Below are positions 1 to 64,000 of a DNA stretch of 64,000 bases, one piece after another. The translations under genes and the position numbers were made by a program. Each line of letters starts with the position of its first letter. Position 1 is the first letter of the stretch. The notes under the pieces are model-generated. The model saw only the letters and a program-made list of their open reading frames with translations. It made no database searches and was not told the DNA's origin. The DNA comes from an uncultured Lachnospiraceae bacterium (GTDB lineage: Bacteria > Bacillota > Clostridia > Lachnospirales > Lachnospiraceae), in contig CACZJL010000002.1 in NCBI GenBank assembly GCA_902781505.1, positions 1 through 64,000 of the forward strand. Direction: 5' to 3'.

Positions 1-60
1 CTCCTTTAAGTTTTTTTGTTTGGTCACTTAAAATCTTAAAAGAAGTTCGTTCCTTTTTCT

Positions 61-517
61 ATGACTAATTCTATTTACACAAGATATTTTACGCTATCAA
101 CTAATCGCTTTTGGCAATAATGTTAATCCTACTGATATAAAACTTTATACTTCTGATATTCCTTTGAAGAATATCGAAAAAGACAAACTGACGGCAGTTA
201 TATCTGTTGAACCTCCTTTTGAAGAAAACGGCCAGATGTCAAGTGTTACTGTACTTGCTGATAAAGTGTATAGCACGACGGACATTGCAAAAGATTATCG
301 CATGGACATCTGGTCTCTTAACAAGTACTTGGAATATAGAAACGTTCAGTATTTCGATAAGAACAAGTATCATCTTTACGGTAAATTTCGTGGTAAAGGC
401 TTAGTTGTAGATATCCCTACTATGAAATATCTAAGGTGGACTGAAAAAGGTAAGAAATTCGTCGAGTTTATGCTTGAACAAGACGGATATGAAAAGGTGG
501 TGCGTAAACATGGATAA
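61..517 (+). pseudogene. KilA-C/antirepressor-like regulator, 5' end disrupted by an apparent frameshift
   Basis: The frame ending at 517 is open back to 65 and encodes about 150 residues, yet has no ATG, GTG or TTG before a TTG at 164 that lacks a ribosome binding site. An ATG at 61 opens a different frame that stops at 120. Skipping one base near 79 would join the two into one protein starting MTNSIY and running into QDILRYQLIAFGNN. The C-terminal part (STTDIAKDY, then a basic linker, then WTEKGKKFVEFML) resembles the KilA-C DNA-binding domain of phage antirepressors. Its stop overlaps the rep start by 8 bp. It may be a decayed gene, or the frameshift may be natural. Family call moderate, frameshift call moderate. 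Confidence 0.5.
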
Positions 518-1460
518 AATTCCTTACCTAAATCCGGTCACTGTAGACAATCAGACCTATTCTATTGATAAGGTTAAGCTGTCTGTCGTACTGCCTGATG
601 AATTAGTAGACAATATATTGTCTGACTATCGATACTTATCGGAAATGATTCCGGGAATAACTCTAAAAGAACCGGAAGAGCATTCTTATCGATATCGCTT
701 TCCCTGCGAGAAGAGCTACTATGATTCCTTCGGCAATAAGATTGCTACGGTTTCAATGAAATTCATCAACAACTCCAAGGAGAGGCTGAGATGCGGCATT
801 ATAGAGTTCAACCCCAATAAATGCCATGAACATGAGCATATTATTGATGAAGTAAGGACAATTTTGTCCCTCACGGAGAGTTATCATTTTGAATCCCTTG
901 ATTTTGCTATTGATATTCCAATCAATAAGATGTTAGTGCATTTGCTTAAAGATAAACGTGCACAGCTTATATATAAGGCATCTAAAGATTGCTCAACAGA
1001 ATATCTTGGCAAGAAGCGGAATGATCCCGGACATGTGAAGCTTTACAATAAGAGTCGGGAAAGTAGTTTGTCTACTCCGTGGACTCGAATTGAAATTACC
1101 GTTGGAGATCCATCGTTGCCGGATTGGGGACAAAAGCTTTACAATAACTGGCTACCTAAAGTAACAGTTTTCAATCCGAAGGGTTCGATCTCACAAGATA
1201 TTCAGCTTAACGATACTGAAAAGGTTCTTCTTGAATTGTTACAGTATAATTCTGAAAAAGCGGTGTATTGGAATCGCCTCGGGCGTAAAGAAAAGGCTAA
1301 ACTGAAACCACTTGTTTTTGCAGATCAAAAATATTTGGAATATAATTTTGATGCAATCAATCAAGTGGTTCAGGGTATGGTAAGCCTTATGGATCCTTAC
1401 GTGATATCTGCAAACTCTAATAGTTCCATAAACTCCTCCAATGGATCTTCTGAAGCATAA
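510..1460 (+). CDS. Replication initiation protein, rolling-circle Rep_trans type
   Basis: The 316-residue product resembles the Rep proteins of plasmids and conjugative elements that nick their own origin for rolling-circle replication. Evidence is the stretch GHVKLYNKSRESSL followed by WTRIEITV, typical of this group, after a region with ESLDFAIDIP. The ATG at 510 is chosen because AAGGTGG lies just upstream and it overlaps the end of the preceding gene, suggesting coupling. The last 64 bp overlap the 3' end of the convergent coupling-protein gene, so the Ser/Asn-rich tail (NSNSSINSSNGSS) is encoded antisense to that gene's C-terminus. The tail may reflect a recent junction. Role in the element's replication is inferred. 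Confidence 0.7.
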   Translation: MDKIPYLNPVTVDNQTYSIDKVKLSVVLPDELVDNILSDYRYLSEMIPGITLKEPEEHSYRYRFPCEKSYYDSFGNKIATVSMKFINNSKERLRCGIIEFNPNKCHEHEHIIDEVRTILSLTESYHFESLDFAIDIPINKMLVHLLKDKRAQLIYKASKDCSTEYLGKKRNDPGHVKLYNKSRESSLSTPWTRIEITVGDPSLPDWGQKLYNNWLPKVTVFNPKGSISQDIQLNDTEKVLLELLQYNSEKAVYWNRLGRKEKAKLKPLVFADQKYLEYNFDAINQVVQGMVSLMDPYVISANSNSSINSSNGSSEA

Positions 1461-2797
1461 GGCTTCATTTCAGGTTTTTTCGTAGCAGGAACGGAAATCA
1501 TTTCATAGCGCTCCGGTACTTCCTGTCTGTCTGCAAGCTGTGTAAATACCGGCTTGCTTCCTCTGGTGAATACCCAACAATAACCAACCGGCATGTAAAG
1601 CACCTGTTGTAGCGGTTTGTTGCAGCGGGTGCTTACTGCGCGTGCTGTTTCAATATCGTTGCCGCCGGTATAAATATAAGTATCGCAATTTGAAATGATT
1701 GTCTTGTTTTCACCATAACCAGCCTTTAACAGCTGCGCTTCCGATTGAAGAATGAGGACTACCGAGATCCCGCGAGAACGGATCGTTGAGATCATTGCAT
1801 CAAGGTTATCGATCACAGTAGTAGCGCCGTAATCATCCAGAAAGAATCTTACAGGTATCGGAAGACGCTGGTTAGGGTAAGTATCTGCGCTTTTAATAAA
1901 TCCGTCTATTGCCTGAGAGAAGAAGAGATTTACAAGTCCGTCCATAGCTCTGTCATGGTCGCTCTGAATCACAAAGATGATGGTTTTCTTCCCTGAAAGC
2001 TCTGAAAAATCAATATCATTGGAAGATGTCATTTCGTCTATTTCCTTCGTGCTGTAATTTGAAAACTTGGAAACCAAAACACTGCGGATGGTATCGAATG
2101 TTTTATCAGGAGCTGCATCAACGTTCTTGAACTGTTCATAAGCCCAGCTGTCAGGATGTTTCCTGTAAAGCTCTTCAAAACGATCTGAAAGAGCAGAGGC
2201 CTTGGGATTCCGTGTTCGATAACTGCCAGAACCACTAACACGTTCATGTCGGTCGCCTTCCCGCAGCAGATTAAGAATTCCACGGAAACTGCATGGCTTA
2301 TAGCCTGTCTCGAACATATATCCAATCAATGCGCAGGTAAAAAGCAATGCCATGCTGTCCCAATAAGGATCTATTGTTGCTTTTCTGCTTGTTTTATCAA
2401 GACACAGTGCACTTGCTATCTTCATAATATCTTGCGTGCATGTTATCTGCGTCAGCGGATTCCAGTGCATTGATGTTGCAGGATCCTGAAAATCTACCTG
2501 AATGACATCGTACCCTTTTTCCTTGAATAGCCAGTAATACTTCTTTATGAGAGAGCCTTTTGGATCTGAGATCACATAATTGCCTTCAGCCCTCTGTAAA
2601 TTTGGCTCTACAAATCGTGATGTTTTGAAACTCCCGCTTGAACCCGCAACGATAATGTTATTGTTGATCAGCGTTTTTCGTTCATCCAGATCACGGATCA
2701 CATTTCTGGCAAGTATGTATTTGGCATTTTCCAATTCTTTTGCCGGATCCGTGTTCCTTGCAGGAGAGATCTTCCCCTTGGCATTTTGGATCAGCAT
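1397..2797 (-). CDS. VirD4/TraG-type conjugative coupling ATPase
   Basis: This 466-residue protein is the cytoplasmic part of a type IV coupling protein, which links the relaxosome to the conjugation channel. A Walker A loop GSSGSFKTS sits at residues 53-60 with Phe where Gly is usual, and a Walker B-like RFFLDDYG at 317-324. ISDPKGSL at about residue 76 matches the conserved DPKG motif of the family. Canonical TraG proteins are near 600 residues and start with membrane helices; these are missing, so the protein resembles the short VirD4-like forms of clostridial elements. It lies 12 bp after the ClpP-like gene in the same direction. No relaxase is seen beside it. Confidence 0.85.
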   Translation of the reverse strand: MLIQNAKGKISPARNTDPAKELENAKYILARNVIRDLDERKTLINNNIIVAGSSGSFKTSRFVEPNLQRAEGNYVISDPKGSLIKKYYWLFKEKGYDVIQVDFQDPATSMHWNPLTQITCTQDIMKIASALCLDKTSRKATIDPYWDSMALLFTCALIGYMFETGYKPCSFRGILNLLREGDRHERVSGSGSYRTRNPKASALSDRFEELYRKHPDSWAYEQFKNVDAAPDKTFDTIRSVLVSKFSNYSTKEIDEMTSSNDIDFSELSGKKTIIFVIQSDHDRAMDGLVNLFFSQAIDGFIKSADTYPNQRLPIPVRFFLDDYGATTVIDNLDAMISTIRSRGISVVLILQSEAQLLKAGYGENKTIISNCDTYIYTGGNDIETARAVSTRCNKPLQQVLYMPVGYCWVFTRGSKPVFTQLADRQEVPERYEMISVPATKKPEMKPYASEDPLEEFMELLEFADIT

Positions 2798-2809
2798 CGT
2801 TATTCCTCC

Positions 2810-3391
2810 TTAATAGATGGCCTTAATCTCATCGCAGATACCGAAAGCAACAGCTTCCTCTGCGGTCATAAAATTGTCGTAGGCAGTAGCCTCGTTGATT
2901 TCATCAAGTGATTTGCCGGTTGCTTCTGCAAGCAGACTATTTACTGTCGTCTTGATTTCGAGTATGCTCTGTGCCTGTTTCTCGATTGTTGTAGCCGTGC
3001 CGCCGAAGCCTTCCGGGACTCTTGGTTCATGTATCAGCACATGGGAATGGGGCAAAATAAAGCGTTTTCCCTTCCTACCGCCTGCAAGAAGGATGGCTGC
3101 CATGCTTGCCGCCAGTCCTGTGCAATAGATCTCCATATCATAGGGATATGTACGGATGAGATCGTACATAAGAAGTCCGGCATTGACCTCGCCGCCGCAG
3201 CAGTTGATGAACAGCTGTACAGTTTTCTTTTCTGATTCCATGTACTGCATCAGCGCCATGAACTGTGTGGCAGTATCCATGCAGATTGACTCCGTAAGGA
3301 AAAGCCGCCCCTCCGCAGCGTGACATGCAAGCAGTGTTTTCTCACTGTTGCCGGTAGAATCATAAATCAAAATGTTTTTTGCAAGACTCAT
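2810..3391 (-). CDS. ClpP-like serine protease encoded by the element
   Basis: The 193-residue product has the length and fold signature of the ClpP proteolytic subunit. The catalytic triad is visible: Ser96 in GLAASMAAILLAGG, His121 in VLIHEP, and Asp172 in AYDNFMTAEEA, with spacing as in E. coli ClpP. The oxyanion-loop glycines are in NCCGGEVNAG. A ribosome binding site AAAGGAG precedes the ATG. No Clp ATPase partner lies nearby, so it would borrow a host unfoldase or act alone. It precedes the coupling-protein gene by 12 bp and is probably co-transcribed. ClpP-like genes recur beside traG in clostridial elements, but the target proteins are not known to me. Confidence 0.88.
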   Translation of the reverse strand: MSLAKNILIYDSTGNSEKTLLACHAAEGRLFLTESICMDTATQFMALMQYMESEKKTVQLFINCCGGEVNAGLLMYDLIRTYPYDMEIYCTGLAASMAAILLAGGRKGKRFILPHSHVLIHEPRVPEGFGGTATTIEKQAQSILEIKTTVNSLLAEATGKSLDEINEATAYDNFMTAEEAVAFGICDEIKAIY

Positions 3392-3439
3392 AAATTCTCT
3401 GCTCCTTTCATATTGAAAAATAATATTGTCTCGAACTAA

Positions 3440-3502
3440 CTATAATAATAACAATAATAATAAAAAGGGAATTGGTGTTGGATACCAATTCCCTTTTGCG
3501 GT
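3440..3502. terminator. Bidirectional terminator beside an AAT microsatellite
   Basis: A perfect 14-bp stem (AAAAGGGAATTGGT at 3463-3476, ACCAATTCCCTTTT at 3484-3497) follows a run of AAT/AAC triplets at 3440-3462. Read leftward it ends in T-rich sequence, so it can stop transcripts of the macro-domain gene. Confidence 0.8.
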
Positions 3503-3520
3503 TTTACTTCTTTTCAATTA

Positions 3521-4723
3521 TCAATCCATTTCCTGCTCTATGTCAGGCATTTTGGTTTTCCTTTGTCGTTTTCTTTTGATCGTGTTTGGGATAAGTTCTG
3601 AGTATTCTGTAAACACCTTATCCCATTTTGCTTTTTCGATATAGTCATTCGCAATAATGTAATCATCCGTTGAACTTGGAAATACATGCCCTCGGCTCAA
3701 CATCAAAAGAATCATGTCATCAACGCTTACCTTTAATCCAAGACCGATTCTGAGGACATTTGCCTTCTTGTTCAAAAACGTCTTGGCTATATCGTACACT
3801 TTGCCTTTCTTTTTACCTCTTGTCCGATATAGGTTCAGATATCTGGAAATATTGGAAATATCCTCAAGCCTGATATCAGCCGCGAACTTTGCCCTGTCGA
3901 ATTCCTCTCCCGTATCCGTCTTTGATGGATACTCATCGATATACTTATGTACGATCTTGTAATATTGCTGATTGTTAAAATCATCATAAACATTGATGAG
4001 CCCGTAAGGTTTAGCGTTTTTTTTCGCATATTCATCACGTTCTGCAAGATATCTATCTGTCAGAACAAGCTTTCGCTCATCCAGTTTTTTCTTAATCTGC
4101 ACATCGATCTCTTTCATTCGTGCTGCAACTGCAGAATCAGGATTGATAGCTGTATCTGCCAATATGCCTGCATTAACTTTCTTTATATTATTGATGTTTT
4201 TTATTTCATTCTTATATTTTTTGTGATCCAGGTATTTCACCAGCTGTATGCTCTTAACGCATGTGTCCGGATGGTGATCAAGGAATGACGTGATAGCCTT
4301 CAGGGCACATTTCTCAGCATAATCAGCAGGGAAATGCGAATACCCTGTGCCAAGCAGGCAAAAAACAACGCTTTTCAACCCGTTGGAATCGGCCTCTGTA
4401 AGCGCCTTTACGTAGCAGCTTTTCAGCTTATCGGAAGAATTGACGGATTTGTATATAGGTACTGCTGCATGAATCAGATATTTATATCCAGGAACACCAT
4501 GGCTTGATGTAATAGCAGTCTCTCCACCGTGAAGATATCCAATTTTCTCTCTGTCAGCACGTAAAAGGTTTTTATCCGCTTTCTCATATACCTGTCCATC
4601 AAGAAGTCCCCCGATGATAGGCTTGTGATTGGCAGGAAAGACCAAAGCGTCAGCTTTCAGATCAAAAACATCACCGGTGATTATTTGTAATACTGAAGAT
4701 ATATTATCCTGCGACAAGACCAT
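3521..4723 (-). CDS. Macro-domain protein with a C-terminal helical domain
   Basis: The 400-residue protein begins with a macro domain (about residues 12-160): ITGDVFDLKADALVFPAN is the classic ADP-ribose-binding first motif, and LLGTGYSHFP is the second loop. Macro domains bind or remove ADP-ribose. After a charged linker (about 190-250) comes a helical segment near 305-375 (KKANVLRIGLGLKVSVDD, then SRGHVFPSSTDDYIIANDYI) resembling the short helical domain often appended to bacterial macro proteins. The start at 4723 has GGAGG just upstream and overlaps the recombinase 3' end by 20 bp, so the two are coupled. Substrate unknown; a role in host or phage NAD/ADP-ribose biology is only a guess. 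Confidence 0.75.
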   Translation of the reverse strand: MVLSQDNISSVLQIITGDVFDLKADALVFPANHKPIIGGLLDGQVYEKADKNLLRADREKIGYLHGGETAITSSHGVPGYKYLIHAAVPIYKSVNSSDKLKSCYVKALTEADSNGLKSVVFCLLGTGYSHFPADYAEKCALKAITSFLDHHPDTCVKSIQLVKYLDHKKYKNEIKNINNIKKVNAGILADTAINPDSAVAARMKEIDVQIKKKLDERKLVLTDRYLAERDEYAKKNAKPYGLINVYDDFNNQQYYKIVHKYIDEYPSKTDTGEEFDRAKFAADIRLEDISNISRYLNLYRTRGKKKGKVYDIAKTFLNKKANVLRIGLGLKVSVDDMILLMLSRGHVFPSSTDDYIIANDYIEKAKWDKVFTEYSELIPNTIKRKRQRKTKMPDIEQEMD

Positions 4724-5420
4724 TCGCCTCCTTCAGCTCACGCTTATATTTATAATAGGTATTGTTGGCAAGACCTATCAACTTCATGCATTCTTTATCT
4801 GAGAGAGTACCATCAAAGTCTTTACTGTACTTTAATATCATAGGCTTCACGACATGGCTCTTTTTTGTTTCAAAGATCGTCCCTTTTGCTGTGCCAATCT
4901 GCTTGCCGTTTAAACGAGCAGTTTCTATACCTTCACGAGTACGCTGGCGGAGATCCTGTACTTCCTTCTCAGACTGTTCAAAGGCTTTATAGATATCTTG
5001 CTCCACCTTATTCATCATAAACTTATTGATAGCAGCCATTATGGAATTAACCAGTTCATCAGTAGCGACATCTCCGGAGGCAAAGGTCTGAGAGATGATT
5101 CCCTTCATAGCCTCACGATAGGCTTCTGTATCAATGTGTCGCTCTTTCAGAAATACAAGACTGACATTGCGCTCAAAAAGCTCCTTATATAATAGGAAGC
5201 CATCAGATGCATTTCGGCTCATTCTGCTGACGCTGTCAAATATAATAATATCATTTTCTCTGAGCTGCCGATGCAGCTTATTCCATTCAGGACGATTGAC
5301 TGAAGTTCCAGTATAGCTTTCCTCTATGATGACTGCTTCAGGGAAGGCAGTCTTGATATTGCGGATCTGTCTGTCGATCGATTGCTTTTTTGTGCTGATT
5401 CGGCAATAACCGTAAATCAT
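4704..5420 (-). CDS. Serine recombinase, resolvase/invertase family
   Basis: The 238-residue product starts with IYGYCRISTKKQSIDRQI, whose serine in the RIS/T motif is the DNA-attacking residue of resolvase/invertase enzymes. DSVSRMSRNASD matches the conserved arginine-containing second motif, and the C-terminus is a helix-turn-helix (SDKECMKLIGLANNTYYKY). The ATG at 5420 is chosen because TTAGGAGG lies 7 bp upstream. The size fits a small resolvase rather than a large serine integrase, so it more likely resolves cointegrates or inverts DNA than integrates the element. The inverted repeats at 5587-5690 lie directly behind it and may be its site. Confidence 0.9.
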   Translation of the reverse strand: MIYGYCRISTKKQSIDRQIRNIKTAFPEAVIIEESYTGTSVNRPEWNKLHRQLRENDIIIFDSVSRMSRNASDGFLLYKELFERNVSLVFLKERHIDTEAYREAMKGIISQTFASGDVATDELVNSIMAAINKFMMNKVEQDIYKAFEQSEKEVQDLRQRTREGIETARLNGKQIGTAKGTIFETKKSHVVKPMILKYSKDFDGTLSDKECMKLIGLANNTYYKYKRELKEANGLVAG

Positions 5421-5586
5421 TTTTTTGCCTCCTAACATACCATAGCTCTATCAAGATATAGCTATGAAATTTATTATCGACGAAAAAGTTTTTGACCATG
5501 TACCATTGCCGTGGTGCGTTATTAGTCTGCCGATGGGAGAGAACCCACCTCTTTTACCGGCGGCAACAAGAAAGCAGAACACGAAT

Positions 5587-5690
5587 CTATCAAAAGTAAC
5601 GAACGCCATATGACCGATTCAAAGACTGCTTTTGATATAAAATCAGAACAGGTCACTTTTGATAGAATAGTCAGAGGATTCAAAAGTGAG
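5587..5690. repeat. Cluster of four inverted/direct TCAAAAG-type repeats, candidate res site
   Basis: Four related boxes occur in about 100 bp: CTATCAAAAGTAAC (5587-5600), GCTTTTGATAT (5629-5639, inverted), GGTCACTTTTGATAG (5651-5665, inverted) and ATTCAAAAGTGAG (5678-5690). The first and third form a 14-bp inverted repeat with one mismatch. Position beside a resolvase gene suggests subsites I-III of a res region; regulator binding is the alternative. Confidence 0.55.
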
Positions 5691-5811
5691 TATCTGCTTG
5701 CCTGATCCTGTCAAAACCACAACAACTATAATAACTATTATCATTATAACACAAAATGTGCTAAAATTCAAGCGAAACATGGAGAAAATCAAGCGAATAC
5801 AGGAATAAATC

Positions 5812-5840
5812 TTGATTTTTCATCTTTTATGTGCTATAAT
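5812..5840 (+). promoter_or_regulatory. Promoter of the XRE regulator and probably hsd genes
   Basis: TTGATT (5812-5817) and TATAAT (5835-5840) are separated by 17 bp, with an extended TGC before the -10. Transcription would start near 5847, about 47 bp before the XRE start codon. Confidence 0.75.
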
Positions 5841-5893
5841 GTATATAAAGATTCTTTTAATGGCATATTTGATAGCAGAAAGCGAGGAAAACT

Positions 5894-6100
5894 ATGGCCA
5901 TAAGCTATAAAAAACTTTGGAAGCTCCTGATAGACAAAGATATGAAGAAAAAGGATTTGCAGCAGCTTGCAGGAATCAGCTCAGCTTCTATAACCAAGCT
6001 GGCTAAGAACGAGAATGTAAATACAGAAATTATCGAAAAAATCTGTGTGGCGCTTCAGTGTGACGTGAGCGACATAATGGAAATGACGGAAGATGTTTAA
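5894..6100 (+). CDS. Small XRE (Cro/CI) helix-turn-helix regulator
   Basis: The 68-residue protein is a single Cro/CI-type domain: KKDLQQLAGISSASITKLAK is the helix-turn-helix, followed by the usual VALQCDVSDIMEM end. GAGGAAAAC lies before the ATG at 5894. It precedes hsdR by 114 bp in the same direction, the place where control proteins of restriction systems sit, so it may time expression of the nuclease. It could equally belong to the mobile element. No operator palindrome was pinned down. Confidence 0.85.
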   Translation: MAISYKKLWKLLIDKDMKKKDLQQLAGISSASITKLAKNENVNTEIIEKICVALQCDVSDIMEMTEDV

Positions 6101-6214
6101 TAATTCATTTTTTTCATGAGGATGAAAAGAATGAAAGGGGACAAATTTGTCTAACATCATAGATTAAGCAAGTGCTTAAATTGAGATAGTAAGCAACGAA
6201 GGGGTGTGTTGTTT

Positions 6215-9200
6215 ATGAGTAGACCGGAAGATTCAAGGGTCAAGATACCTGCTCTTGTACATTTCACCAGAATTGGATATAGGTATATGTCCATAAAGGA
6301 TAAGGTACGGGGCGTTGATTATGATCCTGATACCAATATCTTTTACGCTGAGTTTTTGGATGCTATCAATCGGATCAACGATATGGATCTGTCGATGGAT
6401 GATGCAAAAAAGATTATTGGCGAATTGAAGATCAAGCTTGATAATGAAGATCTTGGAATGGCTTTCTTTACTCTTTTGAAGAAGGGTTATGAGGATATAA
6501 GGCTTATAGACTTCTCGAAAGACGATAAGAATAGCTATGTCGTGGTTACAGAGCTTCCCTATGAAAATGGTGATGATAATTTCAGACCGGACATAACAAT
6601 ACTTGTAAATGGCATGCCATTATCATTCGTTGAAGTCAAGAGACAGAACAATCGTGAAGGTATCCTTGTCGAACGAGAGAGAATGACTCGTAGGTTCTCG
6701 AATCCGATTTATAGAAGATATGTGAACATTACACAGTTTACGGTTTTTTCAAATAACAATGAATACGATGATACGGACATAGAGCCTATTCAGGGGGCAT
6801 TTTATGCATCGAGCAATTATGGAAAGATGTTCTTCAGCAAATTCCGTGAGCAGCGGAAAGGGGAACTTCAGACAAAAGTAAAATCGATTGATCCCGATGT
6901 TGAGAAGTTCATTTTGCAGGATACTAATCTTGTATCTATAAAAGGTACTCCGGAATATAGTTCATCTATTAGTCCGGATTCACCGACAAACAGAATAGTA
7001 ACATCGTTGTTTGTACCGGAAAGAATAAAGTTCATTCTGAATTATGGTTTGTGTTACAAAGTTACAACAGATAAAAACGGCATCCGGCATATTGAGAAAC
7101 ATATTATGAGATATCCACAGTTGTTTGCAACACTTGCAATCGAGGATAAGCTGACTGCCGGTGTGAAGAAGGGTATCATCTGGCATACACAAGGCAGTGG
7201 AAAAACTGCACTTGCTTTTTCCAATGTTCATTACATAACGGATTATTTTCAAGAGCAGGGGAAAATAGCGAAGTTCTACTTTATTGTTGACCGCATTGAT
7301 CTGGCAACACAGGCAAAAGAAGAATTTGAGGCGAGAGGACTTAAAGCTATCCTTGTGGATTCCAAGGAGGAGTTCAAGAACAATATTGCTGCTGTAGGCG
7401 AACAGGACAAGAGTGGAAAAAGGATAATTACTGTTGTAAATATACAGAAATTCTCAACAGAATCTGTTACGAAGCAAGCTGACTATAATGTGAATGTACA
7501 GAGGGTATATTTCCTTGACGAAGCGCATAGAAGTTATAACCCGAATGGTTCTTTCCTTGCCAACCTTATGGCATCGGATCGTAATGCAATTATGATTGCA
7601 TTGACCGGTACGCCACTGATAGGAGATGGATATAATACTAAAGACATATTTGGAGAATACATCCACAAGTATTATTACAATCAGTCTATTTCAGACGGAT
7701 ATACATTGAGGCTGATACGCGAAGAGATTGAGACATCATATAAGGCAAAGATGCAGGAAACATTGGAACAGCTTGAAGTTCAAATGGGATCCTTTAAAAA
7801 GTCTGACGTATATTCGCATCCTAAGTTTGTTGAGAGGATGGTCGAATACATCATCCATGATTATGAAAAAGGCAGAAAGACTTTGGATGATTCTGTCGGT
7901 GCAATGATTGTGTGTGATTCTGCACCACAGGCAAGACAGGTAGAAGAACAGCTTAATCGCCTTACTGCATATACCCACGCTCTTGTCCTTCATGATGAAG
8001 GATCCAAACAGGATAGGAAAGATATTCAGGAGGATTTTAAAAAAGGGAAAATAGATATTCTTGTCGTATATAATATGCTTCTCACGGGTTTTGATGCACC
8101 GAGACTGAAGAAGCAATATTTGGCACGCATGATAAAAGCTCATAATCTACTTCAAACACTGACAAGAGTAAACAGGCCATACAAAGATTATCACTACGGT
8201 TATGTTGTTGACTTCGCAAATATAAAAGAGGAATTCGATAAGACAAATCAGGCGTATTTTGAAGAACTTCAGGCTGAATTGGGCGATGAGGTTCAGAATT
8301 ACAGCAATATCTTCAAGAGCAAGGAAGATATAGAAGAGGATCTCAAGAATGTAAAGAACCAGCTTTTCCTGTATGATACAGAGAATGTTGTATCATTCAT
8401 AGAGCAGATCAACGGTATAGATGATAAGAAACAGCTGTTGGATCTAAAAAAAGCTTTAGAAGACTATAAAATACTGAACAACCTTATCCGTATGTTTGGC
8501 TATGATGAGCTGGCTCAAAACTTCGATATTCAAAAAGCAATTCAGCTTCTGAATGAAGTGAATAACAGAATCAGCATTATCAATTTTAAGCAGAATGTGC
8601 AGAACTCTGAGGATATGTCCGGTGTTCTTAATATGGCACTTGATCAGATTGACTTCCAATTCAGAAAAATTGGAGAAGAAGAACTGGTTATTGCTGATGC
8701 TTTTCGCAGCTCATTGGAAAAGACACGAAGGGAAATTGTTGAGCGTTGCTTAGATCCGCAGGATCCGGAATATATTTCATTACTGGATGAACTAAAGCGT
8801 ATCTTTAAGAAGAAAAATATAGAAGAACTATCTGCTGATGAGATGAAGCAGATGACGGCAGAATTGGATGCTTTGCGTAAGAAGGCAGAACAGCATAATC
8901 ATGCTGATCAGATGCTTGCTGCAAAGTATGGTGGCGATGTTAAGTATATGCGTACACATAAGAGAATTATGGGAACACCGCCTCCGTTAGCAGATGCTAT
9001 GACTATTCATAAGATCCTTATGTTTGTTAAGTCGAAGGCGGATGACCAAATAGCACATAATGAGAGTGTGCTGGATAATGAAGCATTCTTCATGAAGTCT
9101 TTGCAGCCATTCATTATCACGGCCTGCAAGCAGGAAGGGGCAAAGGTTAGTATGCCACAGGTAAAGTTTATCGATAATTGTCTGTCGCAAGAATACTTTG

Positions 9201-9223
9201 CGGAAAGGAAATGGGTATCTTAA
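6215..9223 (+). CDS. hsdR: Type I restriction enzyme, motor and nuclease subunit HsdR
   Basis: The 1002-residue product is the restriction subunit, which translocates DNA and cuts it. An N-terminal PD-(D/E)xK nuclease core lies near residues 124-146 (FRPDITILVNG then FVEVKRQ). The superfamily 2 motor follows: Walker A HTQGSGKTAL near residue 327, DEAH box FLDEAHRS near 434, and the TGTP motif. A QTLTRVNRPYKDYHYGYVVDF stretch is the usual motif VI region. The ATG at 6215 is preferred to an in-frame GTG at 6206 because AAGGGG lies about 10 bp before it. The hsdM start codon follows the stop immediately, so the genes form one operon. Confidence 0.95.
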   Translation: MSRPEDSRVKIPALVHFTRIGYRYMSIKDKVRGVDYDPDTNIFYAEFLDAINRINDMDLSMDDAKKIIGELKIKLDNEDLGMAFFTLLKKGYEDIRLIDFSKDDKNSYVVVTELPYENGDDNFRPDITILVNGMPLSFVEVKRQNNREGILVERERMTRRFSNPIYRRYVNITQFTVFSNNNEYDDTDIEPIQGAFYASSNYGKMFFSKFREQRKGELQTKVKSIDPDVEKFILQDTNLVSIKGTPEYSSSISPDSPTNRIVTSLFVPERIKFILNYGLCYKVTTDKNGIRHIEKHIMRYPQLFATLAIEDKLTAGVKKGIIWHTQGSGKTALAFSNVHYITDYFQEQGKIAKFYFIVDRIDLATQAKEEFEARGLKAILVDSKEEFKNNIAAVGEQDKSGKRIITVVNIQKFSTESVTKQADYNVNVQRVYFLDEAHRSYNPNGSFLANLMASDRNAIMIALTGTPLIGDGYNTKDIFGEYIHKYYYNQSISDGYTLRLIREEIETSYKAKMQETLEQLEVQMGSFKKSDVYSHPKFVERMVEYIIHDYEKGRKTLDDSVGAMIVCDSAPQARQVEEQLNRLTAYTHALVLHDEGSKQDRKDIQEDFKKGKIDILVVYNMLLTGFDAPRLKKQYLARMIKAHNLLQTLTRVNRPYKDYHYGYVVDFANIKEEFDKTNQAYFEELQAELGDEVQNYSNIFKSKEDIEEDLKNVKNQLFLYDTENVVSFIEQINGIDDKKQLLDLKKALEDYKILNNLIRMFGYDELAQNFDIQKAIQLLNEVNNRISIINFKQNVQNSEDMSGVLNMALDQIDFQFRKIGEEELVIADAFRSSLEKTRREIVERCLDPQDPEYISLLDELKRIFKKKNIEELSADEMKQMTAELDALRKKAEQHNHADQMLAAKYGGDVKYMRTHKRIMGTPPPLADAMTIHKILMFVKSKADDQIAHNESVLDNEAFFMKSLQPFIITACKQEGAKVSMPQVKFIDNCLSQEYFAERKWVS

Positions 9224-10858
9224 ATGACTACAGAACAAATAATGTCAAAAACAAAAACTATGATTGATGATCTTAAGACTGTTTGTGCCAATTTTGGATT
9301 GGGTAATGCAAGCAGTGAGTATAAGATTATCACAGAGGTTTTTCTATACAAATTTCTGAACGATAAGTTCCTACACGAGGTGCGAGAATCGGAGGAACGA
9401 TACAAGGATAGCAAGAATCTTGAAGAGGATTTGTCTAAGCTGTCGGAGGATGATTACGAGTTACTTCTGGCATCCTTGCCTCCAGCTACAGCACAGTTGA
9501 AAAAAGAACACTTTATATCGTACCTTTTCAATCATAAGAACATAGAGAAATTCGACGAGCTCTTTGACAATACTCTTGTAGATATCGGAAACTATAACAT
9601 AGATGTATTCTCTGTTAAGACTGGTTCAGAGGACAAGATTCGTCTTTTTGATGCATTATCCGTGTATGTTACAGAACGTAACAAAAGAGCAGATTTCTGC
9701 AAAACGATGATTGATAAGATTGTTGATTTCAGCTTTGAGGATGCATTTGCACAGAAATATGATTTTTTTGCGGTTATTTTCGAGTATTTGATTAAGGATT
9801 ATAACAAGGATTTTGGCAAATATGCTGAATACTATACACCTCATTCGATAGCAAGTATTATTGCGAAAATAATGGTTCCCAACGGAGCTAAAAACGTTAC
9901 AGCATATGATCCAGCTGCCGGTTCAGGCACTCTTGTTTTAGCGCTTGCACACGAAATAGGTGAGGATAATTGTACTATTTATACCCAGGATATTTCTCAG
10001 AAGTCGAATGAGTTTTTAAGACTCAATCTAATCTTGAATAATCTTGTTCATTCCTTGAGTAATGTAGTTCACGGGAATACACTTTTACAGCCGGAGCATC
10101 TGAACAAGAAAAAAGATGGGCTTATGAAATTTGATTTTATTGTTTCTAATCCGCCATTTAATATGGATTTTTCTGATGATAGAGATACTTTGGCAGGTAA
10201 AAATTATAAGGAACGCTTTTGGGCGGGAGTCCCTAAGATTCCGAAGAAAAAGAAAGACAGTATGGATATATACCTTCTCTTTTTACAACATATTTTATTT
10301 TCTATGAAAGATGAGGGCAAGGCTGGTGTTGTTGTTCCTACGGGATTTTTAACTACAAGCACTGGTATTCATAAGAAAATTCGTGAATATATAATTGAGC
10401 ATAAAATGTTGAGAGGGGTTATTTCGATGCCGTCAAATATCTTTGCGAATACTGGAACAAATGTGTCAATTTTGTTTTTGGATTCCTCGAAAGAATATGA
10501 AAAAGCTATCTTAATTGATGCCTCCAACCTGGGAGAAAAGATAAAGGTTGATGGCAAGAATCAGAGGACGGTATTAAGTGACACTGAAATTACTACAATC
10601 ATCGATGCTTTCAACAATGAAAAGGAAATGGAAGATTTTTCGGTATATGTTTCATACGATCGAATAAAAGGGAATAAGAATTCCTTTAGTGCAAGTCAGT
10701 ATTTTGCATTCAAATTACCAGAGGTCGTAATGACAGAAGAAGAATTTGGAGAAAAGGTTAATACGATTTTAGATGGTATTGAAGCTTCTTTGAGCACATG
10801 TACAAATTTGGATAAAGAATTACGTGATATTATGGGGGGAATAAAATGGGGAAATTAA
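9224..10858 (+). CDS. hsdM: Type I restriction-modification N6-adenine methyltransferase HsdM
   Basis: The 544-residue enzyme methylates adenine in the recognition sequence and forms the M2S core of the complex. The AdoMet-binding motif DPAAGSGTLVLAL lies near residue 228 and the catalytic motif SNPPFNM near 309, with a helical HsdM N-terminal domain ahead (about 1-140). The length is typical. It begins right after the hsdR stop and overlaps hsdS by 13 bp, so all three are translationally coupled. Key motifs are intact, so the methylase is probably active. Confidence 0.95.
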   Translation: MTTEQIMSKTKTMIDDLKTVCANFGLGNASSEYKIITEVFLYKFLNDKFLHEVRESEERYKDSKNLEEDLSKLSEDDYELLLASLPPATAQLKKEHFISYLFNHKNIEKFDELFDNTLVDIGNYNIDVFSVKTGSEDKIRLFDALSVYVTERNKRADFCKTMIDKIVDFSFEDAFAQKYDFFAVIFEYLIKDYNKDFGKYAEYYTPHSIASIIAKIMVPNGAKNVTAYDPAAGSGTLVLALAHEIGEDNCTIYTQDISQKSNEFLRLNLILNNLVHSLSNVVHGNTLLQPEHLNKKKDGLMKFDFIVSNPPFNMDFSDDRDTLAGKNYKERFWAGVPKIPKKKKDSMDIYLLFLQHILFSMKDEGKAGVVVPTGFLTTSTGIHKKIREYIIEHKMLRGVISMPSNIFANTGTNVSILFLDSSKEYEKAILIDASNLGEKIKVDGKNQRTVLSDTEITTIIDAFNNEKEMEDFSVYVSYDRIKGNKNSFSASQYFAFKLPEVVMTEEEFGEKVNTILDGIEASLSTCTNLDKELRDIMGGIKWGN

Positions 10859-12099
10859 AGAAAGAAACTATAGGTACTCACCTATCCCTCATCACGGATT
10901 ATCATTCAAATGGTTCTTATGAAAACTTGAAGGATCATGTAACATTACTGGATGAGAAAGATTATGCTATCATCATCAGAACACTTAATTTTGAAAGAAA
11001 TGATTTCACAAAAGACTTGCTATACGTTGATAAGGAGGCGTATGACTTCCTTGGAAAGAGTTATGTCCTACCCAATGATATATTGATGAATAAGATAGCT
11101 AATCCCGGAAACGTATATATCATGCCAGATTTGAATTACCCAGTAACATGTGGGATGAATCTTTTCCTATTAAGATTTGACGATGATGTTAATCAACGAT
11201 ATATGTATTACAACATGAAAAACGTTGAATCATATATTAAATCTTTCTCACATGGAACAACAACGAAGACAATAACTAAAGATGATGTTCGTGGCATTGA
11301 AATATACGTTCATGAGAGAGAAGAGCAGGATAAAATCGAAAGAGTATTAACAACAATAGATGACAAAATTGCTACAGATAGAAGGCTAATTGAACAGATA
11401 TCGGATCTTCTTCACCTTATGTACGAAAGATGGTTTATGGAATATGAGTTCCCGATAGGGGAAAATGGAGACTCGACTTATAGATCGGCAGGGGGCGAAT
11501 TAGTGTGGGACTCTACAATAAAACGCAGAATACCGGCAGGATGGAAAGTTCTCCCATTGAATGAGCGTTTCAGTTTTGATAGAGGAATTGAAGTTGGGGC
11601 AGATAACTATTCAGACGAATGTACAGATGGTTATGTATTATACTATCGAGTAAGTGATATGGATACAGACTGCTCAACGTTTGTTGATGAAACATTATTG
11701 GACAATACTTTGCTGAAGAAGGAAGATGTTTGTGTATCGTTCGATGGAACGGTAGGGAAAGTGTCTTTTGGAATAGAGGGCGGTTATTCCTCTGGAATCC
11801 GAAAAGTCGAAGATAAAAAAGGCGTTCTGAATAATGCTTTCATGTATACATTTTTTACATCGGACTATGCACAGTTTGTAATTAATAAATTCGCTACTGG
11901 GTCTAATATTCTACACTCATCGGAATCTATAAATAATCTTTTCATTGCCTACGATGAAAAGATCTATAAAGAGTTTATTAAGCTTATAACGCCAATGTTT
12001 AATAGGATGTTAGAAGCAAAGAAAGATATGGATAAATGGACAAAGACAAAAGAAATATTATTACCTGCATTAATGAATGGACAAGTAGTCGTTCGATGA
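10846..12099 (+). CDS. hsdS: Type I restriction-modification specificity subunit HsdS
   Basis: The 417-residue protein carries two target-recognition halves. The first (about 1-165) ends in the conserved helical spacer EEQDKIERVLTTIDDKIATD; the second (about 205-400) begins at IPAGWKVLPLNERFSFDRG and ends in another helix with TKTKEILLPALMNGQV. HsdS dictates the split recognition sequence, which cannot be read from the protein. The start overlaps the hsdM end by 13 bp. The gene is full length without duplicate partial hsdS copies nearby, so no phase-variable shuffling is apparent here. Confidence 0.93.
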   Translation: MGKLKKETIGTHLSLITDYHSNGSYENLKDHVTLLDEKDYAIIIRTLNFERNDFTKDLLYVDKEAYDFLGKSYVLPNDILMNKIANPGNVYIMPDLNYPVTCGMNLFLLRFDDDVNQRYMYYNMKNVESYIKSFSHGTTTKTITKDDVRGIEIYVHEREEQDKIERVLTTIDDKIATDRRLIEQISDLLHLMYERWFMEYEFPIGENGDSTYRSAGGELVWDSTIKRRIPAGWKVLPLNERFSFDRGIEVGADNYSDECTDGYVLYYRVSDMDTDCSTFVDETLLDNTLLKKEDVCVSFDGTVGKVSFGIEGGYSSGIRKVEDKKGVLNNAFMYTFFTSDYAQFVINKFATGSNILHSSESINNLFIAYDEKIYKEFIKLITPMFNRMLEAKKDMDKWTKTKEILLPALMNGQVVVR

Positions 12100-12471
12100 T
12101 GTTCAGCGACCTCCGGTAGTGAACCGGAAGTAGCTATTTTCTTGTTAGTCTTTTCGTTAAAACATGGTCTCATATTCGTCTGCTCGTAGAAAAATGTCCG
12201 GCATTCAGTCTAGGGATCTTCCTATCTGTTCACAGATTGCTTTTACATTAACGTCCTTACTGCATTGAACAACGTAGAAAACTGATTGGCTAGTATTGTT
12301 AAGAAGGCATATCTGAAGCTATGTGAATGATTCAAAAGAACGTGTGAGTGCAGGTAAGACTTGTTGCGTAGCACCCGTACAGCACCCAAAGTGTCTTAAA
12401 AGTGCCTATTTACTGGGGCTAAAGATAGGCAAGCGTTAACAAAGAGATAATCACTGCTTCGGCAGATTTCA
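12100..12471. other. Non-coding stretch after hsdS
   Basis: A short hairpin TCCGGT-agtga-ACCGGA near 12115 may end hsdS transcription, though only a weak T run follows. A 37-codon open stretch at 12326-12439 (ending CLKSAYLLGLKIGKR) has no start or recognisable family and may be the decayed end of a gene. I see nothing else. Confidence 0.4.
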
Positions 12472-12504
12472 AAAGACTCGGTACAATGTACCGGGTCTTT
12501 TTTT
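12472..12504 (+). terminator. Rho-independent terminator
   Basis: AAAGACTCGGTAC, a short loop and GTACCGGGTCTTTTTTT form a stem with a 7-T run. It would end transcription from the hsd side. Confidence 0.8.
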
Positions 12505-12614
12505 GTGTGCCGAAAGCCTTTAAAACATTCAAGGAATGGTGGGACAGGACTAAGAAGCCTGAGATAGCTGAAAAGGCTAAAACGAGCATTTTACAAAAGC
12601 TAAGAGAAAGCTAG
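12486..12614 (+). pseudogene. C-terminal gene fragment (KAFKTFKEWWDRTKKPEIAE)
   Basis: A 42-codon frame overlapping the terminator contains a coding-like C-terminal stretch rich in Lys/Glu helices (EWWDRTKKPEIAEKAK, then SILQKLRES and stop). It has no ribosome binding site and its upstream part reads through the hairpin, so it is probably the surviving tail of a lost gene. The family is not recognised with confidence. Confidence 0.3.
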
Positions 12615-12722
12615 TATTGCTGTTTTTAATTAGCTGAAATTATACTAACGATGTAAATTCTTTGCTGATGAGAGTTTACATCGTTAGTGTTTAGTCCAGG
12701 TTATTAAAAACAGTTATACTAG
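12611..12722. repeat. Nested imperfect palindrome of 112 bp
   Basis: Outer arms CTAGTATTGCTGTTTTTAAT (12611-12630) and ATTAAAAACAGTTATACTAG (12703-12722) match at 18 of 20 positions. Inside lies a perfect 14-bp pair ACTAACGATGTAAA (12644-12657) and TTTACATCGTTAGT (12675-12688). The whole could fold as a cruciform or RNA hairpin. It resembles a miniature inverted-repeat element or a remnant of insertion-sequence ends. Confidence 0.75.
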
Positions 12723-12817
12723 GCGATAGTTGATCAGAGGAAGGAGCAGCAAAGTCCAAATCTCAAAAGGAATAATCTCAGTCCGGAGAGATGAATAACT
12801 GATAGTGCAATAGGCAG

Positions 12818-12840
12818 GGGCGTGAAAACGCCCTTGTTTT
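12818..12840 (+). terminator. Short terminator hairpin
   Basis: GGGCGT-gaaa-ACGCCC followed by TTGTTTT. No intact gene lies directly upstream. Confidence 0.65.
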
Positions 12841-12958
12841 ATGCACATAATATTGAACAGGATGGTAGATATAGGTATAATTATAAACAGTTGCTATAAA
12901 GTAAAAATTTAAGTATTTCTGAATAGATTAACTTCCAGGATAATGGACTAAGTAAAAC

Positions 12959-13723
12959 ATGAAGAAAAGGATTAATAGAAAAGAATTTAATGATTTTAAA
13001 GCTTTAATACAAAGGGATCTAAACTCGGATGAATATCCCTTTGTTGTAACTGTTCAAAAAAATAAAATTGTTGCCAGGTGGAAAACGCAGCAAATCTCGG
13101 AAGAAACTGACAACAGGGACACCGGTTCCTTTTATGTGACATATATACTTAGCAGAGACAAAACGTTTTGCGGCGGTGAAACCTTGCTTGTCAAAGATAC
13201 TTATAAGCCGCCATTGTCCACGGAGACCAGAGCTGTTTTTTCACTCTCTACACCGAAGAATTTGCCTTGGAGAAAAAGAATCGATCATAAGGATTGGGCG
13301 AATATTGGATTTGATGAGGACAAACTCCTTTCCATCATTGAATATTATCTGAGAGATCACGGTTTTGCATATCTCCCGGGAATATGGAATCACAAACGCT
13401 TAAGCTGGGAAGAGGGATTTTTGTTTCGCATTGCCGGTATTATTTTTCTATTCGTAGGCATTTTTTTGCTAGTGGGATTTTTGAATAGCTCAATGATCAG
13501 TGATTGCTTACGAGTAGAAGCTTTTTTCGCAGCAGCTATTTTCCTTCTTTTGTTTGCGACGCTGCTACCATTGATCATGATCATAATTGGAGTCCTGATG
13601 TCTCTGATTGGATTTGGCAAAATGGAATTCTATGACCTCAGGCCGGAAGTGGGCATCAAGTTGGTTTTAGGTATCATTATAGTATCCTGGTCAGTGATAT
13701 TTGCATTGACTATTTCAAATTGA
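12959..13723 (+). CDS. Membrane protein of unknown function
   Basis: The 254-residue product has a soluble N-terminal part of about 155 residues and then three hydrophobic segments (about residues 158-178, 188-216 and 233-252). No catalytic motif or named family is recognised. The ribosome binding site before the ATG is weak. It stands alone in the island between fragments, and its 3' end overlaps the alpha/beta-hydrolase remnant by 4 bp. It could be an orphan cargo gene. Reality as a gene is supported by length and coherent domain layout rather than by homology. Confidence 0.6.
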   Translation: MKKRINRKEFNDFKALIQRDLNSDEYPFVVTVQKNKIVARWKTQQISEETDNRDTGSFYVTYILSRDKTFCGGETLLVKDTYKPPLSTETRAVFSLSTPKNLPWRKRIDHKDWANIGFDEDKLLSIIEYYLRDHGFAYLPGIWNHKRLSWEEGFLFRIAGIIFLFVGIFLLVGFLNSSMISDCLRVEAFFAAAIFLLLFATLLPLIMIIIGVLMSLIGFGKMEFYDLRPEVGIKLVLGIIIVSWSVIFALTISN

Positions 13724-13833
13724 AGGATGTGACGATCATAGGTATATCTCTCGGAGGGTACCTTGCACCCAGAGCCGCAGCTTTTGACAAAATCACGCAG
13801 GATATGCAGGATAAATGCGAAGAAATTTTGTAG
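13720..13833 (+). pseudogene. Alpha/beta-hydrolase fragment
   Basis: A 37-codon remnant reads VTIIGISLGGYLAPRAAAFD followed by a short helix and a stop. GISLGG is the nucleophile elbow (GxSxG) of alpha/beta hydrolases and the following YLAPRAAAF is typical of that fold. Everything before and after is missing, so it is an inactive relic fused to the end of the membrane-protein gene. Confidence 0.6.
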
Positions 13834-14323
13834 CAACGAATGATCAGATCATCTTCTGCATTTTGGGGCCCATAGGGGATTGGATAAAAAGTCTTGCCTG
13901 AGTTCGCAATTGTAGAAATATATGATAGTAAGATATATTCGAATAGAACTAAGTCGCTGCGCGACGGCCTGCCAAGGCTGTGGCGCAACATTTTAAGCCT
14001 TTTCAAAAATGTACATCTATTGTATCCTAAAATTGAGGTGAGCCGAAAAATGCACACTAAGGGATAGCGATTAACAGGTGTCTATCTAGCCATACTACCA
14101 TAGACCGAAAAGTATGAATTGAAAATGCGGTATGTTGTTGATGATTATCATATCAGCTTTTCTTTTTATACCTTTCATGCAGAATAAGCTGTAGACATTT
14201 ACCATCATTATTCTATGAAGTATCCTAAGATTATGTTCATTATGCACAATTAAGATCAGGTGTATGCTATTGAAATTCCATAGGTAGTGGTTTCTTTGAC
14301 GCGACTTAGTTCAATTAGATAAA
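13834..14323. other. Gene-free stretch with a distant inverted-repeat pair
   Basis: GAACTAAGTCGC at 13944-13955 and GCGACTTAGTTC at 14301-14312 are perfect inverted copies about 345 bp apart, as expected for ends of a small non-autonomous element. No open frame of note lies between them. Target-site duplications were not identified. Confidence 0.45.
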
Positions 14324-14399
14324 AATCGGTCTGAAGCCCAAACAAAAGGACAGATTTTGGATATATGAAGTCTGTTTTTTGTTTGGGCTTACACCGATT
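14324..14399. repeat. Long hairpin-forming inverted repeat
   Basis: AATCGGT (14324-14330) and AAGCCCAAACAAAA followed by GGACAGA (14334-14354) pair with TCTGTTTTTTGTTTGGGCTT (14371-14390) and ACCGATT (14393-14399). The stem covers about 30 bp with a 3-nt internal loop. It may be a bidirectional terminator or the core of a mobile hairpin. Confidence 0.7.
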
Positions 14400-14428
14400 G
14401 TTTACGTATCAAGATAAATTGCCACGGA

Positions 14429-14465
14429 GGAGACAGAGTTTTAAAAGCTCTGTCTCCTTTTTGAA
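14429..14465 (+). terminator. Rho-independent terminator
   Basis: GGAGACAGAG and CTCTGTCTCC pair around a TTTTAAAAG loop and are followed by TTTTT. It lies upstream of the ArsR gene and has no intact gene to serve, so it is probably left over from deleted DNA. Confidence 0.8.
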
Positions 14466-14473
14466 ATAATACA

Positions 14474-14513
14474 TTGACGAATATCTATGTATATGCTTTA
14501 TCAACACATAGAT
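14474..14513 (+). promoter_or_regulatory. Promoter and ArsR-type operator
   Basis: TTGACG at 14474-14479 is a likely -35. ATCTATGT (14483-14490) and ACATAGAT (14506-14513) are perfect inverted half-sites straddling the -10 region, as expected for autorepression by ArsR. The predicted start of transcription lies only a few bases before the ATG. Confidence 0.6.
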
Positions 14514-14514
14514 T

Positions 14515-14817
14515 ATGGCCAAATTAGACGAAGTGCTGATATGTAAGGCTCTTGGAGATCCCAACAGAATGGAAATAGTTAAGATGCTTTCTGATCAGGA
14601 GAAATGCGGATGTAAGCTTCTTGAAAAGTTTGATATTACACAGCCGACTCTCTCTCATCACATGAAGATACTTGTGGATTCGGGCTTGGTTAAAGACAGG
14701 AAAGAAGGTAAGTGGCACTACTATTCAATAAACACGGACATCATGAAGGAATTCTGTGGTTTTATAAAAACTCTCTGTAATGAAACCACCGGCAAGTGCT
14801 GTAAGGGAGAACCGTAA
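14515..14817 (+). CDS. ArsR/SmtB-family metalloregulator
   Basis: The 100-residue product is a winged-helix repressor: DPNRMEIVKMLS, then the recognition helix TQPTLSHHMKIL and the wing KEGKWHYYSI. EKCGCKLLEKF places a CxC pair at the site where ArsR proteins bind As(III), and a second pair, KCC, sits near the C-terminus. There is no ribosome binding site before the ATG at 14515, and the promoter suggests a leaderless message. No arsenite exporter follows; the convergent YeiH gene ends 27 bp downstream. It may be the last piece of a lost ars operon. Confidence 0.88.
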   Translation: MAKLDEVLICKALGDPNRMEIVKMLSDQEKCGCKLLEKFDITQPTLSHHMKILVDSGLVKDRKEGKWHYYSINTDIMKEFCGFIKTLCNETTGKCCKGEP

Positions 14818-14844
14818 TGTGGAACTTTATTCAGACTCAGGTCT

Positions 14845-15822
14845 TTACCATATCCCCATTACATGTTGCATCACAAGGCTTACAACTGTTATTCCGCCCC
14901 AGCAACAGCCACCAAGCAGTATCGGCTTTCCACCGGATTTAATGAGCTTGACCACGTTGCTGTTAAGAGGTTTAAAAATATCCGAAGGTACTCCCATTCC
15001 CAAGCAAAGTGTTGTGATAATTGAAGCAAGAACAAAGAACACTATGAACATCGGGAATGCTCTCCTGAAGCTAAAACCGTTGGTGGTGCTTCCATCCTTT
15101 TTTGCTTCCTTTGCTCTCAGATAAGCAAGAACCAGTGTAATCGGAATGATTGCTAATGTCCTTGTAAGCTTCACTGTAACTGCCTTGTCCAAAGTCTGAC
15201 TACCCAGGTTCCACATGCTGTCCCAGGTTGATGCAGCTGCAGTGACGGAAGAAGTATCATTAACTGCAGTTCCCGCAAAAATACCGAAAGCCTCTCCTGT
15301 TGTGATATCAAAACCTATAAGCTTTCCCAGCGAAGGAAAAGCCAGCACGTTAAAGAAAAATATCACAGAAATTGCCTGTGCCACTTCATCATCATCCGCA
15401 TCAATGACAGGAGCCGTAGCTGCTATTGCTGAGCCGCCGCATATTGATGAGCCAACTCCGATAAGAGTAGCTGTGTTTCCTTTGATATTCATAACCTTAT
15501 GAAGAATCCATGATAGGATAAGCGATGTTGAAATCGTGCAGATAATTATAGGAAGTGACTGTTTTCCGGTCTGAAGAACGACCGAAAGATTCATACCAAA
15601 TCCAAGGAGGACAACAGCCGCCTGCAGAATTATCTTTGATGTAAACTTTATTCCATCAGCCGCCTTCCCCTTGTCATTCCAGAACAGGGCTATTATCATG
15701 CCCAGAATGATTGCAATCACCGCTCCGCCAACGACAGGGAAGCGCTTTCCCAGGAGCCATGAAGGAACTGCAATAGTGAAGCATACGATTATTCCCAAAT
15801 AATTCTTTTTCAAAAAATCCAT
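14845..15822 (-). CDS. YeiH-family (UPF0324) putative anion exporter
   Basis: The 325-residue protein is almost entirely hydrophobic helices, about ten, and matches the YeiH family of putative sulfate or sulfite exporters. Family landmarks are [28 protein letters not shown] and [13 protein letters not shown]. It lies in the inner membrane; the transported anion has not been shown here. The LysR gene is divergent, 127 bp away, which reproduces the YeiH/YeiE pairing of other bacteria, so the LysR protein probably controls it. The gene converges on the ArsR gene. Confidence 0.88.
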
Positions 15823-15949
15823 CTCAAGACCTCTCTCACTTTCTAATCTGTTATTTCGCAGGTCTTATTCTATTCTGTCTTTTGAAAAAGATAAAATTAT
15901 ATATTATTATGTAACCATAAATATTTTTTATCGTTATGGAGAACTGATT

Positions 15950-16834
15950 ATGCTGGATTTCAGAATAGATACTTTCCTCTGCGTTTGCAGACACCTCAAT
16001 TTCACCAAGGCGGCTAAGGAGCTGAATATTACTCAGCCCGCTGTTTCTCAACACATACATCATCTTGAAAATGAATACGGGACAAAGCTGTTTACTCAGG
16101 ATGGAAAAAAACTTTTTCTAACTGACAACGGAAAACTCCTGTATAAAAAAATGAATCAGATAAAAAATGATGATGAAAGTCTCAAAGAAATACTTTCACA
16201 GAATAACCATGGCTTAAAAGACATCTCTTTTGGTGTCACCATGACCATAGGAGAATACATAATTGCTGATCCGATCAGTGATTACATAAAAAATCACCCG
16301 GATACTAATCTTAAGATTACATTTGGCAACACATCGGAGCTTCTTAAAAAACTCTCCGAGGGGGTTATAGATTTTACACTTGTAGAAGGATATTTTCCTG
16401 AAAATGATTATGAAACGCTGCTTTTTAGCAAAGAAGAGTTCGTTTCTGTCTGTTCGGCAAAGCACTCTTTCACTCAGAAACCGCGCGTGATAAAAGATCT
16501 CTTTCCCGAGCGAATTCTTATAAGAGAACCCGGTTCAGGAACGCGCAATATATTAGAAAGAGCTCTTGCCTTGAACAATTACTCTACAAGTGATTTTAGG
16601 AATTTTATCCAGGTGGAGAACATGCATGCCATAATAAGCCTTATTGAAAAAGACTGTGGCATCACCTTTTTATATAAAGCAGCGGTTGCATCCGGACTGC
16701 AGTCCGGATATCTGAAAACAATCCCCCTTGACGACTTTAGGGTAAAACATGATTTTACCTTCATCTGGCCAAAAGATACTGTTTTCAGTGAAGAGATCCG
16801 TGCAATATGTGAGGAAATCCTACCGGTGGCATAA
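15950..16834 (+). CDS. LysR-family regulator, likely controlling the YeiH gene
   Basis: The 294-residue protein has the LysR helix-turn-helix at the N-terminus (NFTKAAKELNITQPAVSQHI) and a periplasmic-binding-like effector domain from about residue 90 to the end. It is divergent from the YeiH gene, the same arrangement as E. coli yeiE-yeiH, and the effector domain resembles the CysB/CysL/YeiE side of the family. The ATG at 15950 follows TATGGAGAAC. Effector is inferred to be a sulfur anion but is not readable from sequence. Confidence 0.88.
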   Translation: MLDFRIDTFLCVCRHLNFTKAAKELNITQPAVSQHIHHLENEYGTKLFTQDGKKLFLTDNGKLLYKKMNQIKNDDESLKEILSQNNHGLKDISFGVTMTIGEYIIADPISDYIKNHPDTNLKITFGNTSELLKKLSEGVIDFTLVEGYFPENDYETLLFSKEEFVSVCSAKHSFTQKPRVIKDLFPERILIREPGSGTRNILERALALNNYSTSDFRNFIQVENMHAIISLIEKDCGITFLYKAAVASGLQSGYLKTIPLDDFRVKHDFTFIWPKDTVFSEEIRAICEEILPVA

Positions 16835-16899
16835 ACATTTTAGTAAAATGAATAACGATAAGCATACCTATTCTTAAAAAAGCATTTAATGAGGAAGAG

Positions 16900-17067
16900 A
16901 TGACCGCACTTGCATCATGGGACATATCAGATCTATGGGCGAACTGGCAGGGCGCATGTATCAATAGTGGAAGCATCTGGTTTAGGGATGTGGATACTGA
17001 AAAGAAAGAGTTTAAGATCGTTTCATTGTTTGATCTTAGAGAGGCTGGAGGAGAAATAACGGATTAA
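16900..17067 (+). CDS. Small hypothetical protein, possibly a gene fragment
   Basis: A 55-codon frame (MTALASWDISDLWANW at the start, SLFDLREAGGEITD at the end) looks coding-like and has GAGGAAG before the ATG. The frame stays open upstream to about 16845 without another start, so this may be the tail of a larger lost gene. No family is recognised. Confidence 0.4.
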   Translation: MTALASWDISDLWANWQGACINSGSIWFRDVDTEKKEFKIVSLFDLREAGGEITD

Positions 17068-17371
17068 TTAGAGCTGTGGGTACATTGTGAACCTTTGGTT
17101 TAAGTCCCGTGTGCTCCGCTAAGAAAGATATATTCGAAGATAATCATACAAAAGACAGACAAAGATTTAATGAGTAGAAAGTAAAATCAGAGTATTATTT
17201 TTGATCGCAGTTATTAAAGTTGCCATCAGTTGCATACAGTAGCCCTGAGCTTTCTACCGTACGCAGCAGGTAAACAGCAACTCGTCCTAGAAATGCCACA
17301 AACACAGCACTTAGGACATTGAAAAAGTTCTCAAAGAGATAAGTACAAAAAGCTCTCCTTGTGGGATTTAC
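17068..17371. other. Gene-free stretch
   Basis: I see no gene, RNA or clear repeat here. A stretch near 17095-17120 superficially recalls a tRNA T-arm but does not pair properly. Confidence 0.4.
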
Positions 17372-17405
17372 AAAGCTCTCCACTTTACGAAGTGGGGAGC
17401 TTTTT
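17372..17405 (+). terminator. Rho-independent terminator
   Basis: AAAGCTCTCCACTT-tacg-AAGTGGGGAGCTTTTT, with a T run. It lies directly before the intron remnant. Confidence 0.75.
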
Positions 17406-17407
17406 GG

Positions 17408-17628
17408 TTGTGCGCCAAGCCGCAAGGACTTAAATACCTTGGATTTGGGTTCTGTTTTGACTCAAGAGCACATCAGTTTAAGGCAAAACCACATGCGAAA
17501 GCAGTAGCGAAGTTTAAGAAGAGAATGCAAGAAATTACATGTCGTTTGAACCGCCGTGTACCGAACGGTACGCTCGGAGGTGTGAGGGTCGGAATTTCTC
17601 TTAATTGAGAAATTCCTCCTACTCAATT
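17408..17628 (+). mobile_element. 3' end of a group II intron: maturase tail plus RNA domains V and VI
   Basis: A reading frame from about 17408 encodes the end of an intron reverse transcriptase/maturase (YLGFGFCFDSRAHQFKAKPH, then AKFKKRMQEITCR). Starting at 17546, TTGAACCGCCGTGTACCG and the paired strand up to GGTGTGAGGG fit domain V. GGAATTTCTC-ttaatt-GAGAAATTCC at 17591-17616 with its flank CTCCTACTC fits domain VI and the intron 3' end. The 5' RNA domains and most of the protein are missing, so it cannot splice or move. It marks the change from AT-rich island to the higher-GC chromosome. Confidence 0.85.
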
Positions 17629-17691
17629 GCCGTCGACCGCCGCAGGGCCGTTGCCGCACCTTTGCACAAGGCGGTCGCCCTGTGTGGCCAT

Positions 17692-17720
17692 TTGCATTTT
17701 GCGTACGAAACCTCTATAAT
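17692..17720 (+). promoter_or_regulatory. Promoter for the metallophosphoesterase gene
   Basis: TTGCAT (17692-17697), 17 bp, TATAAT (17715-17720). The start codon follows 73 bp later. Confidence 0.7.
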
Positions 17721-17792
17721 TCGTAGGATAGTGGGGTTAAGAGCCGAGGCAGAATTTCTCATCGCGTCGTGCGGGAAAAGTAAAGGAGTTGT

Positions 17793-18893
17793 ATGATTGC
17801 ATTTCTTTTGGCCGCGGGAGCGGCAGTTATAGCTGCGCTGGTTGGCGTTGTCGTGATGACAAAAGCCATCAGTCGACTGGCTTTATTTCAGAAAATTAAA
17901 AATAAATGGATTCGCGGAATAGTTGCGGTTCTTGTGATTGCAGCCGTTATTTTTGTGACCAGTGAGGTCTGGACCATGGAAAATGCCGTGGTTGTGTTTG
18001 TTGCGTTTTTTGCTTTCTACGTGCTGTGTGCACTCCTTGCAAAGCTGGCAGAGAAAATCAGAAAGAAACAACTGGCACATGACCTGGTGTTCTTAGTGTC
18101 AGTAGGGCTTTCACTCATTTACCTTGGGGTCGGATTCTATCAGTGCAACCACGTCTTTCGTAAGGAATACAACCTGCATACAAACAAGGACGTAAGCTTA
18201 AAAATCGCGCTGATTGCGGACAGCCACCTGTCTGTGACGTTAGACGGCGAGAAGTTTAAAAAACAGATGGATCGCATCGAGGAAGAACAGCCGGATATTC
18301 TCGTAATTGCCGGTGACTTTGTCGACGACTGGTCAAAAAAAGAGGATATGCTTGCGGCGACGGAAGCGCTTGGAAAGATGAATTTAAAATATGGTGTTTG
18401 GTATGCATATGGAAACCATGATGTCGGCTTCTATAATTCCCGCGATTTCTCTGCAGCAGACCTTGAGCGTGCGTTAGAGGAGAATGGCGTACATATTTTG
18501 AGTGATGAGATGGCGGTTGTCAGTGACAAATTTGTTCTTGCCGGTAGGGATGATTATTCCACCAGCGGCAGCGGAGCGTACCGTTTGAAGACGGCAGAGC
18601 TTCTTGAAGGTGCTGATGAGGGCAAATACATTGTCGTTTTAGATCACGAGCCAAACGATTACGCGGACGAAGCCGCATCGAAAGCGGATCTGGTGCTGTT
18701 CGGACACACTCATGGTGGTCAGCTCGCGCCGTTTAACTACTTTGGTGAGTGGTTTGGAGTAAATGATAAAACCTATGGATATGAAAAGCGCAATAATACA
18801 GAATTTATCGTAACTTCAGGCATCTCCGACTGGAATCTGCAATTTAAGACCGGAACGCGCTCAGAGTACGTAATCATCAATATCGGAAAGTAA
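17793..18893 (+). CDS. Membrane-anchored metallophosphoesterase (YkuE/YaeI-like)
   Basis: The 366-residue protein has four N-terminal membrane helices (about 1-24, 42-58, 64-86 and 98-116) and then a calcineurin-type phosphoesterase domain. All metal motifs are visible: ADSH at 142-145, GDFVDD, YGNHDVGF, and FGHTHGGQ near the end. Such enzymes act on phosphodiester or phospholipid substrates outside or at the membrane. AAAGGAG precedes the ATG. The frameshifted patatin gene follows 13 bp downstream, so the two probably formed one lipid-related operon. Exact substrate unknown. Confidence 0.9.
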   Translation: MIAFLLAAGAAVIAALVGVVVMTKAISRLALFQKIKNKWIRGIVAVLVIAAVIFVTSEVWTMENAVVVFVAFFAFYVLCALLAKLAEKIRKKQLAHDLVFLVSVGLSLIYLGVGFYQCNHVFRKEYNLHTNKDVSLKIALIADSHLSVTLDGEKFKKQMDRIEEEQPDILVIAGDFVDDWSKKEDMLAATEALGKMNLKYGVWYAYGNHDVGFYNSRDFSAADLERALEENGVHILSDEMAVVSDKFVLAGRDDYSTSGSGAYRLKTAELLEGADEGKYIVVLDHEPNDYADEAASKADLVLFGHTHGGQLAPFNYFGEWFGVNDKTYGYEKRNNTEFIVTSGISDWNLQFKTGTRSEYVIINIGK

Positions 18894-18906
18894 GAAAAGA
18901 GGATTT

Positions 18907-19811
18907 ATGAAAAAAGAATACATAAGATTAAAGAGGATTCCAGGCGGAATAGCGAGTGAAAGATTAGTTGAGGGCTGTCTGGTTTTAGAAGGCGGCGCTT
19001 TCCGAGGCCTTTATACGCAGGGCTTCACGGATGCAATGATGAAGCATGATTTGAACTTAAGCTGCGCGTAATCGGCGTATCTGCCGGTGCGCTCTGCGGC
19101 ATGAATTACGTGTCCGGCCAGATTGGCCGTTCGGCAAGAGTGAACTTAAAGTATCGTCATGACAGGCGATACGTTGGAACGAAGGCTCTTTTGAATTCAG
19201 GCAGCTTCTTAGATGTCGGCTTCTTAACAGAAGACCGAGGCATCTTTAAGAAGCCATTTAATCAGGAGCGCTTTGACCGTGAAGAACAGCGTTTTGTTGC
19301 AGTTGCAACAAGTGTAACGACCGGTGCGGCAACCTATTTTGAAAAGGGACATTGCTCCGATATTATGGCAGCCGTTCGTGCATCTGCAACCATGCCATAC
19401 ATCTCACCGGCTGTTGAGATTGACGGCGAAGCCTACCTAGATGGCGGCTGTTCCTGCAAAATCCCATATGAGTGGGCATTAGAGCAGGGATATAAGAAAA
19501 TTGTCGTCATTAAGACCAGAGAAAATGGTTTCAGAAAGCCAGAGAAAATGATTGCTCCTGCGCTCACAATGTATAAAAATCATGCAGAGTTTTCGCTGAA
19601 CCTGGCAACCAGCAATTTCACTTACAATAAGCAATGTGATGAAATTGAACGACTGGAGGCAGAAGGACGCCTCAAGGCATTTGCCCCGTCAAAGCCAGTT
19701 ACTGTCAGTCGTATCGAACGCGATGTGAACGCGCTTGGTGACCTCTACTGGCTGGGATACCGCGATGCCTGCGAGCAGATGGAAGAATTAAAAGAATACC
19801 TTGGTGCGTAA
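18907..19811 (+). pseudogene. Patatin-like phospholipase interrupted by a frameshift
   Basis: The first frame from ATG 18907 encodes LVLEGGAFRGLYTQGFTDAM, the glycine-rich oxyanion motif of patatins, and stops at about 19071. The protein continues in another frame from VIGVSAGALCGMNYVSGQIG, which holds the GxSxG nucleophile, through YLDGGCSCKIPYEWAL with the DGG catalytic Asp, to 19811. Loss of one G in the run GCGCGTAATC near 19067 explains the break. The rest is intact, so the lesion is recent, or is a sequencing error. If restored it would be a lysophospholipase or acyl hydrolase acting with the preceding phosphoesterase. Confidence 0.85.
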
Positions 19812-19836
19812 AGCGTGTTTGCACGGGCACCGCGCG

Positions 19837-19869
19837 AAAAGGCCTCAGGTTTGAAACCTGCGGCCTTTT
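19837..19869 (+). terminator. Rho-independent terminator
   Basis: AAAAGGCC-t-CAGGTTTGAAACCTG-c-GGCCTTTT. The symmetry allows use from both sides, by the patatin and degV genes. Confidence 0.85.
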
Positions 19870-19911
19870 GTGTTTTTGATCGAACCGGACGCAACCGCCC
19901 CCGGTATTGCG

Positions 19912-20859
19912 TCAGATTGCGCCTGCGAGTCGAGCCTCACTGCGGAGTTCTTCAATTTCTTCATAGAGAACGACACCCATAACGCCAGGGCCAGAGTGGC
20001 AGCAGACGTTTAATGCAAGCGGATCATAGGAAATTTCCTTAGATACGCGGCCCGGGAATTCAGCTTCAAGCATAGCCTTCAGTTCATCGGAACACTTCGG
20101 ATCGTCAGAGTACAGCACGCTTATATATCCATGTTTGCAGGTCGGGTCACCGTGCTTTTCCATGAGATCTTTTCTGAGAGCGGCAATCATGGCCTCTCTT
20201 GCAGCACGCTCTGTTCTTGCAACAACACACTTGTCGAGCTTTCCGCCGTCCTTCAGTTCAAGAACCGGCTTGATGCGAAGAAGCGCACCAACTGCAGCGG
20301 CAGCGGGAGTACAACGTCCGCCTTTCTTTAAATACTTCAGCGTGCCAACCGTCGCATAAATGGAGCAATTGTGTGCTTCACGCTCTAAAATTTTCTGAAT
20401 TTCAGCGCCTTCGTAGCCTTCCTTAACAAGTTTCTGCGCATCAAGACAGGACTGGCGCTGGGCGGCAGCTGCCTTGAAATTATTGCAGACAAAGACTTTG
20501 CCTTCGTACTCATCCTCGTGAGACAGCATCATTGCGGTCTGGCATGTTCCTGAAAGTCCACAGGAAAATGGAATGTGGACGATTTCATCGTGAGTCTTTA
20601 AAAGTTCATCCCAGACATCGGTGATATCCGTGATGGATGGCTGAGAGGTAGATACTTCTGCGTCTGCCTTCTGCATTGCGAAAAATGTGTCGCGGGCGAG
20701 TCTCTTTCTTCCCTGTGTATCATGGGCTTCATCTAAGCCCTCAAAATATTCTTCTCCGTTAATCATAAACGGCATTGCAATGACGGAAATGCCGAGCTTT
20801 CTGCCTTCCTCCTGCATGATGCCACTTCCTGTATCGGTAACAATTGCGATGTTCTTCAT
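19912..20859 (-). CDS. DegV-family fatty-acid-binding protein
   Basis: The 315-residue protein matches DegV/FakB proteins, which hold a fatty acid for phosphorylation by FakA. Landmarks are IVTDTGSGI at the start, the SQPSITD segment, PFSCGLSGTCQTA and GTLKYLKKGGRCTPAAA. The ATG at 20859 is chosen over one 48 bp upstream because GAGGGAATTCT lies just before it. A TetR gene is divergent 321 bp away. No fakA is present in the window, so it would work with a kinase encoded elsewhere. Confidence 0.9.
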   Translation of the reverse strand: MKNIAIVTDTGSGIMQEEGRKLGISVIAMPFMINGEEYFEGLDEAHDTQGRKRLARDTFFAMQKADAEVSTSQPSITDITDVWDELLKTHDEIVHIPFSCGLSGTCQTAMMLSHEDEYEGKVFVCNNFKAAAAQRQSCLDAQKLVKEGYEGAEIQKILEREAHNCSIYATVGTLKYLKKGGRCTPAAAAVGALLRIKPVLELKDGGKLDKCVVARTERAAREAMIAALRKDLMEKHGDPTCKHGYISVLYSDDPKCSDELKAMLEAEFPGRVSKEISYDPLALNVCCHSGPGVMGVVLYEEIEELRSEARLAGAI

Positions 20860-21180
20860 AGAATTCCCTCTTTGATTGCGTCTGTTTCGATTCGTAAATT
20901 CAGGCACGCCACGCTTATCTCGCGGCGGTGAAACAGTTTTGCGAATTTGTAAAAACAGGACAACTGACTAAAAATAGACATGTGTCTGATTTCCTGTTAC
21001 ACTATACAAAACTTTTGAAGTAATTTCGACAAACGATTGCGCTGTTTCGTCTAAAAACAGACAAAAGCGGCAAAGCGTCGAATTTTCGTCCGCGTTGTAT
21101 CTGCAGGGTGATGACAAGCGGGCGCCGTCTGCGCATAGTCCAGGTATGGAGTTTTCAGGCATAAGAAGAGGAGTGTAGGA
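20860..21180. promoter_or_regulatory. Divergent control region of degV and tetR with nested inverted repeats
   Basis: AACAGGA (20954-20960) pairs with TCCTGTT (20992-20998), and within it AGACA-tg-TGTCT (20976-20987) forms a second symmetric site, a plausible TetR operator near the degV promoter. No further gene or RNA is evident in the interval. Confidence 0.45.
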
Positions 21181-21747
21181 ATGAGTGAAGAGAACAAGCC
21201 GATTTCGGCAAATGATATTTTCTCCGGGAAGGTGCCTAAGAGTATGCGCCGTCTCGCAGAAGCTTTTTTGAAGATGAGGAAGACACAGAGTCTTGAGGAT
21301 ATTACAGTAGTGCGCCTGTGCGAGTTAGCAGACGTGAATAAATCGACATTTTACCACTATTATCATGACGTATATGACTTGTCGGACCAGCTGCAATCCG
21401 AGGTGATTCACAGGATTGTAGAGAATTTCGAGCACGTGGAAGCAATTCTTACGGATCCTGGGACATTTGTTAAAGACGTGCTCAGAGACTGCAGGCCAGA
21501 CTCGGAACTCATCGCGATCTTATTTGCCGGGAATCAGATTGACAAGCTGCCAAGAAAGGTCGAGGAGGGCTTAAAGAAGCTGATTGCGCAGGTGATTCCG
21601 GACCGCAAGGACGACATGAGTGTCAACCTGCATCTGACCTATCAGCTCTACGGGGCGTATTATGCATTTATGAGCTACCCGGAATACGACAAGGATGATA
21701 AAATAGAATATATAGCAAAGCTGACAGATCGCGTGCAGCTGCACTAA
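21181..21747 (+). CDS. TetR/AcrR-family regulator
   Basis: The 188-residue protein has a TetR DNA-binding domain: KSMRRLAEAFLKM, then DITVVRLCELADVNKSTFYH and YYHDVYDLSDQL, the usual helix-turn-helix and helix 4 pattern of the DhaS/TetR_C_8-like subgroup. AAGAGGAGTG precedes the ATG. It is divergent from degV and may repress it together with itself through the repeats at 20954-20998. The ligand is unknown. Confidence 0.88.
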   Translation: MSEENKPISANDIFSGKVPKSMRRLAEAFLKMRKTQSLEDITVVRLCELADVNKSTFYHYYHDVYDLSDQLQSEVIHRIVENFEHVEAILTDPGTFVKDVLRDCRPDSELIAILFAGNQIDKLPRKVEEGLKKLIAQVIPDRKDDMSVNLHLTYQLYGAYYAFMSYPEYDKDDKIEYIAKLTDRVQLH

Positions 21748-21762
21748 GGGACGAAATCACCC

Positions 21763-22113
21763 TTACTGCTCATTTTTAATTTTGGTTAATGCGTGTTCTA
21801 CTTTTTCAAACTCTGACTCTGTGAAGCAGATGTGCTCGACATCGGTCGCGCCATCCTTTTTATAGACCAGCTCATAGACATTTTCCCCGAAATCATAAGA
21901 TTTCTCAGAAAGCTCGATAAACTGAACATGACGCTTGGAATAAACAAGCTTTCCAAGTGCATTTAAAGCACGGTAATGTGCCATCGGGAACTGCTTTGAA
22001 TCGGACTTCGGGTCCGGTTCAAAACCCAGCACATGATCAATCAGAATTGGGAGCATCAGCTCGGCCAGTACAAAAACAACAATGACAAATGCGATGATAA
22101 GAAATGTGTTCAT
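21763..22113 (-). CDS. Small membrane-anchored protein of unknown function
   Basis: The 116-residue product has one N-terminal membrane helix (MNTFLIIAFVIVVFVLAEL) and a soluble domain with conserved-looking aromatic and charged segments (VQFIELSEKSYDFGENVYEL). The ATG at 22113 follows GTAAGGAGGTAAGGATC, better than an ATG 42 bp upstream. Its upstream region carries the same 11-bp-spaced repeats as the ktrB promoter, so it probably answers to the neighbouring KdpE-like regulator. No family is recognised; a part in potassium homeostasis is an inference from this shared site. Confidence 0.65.
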   Translation of the reverse strand: MNTFLIIAFVIVVFVLAELMLPILIDHVLGFEPDPKSDSKQFPMAHYRALNALGKLVYSKRHVQFIELSEKSYDFGENVYELVYKKDGATDVEHICFTESEFEKVEHALTKIKNEQ

Positions 22114-22182
22114 GATCCTTACCTCCTTACAAGTATAGTATGCATCCAGTTCCATAAAACAAGTGTAAGGATTGGATGCTTA

Positions 22183-22207
22183 CGTATAAAGATTGTAAAA
22201 AGATTGG
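22183..22207 (-). promoter_or_regulatory. 11-bp-spaced direct repeats, candidate KdpE-like binding site
   Basis: On the minus strand CAATCTTTTTA is followed directly by CAATCTTTATA, an 11-bp tandem as bound by OmpR/KdpE-type dimers. It lies about 70-95 bp before the start of the small membrane-protein gene. Confidence 0.6.
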
Positions 22208-22254
22208 AGCGCGGCGCAGGTTTTGGCCAGGGCTCGTCGCACAGGGCGGGCGCC

Positions 22255-22950
22255 TTACTGGCGAATCATGCGATATCCGATGCCGACGTGTGTCTGAATG
22301 TACTTCGGATGTGCGGTGTCGACCTCAATCTTCTTTCGGAGAGAGGCCATGAACACGCGCAGCGAAGCCACATCGGAGTCAAGCGAATTGCCCCAGATCT
22401 TGTCGGTAATAAACGTGTGCGTCAGAACTTTGCCGACATTCTGCGCAAGCAGGCACAAAAGCTTATATTCAATCGGGGTCAGCGACAGCTCGTTCCCCGC
22501 GAAAAATGCGCAGCCTGCAGCGTAATCGATTGTGAGATTGCCGTTTGTAAAGACAGATTCCGTCTCGCTTTGCGCGTAGGCTGAGAGGCGTCGAATCGCC
22601 ACGCGGATTCTTGCCATCAGCTCTTCTACGGAAAATGGTTTTGTGAGGTAGTCATCTGCTCCTGCATCGAGCGCCCCGATTTTATCAGTATCTTCGCATC
22701 GTGCAGAGACCACGATAATTGGCATATTGCTCCAGCCGCGGATGGTCTTGATGATTTCGACACCATCCATGTCCGGAAGCCCAAGGTCTAACAGACAGAT
22801 ATCCGGATTCTGACTCGTCACGCTAAGAAGCGCCTCCTCGCCATTTACCGCGGTGATACAATCATATTTCTGAGCCGTGAGGGACGTCACCATCAGCTTT
22901 CTGATCTGCGGATCGTCCTCCACAATTAAAATCTTAATTTTTGAATTCAT
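22255..22950 (-). CDS. KdpE-like response regulator
   Basis: The 231-residue protein has a receiver domain with phosphoacceptor Asp55 (LLDLGLPDMDG), Lys near 104 (YLTKPFSVEEL) and an OmpR/PhoB winged helix at the C-terminus (LTPIEYKLLCLL, then HVGIGYRM). The sequence follows KdpE, the potassium-limitation regulator, most closely. It is the last gene of the ktrB-trkA-kinase-regulator block, 74 bp after the kinase gene. It likely binds the 11-bp-spaced repeats at 22183 and 26689. Confidence 0.9.
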   Translation of the reverse strand: MNSKIKILIVEDDPQIRKLMVTSLTAQKYDCITAVNGEEALLSVTSQNPDICLLDLGLPDMDGVEIIKTIRGWSNMPIIVVSARCEDTDKIGALDAGADDYLTKPFSVEELMARIRVAIRRLSAYAQSETESVFTNGNLTIDYAAGCAFFAGNELSLTPIEYKLLCLLAQNVGKVLTHTFITDKIWGNSLDSDVASLRVFMASLRKKIEVDTAHPKYIQTHVGIGYRMIRQ

Positions 22951-23024
22951 GTCATTCTCCTATTAGAAGGCGACCGGGTTGCAGTCGTGTTGTCGGACCG
23001 CGTCAGCCATCCGGCCTGCGTGCA

Positions 23025-24644
23025 TTATCCCTGCGGTATGTTGATTTCCTGCGATGGCAGGGTAAATGTAAAGCGTGCGCCATGCGGTTGCACGTTGGCA
23101 ACGGAAATAGAGCCTCCGTGCGCCTCCACAATTGATTTGCAGAGCGCAAGGCCGATTCCGAGCGACTTGCTCGCATCAGCAGCAGTCTTTCTGCCATTAT
23201 AAAACATTTCAAACAGATGTGGGAGGTCTTCCTCTAAAATGCCCGGACCGCTGTCTGTGACAGAAACATGAGCGAAAGAACCCATTTGCCGGGCATGAAT
23301 CTCAATTGTAGAGCCGGCAGGCGTGTATTTAATGGCGTTGTTGACGAGATTGATGATGACTTGTTCGACGAGATGAACATCCATGTTCGCGAGAATCATA
23401 TCGTCATCCGGGACATAGCGAATTACGTAATCCTTTGCGTGTCGGTCGATGTGGTTCAAAGCTTCGCCGATGACGTCGTCTAACAGCTCCATAGTGCAAT
23501 GCAACTGCATGGTTCCGTTGATAGCGCGGCTGACCGAAAGCAGATTTTCAACCAGATTAACAAGCCAGATGGAATCATCATAAATATCGGTGTAAAGCTG
23601 CTCCTTTGTGTCGTTGTCAAACGTTTCACCGGAATTCAGCAGGATACTCGCATTACCGGAAATCGAAGTCAGAGGAGTACGTAAATCATGGGAAATGGCG
23701 CGGAGCAGGTCGGCACGCAGTTTTTCGTTCTGTGCACGGAGCTTCTCCTGTTCCTTTTCCTTCGCCGTGACCACCGTCTCCAGTGCCAGACCACATTGAT
23801 TCAGAATCGAATGCAGGATGTTTTCCGTAAAATGATCAAGCGGGTCATCACCAATGACAATGCCGAGCACACCATAAACTTTCTGATTCTGCATAATCGG
23901 ATAGTAGGTCGCATTCGCACCCTGATAGACAAAAGCCTGAGAGCCGGATTTCTTGCCACTCTTCAGAGCCCAATGAGACGCATCCTCTTCCATTGCAGAC
24001 TGAAAGGAGTTATCACAGCCTGCAGGAAAATACTTTGAAACTGTAAAAACGATTTCGGCAGATGGTGTGCCATTTGTGCCTGTGGGGTTGCTGCCGCTGC
24101 CAAGCCCTACGAAAACATGTCGCTCCAAAAGTTTATGAGCCTGAAGACCGAGAACATCTGCAACCTCTCCCTGTTCATGCGCGCGGGAGAGGAGCTGGCT
24201 GGTATCTAAAAGAACCTGCGTCTTGAAAAGCGTTAAGCGAGATTCCTGTGCAAGCGTCTTTAAACGGTCAGCAATTGAACCAGCCAGAAAAGATACGAAA
24301 AACATGACAACAAACGTAATCGGATAATCAGGATCATACGCTAAAAACGTGTATTTCGGGTTTGTGAAAAAGAAATTATAAACAATTACGCAAATCAGAG
24401 AAACAATAGTGTTGCTTCTCCAGCCGGAACTTTGAATCGCGATAATCTGAACGGCGAGAATGTACAGCGTAATCACCGTAGCATCGGAAAATCCAGCCAG
24501 GTGGAAGAAACTTCCGATGGCGGTCGTCAAGGCAATAATCCCCGCAATCACCAGAATGTCCTTAACACCGAAGCCGGATTCTGTCTGCTTTGCATCCGGA
24601 TAGAACCGGATTGTTTTAAGTTTTCGAATCAGATGTGAAAGCAT
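23025..24644 (-). CDS. KdpD-like sensor histidine kinase lacking the KdpD N-terminal domain
   Basis: The 539-residue kinase begins with the four-helix DUF4118 membrane domain of KdpD (about residues 30-125; PKYTFLAYDPDYPITFVVMF is its typical loop). A GAF-like region follows (about 150-285), then the H box AISHDLRTPLTSISG near residue 316, the N box NLVNNAIKYTPAG and the G boxes DSGPGI and SLGIGLAL. The large cytoplasmic KdpD and UspA-like sensor part of E. coli KdpD is absent. Its start overlaps the end of trkA by 16 bp, so potassium channel and sensor are made together. Confidence 0.9.
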   Translation of the reverse strand: MLSHLIRKLKTIRFYPDAKQTESGFGVKDILVIAGIIALTTAIGSFFHLAGFSDATVITLYILAVQIIAIQSSGWRSNTIVSLICVIVYNFFFTNPKYTFLAYDPDYPITFVVMFFVSFLAGSIADRLKTLAQESRLTLFKTQVLLDTSQLLSRAHEQGEVADVLGLQAHKLLERHVFVGLGSGSNPTGTNGTPSAEIVFTVSKYFPAGCDNSFQSAMEEDASHWALKSGKKSGSQAFVYQGANATYYPIMQNQKVYGVLGIVIGDDPLDHFTENILHSILNQCGLALETVVTAKEKEQEKLRAQNEKLRADLLRAISHDLRTPLTSISGNASILLNSGETFDNDTKEQLYTDIYDDSIWLVNLVENLLSVSRAINGTMQLHCTMELLDDVIGEALNHIDRHAKDYVIRYVPDDDMILANMDVHLVEQVIINLVNNAIKYTPAGSTIEIHARQMGSFAHVSVTDSGPGILEEDLPHLFEMFYNGRKTAADASKSLGIGLALCKSIVEAHGGSISVANVQPHGARFTFTLPSQEINIPQG

Positions 24645-25276
24645 CGCTGTATATCCTTGTCCTTTCCAAGAACGAGCAGTGTTTCCTTTCCTGTAAACAT
24701 CGTATTATTCGAAATCTGCATGTTAAGCTTTCCGTCCGTTCTTGAAGCCATAATCGTAATAGAAAAACGATTGCGGATATCGAGGTCACCAACCGTCTTT
24801 CCAACCCAGGCAAGCGGTGTCTCAATTTCCATAACCGAATAGCCGTCCCCCATCGGAAAATAATCAAATAGGTGGTCGGCACTGTATCTTGTTGCGGTCC
24901 ATTCAGCAATCTGCTTCTCAGGGTATACCACTTCATCTGCGCCATTGCGAAGCAGGAATTTCGCCTGAACATCATCAGATGCACGAGCTATGACCTTTCT
25001 CGCTCCCAGTTCCTTAAGAAGTGCTGTTGTCTCCAGTGAACTCTGAAAATTATCACCAATTCCGACGATACACAGGTCAAAATCCCGTACACCGATGGAT
25101 TTCATGAACTCTTCTCTGGTACAGTCACCGATAATCGCATTCGTCACGAAAGGAATGATATCCTCTACCAGTTCCTCATTTTTATCAATTGCCATAACCT
25201 CATGACCGAGTTCCTGACATTTTTTAGCTGTATAGCGTCCGAATCTTCCAAGACCGATTAATAAGATTGATTTCAT
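24629..25276 (-). CDS. ktrA: Potassium uptake regulatory subunit, TrkA/KtrA (RCK domain)
   Basis: The 215-residue cytosolic protein has an RCK nucleotide-binding N-domain (LIGLGRFGRYTAKKCQELGH, then MAIDKNEE) and an RCK C-domain from about residue 135. It forms a ring that gates the KtrB channel in response to nucleotide and possibly cyclic-di-AMP. The gene lies 12 bp after ktrB, and the kinase gene overlaps its end. Length is typical of KtrA rather than of the doubled TrkA. Confidence 0.93.
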   Translation of the reverse strand: MKSILLIGLGRFGRYTAKKCQELGHEVMAIDKNEELVEDIIPFVTNAIIGDCTREEFMKSIGVRDFDLCIVGIGDNFQSSLETTALLKELGARKVIARASDDVQAKFLLRNGADEVVYPEKQIAEWTATRYSADHLFDYFPMGDGYSVMEIETPLAWVGKTVGDLDIRNRFSITIMASRTDGKLNMQISNNTMFTGKETLLVLGKDKDIQRCFHI

Positions 25277-25288
25277 TATACTCTCCTT

Positions 25289-26620
25289 TTACCCTACGGA
25301 AATATCTTCGTGAGGGAATTTTCTTCCATAAATTCTGGATTTAAATGTTGCAAAAATAATGGTCAGTCCGCCAACTCTTCCGAAGAACATCAAAAAGATG
25401 AGGATTCCTTGCGAAATCCTGCCAAGAGAAGGAGTCAGACCAAGAGTGAGACCTACGGTACCGATGGCAGAGGCTGTTTCATACATACAGGAAAGCAACG
25501 GCAGATTCTCAAGTCGACTGATGATCATCGCAGATCCTAAAAACAGAATCAAATACATCAGAAGCAGGGCAGCCGCTTTTCTTAATATCTCATGTTCCAG
25601 ACGTCGTTTAAACAGGTTGGTATCTTCATCGTGTCGAAATACACTGAATGCGGCAAATACAAGGATAGCCGCAGTGGTTACTTTCATACCTCCGGCAGTC
25701 GAGCCAGGAGCGCCACCAATCAGCATCAGAATAATGGTAATCATCTTTCCGGAGTCTGAAAGGGCATCCTGATCAACCGTGTTAAACCCTGCGGTTCTAG
25801 GCGTAACCGATTGGAACAGCGAAGCAAGAATTCGATCCTTACCGGTGAGCCCGCCAAATTCAAAACAATAAAAATATAGTGCAGCCGTAATAATTAACAC
25901 AAACGTTGTGGAAAGAATTACCTTTGTCTGTAGACTATATCTGCGAAAATGTCCTTTATAAGCAAAAAAATCATCCCAGGTGCGGAATCCCAGACCACCA
26001 ATGATAATCAGAAGCATAATTGTGATATTCACAAGTGGATTGGAAATATAGGCGGTGAGGGAAGAATATGCGGCTGTTTCTCCACAGAGATCAAATCCCG
26101 CATTACAGAAGGCGGAAATGGAGTGGAAAAGGGCATATCCACAAGCATTCAGAGAACCATATTCTGGAAGAAACACAGGATACAGAGCGAGCGCGCCCAA
26201 AAGTTCACACCCAAACGTGATCCTTAAAATCCTCTTGGTCAGTCGGACGATACCACCAATCTTCTCCGCAGAAATGGCCTCTTTCATCACACTTCTCTGG
26301 AAGAGCGAAATCTTTCTGCCCGCAAAGCAGGAGATGAGTAAAGCAATGGTAATAACGCCCATACCTCCAATCTGAATCAGGGAGATAATTACACACTTGC
26401 CAAAGAGAGTCCAGCCCTGAAAGGTATCACGGACAACCAGGCCAGTAACACAAACCGCGGAGGTTGAAGTGAACAGTGCATCGGAGAAAGAGGGGGTATA
26501 GTTTTCTGCCGAAGCGAACGGAAGGCTTAAAAGAATAGCGCCTAGCAATATGACTCCGGCAAATGAACATAATATAATCTGAAATGATGACAGTTGTAGT
26601 TTTTTTCCTCGTGCAGACAT
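25289..26620 (-). CDS. ktrB: Potassium uptake channel subunit KtrB (TrkH/KtrB family)
   Basis: The 443-residue membrane protein has the four membrane-pore-membrane repeats of the family, each with a filter glycine: TSTSAVCVTGL, FHSISAFCNAGF, FQSVTPRTAGFNT and YETASAIGTVGLTLG. The gating loop region GGAPGSTAGGMKVTT is also present. It imports K+ with Na+ or by itself when assembled with KtrA. A strong AGGAGG precedes the ATG at 26620. It heads the operon ktrB-ktrA-kdpD-like-kdpE-like, whose own regulator likely acts at the repeats at 26689. Confidence 0.93.
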   Translation of the reverse strand: MSARGKKLQLSSFQIILCSFAGVILLGAILLSLPFASAENYTPSFSDALFTSTSAVCVTGLVVRDTFQGWTLFGKCVIISLIQIGGMGVITIALLISCFAGRKISLFQRSVMKEAISAEKIGGIVRLTKRILRITFGCELLGALALYPVFLPEYGSLNACGYALFHSISAFCNAGFDLCGETAAYSSLTAYISNPLVNITIMLLIIIGGLGFRTWDDFFAYKGHFRRYSLQTKVILSTTFVLIITAALYFYCFEFGGLTGKDRILASLFQSVTPRTAGFNTVDQDALSDSGKMITIILMLIGGAPGSTAGGMKVTTAAILVFAAFSVFRHDEDTNLFKRRLEHEILRKAAALLLMYLILFLGSAMIISRLENLPLLSCMYETASAIGTVGLTLGLTPSLGRISQGILIFLMFFGRVGGLTIIFATFKSRIYGRKFPHEDISVG

Positions 26621-26688
26621 AAATAGCCTCCTTCCTGCCTACAGTTTCACATTTTTTACGTAAAAGGAGTATTAGCATAAGGGCAGGA

Positions 26689-26711
26689 GTATAAAGATTG
26701 TATAAAGATGG
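26689..26711 (-). promoter_or_regulatory. 11-bp-spaced direct repeats before ktrB, candidate KdpE-like site
   Basis: On the minus strand ATCTTTATACA is followed by ATCTTTATAC. The same pattern stands at 22183, which links the two promoters. TATGCTAAT further down is a possible -10. Confidence 0.65.
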
Positions 26712-27007
26712 GGGAGCTGGTTTTTATTTGGCGGTCGGTATTGTATAATTTTAATATTGGAAAGGTTTGGAACGGCAGAATTAGAAATGCTCTGGGAAGC
26801 CTGATGGTGATTTCCCTGATTTTAGGTGTCAACAGAACCTGTGACATATATTTTAGTGATGGGAATTTGTTTGCGGAAACCAATATGCCGCGTGTGATTG
26901 CGTCATATATTTGCTATGTGTTAGGTCCGGCAGCAGAAGTTGCCTTTTTATCGATGGCAGTATCGGACATACGAAATCTGAATCTGATGGCAATTCCCAT
27001 CTGGTAG
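26708..27007 (+). pseudogene. Truncated membrane-protein fragment
   Basis: A 99-codon frame with two likely membrane helices (GSLMVISLILGVNRT and VIASYICYVLGPAAEV) stops abruptly after LNLMAIPIW. The layout recalls the start of membrane-bound signalling proteins such as diguanylate cyclases of Lachnospiraceae, whose cytoplasmic part would follow. There is no ribosome binding site, and its 5' end overlaps the repeats before ktrB. I regard it as a 3'-truncated relic; the family guess is weak. Confidence 0.4.
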
Positions 27008-27037
27008 CCCACTTTTTTGAAATAATGTCAGGAAAAT

Positions 27038-28276
27038 TCACCTTCCAAAGATTTTCTTGCGATATTCAGTCGGGGTGAGACCCTTATAACGCTTAAATAA
27101 TCTGCAGAAGTAGGTGGCATCCGGCAGGCCGACATGGCTGCTGATTTCCTGCATTGAACCGGACTGAAGATTAATCAGATGAATCGCAGCATTGATGCGC
27201 TCGCGGTTTACAAAATCGGTCAGAGTCATCCCAACCTCAGACTTAAAGCGGGTGGAGAGGTACCTCGGATTGACATGCTCCATCTGAGCCAGTGAATTCA
27301 AAGACAGGTCGCTGTCAAGATGCAGCTTAATCTGGTCTACCACGTGTCGGATAGTCGTGGAGTACAGCTGGTCGGAGTGATTATTTACCAGATTACAATA
27401 TTGATGAATCATTTCACGGCGCAGAGAATCAAGCTCCTGGAGCGAAGTGCAGGACTCGATTCGTACGGCGAATTTACCGGAAATCTGATCCAGATAGAAT
27501 GGGTGCACATGTGCCTCCTGAACTGCCTTACGGTAGATGGTATTCGCTACGATGGTGTAATTCTTCTCATCGCGAAGAGAATTTGAGGTTCGCTTGTCTA
27601 AAGACCCTGTAAACTTCGAATTGAGGAAGATCTTCATGGCAACCTGATAGTTGCCTTCGCAGATGGCGGCAAGCCCCTTTTCCTCCATTTCATAGCGCTC
27701 TACGATTGCATCAATTCCCCTTGCTTCAGACTGCTTTGGCTCGGATGAAACAGGTAGAATCTGTTGATTCTTGGGGCGGTCAATATATTGAAGGGGAGAA
27801 GCATCTGCTCCCCAGATGGAAGAAATTAACGTCTGGAAGTAGGTTTCCAGGTAATTGTAATCCTGAAACAGAGCGAGAGACGCATAATAACGATTGATGA
27901 ATTCTGTATAAGCAGAAGGAATCCTCAGGTGTTGCCGCATGCTCGTCAGGGCAGTTTCTGTCGGCCGTTCGGTCAGAAAAGGACCGACGGTGTATGCCAT
28001 TCCCGGTTCGTCTGGAATCGGCATAACAAAATAACAGCAATGAAAGATATCCTTCACGTAGTAGGATATCTTTTTTTCTTGCATATCAGAAGAAAGACGT
28101 ACGTAGGTAATCGGAAGCTTCCTGTTTTTCTTTGTTCCATAGAGTTCATTACGAAGACCAAGATCGTAGGGGCCGTCTAAGTCCAGTGGATAGGCCGTTT
28201 TAGTGACCGGCACACGGGAATTCTGAAAAAAAGAAGTTGTGAAAGAAAAAATGGCGTTCACGGAAGAATCACTCAT
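27038..28276 (-). CDS. AraC-family regulator of the glucuronide locus
   Basis: The 412-residue protein ends in the two AraC helix-turn-helix motifs (LNSLAQMEHVNPRYLSTRFK and ISSHVGLPDATYFCRLFKRY, then KGLTPTEYRK). The first 280 residues form a sensor part without a recognised family name. The ATG at 28276 follows AAAGAAGGTAAAAATT; an upstream in-frame ATG lacks such a site. It is divergent from the symporter and beta-glucuronidase genes, 171 bp away, and so most likely activates them when a glucuronide is present. Confidence 0.88.
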   Translation of the reverse strand: MSDSSVNAIFSFTTSFFQNSRVPVTKTAYPLDLDGPYDLGLRNELYGTKKNRKLPITYVRLSSDMQEKKISYYVKDIFHCCYFVMPIPDEPGMAYTVGPFLTERPTETALTSMRQHLRIPSAYTEFINRYYASLALFQDYNYLETYFQTLISSIWGADASPLQYIDRPKNQQILPVSSEPKQSEARGIDAIVERYEMEEKGLAAICEGNYQVAMKIFLNSKFTGSLDKRTSNSLRDEKNYTIVANTIYRKAVQEAHVHPFYLDQISGKFAVRIESCTSLQELDSLRREMIHQYCNLVNNHSDQLYSTTIRHVVDQIKLHLDSDLSLNSLAQMEHVNPRYLSTRFKSEVGMTLTDFVNRERINAAIHLINLQSGSMQEISSHVGLPDATYFCRLFKRYKGLTPTEYRKKIFGR

Positions 28277-28380
28277 ATAATTTTTACCTTCTTTCGAATT
28301 TTTTTGTGCTGATAGTAGAAAAATTAAAAAAAGTTCTATATTTAACAAAAATCATACTACTTTTTGCTCTAGCATTCAAG

Positions 28381-28426
28381 TATACTGATCTCAGATGAAA
28401 TGAATTACTGAGGCGCGACCTCAGTA
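28381..28426 (+). promoter_or_regulatory. Likely -10 and leader hairpin of the glucuronide operon
   Basis: TATACT (28381-28386) is a good -10 without a good -35 at 17 bp, as expected for an AraC-activated promoter. TACTGAGG-cgcga-CCTCAGTA (28406-28426) would form a hairpin in the leader or a symmetric protein site. Confidence 0.5.
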
Positions 28427-28447
28427 GAACAATTATAGGAGGTTCTT

Positions 28448-29833
28448 ATGGATACAAAAAAGAAAAGACCGTTTGGCTGGGCTGATAGAATCGGCTATGC
28501 ATTCGGAGATTTTGGTAATGATTTTACATTCATTCTTTCATCCATGTTTTTGATGAAGTTTTATACAGACATTATGGGTGTTTCCGCCGCAATTGTCGGT
28601 ATCATGATGATGGTAGCAAGATTCGTTGATGCAATCACAGATGTCACAATGGGACAGATTGCGGATCGCTCACCGGAAACAGCTAAGGGAAAGTTTGCTC
28701 CATGGCTTCGCCGTATGTGCGGACCTGTAGCAGTCGCATCCTTTTTAATGTATGCCATTTGGTTAAAGAATATGCCAATGACCGTTAAGGTAATCTGGAT
28801 GTTCGCAACATATCTGCTCTGGGGTAGCGTATGCTACACAGGAATCAACATTCCTTACGGCTCCATGGCATCTGCAATTTCTGCGGAACCAAAGGATAGA
28901 GCTTCTCTTTCTACATGGAGATCCATCGGAGCAACACTTGCAGGTACGGCAGTTGGTGTTATTCTTCCAATGATCGTTTACTACAGAGATGCAGCTGGCA
29001 GAACAAAATTCAACGGCGAAAAGATGGTGATCGCAGCCGCTGTTTGTTCCGTACTTGCAGTCATTTGCTATCTGCTTTGCTACTTCCTTACAACAGAACG
29101 AGTTAAAATTGAAGCCGTCGAGGGCAAATTCTCCTTTGTTGATTTGGTTAAGACTACCGTTGCCAATCGTTCCATGATCGGCATCATCCTTGCAGCTTGG
29201 TTCCTGCTCATTGCGCAGCTTACACTTGGCTCCATGGCGAACTACATTTACCCATTCTACTTCAATAATGCAGGAGTTATTTCTTCTACAAATCTGATCA
29301 ATACAGTAGTAACACTTGTACTTTCTGTATTTGCCACACAGCTGTCCATGAAGATTGGACGCCGTGAGGTTGGTATTGTATCTTCTCTGATTGGCGCAGC
29401 TGCACTGATTGTTGCTTTTGTGCTTCGTACACGCAGCGTACAGACCTGGTTGATTCTTTACTCCATCTGCTACATCGGACTGGCTATGTTCAACCTGATT
29501 GTATGGGCTATGATTACAGACGTAATTGATGACATTGAAGTTAAGCGCGGTGAGAGAAGAGACGGTGCTGTATATTCCGTTTATTCCTTCGCAAGAAAGC
29601 TCGGACAGGCAGCTTCCTCCGGCGTTACGGGAATTCTGCTTTCCGCAATTGGCTATACAACTATTACAGCAACTTCTCCTTCTGTCGTAAATGGCATCTA
29701 CAACATTACATGCCTGGTACCGGCAATCGGATTTATCGGTCTTGCACTCATGCTGATTTTTGTTTATCCGCTTTCTAAGAAGAAGGTTGAGGAAAATGCA
29801 AGATTTCTTGCAGATAAGAAGCAGAAGCAGTGA
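28448..29833 (+). CDS. GPH-family glycoside/hexuronide:cation symporter
   Basis: The 461-residue protein has twelve predicted helices and the marks of the glycoside-pentoside-hexuronide symporters: FGWADRIGYAFGDFGNDF at the N-terminus, MGVSAAIVGIMMMVARFVDA, and the loop ITDVIDDIEVKRGERRDGAV between helices 10 and 11. It probably imports glucuronides with Na+ or H+, as UidB does, because the next gene, 24 bp on, is a beta-glucuronidase. TATAGGAGG precedes the ATG. Confidence 0.9.
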   Translation: MDTKKKRPFGWADRIGYAFGDFGNDFTFILSSMFLMKFYTDIMGVSAAIVGIMMMVARFVDAITDVTMGQIADRSPETAKGKFAPWLRRMCGPVAVASFLMYAIWLKNMPMTVKVIWMFATYLLWGSVCYTGINIPYGSMASAISAEPKDRASLSTWRSIGATLAGTAVGVILPMIVYYRDAAGRTKFNGEKMVIAAAVCSVLAVICYLLCYFLTTERVKIEAVEGKFSFVDLVKTTVANRSMIGIILAAWFLLIAQLTLGSMANYIYPFYFNNAGVISSTNLINTVVTLVLSVFATQLSMKIGRREVGIVSSLIGAAALIVAFVLRTRSVQTWLILYSICYIGLAMFNLIVWAMITDVIDDIEVKRGERRDGAVYSVYSFARKLGQAASSGVTGILLSAIGYTTITATSPSVVNGIYNITCLVPAIGFIGLALMLIFVYPLSKKKVEENARFLADKKQKQ

Positions 29834-29857
29834 ATGATTTAACAGAAAGGACTATCT

Positions 29858-31726
29858 ATGTTATATCCAATTCTTACCCCATCTCGTTTTGTCAGTGATC
29901 TTTCAGGAATCTGGGATTTCAAGCTTGATGACGGCACAGGTTTTGACAGCAACTGGGCAGCACAGCCTTTAAGCAATCCAATGACGATGCCGGTTCCAGC
30001 TTCTTACAATGATTTAAAGGACGGAATTGATTTCCGTGATCACTATGGCTGGGTTTTCTATCAGAGAACAATTTGTGTACCAAAGGTTGTGGCTGACTCT
30101 CAGCATGTAATTCTTCGCTGTGATGCAGTTACTCAGGCAGCCAGAGTTTATCTGAACGGAGAACTTCTTGCAGAGCACAAGGGTGGATTCCTGCCATTCG
30201 AGGTGAATCTTGATGGCGCTATCACAGGAGGAGAGGATCTCCTGACGATTGCAGTCAGCAACATTATTGATTACACAACACTTCCTGTCGGTGGCGAAGC
30301 GCCAATGCTTTCTTCCATCGGTGGCGGTGACAGCGCAGCTTCTAAGAAGAAGTCGAATAATCCAAACTTTGATTTCTTCAATTATTGTGGCATCACAAGA
30401 CCGGTTCGTATTGTGACAATGCCAAAGACACACATCGAAGATGTGACCGTAACCAGTGCATTTGCCGGGGAAGTCAGGGACGGAGAGACAGCAGAGCTTA
30501 CTGTTTTAGTCGAGGCAAATGGCGATGTTCCTGTGCAGGTTGAGGTTCTCGATGCTGCGGGCACAGTCGTTGCAACCGGCACTGCGGAAGGTGCCGTTGA
30601 TAAGGCTTTAGATGAGGATTTCAGACAATACGAAGTACATGCTTCAGTTCCTGATGTAATTCTCTGGAAGCCGCTTGATGCCTACCTTTACAACATCCGT
30701 GTAACAGCAGGTGAGGATGTTTATACACTTCCTTACGGCGTCCGTACCGTGCGTGTTCAGGGAAAGCATTTCCTGATTAACGAGCAGCCATTTTATTTCA
30801 AGGGCTATGGCAAACACGAGGATACATTCCCGAACGGCCGTGGTATTAACCTGCCAATGAACACCCGTGATATTTCCATTATGAAGTGGCAGGGCGCGAA
30901 CAGCTTCAGAACCAGCCATTATCCATATTCCGAGGAAATGATGCGTCAGTGCGATGCGGAAGGTATCATTGTAATCGATGAAACAACAGCAGTTGGTATC
31001 AACTTTGACTTCGGCGGCGGAGCAAACTTCGGCGGCCAGAAGGTGAAGACGTTTGATAAGGAGCATGGTATTCAGACCTTTGAACACCACAAGGAGGTCA
31101 TTCGTGATTTAATCCGCAGAGATAAGAACCATGCCTGTGTTGTGATGTGGTCCATTGCAAATGAACCAGATTCCTACTCTGAGGGCGCTTATGAGTATTT
31201 CAAGCCTTTATATGATCTTGCTCGTGCCCTTGATCCGGAAACACGTCCATGCACAATTGCTTCTGTATTTATGGCAGGCGGTCCTGACACAGATATTTCT
31301 GCGAAGCTGTCTGATGTAATCTGCCTGAACCGCTATTTTGGCTGGTATGCAGGTGGCCCGGATATCGCCGGCAGTGAAATTCCTTTAAGAAAGGAGCTTG
31401 ACAAGTGGGCAACCATCGACAAGCCAATCATGTTTACTGAGTTTGGTGCAGATACAATCATGGGCCTTCATGACACCACTCCTGTCATGTACACGGAAGA
31501 ATATCAGCTTGATTACTATAAGATGCACACCCGTGTATTTGATGAATACCCATGCATCTGCGGAGAGCAGGTCTGGAACTTTGCTGACTTTGCAACAAGC
31601 CAGTCCATGCTCAGAGTTCAGGGCAACAAGAAGGGCCTTTTCACCCGCGATCGCAAGCCAAAGCTTGCTGCGCACTTCTTCAGAGAAAGATGGAATAAGA
31701 TTCCTGAATTTGGATATAAGAAGTAA
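29858..31726 (+). CDS. uidA: Beta-glucuronidase (GH2)
   Basis: The 622-residue enzyme hydrolyses beta-D-glucuronides. It has the GH2 sugar-binding, immunoglobulin-like and barrel domains in order. Acid/base Glu436 lies in SIANEPDS and nucleophile Glu528 in FTEFGAD; Asn590 and Lys592 (GNKKG) form the N-K pair that recognises the glucuronate carboxylate. The loop after TTAVGINF (about 384-410) has nearly the same length as the E. coli loop 1, so it resembles the loop-1 class of gut enzymes that act on small drug glucuronides. There is no signal peptide, so it works in the cytoplasm on imported substrate. Confidence 0.95.
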   Translation: MLYPILTPSRFVSDLSGIWDFKLDDGTGFDSNWAAQPLSNPMTMPVPASYNDLKDGIDFRDHYGWVFYQRTICVPKVVADSQHVILRCDAVTQAARVYLNGELLAEHKGGFLPFEVNLDGAITGGEDLLTIAVSNIIDYTTLPVGGEAPMLSSIGGGDSAASKKKSNNPNFDFFNYCGITRPVRIVTMPKTHIEDVTVTSAFAGEVRDGETAELTVLVEANGDVPVQVEVLDAAGTVVATGTAEGAVDKALDEDFRQYEVHASVPDVILWKPLDAYLYNIRVTAGEDVYTLPYGVRTVRVQGKHFLINEQPFYFKGYGKHEDTFPNGRGINLPMNTRDISIMKWQGANSFRTSHYPYSEEMMRQCDAEGIIVIDETTAVGINFDFGGGANFGGQKVKTFDKEHGIQTFEHHKEVIRDLIRRDKNHACVVMWSIANEPDSYSEGAYEYFKPLYDLARALDPETRPCTIASVFMAGGPDTDISAKLSDVICLNRYFGWYAGGPDIAGSEIPLRKELDKWATIDKPIMFTEFGADTIMGLHDTTPVMYTEEYQLDYYKMHTRVFDEYPCICGEQVWNFADFATSQSMLRVQGNKKGLFTRDRKPKLAAHFFRERWNKIPEFGYKK

Positions 31727-31731
31727 ATTTG

Positions 31732-31888
31732 TTCCTGGCAAATGATCACGCGGGCACGATTCTCAAGAACGAGATTAAGGCGTACCTGATCAAGCAGGGC
31801 TGATTGCGAACAAGGTAAATGGTTGTTACGCCGCCGCGTGGACAAGGTTAAGGAAATTAATGATAAATACTGCATTCCCGTGAAATAA
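31732..31888 (+). pseudogene. Ribose-5-phosphate isomerase B (RpiB/LacAB) remnant with internal deletion
   Basis: Directly after uidA, FLANDHAGTILKNEIKAYLI is the start motif of RpiB-type isomerases and ends in a stop at 31803. In a shifted frame, RRRVDKVKEINDKYCIPVK at about 31829-31888 looks like the C-terminal helix of the same family. The middle, more than 100 residues, is missing. A sugar-phosphate isomerase once followed the glucuronidase gene and was deleted. Confidence 0.6.
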
Positions 31889-31970
31889 AAAGCGGTGTTT
31901 GTGGTATTGTGATTAAGGAGGGCATGTCAGTCGTGTCCTCCTTTATTACATGAAAGAAGGACAAAGGATT

Positions 31971-33143
31971 ATGTACAATTTTTTCTCACCAGCTCGTGTA
32001 TTATTTGGCTGTGGCGTGCTGAATCAGCTTCACACGCTTAAAATGCCAGGAAAGAAGGCCCTTTTAGTCATCAGTAACGGACGCTCTGCCAGGGCAAATG
32101 GTTATCTTGACCGAACAGAAGCTGAATTAAAAGCAGCGGGCGTGGAAGTCGTGCTGTATGACGGTATTGGCGCCAATCCGTTAAAGGAAGCCGTAGAAGA
32201 AGGCGCATTTTTAGGAAGAAAAGAACAGGTTGATGTTGTCGTTGCATTAGGCGGAGGTTCCGTCCTGGACGCAGGCAAGGTCATGGCCATGTTTATCCCT
32301 CAAGAATCGGATGATTTGTGGGATTACGCAGGAGGACTCACCGGAAAGCAAAAGACGCCTGAGAAAAAAGCACTTCCATGGATTGCAATCACAACGTCTG
32401 CTGGCACGGGCTCTGAAGTTGATGCAACCGGAGTGGTAACCAATCTTGGCACGGATGAAAAAATAGCACTCGGTGGTGGAGAAGATGTATTTGCCACGTA
32501 TGCAATCGTCGACCCGGAACTGACTGTGTCGGTACCGGCGAAATATACGGCATTCCAGGGATTTGACGCGCTGTTCCACTCCCTCGAAGGCTACTTAAGC
32601 AACCGTCACAACCTGATGAGTGACATGGTGCAGCGCTCGGCAATCGAGCACATCAGCGCGAACCTGGCGGCAGCAGTGAAGGACGGCAGTAACCTTGCGG
32701 CGCGCGAGGCTGTTTCGTACGGAAACACGATGTCCGGCTATTCCATGGTGCTTGCAGGCTGCATTTCCGAGCATGCGATGGAGCACGCAATGAGCGCGTA
32801 CTATCCGAAGCTTCAGCACGGCGCCGGCCTGATTATGATTTCAAAAGAGTATTTCACATATTGGATTAATCGCCACGTCGCCGATAAGCGCTTTGTGGAG
32901 ATGGCGCGCTTTATGGGCATTAAGGACGCAGTGAAGCCTGAGGATTTCATCACGGCACTCGTGAAGCTACAGGAAGATTGCGGCGTTGCGGATCTCAGGA
33001 TGAGCGACTACGGCATCAAATTCGAGGATTGTCGCAAGTTCGCGGAAAATGCCCGCGCAACCACCATGCGCCTGATTAAGAACGATCCGGCCGAGACGAC
33101 GAACGACGACTTCACCGGAATCTACGAAAGATCCTATAAATAA
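31971..33143 (+). CDS. Iron-containing alcohol dehydrogenase (group III, YugJ/BDH-like)
   Basis: The 390-residue enzyme reduces aldehydes or ketones with NAD(P)H. The nucleotide-binding motif GGGSVLDAGKVMAMF lies near residue 97. Metal ligands are in GFDALFHSLEGYLSN and in EHAMEHAMSAYYPKLQHGAG. The ATG at 31971 is chosen because AAGGACAAAGGATT precedes it and the protein then starts at the usual MYNFFSPARVLFG. It may use aldehydes from sugar-acid breakdown, but it has its own terminator and no clear tie to uidA. Confidence 0.92.
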   Translation: MYNFFSPARVLFGCGVLNQLHTLKMPGKKALLVISNGRSARANGYLDRTEAELKAAGVEVVLYDGIGANPLKEAVEEGAFLGRKEQVDVVVALGGGSVLDAGKVMAMFIPQESDDLWDYAGGLTGKQKTPEKKALPWIAITTSAGTGSEVDATGVVTNLGTDEKIALGGGEDVFATYAIVDPELTVSVPAKYTAFQGFDALFHSLEGYLSNRHNLMSDMVQRSAIEHISANLAAAVKDGSNLAAREAVSYGNTMSGYSMVLAGCISEHAMEHAMSAYYPKLQHGAGLIMISKEYFTYWINRHVADKRFVEMARFMGIKDAVKPEDFITALVKLQEDCGVADLRMSDYGIKFEDCRKFAENARATTMRLIKNDPAETTNDDFTGIYERSYK

Positions 33144-33148
33144 AGAGG

Positions 33149-33207
33149 CGGGCTGGCCCCAGGCGTTACCTTAAAAGTAACGAACCTGGAGCCAGCCCCC
33201 TTTTTTT
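33149..33207. terminator. Long bidirectional terminator
   Basis: GGGCTGGC-CCCAGG-CGTTAC and GTAACG-AACCTGG-AGCCAGCCC pair over about 20 bp, followed by CCTTTTTTT. It separates the convergent dehydrogenase and LysR genes. Confidence 0.85.
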
Positions 33208-33222
33208 GCGCGGCGCGCGGCC

Positions 33223-34086
33223 TTAAATTTTAGAACGTAGCAGCTCTATGAATTCCTTTGTATATTCGCTCAGCATGGCGCCTGGATTCTGCGCGAGAAC
33301 GATATCAGAGCGAATCGTACAACCGCGAATCCTGCGGCTTAAAAGGGAGTCCGGGACAGCGTGCAGCGCGGATTCCGGCATGATTCCGACGCCAATTCCA
33401 GATTCAACCAGCGCAATCGTGGTTCTGGCGTCACCGTTGATGCAGGAATAATGCGGGGTCAGCCCACGGTTTGAAAATTCCACATCCAGAGGCCCCTTCC
33501 AGCGGCGGTAGGTAATCAGCGGGAGGGAAGCCAGCTTCTTTAACGTAATCGTTGACTCTGCAGGCAGAATCTCAGGTGTGCCGACGGCAACAAGCTCTTC
33601 TGTTGCAAGAATCGTACAGTCGATTCCTCGCGCGGTAAATGGCGTGCGCATGAAGGCAACAGGAATATCGCCATGGTTCAGTTTCTTCAGCAAATTGTAG
33701 GTGTCGCTTTCAACCAGGTCAAACCGGGCATCCGGGTGCTCTTTGATGAAATTCGAAACCAGCAGGGTCGCATTACTTGAAGCAAGTGAGGAAACAACGC
33801 CGAACTTAATCGTATGAGAAAACTGCTCATTACTCTTCATTGTCGCCTTTTTCGCCTGATCGCTTAAAGAAAGCAGATGGCAGGCATAGTTATAGAGTGT
33901 CTCTCCGGCAGGCGTCACATCGATGTGACGGGGCCCACGGTTAAACAACCTGCATCCGAGCTCCTTTTCCAGGAGCTGCATCTGTGAGGAAAGGGGCGGC
34001 TGCGACATGAAAAGCTTATCTGCAGCGGCAGAAATACTACCCTCTTCAACAATTGTTTTGAAATACTGAAGTTGTTTTAAATCCAT
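33223..34086 (-). CDS. LysR-family regulator next to the pectate lyase
   Basis: The 287-residue protein has a LysR helix-turn-helix (GSISAAADKLFMSQPPLSSQM) and an effector-binding domain from about residue 90. It is divergent from the pectate lyase gene with 162 bp between, so it probably controls that gene in response to a pectin breakdown product or another small acid. The inducer cannot be told from sequence. Confidence 0.85.
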   Translation of the reverse strand: MDLKQLQYFKTIVEEGSISAAADKLFMSQPPLSSQMQLLEKELGCRLFNRGPRHIDVTPAGETLYNYACHLLSLSDQAKKATMKSNEQFSHTIKFGVVSSLASSNATLLVSNFIKEHPDARFDLVESDTYNLLKKLNHGDIPVAFMRTPFTARGIDCTILATEELVAVGTPEILPAESTITLKKLASLPLITYRRWKGPLDVEFSNRGLTPHYSCINGDARTTIALVESGIGVGIMPESALHAVPDSLLSRRIRGCTIRSDIVLAQNPGAMLSEYTKEFIELLRSKI

Positions 34087-34248
34087 ATTAATCTCCTATG
34101 GTTGACAGACTTAATAAATACTGTTTGTATAGCTGCCTCTATGATACACTATTTTCTGTTAAAGGCAACGTGTAAAAATCAAATTCTTATCGCACTGAAT
34201 TTTGAATCACCTGTTGCCTTATCTTTTTTAAGAGGGAGATAAGGGAAA

Positions 34249-36909
34249 ATGAAAAACAAAGGATTCAGGAGGTCTGTTGTAGCAGGCCTGATGGTTCTGT
34301 CCATGTGCGCCGTGCAGATGATGCCGGCCGTTTATGCAGAAGAGGTCACAGAGGTCACAGCACCAAAGGACGGTGTAGCGCTTGCGCAGGCCAGCAAACT
34401 CGCCAAAGCGAAGGCAGGTGAGGGTCTTGACACTATGTCCATGATTAGACTGGGAACCCAGTCAGACAGCACAAAAGCTTCAAAGACAGGAACAAACATC
34501 ACTTTAGATACATCCACCTACGGAAAGATGGCCAATACAGGCCAGTCCGGCTTCGTGGCCTATGCTGCGAAAATTTCGAAGGACGAGAATGCAACCATTC
34601 GCGGAAGATTCCACGTAAAGGATGCGAAGAAGGTCGACAACCAGTCCTCCTTCGGCTTAATTGCTTTTGATACACTCGGTAAGAACGACACCTCAACCGA
34701 TTACGTAAATCAGGTTGCCTGCTATGCAGCAACCAAGGTTGAAAATCCGGAACTCTCCATCAAGACGATTCCTGGTGTTCGTACCGTCAGCGGAAATACT
34801 GACAAAAACGGCACGAAAAAGACCGACGAAACCGTTGTAGATATGAACAACGTATTCGATGCCGGAACAGCTGCATTTACCATGGAAAATGCGACTAAGC
34901 TGTACTACAATTTCGAACTTGTGAAAACGTGCAACGGAATTACCTTAAACTGGTATTCTGACGACTGGAGCAAGGTTGCTAACACCATCGAAGTAACCAA
35001 TCCGAACAAGCTGTTAGCACAGGATCCAAACGGCATGTACATTGGTTTCTTTGCTTCAAGAATCGGCGTTGTGGAAGTCACCGATGCATCCTTTGAAAAG
35101 CATACGCCTTCCGCTGAAGAGATTGCAAAGAAGGACATTTCCACATGGATTAATTACGACGAAGCAGAAGTTTCCACCTTCAACGGTGCAACCTGCGTAG
35201 GTTCTGAGTACACATACCGCGGCACAACCAATGTGACAGGTAAGTACAAGGTCACCGATGAAAGCGGAAAAGTATATTACGAAAATGATGTAAAGGGCGG
35301 CGACGCGATATCGTTTACGATTCATGACCTTCCAACCGGAAGTACGACATTTACTACATCTGTGACACCTGCAGAGAACAGTGTCGATGAGACTACTTTA
35401 AAGAAGCAGTATGATGACCGCCTTCTCTTAAAGGATTACTCACCGATTACCGTGTCAGATGCTGTACTTGCAAAGAGCAGCTCTGACATGGCAAACATTT
35501 ACGTTTCTCCGACAGCCAAAGCGAACGGCACGGGTGCTGAGGACAGCCCAATGCAGCTGCAGACAGCACTGAACTTTGCCGAGCCTGGACAGTGCATCAT
35601 CTTACAGGACGGCGTTTACAAGCCTTCCAAGCAGATTGAAATTCCTTACGGTGTTTCAGGCACAGAGCAGGGAATGATCACACTTCGTCCTCAGAACGAA
35701 GGAAAAGTGACCTTTGACGGATCACAGATGAAGGGCACAGGAACACTCTTTGCCATGAAGGGCGACTACTGGCATGTTTATGGTATCGAAATCGTTAACT
35801 CTCAGGACGGCGCCAAGGCTGTGACAGTTGCGGGAAATAACAATATCGTCGAGATGTTGAACATCCACAACAACGGATCCTCAGGCCTGCAGATCAGCCG
35901 TGCATCAGGCGAGCCAAATGTATGGTGGCCAAACAACAATCAGATTATTAACTGCACATCTTACTTTAACGCAGATTCCAAGCAGAATGACGCCGATGGT
36001 TTCTCTGCCAAGCTGTCTGTCGGTGAAGGCAATGTGTTTAACGGCTGTATTTCCCACGACAACGTGGATGACGGCTATGATTTATACGCAAAGAACGGCG
36101 ATGGCTACGGTCCAATCGGAGCGGTAACGATTGAGAATTGTCTCGCGTACCACAATGGCTACACGCCGGAAGGAAAACTTTCTAAAGCCTCAGGAAACGG
36201 TTTCAAGCTTGGAGGTGAGGGCCTTTCCGGCAAGCATGTTCTGAAGAACTCCATCGCATGGGCAAATGCAGGCTGTGGTATCACTTCCAATAATGGCCCG
36301 GACTGCAAGGTATATAACTCAGAATCTGTGGATAATGGCGCATTTTCCAGAGTTGACGGTGGACAGACAAAGAGAAACAACATCCAGCTGTCTCCAAAGA
36401 ATGGCGACAAATTCGCTGGAACTACGGATTACGAGGTGAAGAACACAATCAGTTTCTACACACCGGTTATCACAAATCCGGGAACGATGTCAGGTGATAC
36501 GTTTACGTTAAAGAGCCAGCAACTCGAAAAAGTGGTAGATGCTACAAATTACGTGGTAAATGATCCTTCTACCCGTTCTTCTAAGAATTCCGAGAACAAG
36601 AGTGCCGAAGCATCCTGGTTTAAGGAAATCGATTACGCTAAGGTTCAGCCTGCAAGAAACGCAGATGGAACTATCAACTTAAACGGTTTATTTGAGATGA
36701 CCGATAAGGCTCCTCAGGGCCTCGGCGCATCCGTTAAGAATCCAACTTCCAGAATTCCGGCATTAAGCAACGGCCTCGTGAAGAAGGCTTCTTCCGGTAA
36801 TGGTGCCGGCTCCACCGGTTCCAAAGCAGTATGGCCAGTGGCAACAGTCATCTTATGTGTAGTCATCGCAGTTGGCGGCTTCTTCGTAGTAAGAAGAAAG
36901 CGCGCGTAA
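34249..36909 (+). CDS. Membrane-anchored pectate lyase, polysaccharide lyase family 9
   Basis: The 886-residue protein has a signal peptide (cut near AVYA-EE, residue 30), a beta-sandwich-like N-terminal half (about 70-285), an insertion domain (300-400), and a right-handed beta-helix from about 415 to 800. PL9 residues are visible: calcium ligands Asp583 (DADGF) and Asp607/Asp608/Asp611 (VDDGYD), and catalytic base Lys653 (GFKLGG). The 583-607-611 spacing equals that of Pel9A. It ends in a Gly/Ser-rich linker, a membrane helix and RRKRA, without LPXTG, so it stays tethered to the cell. It cleaves pectate outside the cell. Confidence 0.9.
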   Translation: MKNKGFRRSVVAGLMVLSMCAVQMMPAVYAEEVTEVTAPKDGVALAQASKLAKAKAGEGLDTMSMIRLGTQSDSTKASKTGTNITLDTSTYGKMANTGQSGFVAYAAKISKDENATIRGRFHVKDAKKVDNQSSFGLIAFDTLGKNDTSTDYVNQVACYAATKVENPELSIKTIPGVRTVSGNTDKNGTKKTDETVVDMNNVFDAGTAAFTMENATKLYYNFELVKTCNGITLNWYSDDWSKVANTIEVTNPNKLLAQDPNGMYIGFFASRIGVVEVTDASFEKHTPSAEEIAKKDISTWINYDEAEVSTFNGATCVGSEYTYRGTTNVTGKYKVTDESGKVYYENDVKGGDAISFTIHDLPTGSTTFTTSVTPAENSVDETTLKKQYDDRLLLKDYSPITVSDAVLAKSSSDMANIYVSPTAKANGTGAEDSPMQLQTALNFAEPGQCIILQDGVYKPSKQIEIPYGVSGTEQGMITLRPQNEGKVTFDGSQMKGTGTLFAMKGDYWHVYGIEIVNSQDGAKAVTVAGNNNIVEMLNIHNNGSSGLQISRASGEPNVWWPNNNQIINCTSYFNADSKQNDADGFSAKLSVGEGNVFNGCISHDNVDDGYDLYAKNGDGYGPIGAVTIENCLAYHNGYTPEGKLSKASGNGFKLGGEGLSGKHVLKNSIAWANAGCGITSNNGPDCKVYNSESVDNGAFSRVDGGQTKRNNIQLSPKNGDKFAGTTDYEVKNTISFYTPVITNPGTMSGDTFTLKSQQLEKVVDATNYVVNDPSTRSSKNSENKSAEASWFKEIDYAKVQPARNADGTINLNGLFEMTDKAPQGLGASVKNPTSRIPALSNGLVKKASSGNGAGSTGSKAVWPVATVILCVVIAVGGFFVVRRKRA

Positions 36910-36948
36910 GAGAGAGGCACGCCGGAAGTTCCAATCAGCGTGGATTCC

Positions 36949-36977
36949 TTGACATTCATCAAACGTCTATCTATAAT
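36949..36977 (+). promoter_or_regulatory. Consensus promoter of the queuosine operon
   Basis: TTGACA (36949-36954), 17 bp, TATAAT (36972-36977): both boxes perfect. Transcription would begin near 36984, just before the riboswitch. Confidence 0.9.
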
Positions 36978-36997
36978 TAGGAAAGCAAAAATAAATA

Positions 36998-37041
36998 AGA
37001 CAGTTCGTTTGTACCATCCTGTCTATAAACAAAACCAGGAC
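36998..37041 (+). promoter_or_regulatory. preQ1 class I riboswitch
   Basis: AGACAG (36998-37003) pairs with CTGTCT (37019-37024) as P1; the loop TTCGTTTGTACCATC and the A-rich tail ATAAACAAAACCAGGA match the small preQ1-I aptamer, whose tail returns to the loop as a pseudoknot. The tail is very close to that of the Thermoanaerobacter aptamer. It stands between a consensus promoter and a terminator ahead of queD, so high preQ1 should stop transcription of the pathway. Confidence 0.85.
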
Positions 37042-37082
37042 TGCCGGCGCTTTTTTGCGCACAATTGATTTGATTCAACAGT

Positions 37083-37113
37083 AGCCTTGTGTATGGACAC
37101 AAGGCTTTTTTTT
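37083..37113 (+). terminator. Riboswitch-controlled terminator before queD
   Basis: AGCCTTGTGT-atgg-ACACAAGGCT followed by eight T. It lies 42 bp after the aptamer and 70 bp before queD. Confidence 0.88.
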
Positions 37114-37182
37114 ATACAATTGGGCTGTCGCGGCGCCACCTTTAGATGATGGCGCCGCCGAGGCACAGGAGAAGGAGATATC

Positions 37183-37602
37183 ATGTTCACAATCAGCACA
37201 GAAGCAAGCTTTGATGCTGCCCATTTTTTAAAAGGTTATAATGGCAAATGCCACAATCTCCATGGTCATCGCTGGCGCGTGGTTGTCTTCGCTCAGAAGG
37301 AGCAACTGTGCGAGGATGAGCAGAATCGAGGTATGGTGTTTGATTTCAGCGAGCTGAAGGATGTTTTAAAGGCCATGGCAGATGATCTTGATCACAGCCT
37401 GATTTATGAGACGGGATCGCTGAAGGAGAAGACGGTGGAAGCCTTGAAGGAAGAGGATTTCCGAATGAACGAAGTGCCATTTCGTCCGACGGCTGAGAAT
37501 TTTTCAAAGTATTTCTACGACGAAATAACAGCGAAAGGATACGATGTCCGCAGGGTTGATGTTTACGAAACACCAAATAACTGCGCAAGCTACGAGGCGT
37601 AA
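37183..37602 (+). CDS. queD: 6-carboxy-tetrahydropterin synthase QueD
   Basis: The 139-residue enzyme turns dihydroneopterin triphosphate into 6-carboxy-5,6,7,8-tetrahydropterin, the second step to preQ0. Zinc histidines and the nucleophile are seen in DAAHFL (His14) and GKCHNLHGHRW (Cys23, His27, His29). RPTAENFSKYFYDEI and VDVYETPNNCASYE fit the family end. GAGAAGGAG precedes the ATG. It is the first gene of queD-queE-folE-queC-queF. Confidence 0.95.
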   Translation: MFTISTEASFDAAHFLKGYNGKCHNLHGHRWRVVVFAQKEQLCEDEQNRGMVFDFSELKDVLKAMADDLDHSLIYETGSLKEKTVEALKEEDFRMNEVPFRPTAENFSKYFYDEITAKGYDVRRVDVYETPNNCASYEA

Positions 37603-37623
37603 CGCGCGCCGCGAAGGAGTTTT

Positions 37624-38331
37624 ATGAAAGTTGTTGAAAAGTTTGTAAGCATCAACGGCGAAGGAACAAGAGCCGGCGAGCTTGCAGTATTTGTAAGATT
37701 TCAGGGCTGTAACCTGCGTTGCAGCTATTGTGACACGATGTGGGCAAATGAAGCAGATTGCCCATACACAGAAGAAAGTCCGGAAGAAATCCTTGAATAC
37801 ATCAGGAAAACAGGTATTAAGAACGTGACTTTAACGGGAGGCGAGCCGCTGCTTCAAAAGGATATCGACAGATTAATCGGGTTGATTCTCAGCGAAGACG
37901 AGCTTCGTGTTGAAATCGAGACAAACGGGGCCGTTGACCTCGCACCATTTACCAATCTGCCGGCTCAGGCCGGCGCAGGCAGGCAGGAAGACGATGCGAC
38001 TGCGCGTCGCGTACGGCCAGTCTTCACGATGGACTACAAGCTTCCGTCGAGTGGCTGGGAAGCTGCAATGAAACCGGAGAATTTCAGACTGCTTACCAAA
38101 GAGGACACAGTGAAGTTTGTGGCCGGAAGCAGGGAAGACCTGGCACGGGCCAAAGAACTTATAGATCAGTGGAGGCTCACGGGCATTTGCCACGTATACT
38201 TCAGTCCCGTGTTTGGAAAGATTGAGCCGGTTGAAATCGTTGATTTCATGATAGAGAATAAGTTAAATGAGGCGCGGATGCAGATTCAGATGCACAAGGT
38301 CATCTGGGATCCGAACGCGCGTGGGGTGTGA
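37624..38331 (+). CDS. queE: 7-carboxy-7-deazaguanine synthase QueE (radical SAM)
   Basis: The 235-residue radical SAM enzyme contracts the QueD product to 7-carboxy-7-deazaguanine. Cluster cysteines lie in [15 protein letters not shown] (Cys29, Cys33, Cys36), SAM-binding glycines in TLTGGEPLL, and [17 protein letters not shown] is the typical QueE start. A segment near residues 115-135 ([20 protein letters not shown]) looks like a small insertion. It lies 21 bp after queD, with GAAGGAG before its ATG. Confidence 0.95.
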
Positions 38332-38369
38332 GCGGACTTACATTTTTAGGCAATCGAGAAGGAGCTAAG

Positions 38370-39011
38370 ATGATTGATAAGAAAGCGATTGAAGAGCATA
38401 TTCGTGGGATTTTGGTGGCGCTTGGAGACGATCCGGAGCGTGAGGGCTTAAAGGACACGCCAAAGCGTGTTGCGAAAATGTACGAAGAGGTTTTCGCGGG
38501 TATGAATTATACGAATCACGAGATTGCGGAGATGTTTGACAAGACCTTCGAGGAAGGCCTTGATTCAGCAGATGACTATCTTGATGATGTGGAAGAGACT
38601 GAAGGGTTAGAGGGCGCAATTAAGAGCAACGCCGGGACAAAGGCGACTCCGGGCCGCGTGGTTGTGATGAAGGATATCGACCTGTTCTCCTACTGCGAGC
38701 ACCATATGGCGCTAATGTATGACATGAAGGCGACGGTTGCGTACGTGCCAAAGGGCAAGGTAATCGGACTTTCGAAAATTGCGCGTGTGGCTGACATGGT
38801 TGGACGCCGCCTGCAGCTGCAGGAGAAGATTGGCAAAGACATTGCCGATATCATTTCTGAAATTACAGGCAGCGGTGATGTTGCGGTTCTGCTTGAAGGT
38901 CGGCACTCCTGCGTGTCCGCAAGAGGAATCAAAAAGCCATCAAAGACATTTACCGCGGAACTGCGCGGAGCATTTAAGACAGACGCGACTTTACAGATGT
39001 ATCTGAAGTAA
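38370..39011 (+). CDS. folE: GTP cyclohydrolase I FolE
   Basis: The 213-residue enzyme makes dihydroneopterin triphosphate from GTP, the first step of this pathway and of folate. Zinc ligands are Cys109 and His112 ([10 protein letters not shown]) and Cys181 ([10 protein letters not shown]). The ATG at 38370 follows GAGAAGGAG. Residues about 60-97 form an acidic insertion ([16 protein letters not shown]) between the N-terminal helices and the core that most FolE proteins lack or have shorter. Its place inside the operon suggests it is dedicated to queuosine. Confidence 0.94.
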
Positions 39012-39020
39012 GGAGAAGTT

Positions 39021-39701
39021 ATGAAGGCTTTAGTTTTATGTAGCGGCGGCGTGGATTCCACGACAGCCCTTGGACTTGCCGTAAGTAAGTACGGCGCAGA
39101 GAATGTCATCGCGCTTTCCATGAGTTACGGACAGAAGCATGACAAAGAAATTCAGGCTGCGAAGGCAGTTGCGGCGCATTACGGCGTCGAGCAGCTGTTC
39201 CTGGATTTAAGCAAGATTTTCGAATACAGTAACTGCTCGCTTTTAAAGCAGTCCACCGAGGAAATTCCGGAGGAATCTTATGCCGAGCAGATTAAAGAGA
39301 CAAAGGGCGAAGCACCGGTTTCTACCTACGTTCCGTTCAGAAATGGTCTGTTCCTTTCAAGTGCAGCAAGCATCGCACTCAGCAAAGGCTGCAGCGTGAT
39401 TTACTATGGCGCGCATGCTGACGATTCCGCTGGTTTTGCCTACCCTGACTGCTCACCGGTATTTAACAATGCCATGAACGAAGCGATTTACGAAGGCTCC
39501 GGCCACCAGCTTCGCATCGAAGCGCCATTTGTCAATATGAATAAGGCGGGCGTCGTGAAGATGGGCCTTGAGCTTGGTGTTCCGTACGAACTGACCTGGA
39601 GTTGTTATGAAGGCGGCGAGAAGCCTTGTGGTCGCTGCGGCACCTGCATCGACCGTGCTGCTGCATTTGCAGCGAATGGAGTTGCTGATCCGGCGCTGTA
39701 A
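39021..39701 (+). CDS. queC: 7-cyano-7-deazaguanine synthase QueC
   Basis: The 226-residue ATP-dependent enzyme converts 7-carboxy-7-deazaguanine to preQ0. The PP-loop [15 protein letters not shown] starts the protein, and the zinc cysteines stand at the end ([15 protein letters not shown]). It starts 9 bp after folE with AAGGAG before the ATG. Confidence 0.95.
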
Positions 39702-39732
39702 GAGAAGAAGTGTCACAGGAAAGAGGAGTTTT

Positions 39733-40215
39733 ATGAGAGAAAATGAGAATTTAACACTTCTTGGAAACAAGAACGTGAAGTACGATAACGACTACAATCC
39801 GGACGTTTTAGAGACTTTTGTCAACAAGCATCCGGACCATGATTATTTTGTTAAGTTTAACTGCCCGGAGTTTACGTCACTGTGTCCAATCACAGGACAG
39901 CCGGACTTTGCCACAATCTACATTTCATACGTGCCTGACGTGAAGATGGTCGAGAGTAAGAGCCTGAAGCTCTATCTGTTCTCGTTCCGCAACCGCGGCG
40001 ACTTCCACGAGGATTGCGTAAATATCATTATGGAAGACCTGATTAAGCTCATGGATCCGAAGTACATCGAGGTCTGGGGCAAATTCCTTCCTCGTGGCGG
40101 AATTTCTATCGATCCTTACTGCAACTACGGTAAGCCGGGCACTCGTTGGGAAGAAGTGGCGTGGAATCGCCTTTCCCAACACGACTTAAATCCGGAGATG
40201 GTGAATAATCGCTGA
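39733..40215 (+). CDS. queF: NADPH-dependent preQ0 reductase QueF
   Basis: The 160-residue enzyme reduces preQ0 to preQ1, the ligand of the riboswitch at the head of the operon. Nucleophile Cys51 and Asp58 are in [14 protein letters not shown], seven residues apart as in B. subtilis QueF. The family motif [16 protein letters not shown] is intact. The ATG at 39733 follows AAGAGGAG. It is the last gene of the operon. Confidence 0.96.
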
Positions 40216-40413
40216 TTGCGTGAGGCGTCATATTGTAGGCTTTTCGAAAGCTGGATGTGAAGTAGCTCTGAGAACTGAATGAAAGGTACTCGGAGATTTC
40301 GCTACAGGGATAGGTCGAAAATTTAAGCGCAGTTGATTGCAGCGCAACTCGCCAGGTGGCGTAACCCGCCCGTGGCGCATCGCGCATGGAAGGCGCGAGT
40401 GAAAGGAGATTTT

Positions 40414-40965
40414 ATGAGCAGAGTTAATTTTGGCGCAAAGCCACTTATGTACCCACAGCCAGTGCTGATCATCGCAACCTACGACGAGAACGGCGTGGCA
40501 AATGCCATGAATGCGGCATGGGGCATTACAACAGATTACCAGGAGATCACAATCAGCCTTGGTTCCCACAAGACAACAGATAATTTCGCAAAGACAGGTG
40601 CTTTCACCGTCAGCCTCGCAACTGAGGATGAGGTCGTGGCTTCCGACTACGTCGGCATCGAATCCGGCCGCAAGGTTTCGGACAAGTTTGAGCGCACCGG
40701 CTGGCATGCAACAAAAAGTGAATTTGTCAATGCGCCATTAATCGATGAGCTTCCGGTTGCCCTCGAGTGCAAGGTGAAAAGCTTCAACGACTGCATCCTT
40801 ACAGGCGAAATCGTAAACGTCTCCGCAGACGAATCCGTTGTAACCGATGGCAAAGTGGACTTAGCGAAGTTTAAGCCAATCACCTTTGATCCGTTCAACA
40901 GCGCTTACATTGGCCTCGGAAAGAGAGTCGGAACCGCGTTCAAGGACGGCATGAAGCTGAAGTAA
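40414..40965 (+). CDS. Flavin-reductase-like FMN-binding flavoprotein
   Basis: The 183-residue protein matches the flavin reductase/FMN-binding split-barrel family: NFGAKPLMYPQPVLIIATYD, then ANAMNAAWGITT and SLGSHKTTDNFAKTGAFTV. AAAGGAG precedes the ATG at 40414. Such proteins in anaerobes carry electrons from or to flavodoxin-like partners. It follows queF by 198 bp without a clear terminator, but a shared role with queuosine is not supported. Confidence 0.88.
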   Translation: MSRVNFGAKPLMYPQPVLIIATYDENGVANAMNAAWGITTDYQEITISLGSHKTTDNFAKTGAFTVSLATEDEVVASDYVGIESGRKVSDKFERTGWHATKSEFVNAPLIDELPVALECKVKSFNDCILTGEIVNVSADESVVTDGKVDLAKFKPITFDPFNSAYIGLGKRVGTAFKDGMKLK

Positions 40966-41023
40966 GGCGTCGGTTTTGAGCCGGCGGCCGCGTGAGCTTT
41001 GAGAAGTTTAAGGATTTAATTTC

Positions 41024-41061
41024 GTCCGCCAATCCTGTCAGAGGATTGGTGGATTTTTTTT
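41024..41061 (+). terminator. Rho-independent terminator
   Basis: TCCGCCAATCCT-gtcag-AGGATTGGTGGA followed by eight T. Confidence 0.9.
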
Positions 41062-41249
41062 GTGCTTTTCTTGCTGTCCTATTATAAGGACATGTTATAT
41101 ATTATGATGATAACGTTGAAAGAGAAATAGACAGAGTTATAGACGATTTAGAGATTCGGAAATTCATCCTGTATATTTCACTTTTAATTACCATTCAGGC
41201 GCCGATTGGTACAGGGAATTAATGTGTGTTTACGTTTAGGAGGAAAGCT

Positions 41250-42092
41250 ATGGGATTAGCGAGTTTGATTTTAGGAATCTTAGGATTTATGATTTCGGTA
41301 ACAATTTTTAAGGATTTAAGCTTGATTCTGTGTGTGTTAGGTCTGGTTTTAGGCATTATCGCACTAGTTAAGAAAAAAGCTAAAGTAATGGCTATTATTG
41401 CTATTGTTTTGTGCGTGTTAGGTTTCGGTATTGCAGTTGGTACCTCTGGCAGTACATCATCTGACAGAACAACAGGCAGAGGAATTACAAACAGCTCTGG
41501 TGACAGTAAATCTAAGACGGTTAAGGTCTCCACTGATAAGGTTGAAATGTCAGCTCTTGGAATCACTGCGAAGGGTGATTTTGTCATTAAGGTGACAAAT
41601 AACAATGAGGGATCTGTATGTCTTTCGACCATTACAACTGTGTTTAAAGATGCGAACGGTGCCTTTGCAGTAAAGAAAGCAGCACAAGAAAGTTTTGCGG
41701 TTATTCCTGCAGGACAGTCCATCGTTGTTCATGACTTCGGTTATGGTGAAGATTTTTCACAGTATCCAACGTATGAATTCTCCTGTGAACTGGCAAATAT
41801 TTCGGATAATTTCCTTGCAGAGGGAATTGAAATTGAATCAAGCGATACAGGTAAGCAGATTGCGGTAACGGTAAAGAACGGAAGTGATAAGACAATTGGT
41901 TCGACCGAGGTATCAGTTGCTTACTATGCGGGAAACCAGATTGTAGGCGTTGATACAGGATATGCAGACTCAACAACAGCAGCAGGAGCCAGCACTTACA
42001 TTAATGTTGATTATCCTAAGGATTCCAAGTATAAGGATGTTGGTTTTGACTCCTATCAGGTTTCTTATATTCATGCAGAAATTCAAAAATAA
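41250..42092 (+). CDS. Membrane protein with extracellular beta domains, unknown function
   Basis: The 280-residue product has three N-terminal helices (about residues 2-20, 25-41 and 47-65; DUF4190-like GLVLGIIALVKKK), a Ser/Thr-rich linker, and two beta-rich segments (about 92-180 and 180-278) that resemble FxLYD/Ig-like domains of cell-surface proteins. TAGGAGG precedes the ATG at 41250. It is a single-gene unit with its own terminator. Confidence 0.7.
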   Translation: MGLASLILGILGFMISVTIFKDLSLILCVLGLVLGIIALVKKKAKVMAIIAIVLCVLGFGIAVGTSGSTSSDRTTGRGITNSSGDSKSKTVKVSTDKVEMSALGITAKGDFVIKVTNNNEGSVCLSTITTVFKDANGAFAVKKAAQESFAVIPAGQSIVVHDFGYGEDFSQYPTYEFSCELANISDNFLAEGIEIESSDTGKQIAVTVKNGSDKTIGSTEVSVAYYAGNQIVGVDTGYADSTTAAGASTYINVDYPKDSKYKDVGFDSYQVSYIHAEIQK

Positions 42093-42108
42093 TAATATGT
42101 AATATCTG

Positions 42109-42137
42109 GCCTTGTGCAACCAAAAGTTGTGCAAGGC
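42109..42137 (+). terminator. Hairpin after the membrane-protein gene
   Basis: GCCTTGTGCAAC-caaaa-GTTGTGCAAGGC is a perfect 12-bp stem but is followed by only a weak T run. Confidence 0.65.
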
Positions 42138-42553
42138 TATTGGCGTAACCGGAGGATTTTTTACTTGCGGCCGGATAGGCGTGGTTTATTTCAGAATTCT
42201 TTTCAAGTTCTTTGATCTGATCCTTGAGATTGGTGGACTTCTTCGACCAGCCCGAATCCGTGGCGGAACCATTGGTTTCGTCGCCGCCAAGGTATTTGGA
42301 CGCTTTGAAGGGTTTTGCTTTTGTCTTAACTATACAGCAATGCAGTATTAATATGGAATAAGATAAAGCAGTGCTGTATAATTTGGCTTGGATAGATGTA
42401 ATTGCGCAGGCAATGAACGATGCGCGACTGGGAGCAGGGAAAGCGCAAGATGCCGGAATACGTGTACGAACTTGTGGAGTATAAGGGGTGAGCAGGGAAT
42501 TGCTGAGTGAAGTAATAAATACGAAATAAATGAGCACAGGAGTAAGGATTTCT
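42138..42553. other. Non-coding stretch with a helix-turn-helix gene remnant
   Basis: Apart from the fragment at 42420-42491 I see no gene. A minus-strand frame at 42130-42345 rich in Lys, Ser and Gly has no start and no family. Confidence 0.4.
42420..42491 (+). pseudogene. Tail of a small helix-turn-helix regulator
   Basis: MRDWEQGKRKMPEYVYELVE followed by YKG and a stop is the recognition-helix and C-terminal pattern of small XRE/antitoxin-like regulators (RxWExGxRxPPxYV). A stop lies 4 bp before the ATG in the same frame, so the N-terminal part is lost. Confidence 0.45.
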
Positions 42554-43345
42554 ATGAATGAGTTAGAGGCTTATTACAATAAATTTAACGAGGAGAAGAG
42601 GCTGAATTCGAGGCACGGGCAGGTTGAATTTTTCGTGACGATGCATTATCTGAATCAGTATCTGCAGGGGATTGAGTCACGCGTCGATTCGCGCGCGGCG
42701 ATTAAGATTCTCGACGTTGGCGCGGGCACTGGCCGCTACGCGATTCCACTGTCGGAGGCGGGATATGATGTGACAGCTGTGGAGCCGGTGCACCACAATC
42801 TTGGCATCATGCGAATGAACGCGCCGAAGCTAAAGGCGTTTGAAGGAAAAGCGCAGCGTTTGAGGCGATTTGCCGATAATTCATTTGATGTGGTGTTACT
42901 CTTCGGGCCGATGTATCACCTGAAGGACGAGAAGGACAGGCAACAGACGATGCTTGAAGCAAAGCGAGTTTTAAAGCCGGGCGGCCTGCTTTTTATCAGT
43001 TACATCATGAATGAGTACAGCGTGCTGCTTTATGGATTCCGCGACCGCCACATTCTTGAGGCGATGAAGGGTGGCCAGGTGGACGAAGCGTTTAAGTGTA
43101 CAGAGTTGGCTAATCCGCTCTATCACTACGTTCGTCTCGAGGATATTTATGCGCAGAGCGAGGCAGCAGGTTTTGAGCGAGTGAAGATTCTGTCGCAGGA
43201 CGGCCCGGCAAATCACATGCGCCGCGAGTTAAATGCGATGGATGAGGATGAGTTTGAGGTGTTTAAGCAGTATCAGTTGGCGGTCTGCGAGCGGTCGGAG
43301 CTTTTGGGTGCGGGGTGTCACACGCTTGATGTTTTGCGGAAATAG
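42554..43345 (+). CDS. SAM-dependent class I methyltransferase
   Basis: The 263-residue protein has a Rossmann methyltransferase domain: motif I ILDVGAGTGRYAIPL near residue 50, VTAVEPVHHNL, the acidic-loop equivalent FDVVLLFGPMYHL, and LKPGGLLFISY. The ATG at 42554 follows AGGAGTAAGG. The substrate is unknown; the family includes enzymes for small molecules and tRNA. It is a single gene. Confidence 0.88.
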   Translation: MNELEAYYNKFNEEKRLNSRHGQVEFFVTMHYLNQYLQGIESRVDSRAAIKILDVGAGTGRYAIPLSEAGYDVTAVEPVHHNLGIMRMNAPKLKAFEGKAQRLRRFADNSFDVVLLFGPMYHLKDEKDRQQTMLEAKRVLKPGGLLFISYIMNEYSVLLYGFRDRHILEAMKGGQVDEAFKCTELANPLYHYVRLEDIYAQSEAAGFERVKILSQDGPANHMRRELNAMDEDEFEVFKQYQLAVCERSELLGAGCHTLDVLRK

Positions 43346-43455
43346 ATGCCGCGAGACGTTCGATAGCGGTCCTGGCGTCTCAGTTCAGCCGGGATTTTTA
43401 TGTTTCATGAAAGAGTTTCCCGTCAGGGTAAAATTTCAAAACACCGGGAATACAC

Positions 43456-43484
43456 TTGACACATTGCGGGGCGCCGTGTTAATC
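43456..43484 (+). promoter_or_regulatory. Promoter of the Mn riboswitch and P-type ATPase unit
   Basis: TTGACA (43456-43461), 17 bp, TTAATC (43479-43484). Confidence 0.6.
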
Positions 43485-43510
43485 TTTTCAAACAGAACAA
43501 AATATTCGCA

Positions 43511-43586
43511 TAAAGGGAGTAATTGAAATAGCCCGTCAACATTCTCGTCAGAAAGCTTTCTGGATGGTTGGCTATACCTCTTTATT
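43511..43586 (+). promoter_or_regulatory. yybP-ykoY manganese riboswitch
   Basis: TAAAGGGAGTAA at the 5' end, CTCGTCAG in the middle and GGCTATACCTCTTTA at the 3' end match the conserved pieces of the Mn2+-sensing aptamer, whose outer helix pairs the two ends. A terminator follows 10 bp on, so Mn2+ binding would prevent its formation and switch on the ATPase gene. Confidence 0.85.
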
Positions 43587-43595
43587 TAGGTGATG

Positions 43596-43650
43596 AGACT
43601 TTATGCAGACAATCGCGATGTTCGCGACTGCCTGCATAAAGTCTCTTTTT
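43596..43650 (+). terminator. Riboswitch-controlled terminator
   Basis: GAGACTTTATGCAG pairs with CTGCATAAAGTCTC around an inner hairpin (TCGCGA-tgt-TCGCGA) and is followed by TTTTTG. The ATPase start is 54 bp further. Confidence 0.88.
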
Positions 43651-43703
43651 GTTTTGTGCGCAAAGTTCAGGCTTGCACTTCGTGAAGGATGGAAAGGAGT
43701 TTT

Positions 43704-46352
43704 ATGAAGAATTGGTATCAGTTGTCAGCCAAAGATGCTTTATCAGAGCTGGAATCGGCAAAGAGCGGATTGGCTAGCGCGGAGGTTGTGAAGAGAAGAG
43801 AAAAGTTCGGGGAGAATGCCATAAAGGATGAGGAGAAGGAGTCGGCGCTGGCGGTATTTTTAGGTCAGTTTAAGGATCTGATGGTGATTATCCTGATGGT
43901 TGCGGCGGTGGTGTCGATGCTGACGGGAGATGTTGAAAGCACGCTGGTTATTTTTGCGGTGCTGCTTTTGAATGCGGTGCTTGGCACCGTGCAGCACATC
44001 AAGGCGGAGAAGTCGCTTGACGCGTTGAAGGCGATGTCGAGCCCCGTGGCGAAGGTGATGCGTAACGGTGAACGCGTCGAAATCGATTCAAAAGACGTTG
44101 TGCCGGGTGACATTTTCCTTGCAGAAGCAGGCGACTTAATCGTTGCAGATGGCAGAATTCTGGAAAATTACTCGCTGCAGGTGAACGAGAGTTCATTGAC
44201 GGGCGAGTCGACCAATGTGAACAAGGACGCGGACGTGCTGGTGGGCGAGCTGCCGCTGGCGGACCGTAAGAATATGGTATATTCCGGGTCACTCGTGACG
44301 TACGGCCGTGCGGTTGTGCTGGTGACGGAGACTGGAATGAATACCGAAATCGGCAAGATTGCGAATCTGATGAACCAGACAAAGGAGAAAGAGACGCCGC
44401 TGCAGCGCAGCTTAAACGATTTCTCTGGCAAGCTTGCAACCGGAATCCTCATTATTTCCGCAATCGTTTTCGGGCTCGGAATCTGGCGTGGAATGGAGGT
44501 GCTTGACTCGCTTCTGTTCGCTGTAGCCCTTGCGGTTGCTGCGATTCCGGAGGCGTTAAGTTCGATCGTTACCATCGTTCAGGCGATGGGAACCCAGAAA
44601 ATGGCGAGAGAACACGCGGTTATCAAAAAGCTTGCGGCTGTTGAATCGCTCGGTTCCGTGCAGGTTATCTGTTCCGACAAGACCGGAACCCTGACGCAGA
44701 ACCGCATGACCGTGCAGGAAATCTACATCGGCGACGAGGTGCTGACGGCGGACAAACTCGACCTGCACAATCAGACACATCGCTATCTTTTATATGACGC
44801 AGTACTCACGAACGACGCGACATTTGCCGAGGGAAAAGGCATCGGCGATCCGACGGAATACGCGCTTTTAGAGATGGCGGATAAGAAGCTGCCGTTCGAG
44901 GATATGCGCAACATGATGGAGCGCGTGGAGGAGGTGCCGTTTGACTCCGACCGAAAGCTGATGAGCACGAAATACAGCGTACATGGCGTTCCGACCGTAT
45001 TTACCAAGGGCGCCGTGGACGTGCTGTTAAACCGTTGCGATTCGATTCGCGTGAGCGATACTGAGATTCGCCCGATTACGGACGAGGACCGCGGCCGCAT
45101 TGCAGACCAGAACGAGGCGTTTTCGGCAAATGGCTTGCGCGTGCTGGCATTTGCCTATAAGGAGACGGACGAGGCGTTGTCTGTTGAGACGGAGTACCAC
45201 TACACGTTCTTAGGCCTGATTTCGGAGATGGATCCGCCGCGCGTGGAGTCGAAGGAGGCGGTGGCACAGGCGACGGAGGCCGGCATCCGCACGATTATGA
45301 TTACGGGCGACCACAAGGTGACCGCGACGGCAATCGCGCGCGAAATCGGAATCTTCCGTGACGGTGTCGATTCTGCAGAGGATGGCGATATTGCGGTGAC
45401 GGGGCTGGAGCTGGATGCGATGAGCGACGCGGAGCTTGACGAGAAGTTGGAGCGCATCAGCGTTTACGCGCGCGTGTCTCCGGAAAATAAGATTCGCATC
45501 GTGGAGGCGTGGCAGCGCAAGGGCAAGATTGTGTCAATGACCGGCGACGGCGTCAACGACGCGCCTGCCTTAAAGAAGGCGGATATCGGCGTTGCGATGG
45601 GCATTACAGGAACGGAAGTCAGCAAGGATGCGGCTTCCATGATTTTGACCGACGATAACTTTGCCACGATTATCAAGGCCGTGGCGAATGGAAGAACGAT
45701 TTTCGAAAACATCAAGAACGCTGTTCTGTACCTGCTTTCCGGCAACCTGTCTGCGATTATTGCAGTTCTTTACACGTCCCTTCTGGCACTGCCGATTCCA
45801 TTCCAAGCCGTGCAGCTGCTGTTTATCAACCTTGTTACTGACTCGCTTCCAGCGCTGGCAATCGGCATGGAACCAGGGGCTGGCAATATGTTAAAGCGCG
45901 CACCGCGCGATCCGAATTCCGGCATCATGGACCGCATCTTTGTGCGCCGTATGGTGTTACAGGGTGCCCTGATTTCTGTCGTTGTTATTGCGGCTTACGA
46001 AATCGGACTCAAGGAAAGCCCGGCATTTGCCAGTTCCTTAGCATTCCTGACGCTGACCGTCTCGAGACTCCTTCACGGCTTTAACTGTCGCGGGGAAAAC
46101 AGTATAATACGTCTTGGATTTAAGAGAAACTGGTACAGCCTTGGCGCGTTTGTCACAGGCCTCGTGCTGGTTGTGTTTGTGTCGGTGACGCCGTTTGGCC
46201 AGAGCTTGTTTTCTGTGGCTACGCTGACTATGTGTGACATCGCGATTATTGGTGGGCTGTCCCTGATTCCAACCGTGATTATTCAGGCTGTGAAGGTAGT
46301 GCGCGAGCACTGTCAGCGCTCCTTCACGAGCTTTCCGTCTTCCATGCGGTAG
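43704..46352 (+). CDS. P-type cation-transporting ATPase, probably exporting Mn2+ and/or Ca2+
   Basis: The 882-residue pump has the P2-type layout: TGES (SLTGESTNV), phosphorylated Asp325 in [11 protein letters not shown], the nucleotide-binding region, and the hinge [21 protein letters not shown]. Ion-site segments are [10 protein letters not shown] in helix 4 and [13 protein letters not shown] in helix 6, near those of bacterial Ca2+ pumps. The PEGLP motif of Ca2+ pumps reads PEALS here. Since expression is under a manganese riboswitch, Mn2+ export is the likely task, as for other ATPases with this leader. The ATG at 43704 follows GAAAGGAG. The 3' end overlaps the convergent ABC gene by 40 bp. 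Confidence 0.9.
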
Positions 46353-47059
46353 ACGGTATCGGCAAGGTCGAGCACGCGGGAGTCGTGAGTGACCATAATT
46401 GCGGCTTTGCCTCGGGAGTGGACTTCATCGGCAATCATGCTGACAACCTTGCGACCGCGGACAGAATCAAGCGCAGCGGTAGGCTCGTCGGCAAGGATTA
46501 CATCCGGATTTGCGGCAAATGCTCTTGCAACAGCGAATCTCTGTCTTTCACCACCGGACATGGCTCCCGGGTATTGTCTGCGGATTTCTGTCAGGTCGAG
46601 TTCCTTTAAAAGCTTCTCTTTATCAGAAGAAGAAATCTTTTTTACAACATCGAGCTGATCCTCACCGCGGAGGTAAGGAAGAAGCTGGTGGGACTGAAAG
46701 ATAAAGCCAATATGGTCGCGGCGAAGCTTCGCCCAGGCTCTCTTAGTGCTGGATGCTGATCCCTTACCCATTCTCTTCTTGCCGGAAGTTGTATCTGTAC
46801 CGGAAAGGATGACGGAACCTGAGTCAGGAGACTGCATCATGCCGGCAATATTAAGCAGCGTACTTTTGCCACAACCGGATGGACCGACAATGGCAGCAAG
46901 TTCGCCAGGGTACACGGAAAGGGATACGTCATTTAAAACCGTGCGCATTTCTTTGCCATCGGCATAAGACTTCGTAATGTTTTTCAGTTCTAAAGCAGGC
47001 ACTGCCTGTGTAGTGCCAGCCGAAAGCTGTGCAGGTGTGTTATTTCTGTTTTCATTCAT
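46313..47059 (-). CDS. ABC transporter ATP-binding protein, MacB/LolD type
   Basis: The 248-residue ATPase has Walker A GPSGCGKSTLL, signature AMSGGERQRFAVARA, Walker B VILADEP and the switch His in MVTHDSRVL. Between Walker A and the Q loop it has an insertion of about 18 residues (KKRMGKGSASSTKRAWAK) not usual for the family. It drives the FtsX-type permease whose stop codon overlaps its start by 1 bp. Such pairs move lipids, peptides or signals across the envelope, or act by mechanotransmission. Confidence 0.9.
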   Translation of the reverse strand: MNENRNNTPAQLSAGTTQAVPALELKNITKSYADGKEMRTVLNDVSLSVYPGELAAIVGPSGCGKSTLLNIAGMMQSPDSGSVILSGTDTTSGKKRMGKGSASSTKRAWAKLRRDHIGFIFQSHQLLPYLRGEDQLDVVKKISSSDKEKLLKELDLTEIRRQYPGAMSGGERQRFAVARAFAANPDVILADEPTAALDSVRGRKVVSMIADEVHSRGKAAIMVTHDSRVLDLADTVYRMEDGKLVKER

Positions 47060-48147
47060 CAGTTGTCACCTCCGATAATTTCTGCAGGATCGATGCGGCC
47101 CACCTTGATGATGGAAATCAGGCTGCCGGCGAGGGAAATCAGAATGAATGCGATGAGAATCACCAGAACATTCTGAGTCTTAAGGTAGAATGGCATGGTT
47201 GCCGGAAGACCCTGTGCCATGCCCCATACAAGGATGCCTGCGACGCACGCACCGCTGGTTGCGATGATGCCAACTTCTGCAATTACGAAACGAGAGAGTC
47301 GGCCCATACTGACGCCGATTGCCTTCATGACACCGAATTCCTTTTCCTTCTGCAGATTGATAACAAAGAAGAAAATTGCGAGGATAACGGCTGTGATGAC
47401 AACCAGCATCCAGTCTACCATCTTGATAGTCATCTGCTCGCTGGCGTAGCCAGGAATCTTGTTGATAACATCAGCTTTGGACATCACGGTGAGGCCATCC
47501 ACGCTGATTGCTTCAGTGCTGTCAGAAAGGGCAATTGCATGAATGCTCTCATGATAGTTCGGATTCAGTTCGTGCATGAGATTTGCATAGGTTTCCGTTG
47601 AGATGTAGCCGATGGAAATGTGGCTATACATCGCGTCTTTTGTGAAGCCGACAACGGTGAATTCAAGGCTGGTTGAAGAGTCGCGAATTACATCGCCGAC
47701 AGAAATTCCTTTTGCCATGAAATCATCATCGAGAATGATGGCGTTTTGCGAATCGGAATCAGCGAGAGAGGAACCTTCAAGTACGCCAGGCGCAAGGGTT
47801 CCTGCCGGGTCAATGGCAAAGTATGTCACGTCGATTTTCTCATCTGAACCGCTCTTACTTACGTACATGCGGGAGATGTCGATTGTAGCTGTTTCGTGCT
47901 GAGCCTGAGCAGAAACGGCATTTGCCTGGTCCTTCGTGATGCTTGAAACGGTAATCAGTCCTTCTGCATCATCTTTTAAGACGAAGGACTGTGCCGGCAT
48001 ATTGTCGATGCCGGATGAAACGGCTCTGCCGAGCCCGTCAACGAGGCCGGAAAGGAAGAGCACCATAAACATCATCAGCACCACGATCAGTGTGATAAGT
48101 GTGTATTTCTTCCAGCTGTGGGTCAGTTCTTTCCACGCGAGTTTCAT
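47059..48147 (-). CDS. ABC transporter permease, FtsX/MacB type
   Basis: The 362-residue protein has one helix near residues 16-36, a large extracellular domain (about 40-235), and three C-terminal helices (about 240-260, 285-305 and 330-350), the FtsX/MacB pattern. LQKEKEFGVMKAIGVS is the conserved coupling segment. A TTAAAGGAGAATC site precedes the ATG. It is the first gene of a two-gene operon with the ATPase. Substrate unknown. Confidence 0.9.
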   Translation of the reverse strand: MKLAWKELTHSWKKYTLITLIVVLMMFMVLFLSGLVDGLGRAVSSGIDNMPAQSFVLKDDAEGLITVSSITKDQANAVSAQAQHETATIDISRMYVSKSGSDEKIDVTYFAIDPAGTLAPGVLEGSSLADSDSQNAIILDDDFMAKGISVGDVIRDSSTSLEFTVVGFTKDAMYSHISIGYISTETYANLMHELNPNYHESIHAIALSDSTEAISVDGLTVMSKADVINKIPGYASEQMTIKMVDWMLVVITAVILAIFFFVINLQKEKEFGVMKAIGVSMGRLSRFVIAEVGIIATSGACVAGILVWGMAQGLPATMPFYLKTQNVLVILIAFILISLAGSLISIIKVGRIDPAEIIGGDN

Positions 48148-48485
48148 GTGATTCTCCTTTAAAATTTTCTAAGTAGTCGCATTATAACACTAATATAAAT
48201 TTATTGCAATTTAATTTTACACGATGCGTTACGGCATTGATTTGGAAGATACGGTGACTGTAATTTGGTCCATCGCGTGACGGATTTTAAGTTTCAATCA
48301 AGAGATTGTGTACAATGTGCACAGAAAAAACAAGTAAAATGCATGAAAGTACTTCCAATTTCCGTGGAATTTAGGTATAATGTATCTAAATTCATTGAGG
48401 GAATGGATGAGTTTACTGTGGCGGTTCTATCAGAGGGGTGGAACCGTCGTTTTTATATGGTAGTCGTTTGAAGGAGGGAGTCTTC
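48148..48485. promoter_or_regulatory. Divergent intergenic region with promoter and leader hairpin
   Basis: TATAAT at 48376-48381 is a good -10 for the rightward gene. GGCGGTTC (48420-48427) and GAACCGTC (48441-48448) with a TTTTT tail form a terminator-like hairpin inside the resulting leader, 32 bp before the start codon, so expression may be attenuated. No further gene is evident. Confidence 0.55.
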
Positions 48486-49121
48486 ATGGGGTACACGCAA
48501 TTACCATCTGAGCCGGATGCGCAGGATATTGACCGCTGGCTCATTGAGAATCACATCAGCAACTATGCTGAGCTGGTTCTGGCTACGGCCGGGAATTCTC
48601 GTATCATCCGTGTTGTACATGACTTTTGTGAGCATTATAGCTTGCTTTGCGACGGTATTGCCAAGCTGGATGAAAGAAAAGCTGCAGAGACGGTAAATCA
48701 AGCCGTTGCTGTGGAAAATGCGCTTGATGTAACTGATTCGGAGGATGAAGAGGGGGCTGAAGATGAGAGAAGCATCATTATGGAAGCCCGTCGTAGTGCG
48801 GCGCTTGCTAATCAGAAAGTTGCAGAGCTAGAAAAACATGTGGCAGAGCTTGAGCAGAATCAGACGGAGATGGAGGCTGAGAATCATCAGCTGAACCGCA
48901 TCGTTGAGGAGCAGAAGAAGCTGATTGAGCGAGTGATTCATGAGCGCGACAGAGCGCAGTCAAAACTGCAGAAGATTGCAGACGCAAAAGATAAAAACAA
49001 GAAGGTTATTGTAACCTTCGTTGAACCAACTAAGTCGGATTCCGGTGAGAGCAACGGCGCAGATGCGCCAGTGGGTGAGGCCACAGACAGCTATCACAGG
49101 GAGCCTGCATCAGGTGAATAA
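48486..49121 (+). CDS. Coiled-coil protein of unknown function
   Basis: The 211-residue product has an N-terminal helical part (about 1-75), an acidic patch (SEDEEGAEDERS near 88-98), a long coiled coil (about 100-175: QKVAELEKHVAELEQNQTEM) and a Lys/Ser/Glu-rich tail. It has no signal peptide or membrane helix. GAAGGAGGGAG precedes the ATG at 48486. No family is recognised; coiled-coil proteins of this sort may be scaffolds. Confidence 0.7.
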   Translation: MGYTQLPSEPDAQDIDRWLIENHISNYAELVLATAGNSRIIRVVHDFCEHYSLLCDGIAKLDERKAAETVNQAVAVENALDVTDSEDEEGAEDERSIIMEARRSAALANQKVAELEKHVAELEQNQTEMEAENHQLNRIVEEQKKLIERVIHERDRAQSKLQKIADAKDKNKKVIVTFVEPTKSDSGESNGADAPVGEATDSYHREPASGE

Positions 49122-49128
49122 TTATGAG

Positions 49129-49167
49129 GCCATCGAAAGAAAATTCTTTCGGTGGCTTTCCTTTTTT
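49129..49167 (+). terminator. Rho-independent terminator
   Basis: GCCATCGAAAGAA-aa-TTCTTTCGGTGGC, then TTTCCTTTTTT. It ends the coiled-coil gene. Confidence 0.9.
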
Positions 49168-49276
49168 CAGAGTCGAAAAATATGGAAAATCAGTGTTATC
49201 CTGCACGGGACAGGCATATAATGAGAGTAATGATAAGGGGAACGTGAGACGAAAAAAGAATAAAGGAGAATTTGCC

Positions 49277-50176
49277 ATGAGAAAAGTGGAACGACTTGAA
49301 GGAGTAATCCCTGCTCTGATCACCCCATTTACCGAGTCTGGCAGGGTAAATGGAAATGCGCTGATTGATCTGATGAAATGGAACTTAGGGCAGGGCGCAG
49401 TCTCGTTTTTTATCGGAGGCAGTTCGGCAGAATGTTTTCTGATGACGCCATCTGAGCGTATTGAGGCGATGGAAATTGCCGCACAGATGAAGGATGATGC
49501 GTATTTAATCGCGCATGTCGGTGCGATTTCTACTGATATCGCAATCGATTACGCAAAGCATGCGGTGGATTTAGGGTATGATGCGATTGCCGCAACTCCG
49601 CCATTTTACTATGGCTTTGGGCCAAAGGAAATCTACCAGTATTATTATGATCTGGCACAGGCAGCTGGAAAGCCGGTTCTGGTGTACAATTTCCCGGGCA
49701 ACACCGGTAAGAACTTTGATCTTGAGAATCCGATTTATCGGAAAATGTTTACGTCAGATTTTATTCTTGGTGTGAAGCATACGAACCAGATTGTGTACCA
49801 GTTAGAGCGTTTCAAGGCGCTGAATCCGAATTTGATTATGATGAATGGTTTTGATGAGACGTCGATTGCCGCGTATGCACTTGGTTGCGAAGGTTCCATC
49901 GGTTCGACCTTCAATTTTATGTATTACCACTATGAGGCAATTCGTGAAGCCTTCTATGCAGGAAAGGTGGAGGAAGCAAGAGAATTGCAGCATCGTGCGA
50001 ACAATATTATGAATGCGCTTGTGAATGTCGGCCTGTTCCCGGCTATCAAGTACATCTTAAATGAATGGGGATTTGATGCAGGCTCACCACGTCGCCCCTT
50101 CTTCCCGCTTGATGACGCATCGAAAACTGTTGTAGATACGGCCCTTGCGCAGAATCTTTTAAGAAAACCGGAATAA
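49277..50176 (+). CDS. N-acetylneuraminate lyase / dihydrodipicolinate synthase family aldolase
   Basis: The 299-residue protein is a class I aldolase barrel. The Schiff-base Lys167 is in LGVKHTNQ, Tyr137 in VLVYNFPG, and the carboxylate-binding loop is GGSSAECF near 47-54. Tyr and Lys positions are nearly those of E. coli NanA (137 and 165), and the YNFPGNTGKNF segment also favours the sialic acid lyase side, but no other sialic acid genes are adjacent. The ATG at 49277 follows AAAGGAG. An upstream in-frame ATG lies inside the previous terminator and is rejected. Confidence 0.85.
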   Translation: MRKVERLEGVIPALITPFTESGRVNGNALIDLMKWNLGQGAVSFFIGGSSAECFLMTPSERIEAMEIAAQMKDDAYLIAHVGAISTDIAIDYAKHAVDLGYDAIAATPPFYYGFGPKEIYQYYYDLAQAAGKPVLVYNFPGNTGKNFDLENPIYRKMFTSDFILGVKHTNQIVYQLERFKALNPNLIMMNGFDETSIAAYALGCEGSIGSTFNFMYYHYEAIREAFYAGKVEEARELQHRANNIMNALVNVGLFPAIKYILNEWGFDAGSPRRPFFPLDDASKTVVDTALAQNLLRKPE

Positions 50177-50421
50177 AGTTTTGGGCACTCCGGTCGAAGT
50201 GCCCGGGTTCGGGAATTTCCCCAAATAGAGGAGGAAAATTTGGTGATTTCCGGATTTATGAGGAGGCGCCGCTCGGGTAGAATAATGGTGCGGGCAGCTT
50301 GCTTGGCGGCATCGGAGTTATCGCTGTGCTTGCTCTTCTGGTTGCCGGATGCGCGAAAAAAGCACGCGCCGTCTGAGAAGATAAAGGGGAAAATGCTTCT
50401 CATTCGGAGGTCCGTATGGGA
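50177..50421 (+). pseudogene. Gene-free stretch with a membrane-anchor tail remnant
   Basis: A 31-codon frame at 50281-50376 reads NNGAGSLLGGIGVIAVLALL followed by VAGCAKKARAV and a stop. This is the linker, membrane helix and basic end of a surface protein, preceded by a stop codon, so the rest is gone. Nothing else is recognised here. Confidence 0.4.
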
Positions 50422-50457
50422 AACAGCGGAAGGTGAAAACCTTTCGCTGTTTTTTTT
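50422..50457 (+). terminator. Rho-independent terminator
   Basis: AACAGCGGAAGG-tgaaaa-CCTTTCGCTGTT followed by a T run. Confidence 0.85.
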
Positions 50458-50559
50458 GCGCGCTTTGCCGGGCGTGGCACGAGGAAACGACTGGTCAGTT
50501 TTATATTTATATAGTATAATTATTCTAAATATTTTCGTATAAATAGAGAGGCTCAAAGT

Positions 50560-52296
50560 ATGAAGTTTTCCGATTGTTTGAATGGGTGCCTGAGTGAACT
50601 TGGTCTGTCAGCCAAGGAGTTTGGCGAGGTCAGTGGCCTGTCGGCTGCAACAGTCAGCCGATATCGGTCCGGTAAGCGAGTGCCCGAAGAAAAATCAGAG
50701 GCGTACAGGAACATTTGCCGAAGTCTGATCCAGGTAGCGAAAAAAAGAAGGGTGAAGGGCTATACGGAAAAGACGCTGAATGAGCGTTTTTTTGCGTGCA
50801 GTGACTTCGTGACTCTTGACTGGGCGGTTCTTCGCTCAAATTTCCTGAAACTGCTGAATACGATGAAGCTGAGTGTTTCCGAGCTGTGCCGGTATACGAA
50901 CTACGACAATTCCACCATCAGCCGGTTTAAGAGCGGCGAGAGACAGCCGTCTGACATGGAACAATTTGCCGAGGCAATTGCGGAATTTGCTGCGCAGGAG
51001 GATGCGGAGGATAAGCTGATTGCCGAATCGAGGCTCCTTGGTGTGCCGCTTGAAAATCTCTCGGATGAAGAGGTTCGAAGAGGGATGCTCCGGTCATGGC
51101 TTGTTGGTGAGAAGGTGCGCTTAGATGGCGTGAATACAAAGATTTCAGAGCCGGTTTCGGATTTACTTGTGAGGCTTGGCGATTACAGTTTGAATGATTA
51201 TTTCAGCGGGGAGCAGTTCGAGGACTGGAATTTCTCTGATGACCTTGCGATGAAGATTTCGCAGACGCACGTGTATGTCGGCGAAGAGCAGATTAAGGAG
51301 GCGGAGCTTGATTTCCTGCGCGCTTCGATTCTGTCTGAGTCCAGGGAAAATGTCATCATGTACAATGATATGTCTATTCTTTATGTTGCGAACGATCTGG
51401 AGTTTGGTAAGAAGTGGATGACCGGTGTGAGCCTTTTGTTTAAAAAGGGCGTGCATATCGATATGATTCACACGTTGGACCGCAGTTTTCCTGAACTTCT
51501 GCTGATTTTAAAGGTGTGGATTCCGCTGTATATGACAGGGCAGGTTACGCCGTACTTTATTGAACGTGATACAGACGTGTTCCGCCATGTACTGCGTGTT
51601 TCCGGGGACGCGGCACTCTACGGAGACGCCGTCGTTGGAACCCCCGGATTCTGCCGCCTGACACAGGTGAAGAGTCAGACCGAGTATTTTAAAATGAAGG
51701 CCAGAAAGCTTCTGGAATTCGCGAAGCCACTGATGGAAATCTACAGGGCGGATCAGATGAAGAATTTCAATCAGTCATTGGCAAATGGTTCGACTGAACC
51801 TGGAACCAGGTATGTACTTGACTCCGTGCCGCCATTGTTTGCGCTTCATCCGGATAGACTTCAGGAATTCTTAGAGGCAAATGCGGTTTCGCCTGACGGA
51901 ATCAGCCGTATGCTTCATTTCGTGCAGATGCAGAGACGGAATCTCGAGAAGATTCTTGGACACAGCAAGGTGTATCTTGAGTTATCGAGATTAACCAGGG
52001 AGGAATTTGATTCGACCCCACCATTACTTACCGGCGCGGGTACGTTCTGTGGCAAGGAAATCGCGTACACCTGGGAATTCTATGAAGAGCATCTGAAACA
52101 GACCAGTCAGATGGCGCGTAAAATCAAGAACCTTTCGCTGGTACGTACATCTAAATATGATTTCAGAAACATTCGAATCTTGGTTCATGAGGGAAAAGGT
52201 GCAATGATTACAAAGAATACAGCTCCTGCCATTCATTTTATTATTGACAATCCAAAGCTCCGTGCAGCGATTGAAGAGATGACGTCTCAGGACTGA
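50560..52296 (+). CDS. Large regulator with two tandem helix-turn-helix domains
   Basis: The 578-residue protein begins with two Cro/CI-like domains: residues about 1-55 (LSAKEFGEVSGLSAATVSRY) and about 85-145 (LSVSELCRYTNYDNSTISRF). The remaining 430 residues are mixed helix and strand without recognised motif and without membrane segments. It could be a one-component sensor-regulator of a type frequent in Lachnospiraceae. A promoter-like TATAGTATAATTATT lies before it. No operon partner is present. Confidence 0.7.
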   Translation: MKFSDCLNGCLSELGLSAKEFGEVSGLSAATVSRYRSGKRVPEEKSEAYRNICRSLIQVAKKRRVKGYTEKTLNERFFACSDFVTLDWAVLRSNFLKLLNTMKLSVSELCRYTNYDNSTISRFKSGERQPSDMEQFAEAIAEFAAQEDAEDKLIAESRLLGVPLENLSDEEVRRGMLRSWLVGEKVRLDGVNTKISEPVSDLLVRLGDYSLNDYFSGEQFEDWNFSDDLAMKISQTHVYVGEEQIKEAELDFLRASILSESRENVIMYNDMSILYVANDLEFGKKWMTGVSLLFKKGVHIDMIHTLDRSFPELLLILKVWIPLYMTGQVTPYFIERDTDVFRHVLRVSGDAALYGDAVVGTPGFCRLTQVKSQTEYFKMKARKLLEFAKPLMEIYRADQMKNFNQSLANGSTEPGTRYVLDSVPPLFALHPDRLQEFLEANAVSPDGISRMLHFVQMQRRNLEKILGHSKVYLELSRLTREEFDSTPPLLTGAGTFCGKEIAYTWEFYEEHLKQTSQMARKIKNLSLVRTSKYDFRNIRILVHEGKGAMITKNTAPAIHFIIDNPKLRAAIEEMTSQD

Positions 52297-52415
52297 TATA
52301 TGAAGTGAATCTCGGAACAGATGTGTCAAATATTTCTGAAAAATATAGTTTTCATCTTTCATGATTTTTATGAATTTTGACAGACTGGAAACTGAAATAT
52401 GACTTTTAGTCCCCG

Positions 52416-52474
52416 AAAACATGGTGTTTTTCCGTTTTGTCAATTGACAAAATGGAAATCACCATGTTTTTTTT
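52416..52474. terminator. Long perfect palindrome, bidirectional terminator
   Basis: AAAACATGGTG and CACCATGTTTT enclose CCGTTTTGTC-aatt-GACAAAATGG, followed by a run of T. It closes the regulator gene. Confidence 0.85.
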
Positions 52475-52486
52475 GAAAGGAATTTG

Positions 52487-52973
52487 TATAATAATTACAG
52501 AAACTTAATGAAAAAGTTCTGGCTGATATTTAAAAAATCAGTCAGACCAGTTAAGGTCCATATGGGGGACTTTTAATGAGAAAGCCGTAAGGGTTGTTTC
52601 TAAAAAGCCGTATGGGGGCTTAAGAAATCAGAAAAGTTCAAGCAATGACCTTAAGTATTCGGGGTGAAGGTTATGTGAGACTTGAGAGCTTCTGATGAGA
52701 AAACCAATAGCTTGTACAGACAGAGTTCTTTCTTTTTCACTTATAGTGAAATGGCAGAAAGAATTGAATCAGAAACGCCGAACAATGCAGCAGGGGTGCT
52801 GTGAACGAGGCTGCCGAATATGGCTACTTTGATATTGGATTTGTTTTTTAAGATTAGGGGTGGCGCGACTGATCTGTCTGATCAGGCTGCACTTGTATAG
52901 GTCAGCCGGGCCGAACCTTAACGAGGGCATGTGAAACAAAAAACTATGTTGCACCTGAAAAGGAGGTACGCAC
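52487..52973 (+). ncRNA. Candidate structured RNA or long leader, class not identified
   Basis: A TATAAT box (52487-52492) is followed by about 470 nt without a gene but with consecutive hairpins: CTGGCTGAT/ATCAGTCAG; AAGGTCC-atatggg-GGACTTT; AGAAAGCC-gtaa-GGGTTGTTTCT; AAAGCC-gtatggg-GGCTTA; CCTT/AAGG around attcggggtg; a long one at about 52719-52757 around TTCAC-ttata-GTGAA; GATC-tgtct-GATC. Two hairpins share the loop RTATGGG. It ends at the ribosome binding site of a 47-residue peptide gene. I could not match it to T-box, M-box, ydaO, lysine, cobalamin, 6S, tmRNA or RNase P patterns. Confidence 0.5.
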
Positions 52974-53117
52974 ATGGTGATTTTCTATGTACTCATTGTT
53001 GTGGCTGGACTAATCCTGTTGGGATTGTACCTTGCAGAATTATTATCTTTCCGCATTGAAGATGATTACTACTTCAGACAGGAAGAAAAACACAAGAGTG
53101 ATAGCAGAGTGCCTTAA
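52974..53117 (+). CDS. 47-residue single-helix membrane peptide
   Basis: MVIFYVLIVVAGLILLGLYL begins the peptide, giving one membrane helix of about 24 residues, followed by an acidic and aromatic segment (FRIEDDYYFRQEEKHK). A near-perfect AAAAGGAGGTACGCAC precedes the ATG. It lies after the structured leader and before a strong terminator, so it is a unit of its own. No known family; small helices like this often regulate a larger membrane protein. Confidence 0.65.
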   Translation: MVIFYVLIVVAGLILLGLYLAELLSFRIEDDYYFRQEEKHKSDSRVP

Positions 53118-53205
53118 GCAACCACAAACCAAGGCGTGATGTTTGTCATAAAAAGAGAATTTCCCTCTTAATTTACCAGGGCATCCCCTCAATGCCCAAC
53201 TTATC

Positions 53206-53260
53206 AAGCGAAAGGCCGCCATGGAATGTCAACTCCATGGCGGCCTTTCGCTTGTGTTTT
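53206..53260. terminator. Strong bidirectional terminator
   Basis: A perfect 20-bp stem (AAGCGAAAGGCCGCCATGGA at 53206-53225 with its complement at 53234-53253) followed by GTGTTTT. It serves the small peptide gene and the convergent dehydrogenase gene. Confidence 0.92.
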
Positions 53261-53286
53261 GTTAATGGCGCCGTTGATACGGGCAT

Positions 53287-54066
53287 TTACTGCTTTGCAG
53301 TCAGACCGCCGTCGACGGTGAGAATCTGTCCACTGACAAATCCTGCGGCATCGCTTGCAAGGTAGATTGCAGCGGATGCAATGTCTGGCTTTTGTCCGAT
53401 TCTTCCAAGCGGGATACGATCTGTCAGGCTCTTAAAAAAGGCCGGATCGTCGAGCTGGAAGGAATTAATTGGAGTGCGCACGAAGGTAGGAGCGATGGCG
53501 TTCACATTGATTCCGTATTTGCCCCATTCGCAGGCAAGCTGCTTCGTGTACATGTTGACTGCGCCTTTGGTGGTGCAGTACGCGATATAATCTTTATCTG
53601 TTCCGATAAAGCTCTTCACAGATGATATGTTGATAATCTTGCCGGTTCGGGAAGGAATCATGAAGCGATGTCCGATGGCAATGGTCACCATGTGAAGAGC
53701 AGTGACATTGAGTTCCAGTACATCGTCAAATGCTTCCCTTTTGTATTCTTCAGCTGGCAGAAGTATGTTCTTGCCTGCGCTGTTGACCAGAATGTCGACC
53801 TGCCCGAATTCTTTTTCGAGCGTATCGCACATTTCTTCGATTTCTCCTTCTTTTCGAATATTGCAGGTGAGGAAGAGGCAGGTCCGACCCAGGCTTTTTG
53901 CTTCTGTAAGCACAGGGGCCGCCTTTTTCTCATCCGAGCCGATGATTGCCACGTCAGCGCCCATCAGCATGAATCCTCTTGCAATTTCAGAACCTAAACC
54001 GCCGGTACCACCGGTGATTAAGGCTTTTTTTTCTTCAAGAGAGAATAACTTCTCGTATTCGTTCAT
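53287..54066 (-). CDS. Short-chain dehydrogenase/reductase, gluconate-5-dehydrogenase/KduD-like
   Basis: The 259-residue NAD(P)-dependent enzyme has the nucleotide motif TGGTGGLG (residues 18-25), NSAGKN, and the catalytic Ser and YxxxK (NISSVKS, then YCTTK). PFVRTPINS-like APTFVRTPIN and the closing LTVDGGLTAKQ fit the gluconate 5-dehydrogenase and KduD group, which handle keto-sugar acids. It lies 47 bp after the YhcH-M28 fusion gene and is co-transcribed with it, so it probably works in the same catabolic pathway. Confidence 0.88.
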   Translation of the reverse strand: MNEYEKLFSLEEKKALITGGTGGLGSEIARGFMLMGADVAIIGSDEKKAAPVLTEAKSLGRTCLFLTCNIRKEGEIEEMCDTLEKEFGQVDILVNSAGKNILLPAEEYKREAFDDVLELNVTALHMVTIAIGHRFMIPSRTGKIINISSVKSFIGTDKDYIAYCTTKGAVNMYTKQLACEWGKYGINVNAIAPTFVRTPINSFQLDDPAFFKSLTDRIPLGRIGQKPDIASAAIYLASDAAGFVSGQILTVDGGLTAKQ

Positions 54067-54113
54067 AAAATCCTCTAGTTGTTTCCTGATGTCTCAACTT
54101 AAAGTTCAACTTT

Positions 54114-55583
54114 TCAGGAAAATGGCCAAAATTTCTTCTTTTTATCAGCAGAGTTAAGTCCCTCTGCCAGGTAATCCAGCACTTTTTGCATGGCCTGCGG
54201 TTCCACCCAGTCCGGGTTGTCGCGGTAACCGCCGTGCATTGTGGAAGCGACTTCCATGTCACCTTCCATCATTCGGAATTCCGGCGTTCTGCCAAGCAAT
54301 CCTTCGCCCTGTGCAGCCATTGCCTTCAGATACTGTACGTCCCAGCGCGGAATAATTGCGAGATTGAGCGTCGGGAACTTCTTTCTTAAAACGATATCGT
54401 CACTTTCCGGAAGGAATTTCACAACCTGTGCATTGTGAGCTGAGAGCAGGTCCGCATTGGCAAATCTGCTTAATGGCGCCTTTTTTTCGTGACCTTTGCC
54501 ACAGAGCACGATGGTATCTCCATATCCGCAAACGTCTAAGTTGATAATGCCCTGAATCTGAGTGGTGTCAGAGAACTCCTTTAAAAGGACTCTGGCGCCG
54601 GTGTGGCCTGATTCTTCACCATCTAAAAGGGCGAATTGTGCACGGGTTCCTTCTTTACTTAACCGTTTGAAAAGATCAATCAGGATGCAGATTGATGCAG
54701 CGTTGTCATTTGCCCCGAAAGAACCTGCTACGGCGTCATGATGAGCGCAGAAGAGGAAGATTGGAGCATCGATATCACTGCCGGCAGTTTCAAAAAGGAA
54801 GTTTACAACGCCCTGTGGATGTTCCTTCTCAGGGGCTGCTGTCTGCTTCCGGTAAGGGATACCTTCCGCTTTTAAGACTTCTTCCACTGCAGTAAGACGC
54901 GCTTCCTTTGTCTTCTGGGACAGGGTGAGAAGGTGTCTTGCAATGCCGGTCGGGTCTTCGTTTAGCGGAGCTGTTACGTCGCTCGAAGTATCGCCGGTTA
55001 GGGGGCAGTGGACTGCAGCGTCTGCAGTCGATTTCGCGATTTCTTCTTCGCGAAGCTTCTTATAAGAAGCGAGCTCTGCATATGGCAGGCAGGCCTCCAT
55101 TGGAACTTTAAGTACAATCTTACGGATTGGGGCTGGTTCGCTGCCGGCCTGAATGGCTGGAATGTGTACGTCCCATGGGAGATATACGGCATAGGTACCA
55201 ACATCAAGACGGATTCTGCCTTCGCGAACAGTGTCGTCTGTCTTGTACAAGAGGATGTCTCTTGGAGATTCTAAGAGATCTTCCTCCACGATGCCGGTGC
55301 CATCATCCGGGTAAAAACCTGCATCTTCAGGGCCACCGGCAGCTAAGAACTGCACATCGATATTCTTTCTGTGAATTTCCGGTCTCAGGGTTTCGCGAGG
55401 TGCGGTTACCTGATCTAAAACCTGGAGAATCATGTCGACTCCGCCGAGATTGATTTCGAACTTGCCAGGCTCGTGATTTGCGAGGTCTGTATCCTTAAGA
55501 TAATGGAGAGCATCGCAAAGTGGCTTTGGAAGCATGGATGCCTGCTGTTCGAAGAATTTGTCTTTTACGTTTCCTGTAATCAT
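54114..55583 (-). CDS. Fusion of a YhcH/YiaL domain and an M28 zinc aminopeptidase-like domain
   Basis: Residues about 1-165 form a YhcH/YjgK/YiaL (cupin-like) domain: EIHRKNIDVQFLAAG, YPDDGTGIVEE, PWDVHIPAI and RKIVLKV match its conserved His/Glu and Lys pattern. Residues about 205-480 form an M28 peptidase: metal ligands in CAHHDAV, GANDNAAS, LLDGEESGH, NLDVCGYGD and STMHGGYRD are all present. There is no signal peptide, so it is cytoplasmic. A stand-alone YhcH protein is encoded at 63304. The fusion suggests one chain hydrolyses an amide bond and processes the sugar released. AAAGGAG precedes the ATG. Confidence 0.85.
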   Translation of the reverse strand: MITGNVKDKFFEQQASMLPKPLCDALHYLKDTDLANHEPGKFEINLGGVDMILQVLDQVTAPRETLRPEIHRKNIDVQFLAAGGPEDAGFYPDDGTGIVEEDLLESPRDILLYKTDDTVREGRIRLDVGTYAVYLPWDVHIPAIQAGSEPAPIRKIVLKVPMEACLPYAELASYKKLREEEIAKSTADAAVHCPLTGDTSSDVTAPLNEDPTGIARHLLTLSQKTKEARLTAVEEVLKAEGIPYRKQTAAPEKEHPQGVVNFLFETAGSDIDAPIFLFCAHHDAVAGSFGANDNAASICILIDLFKRLSKEGTRAQFALLDGEESGHTGARVLLKEFSDTTQIQGIINLDVCGYGDTIVLCGKGHEKKAPLSRFANADLLSAHNAQVVKFLPESDDIVLRKKFPTLNLAIIPRWDVQYLKAMAAQGEGLLGRTPEFRMMEGDMEVASTMHGGYRDNPDWVEPQAMQKVLDYLAEGLNSADKKKKFWPFS

Positions 55584-55615
55584 GTAAAACTCCTTTCAAA
55601 ATTGCAAACCAATGC

Positions 55616-55669
55616 CGATTGTTCAAAACTGAGGACCAGCGTCGATTGCTCAAAACCGTGGACCAGCGT
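55616..55669. repeat. Tandem 27-bp repeat between the GntR and fusion genes
   Basis: CGATTGTTCAAAACTGAGG at 55616 and CGATTGCTCAAAACCGTGG at 55643 begin two adjacent 27-bp units that end in ACCAGCGT and differ at only three positions; a partial third unit follows. It sits in the leader of the fusion gene, 33-86 bp before its start. Confidence 0.75.
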
Positions 55670-55715
55670 CGGTCGAGATATTTGGCTGACGGTATTTGAA
55701 GTATCCCGGTTTGAA

Positions 55716-56417
55716 TCATTCAAAATATTCCGGGTGGGCTGTCTGAACCGGTTCGATGCTTTCTGTTAAGAAGGAACAGAAACGATTGAGTGCAGCACAG
55801 GCCCCGTCATCATCTTTTTCTGTCAGGCAGTTGATGATGTGTTCTAATTCACCGGTCAGTTTTCTTGCGTATTCTTTGTTTTCTGCAACCAGAACACAGA
55901 GTCTCTGAACATCGGACAGAGACAGACGCAGGGCGCTGTAGAGCTGTCTGTAGTCAGAACCTGCGGAATAAAGCTGCAGGAACAGATTCTTAAGTGAACG
56001 GAGGAATCTGTTCTGATCATTGGTGTCGAGTGCTTTATTAGCAGTGTCAGTTAAATATAGAAGAATTTTGATTTCTTCTTTTGGAATTCGGTTTAAATAA
56101 AAGTGGTGAATTATCTCGGTGGAGAAAATGTTAAAGACCCAGATTCCATCAAGAATTCTCTGTTTATTTAAGGTTCGGACTGTAAATCCACGAGATGGAG
56201 CGGATTCCAGAAGATGCTCGCGTTCTAAGCGTTCTAATGCATCGTGAACCGGTGTACGGCTGACTTCAAGCAGCCTTGCAAGTTCCGATTCACTGAGCCT
56301 GGTTCCGGGACCGAAGTCGAATCGGATGACAGCGCTCTGCAGAACACGGTATGCATATTGTCTGTTATCTTCTGAAGCTCTTTTGGGTGGAAAAAGTTCT
56401 GCGGAAATTGTATTCAT
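55716..56417 (-). CDS. GntR-family regulator (FadR-like), leftward arm
   Basis: The 233-residue protein has a GntR winged helix (RLSESELARLLEVSRTPVHD, LERLEREHLLES, SRGFTVRTL) and an all-helical effector domain of FCD type. It lies 133 bp upstream of the YhcH-M28 gene in the same direction and divergent from a second GntR gene. Two CTTGTATGC boxes lie 28-57 bp before its start codon, so it probably controls itself and the leftward genes. Ligand likely a small organic or sugar acid. Confidence 0.88.
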   Translation of the reverse strand: MNTISAELFPPKRASEDNRQYAYRVLQSAVIRFDFGPGTRLSESELARLLEVSRTPVHDALERLEREHLLESAPSRGFTVRTLNKQRILDGIWVFNIFSTEIIHHFYLNRIPKEEIKILLYLTDTANKALDTNDQNRFLRSLKNLFLQLYSAGSDYRQLYSALRLSLSDVQRLCVLVAENKEYARKLTGELEHIINCLTEKDDDGACAALNRFCSFLTESIEPVQTAHPEYFE

Positions 56418-56444
56418 GTTGTCACCACTCTTTCTGTCTCAAAA

Positions 56445-56474
56445 CTTGTATGCAGTTTTAAAGGGCTTGTATGC
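56445..56474. promoter_or_regulatory. CTTGTATGC pair near the leftward GntR gene
   Basis: Two identical 9-mers at 56445-56453 and 56466-56474, 21 bp apart (two helical turns). Likely GntR operator half-sites. Confidence 0.6.
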
Positions 56475-56613
56475 CCCTTCGATTACCATATAGCAAGTGC
56501 CCTAAAATACTAGGGTTCCCACCTCTATATCAAATTTTATCCATTTGTATGTGAAAATGCAACAAAAACTTTTATAAACTTCTGTCGAAAAATGCAAAAT
56601 TGATGTAAAAAAG

Positions 56614-56662
56614 CATTGTACATTTGTCCATGACATGATATATTCATCTCAGGTGATGAATG
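56614..56662 (+). promoter_or_regulatory. Possible rightward promoter
   Basis: TTGTAC near 56614 and TATATT near 56637 are 17 bp apart; ATTCATC-tcaggt-GATGAAT just downstream is a further inverted repeat. It would transcribe the second GntR gene and possibly the permease. Confidence 0.45.
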
Positions 56663-56708
56663 TATACTAGTTCACAAGTGTTGATGTGCACAAGCTGAAG
56701 CACAGAAA

Positions 56709-56750
56709 CTTGTATGCATCTGAAGTAGATGCGAATACCAGCTTGTATGC
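56709..56750. promoter_or_regulatory. CTTGTATGC pair near the rightward GntR gene
   Basis: Copies at 56709-56717 and 56742-56750, 33 bp apart (three turns), both extended to CTTGTATGCAT. Together with the left pair they make four sites in one 400-bp divergent region. Confidence 0.6.
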
Positions 56751-56815
56751 ATGTAGCAAAAAGAAGGTTTTTACATCGCCAACGCGTAAAAGTGAAAAGG
56801 ACAGGTTGATTAAAG

Positions 56816-57511
56816 ATGGATAAGGATGACATCTATGACATCTTAAAGCAGCGCATCTTATCACTCGAAGCAGTACCGTATGAGAAGATCAGCGAGAACA
56901 AACTTGCGAAAGAGCTAAATGTGAGCAGAACACTGCTTCGATCGGCCATTGCAAGACTTGAGGATGAAAACCTTCTCTACGTAGTTCCGCAATCCGGAAC
57001 GGTCGTAACACCAATCCGTTCAGAATATGTCGAGCAGACGATATTTGCCTCGATTACGATTCTGGGTAAGCTGATTGATGAGGTTTGTTCAAGAATCTGG
57101 ACTGACGAAGAACGGGCCAGGATGATTGAACTGCAGACTCAGATTTCACTTGGAATTGAACAGTCGAATGTCACAAGTGAAGAACGACTTGAGAGAGTTC
57201 TTGAACTGCGAAATCTTCTGATCCGCATGGGAGGGCACGAAGTCGCTGAGGAATTCTTAGATGTGATCAGCGGTGATTATTGGAGAACCTTGCAATTGCA
57301 ATATGAGACATTTTCCACGAGTGCAATTGCGTATCCAATGTCATTTTCGCAGAGAGCGGATATCATGTACCGGATGTTGATCGACTATCTGTTGAAGGGA
57401 GATGCAGTTGCGGCGAAGATGCTTCTGCAGGAATCTTACAACACGATGATTCTTCAGATGGAACACTTGAAACAGGTTAACCCAAGTTATTTTGCTGACG
57501 CCAGTCAGTGA
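56816..57511 (+). CDS. GntR-family regulator, rightward arm
   Basis: The 231-residue protein has a GntR winged helix (YEKISENKLAKELNVSRTLL, ARLEDENLLY, PQSGTVVTPI) and an all-helical C-terminal domain. It is divergent from the other GntR gene and lies 161 bp before the permease gene. Four CTTGTATGC boxes lie between the two regulators. It may control the permease and catabolic genes, in response to the substrate or an intermediate. The two regulators are distinct in sequence, so they are not a recent duplication. Confidence 0.88.
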   Translation: MDKDDIYDILKQRILSLEAVPYEKISENKLAKELNVSRTLLRSAIARLEDENLLYVVPQSGTVVTPIRSEYVEQTIFASITILGKLIDEVCSRIWTDEERARMIELQTQISLGIEQSNVTSEERLERVLELRNLLIRMGGHEVAEEFLDVISGDYWRTLQLQYETFSTSAIAYPMSFSQRADIMYRMLIDYLLKGDAVAAKMLLQESYNTMILQMEHLKQVNPSYFADASQ

Positions 57512-57672
57512 TAAATAAAAAAGAAACAATTGTAAAGGAGATGAGTAGAGAAGTACTAAAGCAAAGAATAAGAGAATTAACAAATGAATATGAACTGATG
57601 TAAAGAGAGAGAAAAAGTAACTTACTGACAAGCCTCAGGGCTAGATTTTTATTCTTAATCGAGGAGGATTAT

Positions 57673-59064
57673 ATGAGTTTTGTAATCGGTGTAATCTTAT
57701 TATTAACATTCTTTGGCCTCGCATATTATTGCATTAAAGGTCATAACTTAATGATTGGATTCCTTGTAATCACAATCATCTGGACAGCACTTCCACTTAT
57801 CGGAACACTGTTCGTAGACCAGACTTTCCTGGAAGCAAACAAAGTTCTTCAGTTTAGTGACATGAAAGGACTTGTAAAGATTTTAAACGGTATCTACCAG
57901 AGTGCACCAGAAGGATGGGGCACAACACTCGTAAACGTATGTTGGGGTGCTTGGTTTGGTCGTGTTCTTATGGACACAGGTATTGCTTCTACTCTTATTC
58001 GTAAGACAGTAGAACTTGGCGGTGATAAGCCAATTATTACAATTGCTCTTCTTAACATTGTAACTGCTATCATCTTCACATCTATGACAGGTGCTGGTCC
58101 TGTAATTGCTATCGGCGTTATCGTACTTCCTATCCTGTTCTCTCTTGGTGTACCAAAGCCAATCGCACTGTTCTCCTTCATGGGTTCCGTTGCAGCTGGT
58201 ATTTACCTTAACCCAGTTAACTTCGCTCAGTATCGTGCTTTCTTCATCAAGCCAGAAGAAATGCCTGACTTCACACTTGGTTGGTATGCTTCCAAGTGGG
58301 GTTATGCAGCATTCGGTATCATGCTTGTAGTAACAACTGTCTTTACAGGTATTTATCTCACAAGAAACAAGGCAAGACATGCATGGGCTGCTCAGTCCAG
58401 AACACCTCAGGCAGCGCAGAAGGATGCTCCGCTTTACACATTAATCCTTCCGGTTGTACCTGTAGTTCTTAACATCGCATTCAACTTCTCCGTAATCGGT
58501 GGTTTCGTAATCGCTGGTTTCCTTGCTCTCTTCCTTTGCGGAAGAATGACAGGAACATTCAAGGAGAACTGCCAGTTAGTTAACAAGCTTTACTACGATG
58601 GTGTTGTAGATACGGCTCCACTGGTAGGCTTCCTCTTAACTCTTCCAATGTTCAACGCTGTAGCTAAGTACGCATCTCCTTACTTCTCAGTAGTAATTGG
58701 CGATATCATGCCAAGATCTGAAATTGTTGTATGTATCGTATTTGCACTCCTTCTTGGCATGGGCCTCTTCCGTGGTCCTATGACTCTTGTAGGATGTGGC
58801 GCTGCTACACTTGGTGTATTAAGTAATGTAGCTTCTTTCTCAGTTCCGTTCCTTTATGCAGTATTCGCAATTCCAACAATTACTGTAAACATCGGTTCTT
58901 GTATCACTCAGTCCTGGGTTGCATGGGGACTTGCTTATTCTAAGGTAGAGTCTAAAGACTTCCTTAAGCTCTCTATTCCTAATGCATATGTTACAGGTAT
59001 CTTACAGTATGCAGCCATCATAATCTTCCTTGGTGGTCTTGGAGCTGAATGGTTCATCAAGTAA
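57673..59064 (+). CDS. Permease of the ion-transporter superfamily (GntP/CitMHS-like)
   Basis: The 463-residue protein has about 11-12 membrane helices with two long re-entrant-like segments rich in Gly/Ala/Pro: SMTGAGPVIAIGVIVLPILF and LVGCGAATLGVLSNVASFSV. This matches the general layout of organic-anion carriers of the GntP, CitMHS and NhaC-like families, though I cannot name the subfamily. GAGGAGG precedes the ATG. Directly upstream of the hydantoinase-like gene, it most likely imports the compound the locus degrades. Confidence 0.75.
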   Translation: MSFVIGVILLLTFFGLAYYCIKGHNLMIGFLVITIIWTALPLIGTLFVDQTFLEANKVLQFSDMKGLVKILNGIYQSAPEGWGTTLVNVCWGAWFGRVLMDTGIASTLIRKTVELGGDKPIITIALLNIVTAIIFTSMTGAGPVIAIGVIVLPILFSLGVPKPIALFSFMGSVAAGIYLNPVNFAQYRAFFIKPEEMPDFTLGWYASKWGYAAFGIMLVVTTVFTGIYLTRNKARHAWAAQSRTPQAAQKDAPLYTLILPVVPVVLNIAFNFSVIGGFVIAGFLALFLCGRMTGTFKENCQLVNKLYYDGVVDTAPLVGFLLTLPMFNAVAKYASPYFSVVIGDIMPRSEIVVCIVFALLLGMGLFRGPMTLVGCGAATLGVLSNVASFSVPFLYAVFAIPTITVNIGSCITQSWVAWGLAYSKVESKDFLKLSIPNAYVTGILQYAAIIIFLGGLGAEWFIK

Positions 59065-59080
59065 TTCAATTGAATCTGAT

Positions 59081-59109
59081 CTGCCAGGTGCGAAGAGCAC
59101 CTGACAGGT
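59081..59109 (+). terminator. Hairpin between permease and hydantoinase genes
   Basis: CTGCCAGGTGC-gaaga-GCACCTGACAGG, followed by a weak T run; it may lower readthrough or stabilise the upstream message. Confidence 0.55.
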
Positions 59110-59238
59110 TTATCTAATCTCTTAAAATCAGTTTAAAAAGCATTTTTCGTTTTAGTACATTCTACTCATTTTTTTTGCTACCGATTGTTGATTCGGAAGA
59201 AGTGAACCGAATCTTGAATCAGAAAGGAATTGATAAAC

Positions 59239-61380
59239 ATGGCAGAACAGGAACGCAGAGCCGTCCGCATGGGAATCGACGTAGGCGGTACTTATACCAA
59301 GTGCGTGGCTATGGATAATCTCACCCATGAAATTATCGGCAAAAATGAAGTTAAGACAACACATGATGACAAAGACGGTGTTGCAGCTGGTGTAGTACAG
59401 AGCTTTAAAAATTGTATGGCAGAGAATGGAATCCGGCCTGAAGACGTTGTCTTCGTAGCGCATTCCACAACACAGGCAACAAACGCTTTCATCGAAGGTG
59501 ACGTTGCGAACGTAGGTGTCATCGGTGTAGCCGGTGGCGGTTTAGAAGGACTGCTCGCTAAGAGACAGTTAGCTTTGAAAGATATTGTTCTTGATCCCAA
59601 GACAGACAAAGTAATCAAGATCTTTAACGCATACATTAAGAAAAAAGAACTTACAGAAGATGTAATCAACTCTACCGTTGAAGAGCTCTGCAACAAGGGT
59701 GCAAAGGTATTAGTTGCTTCCATGGCATTCGGTGTAGACTCCATGGATGAAGAAATGATGATTCACGATGTAGCTGCGAAGGATGGCCTTCCGGTAACAA
59801 TGGCATCTGATATTACAAAGCTGTACGGTCTGACAAGACGTACACGTACCGCTGCAATTAACGCATCCATCCTTCCAAAGATGATTGCAACAGCTAATGC
59901 TACGGAGAATTCCGTAAGAGATGCTGGCGTTAAGGTTCCTCTCATGATTATGAGAGGTGACGGTGGTGTTATGGAAATTAATGAGATGAGAAAGAGACCT
60001 ATTCTTACAGCTCTTTCCGGTCCTGCAGCTTCCGTAATGGGTTCCCTGATGTATCTTCGTGCTTCCAACGCTATTTACTTCGAAGTAGGTGGTACAACAA
60101 CAAATATCGGTGTTATCAAGAATGGCCGTCCAGGTGTTGACTATGCTCAGATCGGCGGACATGACACATACATCTCATCTCTTGATGTACGTATTCTTGG
60201 TTGTGCCGGTGGTTCCATGGTTCGTATCAACGACCATGAAGTAGTAGACGTAGGTCCTCGTTCTGCTCATATTGCAGGATGTGAATACGCGTGCTTCACA
60301 CCGGAAGAAGAAATCGTAGATCCACAGATCGAAATGGTAAGTCCAAAGCCAGGCGATCCGGGCGATTACGTTGTAATCCGTCTTGCTTCCGGCAAGAAGA
60401 TCTGCTTCACAAATACAGATGCGGCTAACGTTTTAGGCCTCATCGATGAAAAGTACTTCGCACATGGTAATGCAAACGCAGCAAGAAAGGCAATGCAGCC
60501 AGTTGCTGATAAGCTTGGCATTACAGTAGAAGAACTTGCTACTCAGATCCTTGAGAAGGACTATGAGAAGGTTAATGCTTGTATTAATGCTCTTGCTGAT
60601 AAATATCAGTTAGACCATGACGCTATGAAGCTCGTAGGTTGCGGCGGTGGCGCTGCTTCCTTAGTTCCATACTGCGCTAAGAAGATGGGACTTCAGTACT
60701 CCATTCCTGAGAATGCCGAAGTTATTTCCTCCATCGGTGTGGCTCTTTCCATGGTTCGAGACGTAGTAGAGCGAGTTATTCCAAATCCTTCCCAGGAAGA
60801 TATCCGCGAATTAAAGAAGGAAGCTACAGATGCAGCTATTTCTTCCGGTGCGGCACCTGATACTGTAGAAGTTCACGTTGAAATTAACGCTCAGACTTCT
60901 AAGGTAACAGCGATTGCAACAGGTTCTACAGAAGTTAAGACAACAGACCTCTTAAAGGAATGTGATGAATCTGAAGCTGAGCAGTTAGCAAAGGAAGACT
61001 TTGGTCCAACTGTATCTAACATCACACTCAGCGATAAGATTGATAAGTTCTATGTATATCAGGGCGAGAAGGATGGCAAGAAGCCAATCCGTATCGTAGA
61101 TAAGAAGGGCTTTATCAAGGTTCAGGCTTCTGACGCATTAGTTAAGAAGTGTAAGATCAGTGAATATGAAGACGTTGTAGCACAGATGTGGGAAGAGGGA
61201 GCAATCTTTAAGACAGACTCTATCATCCGTCCTGATTACTTCGTATGCTTCGGTCCTCGTGTAACAGACTACTCCGCAGTAGATCTTGAGCAGGTTAACC
61301 TTCTTATGGACCTTGACCTTGGAGACCGCGAGCCAGATGAAGAAATCATCGTTGTCGGTGCATTAAACGACGTAGGCTAA
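59239..61380 (+). CDS. HyuA-type hydantoinase/oxoprolinase family ATPase
   Basis: The 713-residue protein has the Hydant_A N-terminal domain (GIDVGGTYTKCVAM, VFVAHSTTQATNAFIEG) and the catalytic domain (LMIMRGDGGVMEINEMRKRP, LSGPAASVMGS, IYFEVGGTTTNIGV). HyuA-type enzymes use ATP to open lactam or hydantoin rings, often with a HyuB partner. HyuB is not in the window. The last 150 residues go beyond the usual domain. The ATG at 59239 follows AGAAAGGAATTG. It probably activates or opens the imported substrate. Confidence 0.85.
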   Translation: MAEQERRAVRMGIDVGGTYTKCVAMDNLTHEIIGKNEVKTTHDDKDGVAAGVVQSFKNCMAENGIRPEDVVFVAHSTTQATNAFIEGDVANVGVIGVAGGGLEGLLAKRQLALKDIVLDPKTDKVIKIFNAYIKKKELTEDVINSTVEELCNKGAKVLVASMAFGVDSMDEEMMIHDVAAKDGLPVTMASDITKLYGLTRRTRTAAINASILPKMIATANATENSVRDAGVKVPLMIMRGDGGVMEINEMRKRPILTALSGPAASVMGSLMYLRASNAIYFEVGGTTTNIGVIKNGRPGVDYAQIGGHDTYISSLDVRILGCAGGSMVRINDHEVVDVGPRSAHIAGCEYACFTPEEEIVDPQIEMVSPKPGDPGDYVVIRLASGKKICFTNTDAANVLGLIDEKYFAHGNANAARKAMQPVADKLGITVEELATQILEKDYEKVNACINALADKYQLDHDAMKLVGCGGGAASLVPYCAKKMGLQYSIPENAEVISSIGVALSMVRDVVERVIPNPSQEDIRELKKEATDAAISSGAAPDTVEVHVEINAQTSKVTAIATGSTEVKTTDLLKECDESEAEQLAKEDFGPTVSNITLSDKIDKFYVYQGEKDGKKPIRIVDKKGFIKVQASDALVKKCKISEYEDVVAQMWEEGAIFKTDSIIRPDYFVCFGPRVTDYSAVDLEQVNLLMDLDLGDREPDEEIIVVGALNDVG

Positions 61381-61408
61381 AGAAAAAAGAGTATTGGATT
61401 CAGCATGG

Positions 61409-62194
61409 ATGGGCAGCATGGATAGAGAAGAATTTAAGAGACTGATGAAACCTATTGCAGACGGATTATTCGGAAAGCAACAGGGACCAAGATACGAGAA
61501 ACCACATTATACAGTACGTCCATTGAATGAGATGCTTAAGGAGCTCGCGAAGGTGGAAACGGTTGATTATTACCGTTACGCCTTCTCGCGGGATCCGATT
61601 AATGGCAAGTTCACAGATGAACAGAGAAAATCGTGGGCTAAAGAAGCTGTAAAGTGCGGTAAGGAATATGCACAGAAAATCAGACAACAGTACAGCACAA
61701 GCGAGATTCAGACAATCGCAAAAAAGCTGGGACTTGATGTCAGATATCCGGATTTCCCGAACAAGACGGACCGTGTCCTCTTTGCAGAGTTTCACGAACC
61801 AAATATTGTGGAAATCTATATGGATGCCATGAAGAAAGCGGATAAGTTTCTGAAAGATGAGAGTATTTCCGCTATTATGAAAGGGCATACAAAGGTTTCA
61901 AAAATAATTCTCGCGCATGAAGTGTTCCACTATGTTGAAGAGAAATATTCAAAAGAAATATTTACACAGACGGAAAAGACCAGACTTTGGTCCATCGGCC
62001 CGGTACATAATGATTCCAAAGTGATTGCAATCAGCGAAATCGCTGCCATGGCATTTGCCGAGGAAATAAATGAGTTGGCATTTTCCCCGTATATCCTGGA
62101 TGTGTTAATGGTTTACGGCTATGATCCGGAAGAAGCCAGTGGACTCTATGAAGAAATATGTGGATATTTTGACAAGGAGGGGTTACAGGCGTGA
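61409..62194 (+). CDS. Putative zinc metallopeptidase-like protein (HExxH), family unknown
   Basis: The roughly 261-residue protein holds a clear HEVFH motif in KIILAHEVFHYVEEKY (about residues 170-174) followed some 40 residues later by ISEIAAMAFAEEI, a place where a third, acidic ligand could stand, as in COG2856/ImmA-type zinc proteins. The first 120 residues are helical and basic with a tract KKLGLDVRYPDFPN. Start is uncertain between 61394 (TTG), 61409 and 61418. The stop overlaps the yiaK-like start (GTGA). No homologue name comes to mind; a hydrolase or maturation factor of the pathway is the inference. Confidence 0.65.
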   Translation: MGSMDREEFKRLMKPIADGLFGKQQGPRYEKPHYTVRPLNEMLKELAKVETVDYYRYAFSRDPINGKFTDEQRKSWAKEAVKCGKEYAQKIRQQYSTSEIQTIAKKLGLDVRYPDFPNKTDRVLFAEFHEPNIVEIYMDAMKKADKFLKDESISAIMKGHTKVSKIILAHEVFHYVEEKYSKEIFTQTEKTRLWSIGPVHNDSKVIAISEIAAMAFAEEINELAFSPYILDVLMVYGYDPEEASGLYEEICGYFDKEGLQA

Positions 62195-63240
62195 GTATTA
62201 AAGTGCCATTTAGCGAGTTAAAAGAGACAGCAAAGAAGGCGTTTTTAAATTTAGGTTTGAGTGAGGAGAAGGCAGAACTTTGTGCCACAATTCACACAGA
62301 ATCCTCGGCAGATGGAGTTGAAAGCCACGGTATGAACCGTATCCCAAGATTTGCCGAGTATGTTCAGCAAGGACTGATTGATGTAAATGCAGAGCCAGAG
62401 CTCGTGAGTGCCAAGGGTGCCTGCGAGAATTACGATGGCCATATGGGCGTTGGCGTGGTAAATGCTGTATTCTGCGCAGACAGAGCGGCTGAGCTTGCCA
62501 AAGAGCACGGCATCGGACTGGTTGCATTAAAGAATACAACCCACTGGATGCGTGGTGGTGCCTATGCATGGCGTATGGCATACAAGGGATATTTCGGAAT
62601 CAGCTGGATTAATACAGAAAGCTGCATGCCAATGTGGGGTTCTGATGAAGCCAGTGTTGGTAACAATCCATTCTGTATGGCAATTCCAAGAGAAAAGGGA
62701 CCAATCGTTGTTGATATGGCGATGAGCCAGTACGCATACGGAAAGCTCGGCGTTTACCGCCTTGCAGGTAAGGAATTACCTTATCCGGGTGGCTTTGACA
62801 AGGATGGTAACTTGACCTCTGACCCAGGCGCAATCGAGGAATCCAAGCGCATTCTTCCAACCGGTTACTGGAAGGGTTCATCCCTTTCCATCGCACTTGA
62901 CCTTGCAGCAGCAATGCTGGCAAATGGCCGCACCGGTCTTGATATGGACCTGGCGAATGAAGGTTCCTGCGGCGGTTGCTGTCAGATTTTTATTGCAATC
63001 AATCCATATTTGTTCGGTGAGAAGGACGCGACGCAGGCTAAGCTTGATGCAAGAGTTGCAGCAGCAGATGCAGCTCATCCACTGGATCCAAAGCATCCTG
63101 TAAGGTGCCCTGGCGAATCTACTATTGCCCGTCGTGAAGCAAGTATGAGAGACGGCGTAACGGTTGATGAGCAGATTTATGCACAGATTCAGCAGCTTGC
63201 AGCTGGTGATTTAAATGTAACTGATATCGCAAGTAAGTAA
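62191..63240 (+). CDS. 2,3-diketo-L-gulonate reductase, YiaK/DlgD type
   Basis: The 349-residue enzyme belongs to the Ldh_2 family of NAD(P)H-dependent 2-keto-acid reductases. Fixed points with E. coli YiaK are VESHGMNRIPRF, GIGLVALKNTTHWMRGGAYA, PGGFDKDGNLTSDPG and ILPTGYWKGSSLSIALD, closer than to malate or ureidoglycolate enzymes. It starts with GTG at 62191 after AAGGAGGGG, overlapping the HExxH gene. YiaK reduces 2,3-diketo-L-gulonate in ascorbate and L-lyxose-type breakdown; here the true substrate is unproven. The YhcH (YiaL-type) gene follows as in the yia operon. Confidence 0.85.
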   Translation: MSIKVPFSELKETAKKAFLNLGLSEEKAELCATIHTESSADGVESHGMNRIPRFAEYVQQGLIDVNAEPELVSAKGACENYDGHMGVGVVNAVFCADRAAELAKEHGIGLVALKNTTHWMRGGAYAWRMAYKGYFGISWINTESCMPMWGSDEASVGNNPFCMAIPREKGPIVVDMAMSQYAYGKLGVYRLAGKELPYPGGFDKDGNLTSDPGAIEESKRILPTGYWKGSSLSIALDLAAAMLANGRTGLDMDLANEGSCGGCCQIFIAINPYLFGEKDATQAKLDARVAAADAAHPLDPKHPVRCPGESTIARREASMRDGVTVDEQIYAQIQQLAAGDLNVTDIASK

Positions 63241-63254
63241 CAAAACATATAATC

Positions 63255-63277
63255 CCCTCGGCCCTTCGGGGCCAGGG
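63255..63277 (+). terminator. UUCG-capped hairpin between yiaK-like and yhcH genes
   Basis: CCCTcGGCCC-ttcg-GGGCCaGGG with no T run. An exceptionally stable hairpin that may protect the upstream message end or set gene ratios instead of ending transcription. Confidence 0.6.
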
Positions 63278-63303
63278 AACTCTATAATTTGGAGGAAGAG
63301 ACC

Positions 63304-63756
63304 ATGTTTTTTGCAAATATTTCTATTGCAGAGAAGTATGACTATTTAGATGAGAAGTTCCGTGCAGCTTATAAGTGGCTTGCCGAAACAGATATTAAGT
63401 CTTTAGAGCCTGGCACATACCCAATCCTTGGTGAGCAGGTATACGCAAGTGTTCAGGAATATGAGACTGAACCAAAGGAGAAGAGATCCTTTGAAGCACA
63501 CAAGAAGTTCTTTGATATCCAGTATATGGTAACTGGTGATGAGATGTTTGGTGTGTGCAAAGAAGAAGGCTTAAAAGAGACAGAAGCACACGATGACAAG
63601 GACCTGTACTTCTATGAGGAACCAGCACTTTCCGGTGAGGTTCTTTTAAAGGAAGGCGATTTAATCGTTGTAGCACCAGAAGATGCTCATAAGCCAAGAT
63701 GTGCAGCAGGAACACCTGCAGCTGTTAAAAAAGTAGTAGTAAAAGTAGCGCTTTAA
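63304..63756 (+). CDS. YhcH/YjgK/YiaL family protein
   Basis: The 150-residue cupin-like protein carries the family pattern: EAHKKFFDIQYMVTGDE (Glu/His/Asp ligands), LYFYEE and PEDAHKPRC with VKKVVVKVA at the end. Members act on sugars or sugar acids, perhaps as isomerases or anomerases, and in E. coli YiaL stands beside YiaK as here. The start at 63304 follows GGAGGAAGAGACC. A related domain forms the N-terminal half of the fusion at 54114. Confidence 0.9.
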   Translation: MFFANISIAEKYDYLDEKFRAAYKWLAETDIKSLEPGTYPILGEQVYASVQEYETEPKEKRSFEAHKKFFDIQYMVTGDEMFGVCKEEGLKETEAHDDKDLYFYEEPALSGEVLLKEGDLIVVAPEDAHKPRCAAGTPAAVKKVVVKVAL

Positions 63757-63776
63757 TTTCAAGGAGGAAGATAACC

Positions 63777-64000
63777 ATGCAGACAGTATACGATTTAGGA
63801 AACGGAATGAGACTTGTAGATCTCTCAAAGTTAGTAGATCCAGCAACAGAGACAAGAAGATGTAAGCTTGACCGCTTCAACACAGGCGGCCCAATCCCTG
63901 ATTTCCACACAAACTTTGATATCATGAGCCATTTAGGAACTCATGCAGAGTGCCCTTATCATCATGATGATAACTGGCCGGATGTAACAGCACTTCCACT
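63777..64000 (+). CDS. Cyclase-family metal-dependent hydrolase (cut by the window end)
   Basis: The visible 74 residues contain DLSKLVDPAT at the start and MSHLGTHAECPYHHD, the HxGTHxxxPxH metal-binding motif of the cyclase family (kynurenine formamidase, isatin hydrolase and polyketide cyclase relatives). AAGGAGGAAG precedes the ATG. Enzymes of the family hydrolyse cyclic or formyl amides and lactones, which fits a pathway with a HyuA-type protein. The remainder lies outside the window. Confidence 0.85.
   Translation, partial: MQTVYDLGNGMRLVDLSKLVDPATETRRCKLDRFNTGGPIPDFHTNFDIMSHLGTHAECPYHHDDNWPDVTALP

Follow-up and report, generated by a model that had tools for sequence, protein, structure and literature searches.

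The locus examined here has a core of three genes, coding for a permease, a lone HyuA-type ATPase and an HExxH protein, and the remaining genes form changing surroundings. Oxoprolinase- and hydantoinase-type enzymes are held to require HyuA together with HyuB; here the core contains HyuA without HyuB. The reading that we favour, with slightly less than even confidence, is a predicted ATP-dependent enzyme in two parts, made up of HyuA and the HExxH protein. Its substrate, likely a sugar acid and likely imported, would be opened at a bond of the amide, lactam or lactone type.

The locus lies at the end of the window (the whole stretch of 64,000 nucleotides that was analysed). All genes named in a preliminary description of this DNA were recovered as open reading frames with Pfam/NCBIfam support (Table 1). 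That gene set stood, but its extent did not, as the locus runs on for 4.5 kb beyond the window, to 68520, with the remainder of the cyclase gene, a PanE-like reductase, a further GntR gene (the third at the locus) and two zinc dehydrogenases. The best NCBIfam model for the SDR was PRK08213 (234 bits, under the cut-off of 279). The gap between the two divergent GntR genes holds four of the five copies of CTTGTATGC that occur on both strands of 73 kb (at 56445, 56466, 56709 and 56742), and CTTGTAT was present in all nine corresponding gaps measured in relatives (a dummy row for L009 was left out, and L008, L011 and L012 lie outside the measured set). The repeats are likely to be GntR operators. 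The NanA-like lyase at 49274 is only possibly part of the system.

Table 1. Features of the locus, in window coordinates.
Feature	Position	Strand	Family support and remarks
NanA-like lyase, outlying	49274-50176	+	261 bits vs 281 for the N-acetylneuraminate lyase cut-off
SDR, gluconate 5-dehydrogenase-like	53287-54066	-	PF13561/PF00106; nearest PDB entry gluconate 5-dehydrogenase
YhcH (DUF386)-M28-type hydrolase fusion, one 489-aa ORF	54114-55583	-	PF04074 (residues 1-160), PF04389 (residues 268-387)
GntR-family regulator 1	55716-56417	-	PF00392
Divergent intergenic gap, 398 nt, four CTTGTATGC repeats	56418-56815	none	
GntR-family regulator 2	56816-57511	+	PF00392
Permease, core gene 1	57673-59064	+	
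HyuA-type ATPase, core gene 2	59230-61380	+	PF05378 + PF01968
HExxH...E protein, core gene 3	61394-62194	+	predicted IrrE-like fold
YiaK-type keto-acid reductase	62191-63240	+	PF02615; NCBIfam PRK13260
YhcH	63289-63756	+	PF04074; passes the YhcH/YjgK/YiaL subfamily cut-off
Cyclase-type metal-dependent hydrolase	63777-64469 (cut by the window end, 64000, after 224 nt)	+	PF04199; L002:10778-11470

Co-occurrence of the genes in other genomes, named in the preliminary description as a check on the locus, was observed in 13 close relatives, in which the locus recurs with a HyuA that is 80-91% identical. The YiaK and M28 genes were each found in 12 of the 13 loci, the forward-strand YhcH (≥60% identity) in 11, the opposite-strand YhcH (≥58% identity) in 10, the cyclase and a zinc dehydrogenase (≥66% identity) in 9 each, and PanE and the SDR in 8 each; a homologue of the NanA-like lyase (46-54%) lies within the locus in four. 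The short permease ORF of L012 was scored as absent in this comparison. The co-occurrence indicates that the grouping is more than chance. The YhcH-M28 fusion, put forward earlier as a feature of the system, did not hold up: close relatives that carry both YhcH and M28 encode them as two genes side by side, and in none of the 12 that possess M28 (same-genus L136 included) do the two form a single ORF. As it is absent from every relative examined, the fusion was ruled out as a key trait.

The permease-HyuA-HExxH trio also recurs across the phylum with other neighbours, and in the wider set of loci it also occurs without YiaK or YhcH. In 54 of 56 loci the permease gene and HyuA share a strand and are no more than 300 nt apart. 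Two stretches fall outside this set. L056 is a fragmentary contig that carries HExxH and lacks HyuA; its genome, G240, has HyuA on a separate contig, L078, which was likewise not counted. L101 holds only part of an additional HyuA of G384, where a contig ends. The truncated second HyuA copies in L008 and L009 were also left out of the counts. Within the bacterium's own family, HyuA of this clade was found in 17 of 150 genomes and the HExxH profile in the same 17; each of the 23 HyuA places has its own one of the 23 HExxH places on the same strand, and the HExxH match always lies downstream, at a distance of 6-215 nt from the HyuA match (Fisher p 9e-23). Among 398 genomes of the phylum, 22 had HyuA, 21 had the HExxH protein and 20 had both (p 2e-30). 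The partner went undetected in two genomes of this phylum set that keep permease and HyuA, and for L099 and L100 among the 57 module HyuA rows. By gene pairing, this HyuA clade has the HExxH protein as its partner, and in the own family the pairing is one to one. Horizontal arrival from Lachnospiraceae, guessed from the 90% HyuA identity to L004, was rejected because the own family itself holds the clade (the 17 genomes above).

HyuA is alone in its genome, as the preliminary description had it: there is a single HyuA match, and no match to HyuB (PF02538). HyuB was present in 34 of 199 phylum genomes, but in only one of the 21 HExxH-bearing genomes, where it lies ~1.08 Mb from the module. In 18 stretches around HyuB (17 distinct loci, as L098 and L171 overlap) both the HExxH protein and this permease were absent by profile. 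At least 7,994 HyuA homologues scored at E≤0.001. All 57 module HyuA sequences form one clade, split by a single branch (SH-aLRT 100) from 14 HyuB-partnered HyuA sequences, a comparison set that excludes L098 and HyuA ORFs outside 600-800 aa. The module HyuA proteins retain D17, H78, N85 and the GPxS segment, and the phosphate-1 DxGGT motif is kept (D17 in 57/57). The phosphate-2 motif reads EVGGT rather than DxGGT, with E285 in all 57 module sequences versus Asp in all 14 HyuB-partnered ones. The residues past ~510 have no Pfam match, and there are weak NCBIfam and PDB matches to acetone and acetophenone carboxylases.

The ASKHA-type domain with its ATP motifs, the absence of HyuB and the uniform replacement of Asp by Glu would also suit a small-molecule kinase of the ASKHA fold, acting on an imported sugar acid without bond hydrolysis, while the HExxH protein would only mature, load or protect HyuA. 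No kinase gene lies between the core genes of the close relatives (a ROK-like ORF was seen by eye at the far end in L006 and L007), and the two genomes with permease and HyuA but an undetected partner fit as well. We nevertheless consider such a kinase unlikely: a KDG kinase already stands beside the core in L064, L068, L139, L142 and L143, where a second kinase could be redundant, and both the 23:23 pairing and the invariant metal motif suggest that the HExxH protein takes part in catalysis.

The HExxH protein had no Pfam match above cut-off and no NCBIfam match; at E≤10 only Spherulin4 (0.03) and UBA_6 (0.19) appeared in Pfam, and the PF06114 family model gave no match at that threshold. H175, E176, H179 and E215, that is, HExxH and a downstream Glu, are invariant in 19 sequences. 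Foldseek alone on the structural model returned nothing at E≤0.001; in the fold comparison of the model the best rows were IrrE/PprI, followed by entries titled transcriptional regulator. An IrrE-like fold is tentatively predicted from the model. Such a fold, together with the pairing and the faster variation of the protein (47-59% identity in close relatives versus 80-91% for HyuA), could also point to an assembly or processing factor for HyuA, which would insert metal or carry out proteolytic maturation outside the catalytic cycle. This is quite unlikely in our judgement, as the HyuA-like genes adjoining HyuB lack such a neighbour in the 17 loci examined, and no obvious conserved cleavage tail was seen in HyuA by eye. 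The top fold rows and the three GntR genes might instead suggest an ImmA/IrrE-type sensor protease, which would cleave or release a local repressor upon encountering substrate; this is highly improbable, since the constant neighbour of the HExxH protein is HyuA and the regulator family varies by locus (GntR by match; ROK, LacI- and LysR-like partly by eye).

The permease matched no Pfam family even at E≤10. Its distant members gave weak CitMHS, GntP or Na/H-antiporter matches, its homologues carry the source name 'citrate transporter', and the profile search against the PDB was weak (best match the isethionate TRAP DctMQ, E 0.003). The structural model matches TRAP SiaQM, NaCT and VcINDY; because its confidence is low (pLDDT 64), these matches serve as leads only. 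The permease probably belongs to the ion-transporter superfamily and imports a carboxylate. A permease cluster with 86% identity, P0242, bears the name Eubacterium pyruvativorans, an organism described as non-saccharolytic in the title of a reference.

The neighbours bear out the conserved catabolic locus with a sugar-acid theme that had been proposed. The YiaK-type reductase passed the cut-off of PRK13260, 3-dehydro-L-gulonate 2-dehydrogenase (379 versus 316 bits), and YhcH, the gluconate-5-dehydrogenase-like SDR and, in four of the 13 relatives, the NanA-like lyase point the same way. The forward YhcH fell below the cut-off of N-acetylneuraminate anomerase (104 versus 160 bits) and is likely an anomerase of a keto-sugar acid; E. 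coli YhcH, in the available part of PMC8141875, contains Zn and acts as an anomerase that supplies NanA. In some more distant relatives the core is adjoined by KDG kinase, Eda and HxlA/B. An amide or lactam in the substrate is predicted solely from the usual roles of the HyuA, M28 and cyclase families; the PDB matches of the cyclase, M28 and zinc dehydrogenase name no substrate.

With YiaK above its cut-off, a YhcH of the YiaL/NanQ family, NanA-like lyases here and in the four relatives, and a low-confidence permease model that resembles sialate TRAP transporters, the locus could be a rearranged form of the 2,3-diketo-L-gulonate/ascorbate (yia/ula) pathway or of the sialic acid (nan) pathway, in which HyuA and the HExxH protein would be side genes. 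However, the textbook diketogulonate and sialate routes are each short of one required enzyme here. No UlaD/SgbH (3-keto-L-gulonate-6-phosphate decarboxylase) was found in the own genome, since its only OMPdecase-family match (PF00215) sits in a pyr operon and reads as PyrF, and NanE (N-acetylmannosamine-6-phosphate epimerase, PF04131) had no match in this genome, which is 98.76% complete. The NanA-like lyase and YhcH score under the curated equivalog cut-offs, and the core recurs without YiaK or YhcH. A regrouped textbook pathway is very unlikely on these grounds.

In the favoured two-part enzyme, the permease would bring in a carboxylate, and HyuA would use ATP to phosphorylate the substrate's carbonyl oxygen, as thought for CapA in caprolactamase, in which, according to the available part of PMC8453981, CapA is the phosphorylating subunit and the partner CapB carries the metal site. 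The HExxH protein would take the place of HyuB/CapB, with zinc on H175, H179 and E215 and water splitting the activated bond. The keto acid so formed could then have its ring opened by YhcH and its redox state adjusted by YiaK, the SDR and the PanE-like and zinc dehydrogenases. M28 and the cyclase might cleave side forms of the amide or lactone type, and an aldolase or lyase would finish the route to pyruvate-type products. The GntR proteins would switch the divergent operons at the CTTGTAT sites. More tentatively, HyuA-HExxH may be a new class of ATP-dependent two-component hydrolase, with an IrrE-fold zinc protein in the place of HyuB, which together with its own importer would serve as a portable entry module in many Clostridia-type anaerobes, ahead of differing catabolic routes: one half of the clade would feed sugar-acid breakdown, the other a route with an FAD-oxidoreductase.

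In line with the preliminary description, no pathway with this gene set was found in the literature searched, nor any publication that pairs a HyuA with an HExxH protein; PMC12507026, judged from the available part of that paper, uses the name HyuA for another protein, an amidohydrolase. The partner of the separate HyuA clade described here, an unrelated protein with a metal motif, is labelled 'hypothetical protein' in databases, and the permease next to the pair 'citrate transporter'. If the pair is catalytic, the HyuA + HyuB rule is wider than supposed, and many 'hydantoinase/oxoprolinase family' annotations in anaerobes are due for rereading; if it is not, HyuA has a near-obligate helper in the HExxH protein. 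The substrate becomes findable because the trio offers a fixed three-gene expression kit and the CTTGTAT sites provide a promoter for a reporter.

The E. coli yiaKLMNOPQRS/ula diketogulonate-ascorbate route comprises YiaK, a YhcH/YiaL-family gene and a TRAP set. The locus shares the adjacent YiaK and YhcH/YiaL-family genes with it, and differs by a single permease for the TRAP set, by the HyuA-HExxH core and by the lack of a detected UlaD/SgbH. With nan operons it has YhcH in common and, in some loci, a NanA-like lyase; it differs in the undetected NanE, in the lyase and YhcH scores under the equivalog cut-offs, and again in the core. The HExxH protein resembles the IrrE/PprI/ImmA metalloproteins in HExxH with a downstream Glu and in a similar predicted core fold, but it does not match PF06114 at E≤10, and its constant partner is HyuA, not an HTH repressor. 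Acetone and acetophenone carboxylases share the HyuA-type phosphorylating subunit, as far as the weak NCBIfam and PDB matches go, whereas the own genome has no HyuB-type subunit (PF02538). Unlike the HyuA-HyuB enzymes, the module has no HyuB and an unrelated HExxH...E protein as partner, Glu for the phosphate-2 Asp in 57/57 sequences, Pfam-unmatched residues after ~510, its own permease, and sugar-acid or FAD-oxidoreductase neighbours. With 5-oxoprolinase, N-methylhydantoinase and caprolactamase CapAB it shares a HyuA subunit with the phosphate-1 motif and GPxS segment; as in HyuA-HyuB enzymes, a second, predicted metal-binding protein is encoded alongside, and ATP-driven opening of an amide-like bond would be expected.

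All genes of the divergent catabolic locus named in the preliminary description were recovered in place as open reading frames. The locus reaches beyond the window end to about position 68520 of the contig, in a source genome of 1.89 Mb. The G+C content of the window rises from about 0.35–0.42 (1–18000) to 0.41–0.55 (18001–64000).

Coordinates and order of features in and around the locus (SDR, short-chain dehydrogenase)
Feature	Position (strand)	Remark
NanA-like lyase	49274–50176	3 kb from SDR
Permease (core gene 1)	57673–59064 (+)	
HyuA-type ATPase (core gene 2)	59230–61380 (+)	
HExxH protein (core gene 3)	61394–62194 (+)	
Cyclase	end at 64469	past window end
PanE-like reductase		after cyclase
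Third GntR gene		after PanE-like reductase, opposite strand
Two zinc-dependent dehydrogenases	to about 68520	last genes of the locus

Contigs were scanned with the HExxH protein, which yielded 12 loci. The HyuA of 11 loci was 80–90% identical to that of the window, and that of the twelfth (L015) only 60%. These 11 and two more loci from the window's own family made up a close-relative set of 13, in which the locus genes were found to co-occur: the window locus is conserved. The HExxH gene was present in all 13 loci, the full-length permease, YiaK and M28 in 12 each, YhcH on the forward strand (at least 60% identity) in 11 and on the opposite strand (at least 58%) in 10, the cyclase and a zinc dehydrogenase (at least 66%) in 9 each, SDR and PanE in 8 each, and the NanA-like lyase in 4. 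A second permease copy (45–46% identical) follows the first locus in L008 (16921–20757) and L009 (16861–20739); these copies have their own divergent GntR and M28 genes and are cut by the locus end, and in L008 the start of a second HyuA comes next.

The sequence CTTGTATGC occurs five times in 73 kb, four copies lying inside the 398 nt that separate the two divergent GntR genes, and CTTGTAT was present in all nine corresponding gaps measured in relatives. Judged by sequence, the repeats are likely operators; they are similar to the Bacillus gluconate repressor site.

Distant HExxH relatives (down to ∼20% identity) mostly still adjoin HyuA and a permease homologue, in surroundings quite different from those of the window locus; the core is three genes. 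HyuA was found in 56 of 57 mapped loci, the exception (L056) being a contig fragment that is outside the following counts. HExxH lay at most 300 nt away on the strand of HyuA in 47/56 loci and within 4 kb in 54/56, and was not found in L099 and L100; the permease lay no more than 300 nt away, likewise on the HyuA strand, in 54/56, at 631 nt in L156, and was not found in L068. In L068 (genome G253) HExxH is a fragment with an in-frame stop within the match, next to an intact HyuA; its close relative L064 has the whole gene.

The HyuA-HExxH pairing is nearly obligate. In the own family (150 genomes), module-clade HyuA and HExxH occurred in the identical 17 genomes with 23 copies each, every HyuA having HExxH 6–215 nt downstream on the same strand (by match ends); the HExxH profile (A2) predates the draw of these genomes and was built from the window together with loci or proteins found in earlier searches, and some of its named source loci may belong to this family. 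Across the phylum (398 genomes), HyuA was found in 22, HExxH in 21 and both in 20 (Fisher p 1.9e-30, kinship ignored). The exceptions were G029 and G318, with permease and HyuA and no HExxH found, and G396, with a weak HExxH match (E 4.8e-5) and no HyuA found.

HyuB (PF02538), the usual HyuA partner, was present in 1 of 21 HExxH-bearing genomes, there ∼1.08 Mb from the module, against a background of 34/199 phylum genomes. Around HyuB (18 stretches, 17 distinct loci) a HyuA-like ORF was always present, and profiles detected neither the HExxH protein nor the module permease. Module HyuA is a separate clade: one branch (SH-aLRT 100) divides 57 module from 14 HyuB-partnered sequences in a tree made by a quick method, with midpoint root and long branches. 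The phosphate-2 motif (motif names from PMC8453981) carries Glu (E285) in 57/57 module proteins versus Asp in 14/14 HyuB-partnered ones, and R242 is found in 57/57 versus 1/14; T43, D244 and H347 also distinguish the groups, which share D17, H78, N85 and GPxS.

Weak sequence similarity and a low-confidence model place the permease in the superfamily whose members transport carboxylates, sialate and citrate. In the window's half of the clade (29 loci), sugar-acid enzymes were frequent neighbours: YhcH (14), YiaK (12), KDG kinase (5), HxlA and HxlB (4) and Eda (3). KDG kinase, HxlA and HxlB adjoin the core in L064, L068, L139 and L142, an odd mixture of KDG and RuMP-type enzymes (HxlA/HxlB being of the hexulose-phosphate synthase/isomerase type). 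In the other half (sub-clade B), an FAD-dependent oxidoreductase neighbours 18/27 loci, so the core chemistry is probably more general than a single sugar acid. A 225-residue protein without Pfam or NCBIfam family stands beside this form of the module in L062 (11826–12503, −) and near the core in 8/27 sub-clade B loci; a DUF4127-type protein adjoins the module in L072 (4883–6382) and L150 (952–2466). A close permease homologue bears the name Eubacterium pyruvativorans, a non-saccharolytic, pyruvate- and amino-acid-fermenting species according to the title of a reference, and an acid substrate would thus suit better than a free sugar.

Among known routes, that for diketogulonate looks incomplete in the own genome, because the sole OMPdecase-family match reads as pyrF within a pyr operon. 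One Eda-family aldolase and two FGGY kinases elsewhere in the genome make an Entner-Doudoroff-type ending possible. The sialate route lacks its NanE, which was not found in the own genome (98.76% complete). With no NanE detected, the NanA-like lyase of this genome may really act on a different keto-sugar acid.

The degradation of an amide- or lactam-linked sugar acid, as proposed earlier, is supported in part: the conserved locus and the sugar-acid neighbours stand. Pairing and clade are computed; complex, metal, reaction and substrate we infer. In caprolactamase, according to PMC8453981, phosphorylation of the lactam oxygen is attributed to CapA (HyuA), with the substrate, once activated, moving to the metal site of CapB (HyuB) for hydrolysis. 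The locus is best described as a HyuA-type system with a swapped partner: whereas CapA is partnered by CapB, the module HyuA is encoded beside the HExxH protein, which would take the place of CapB.
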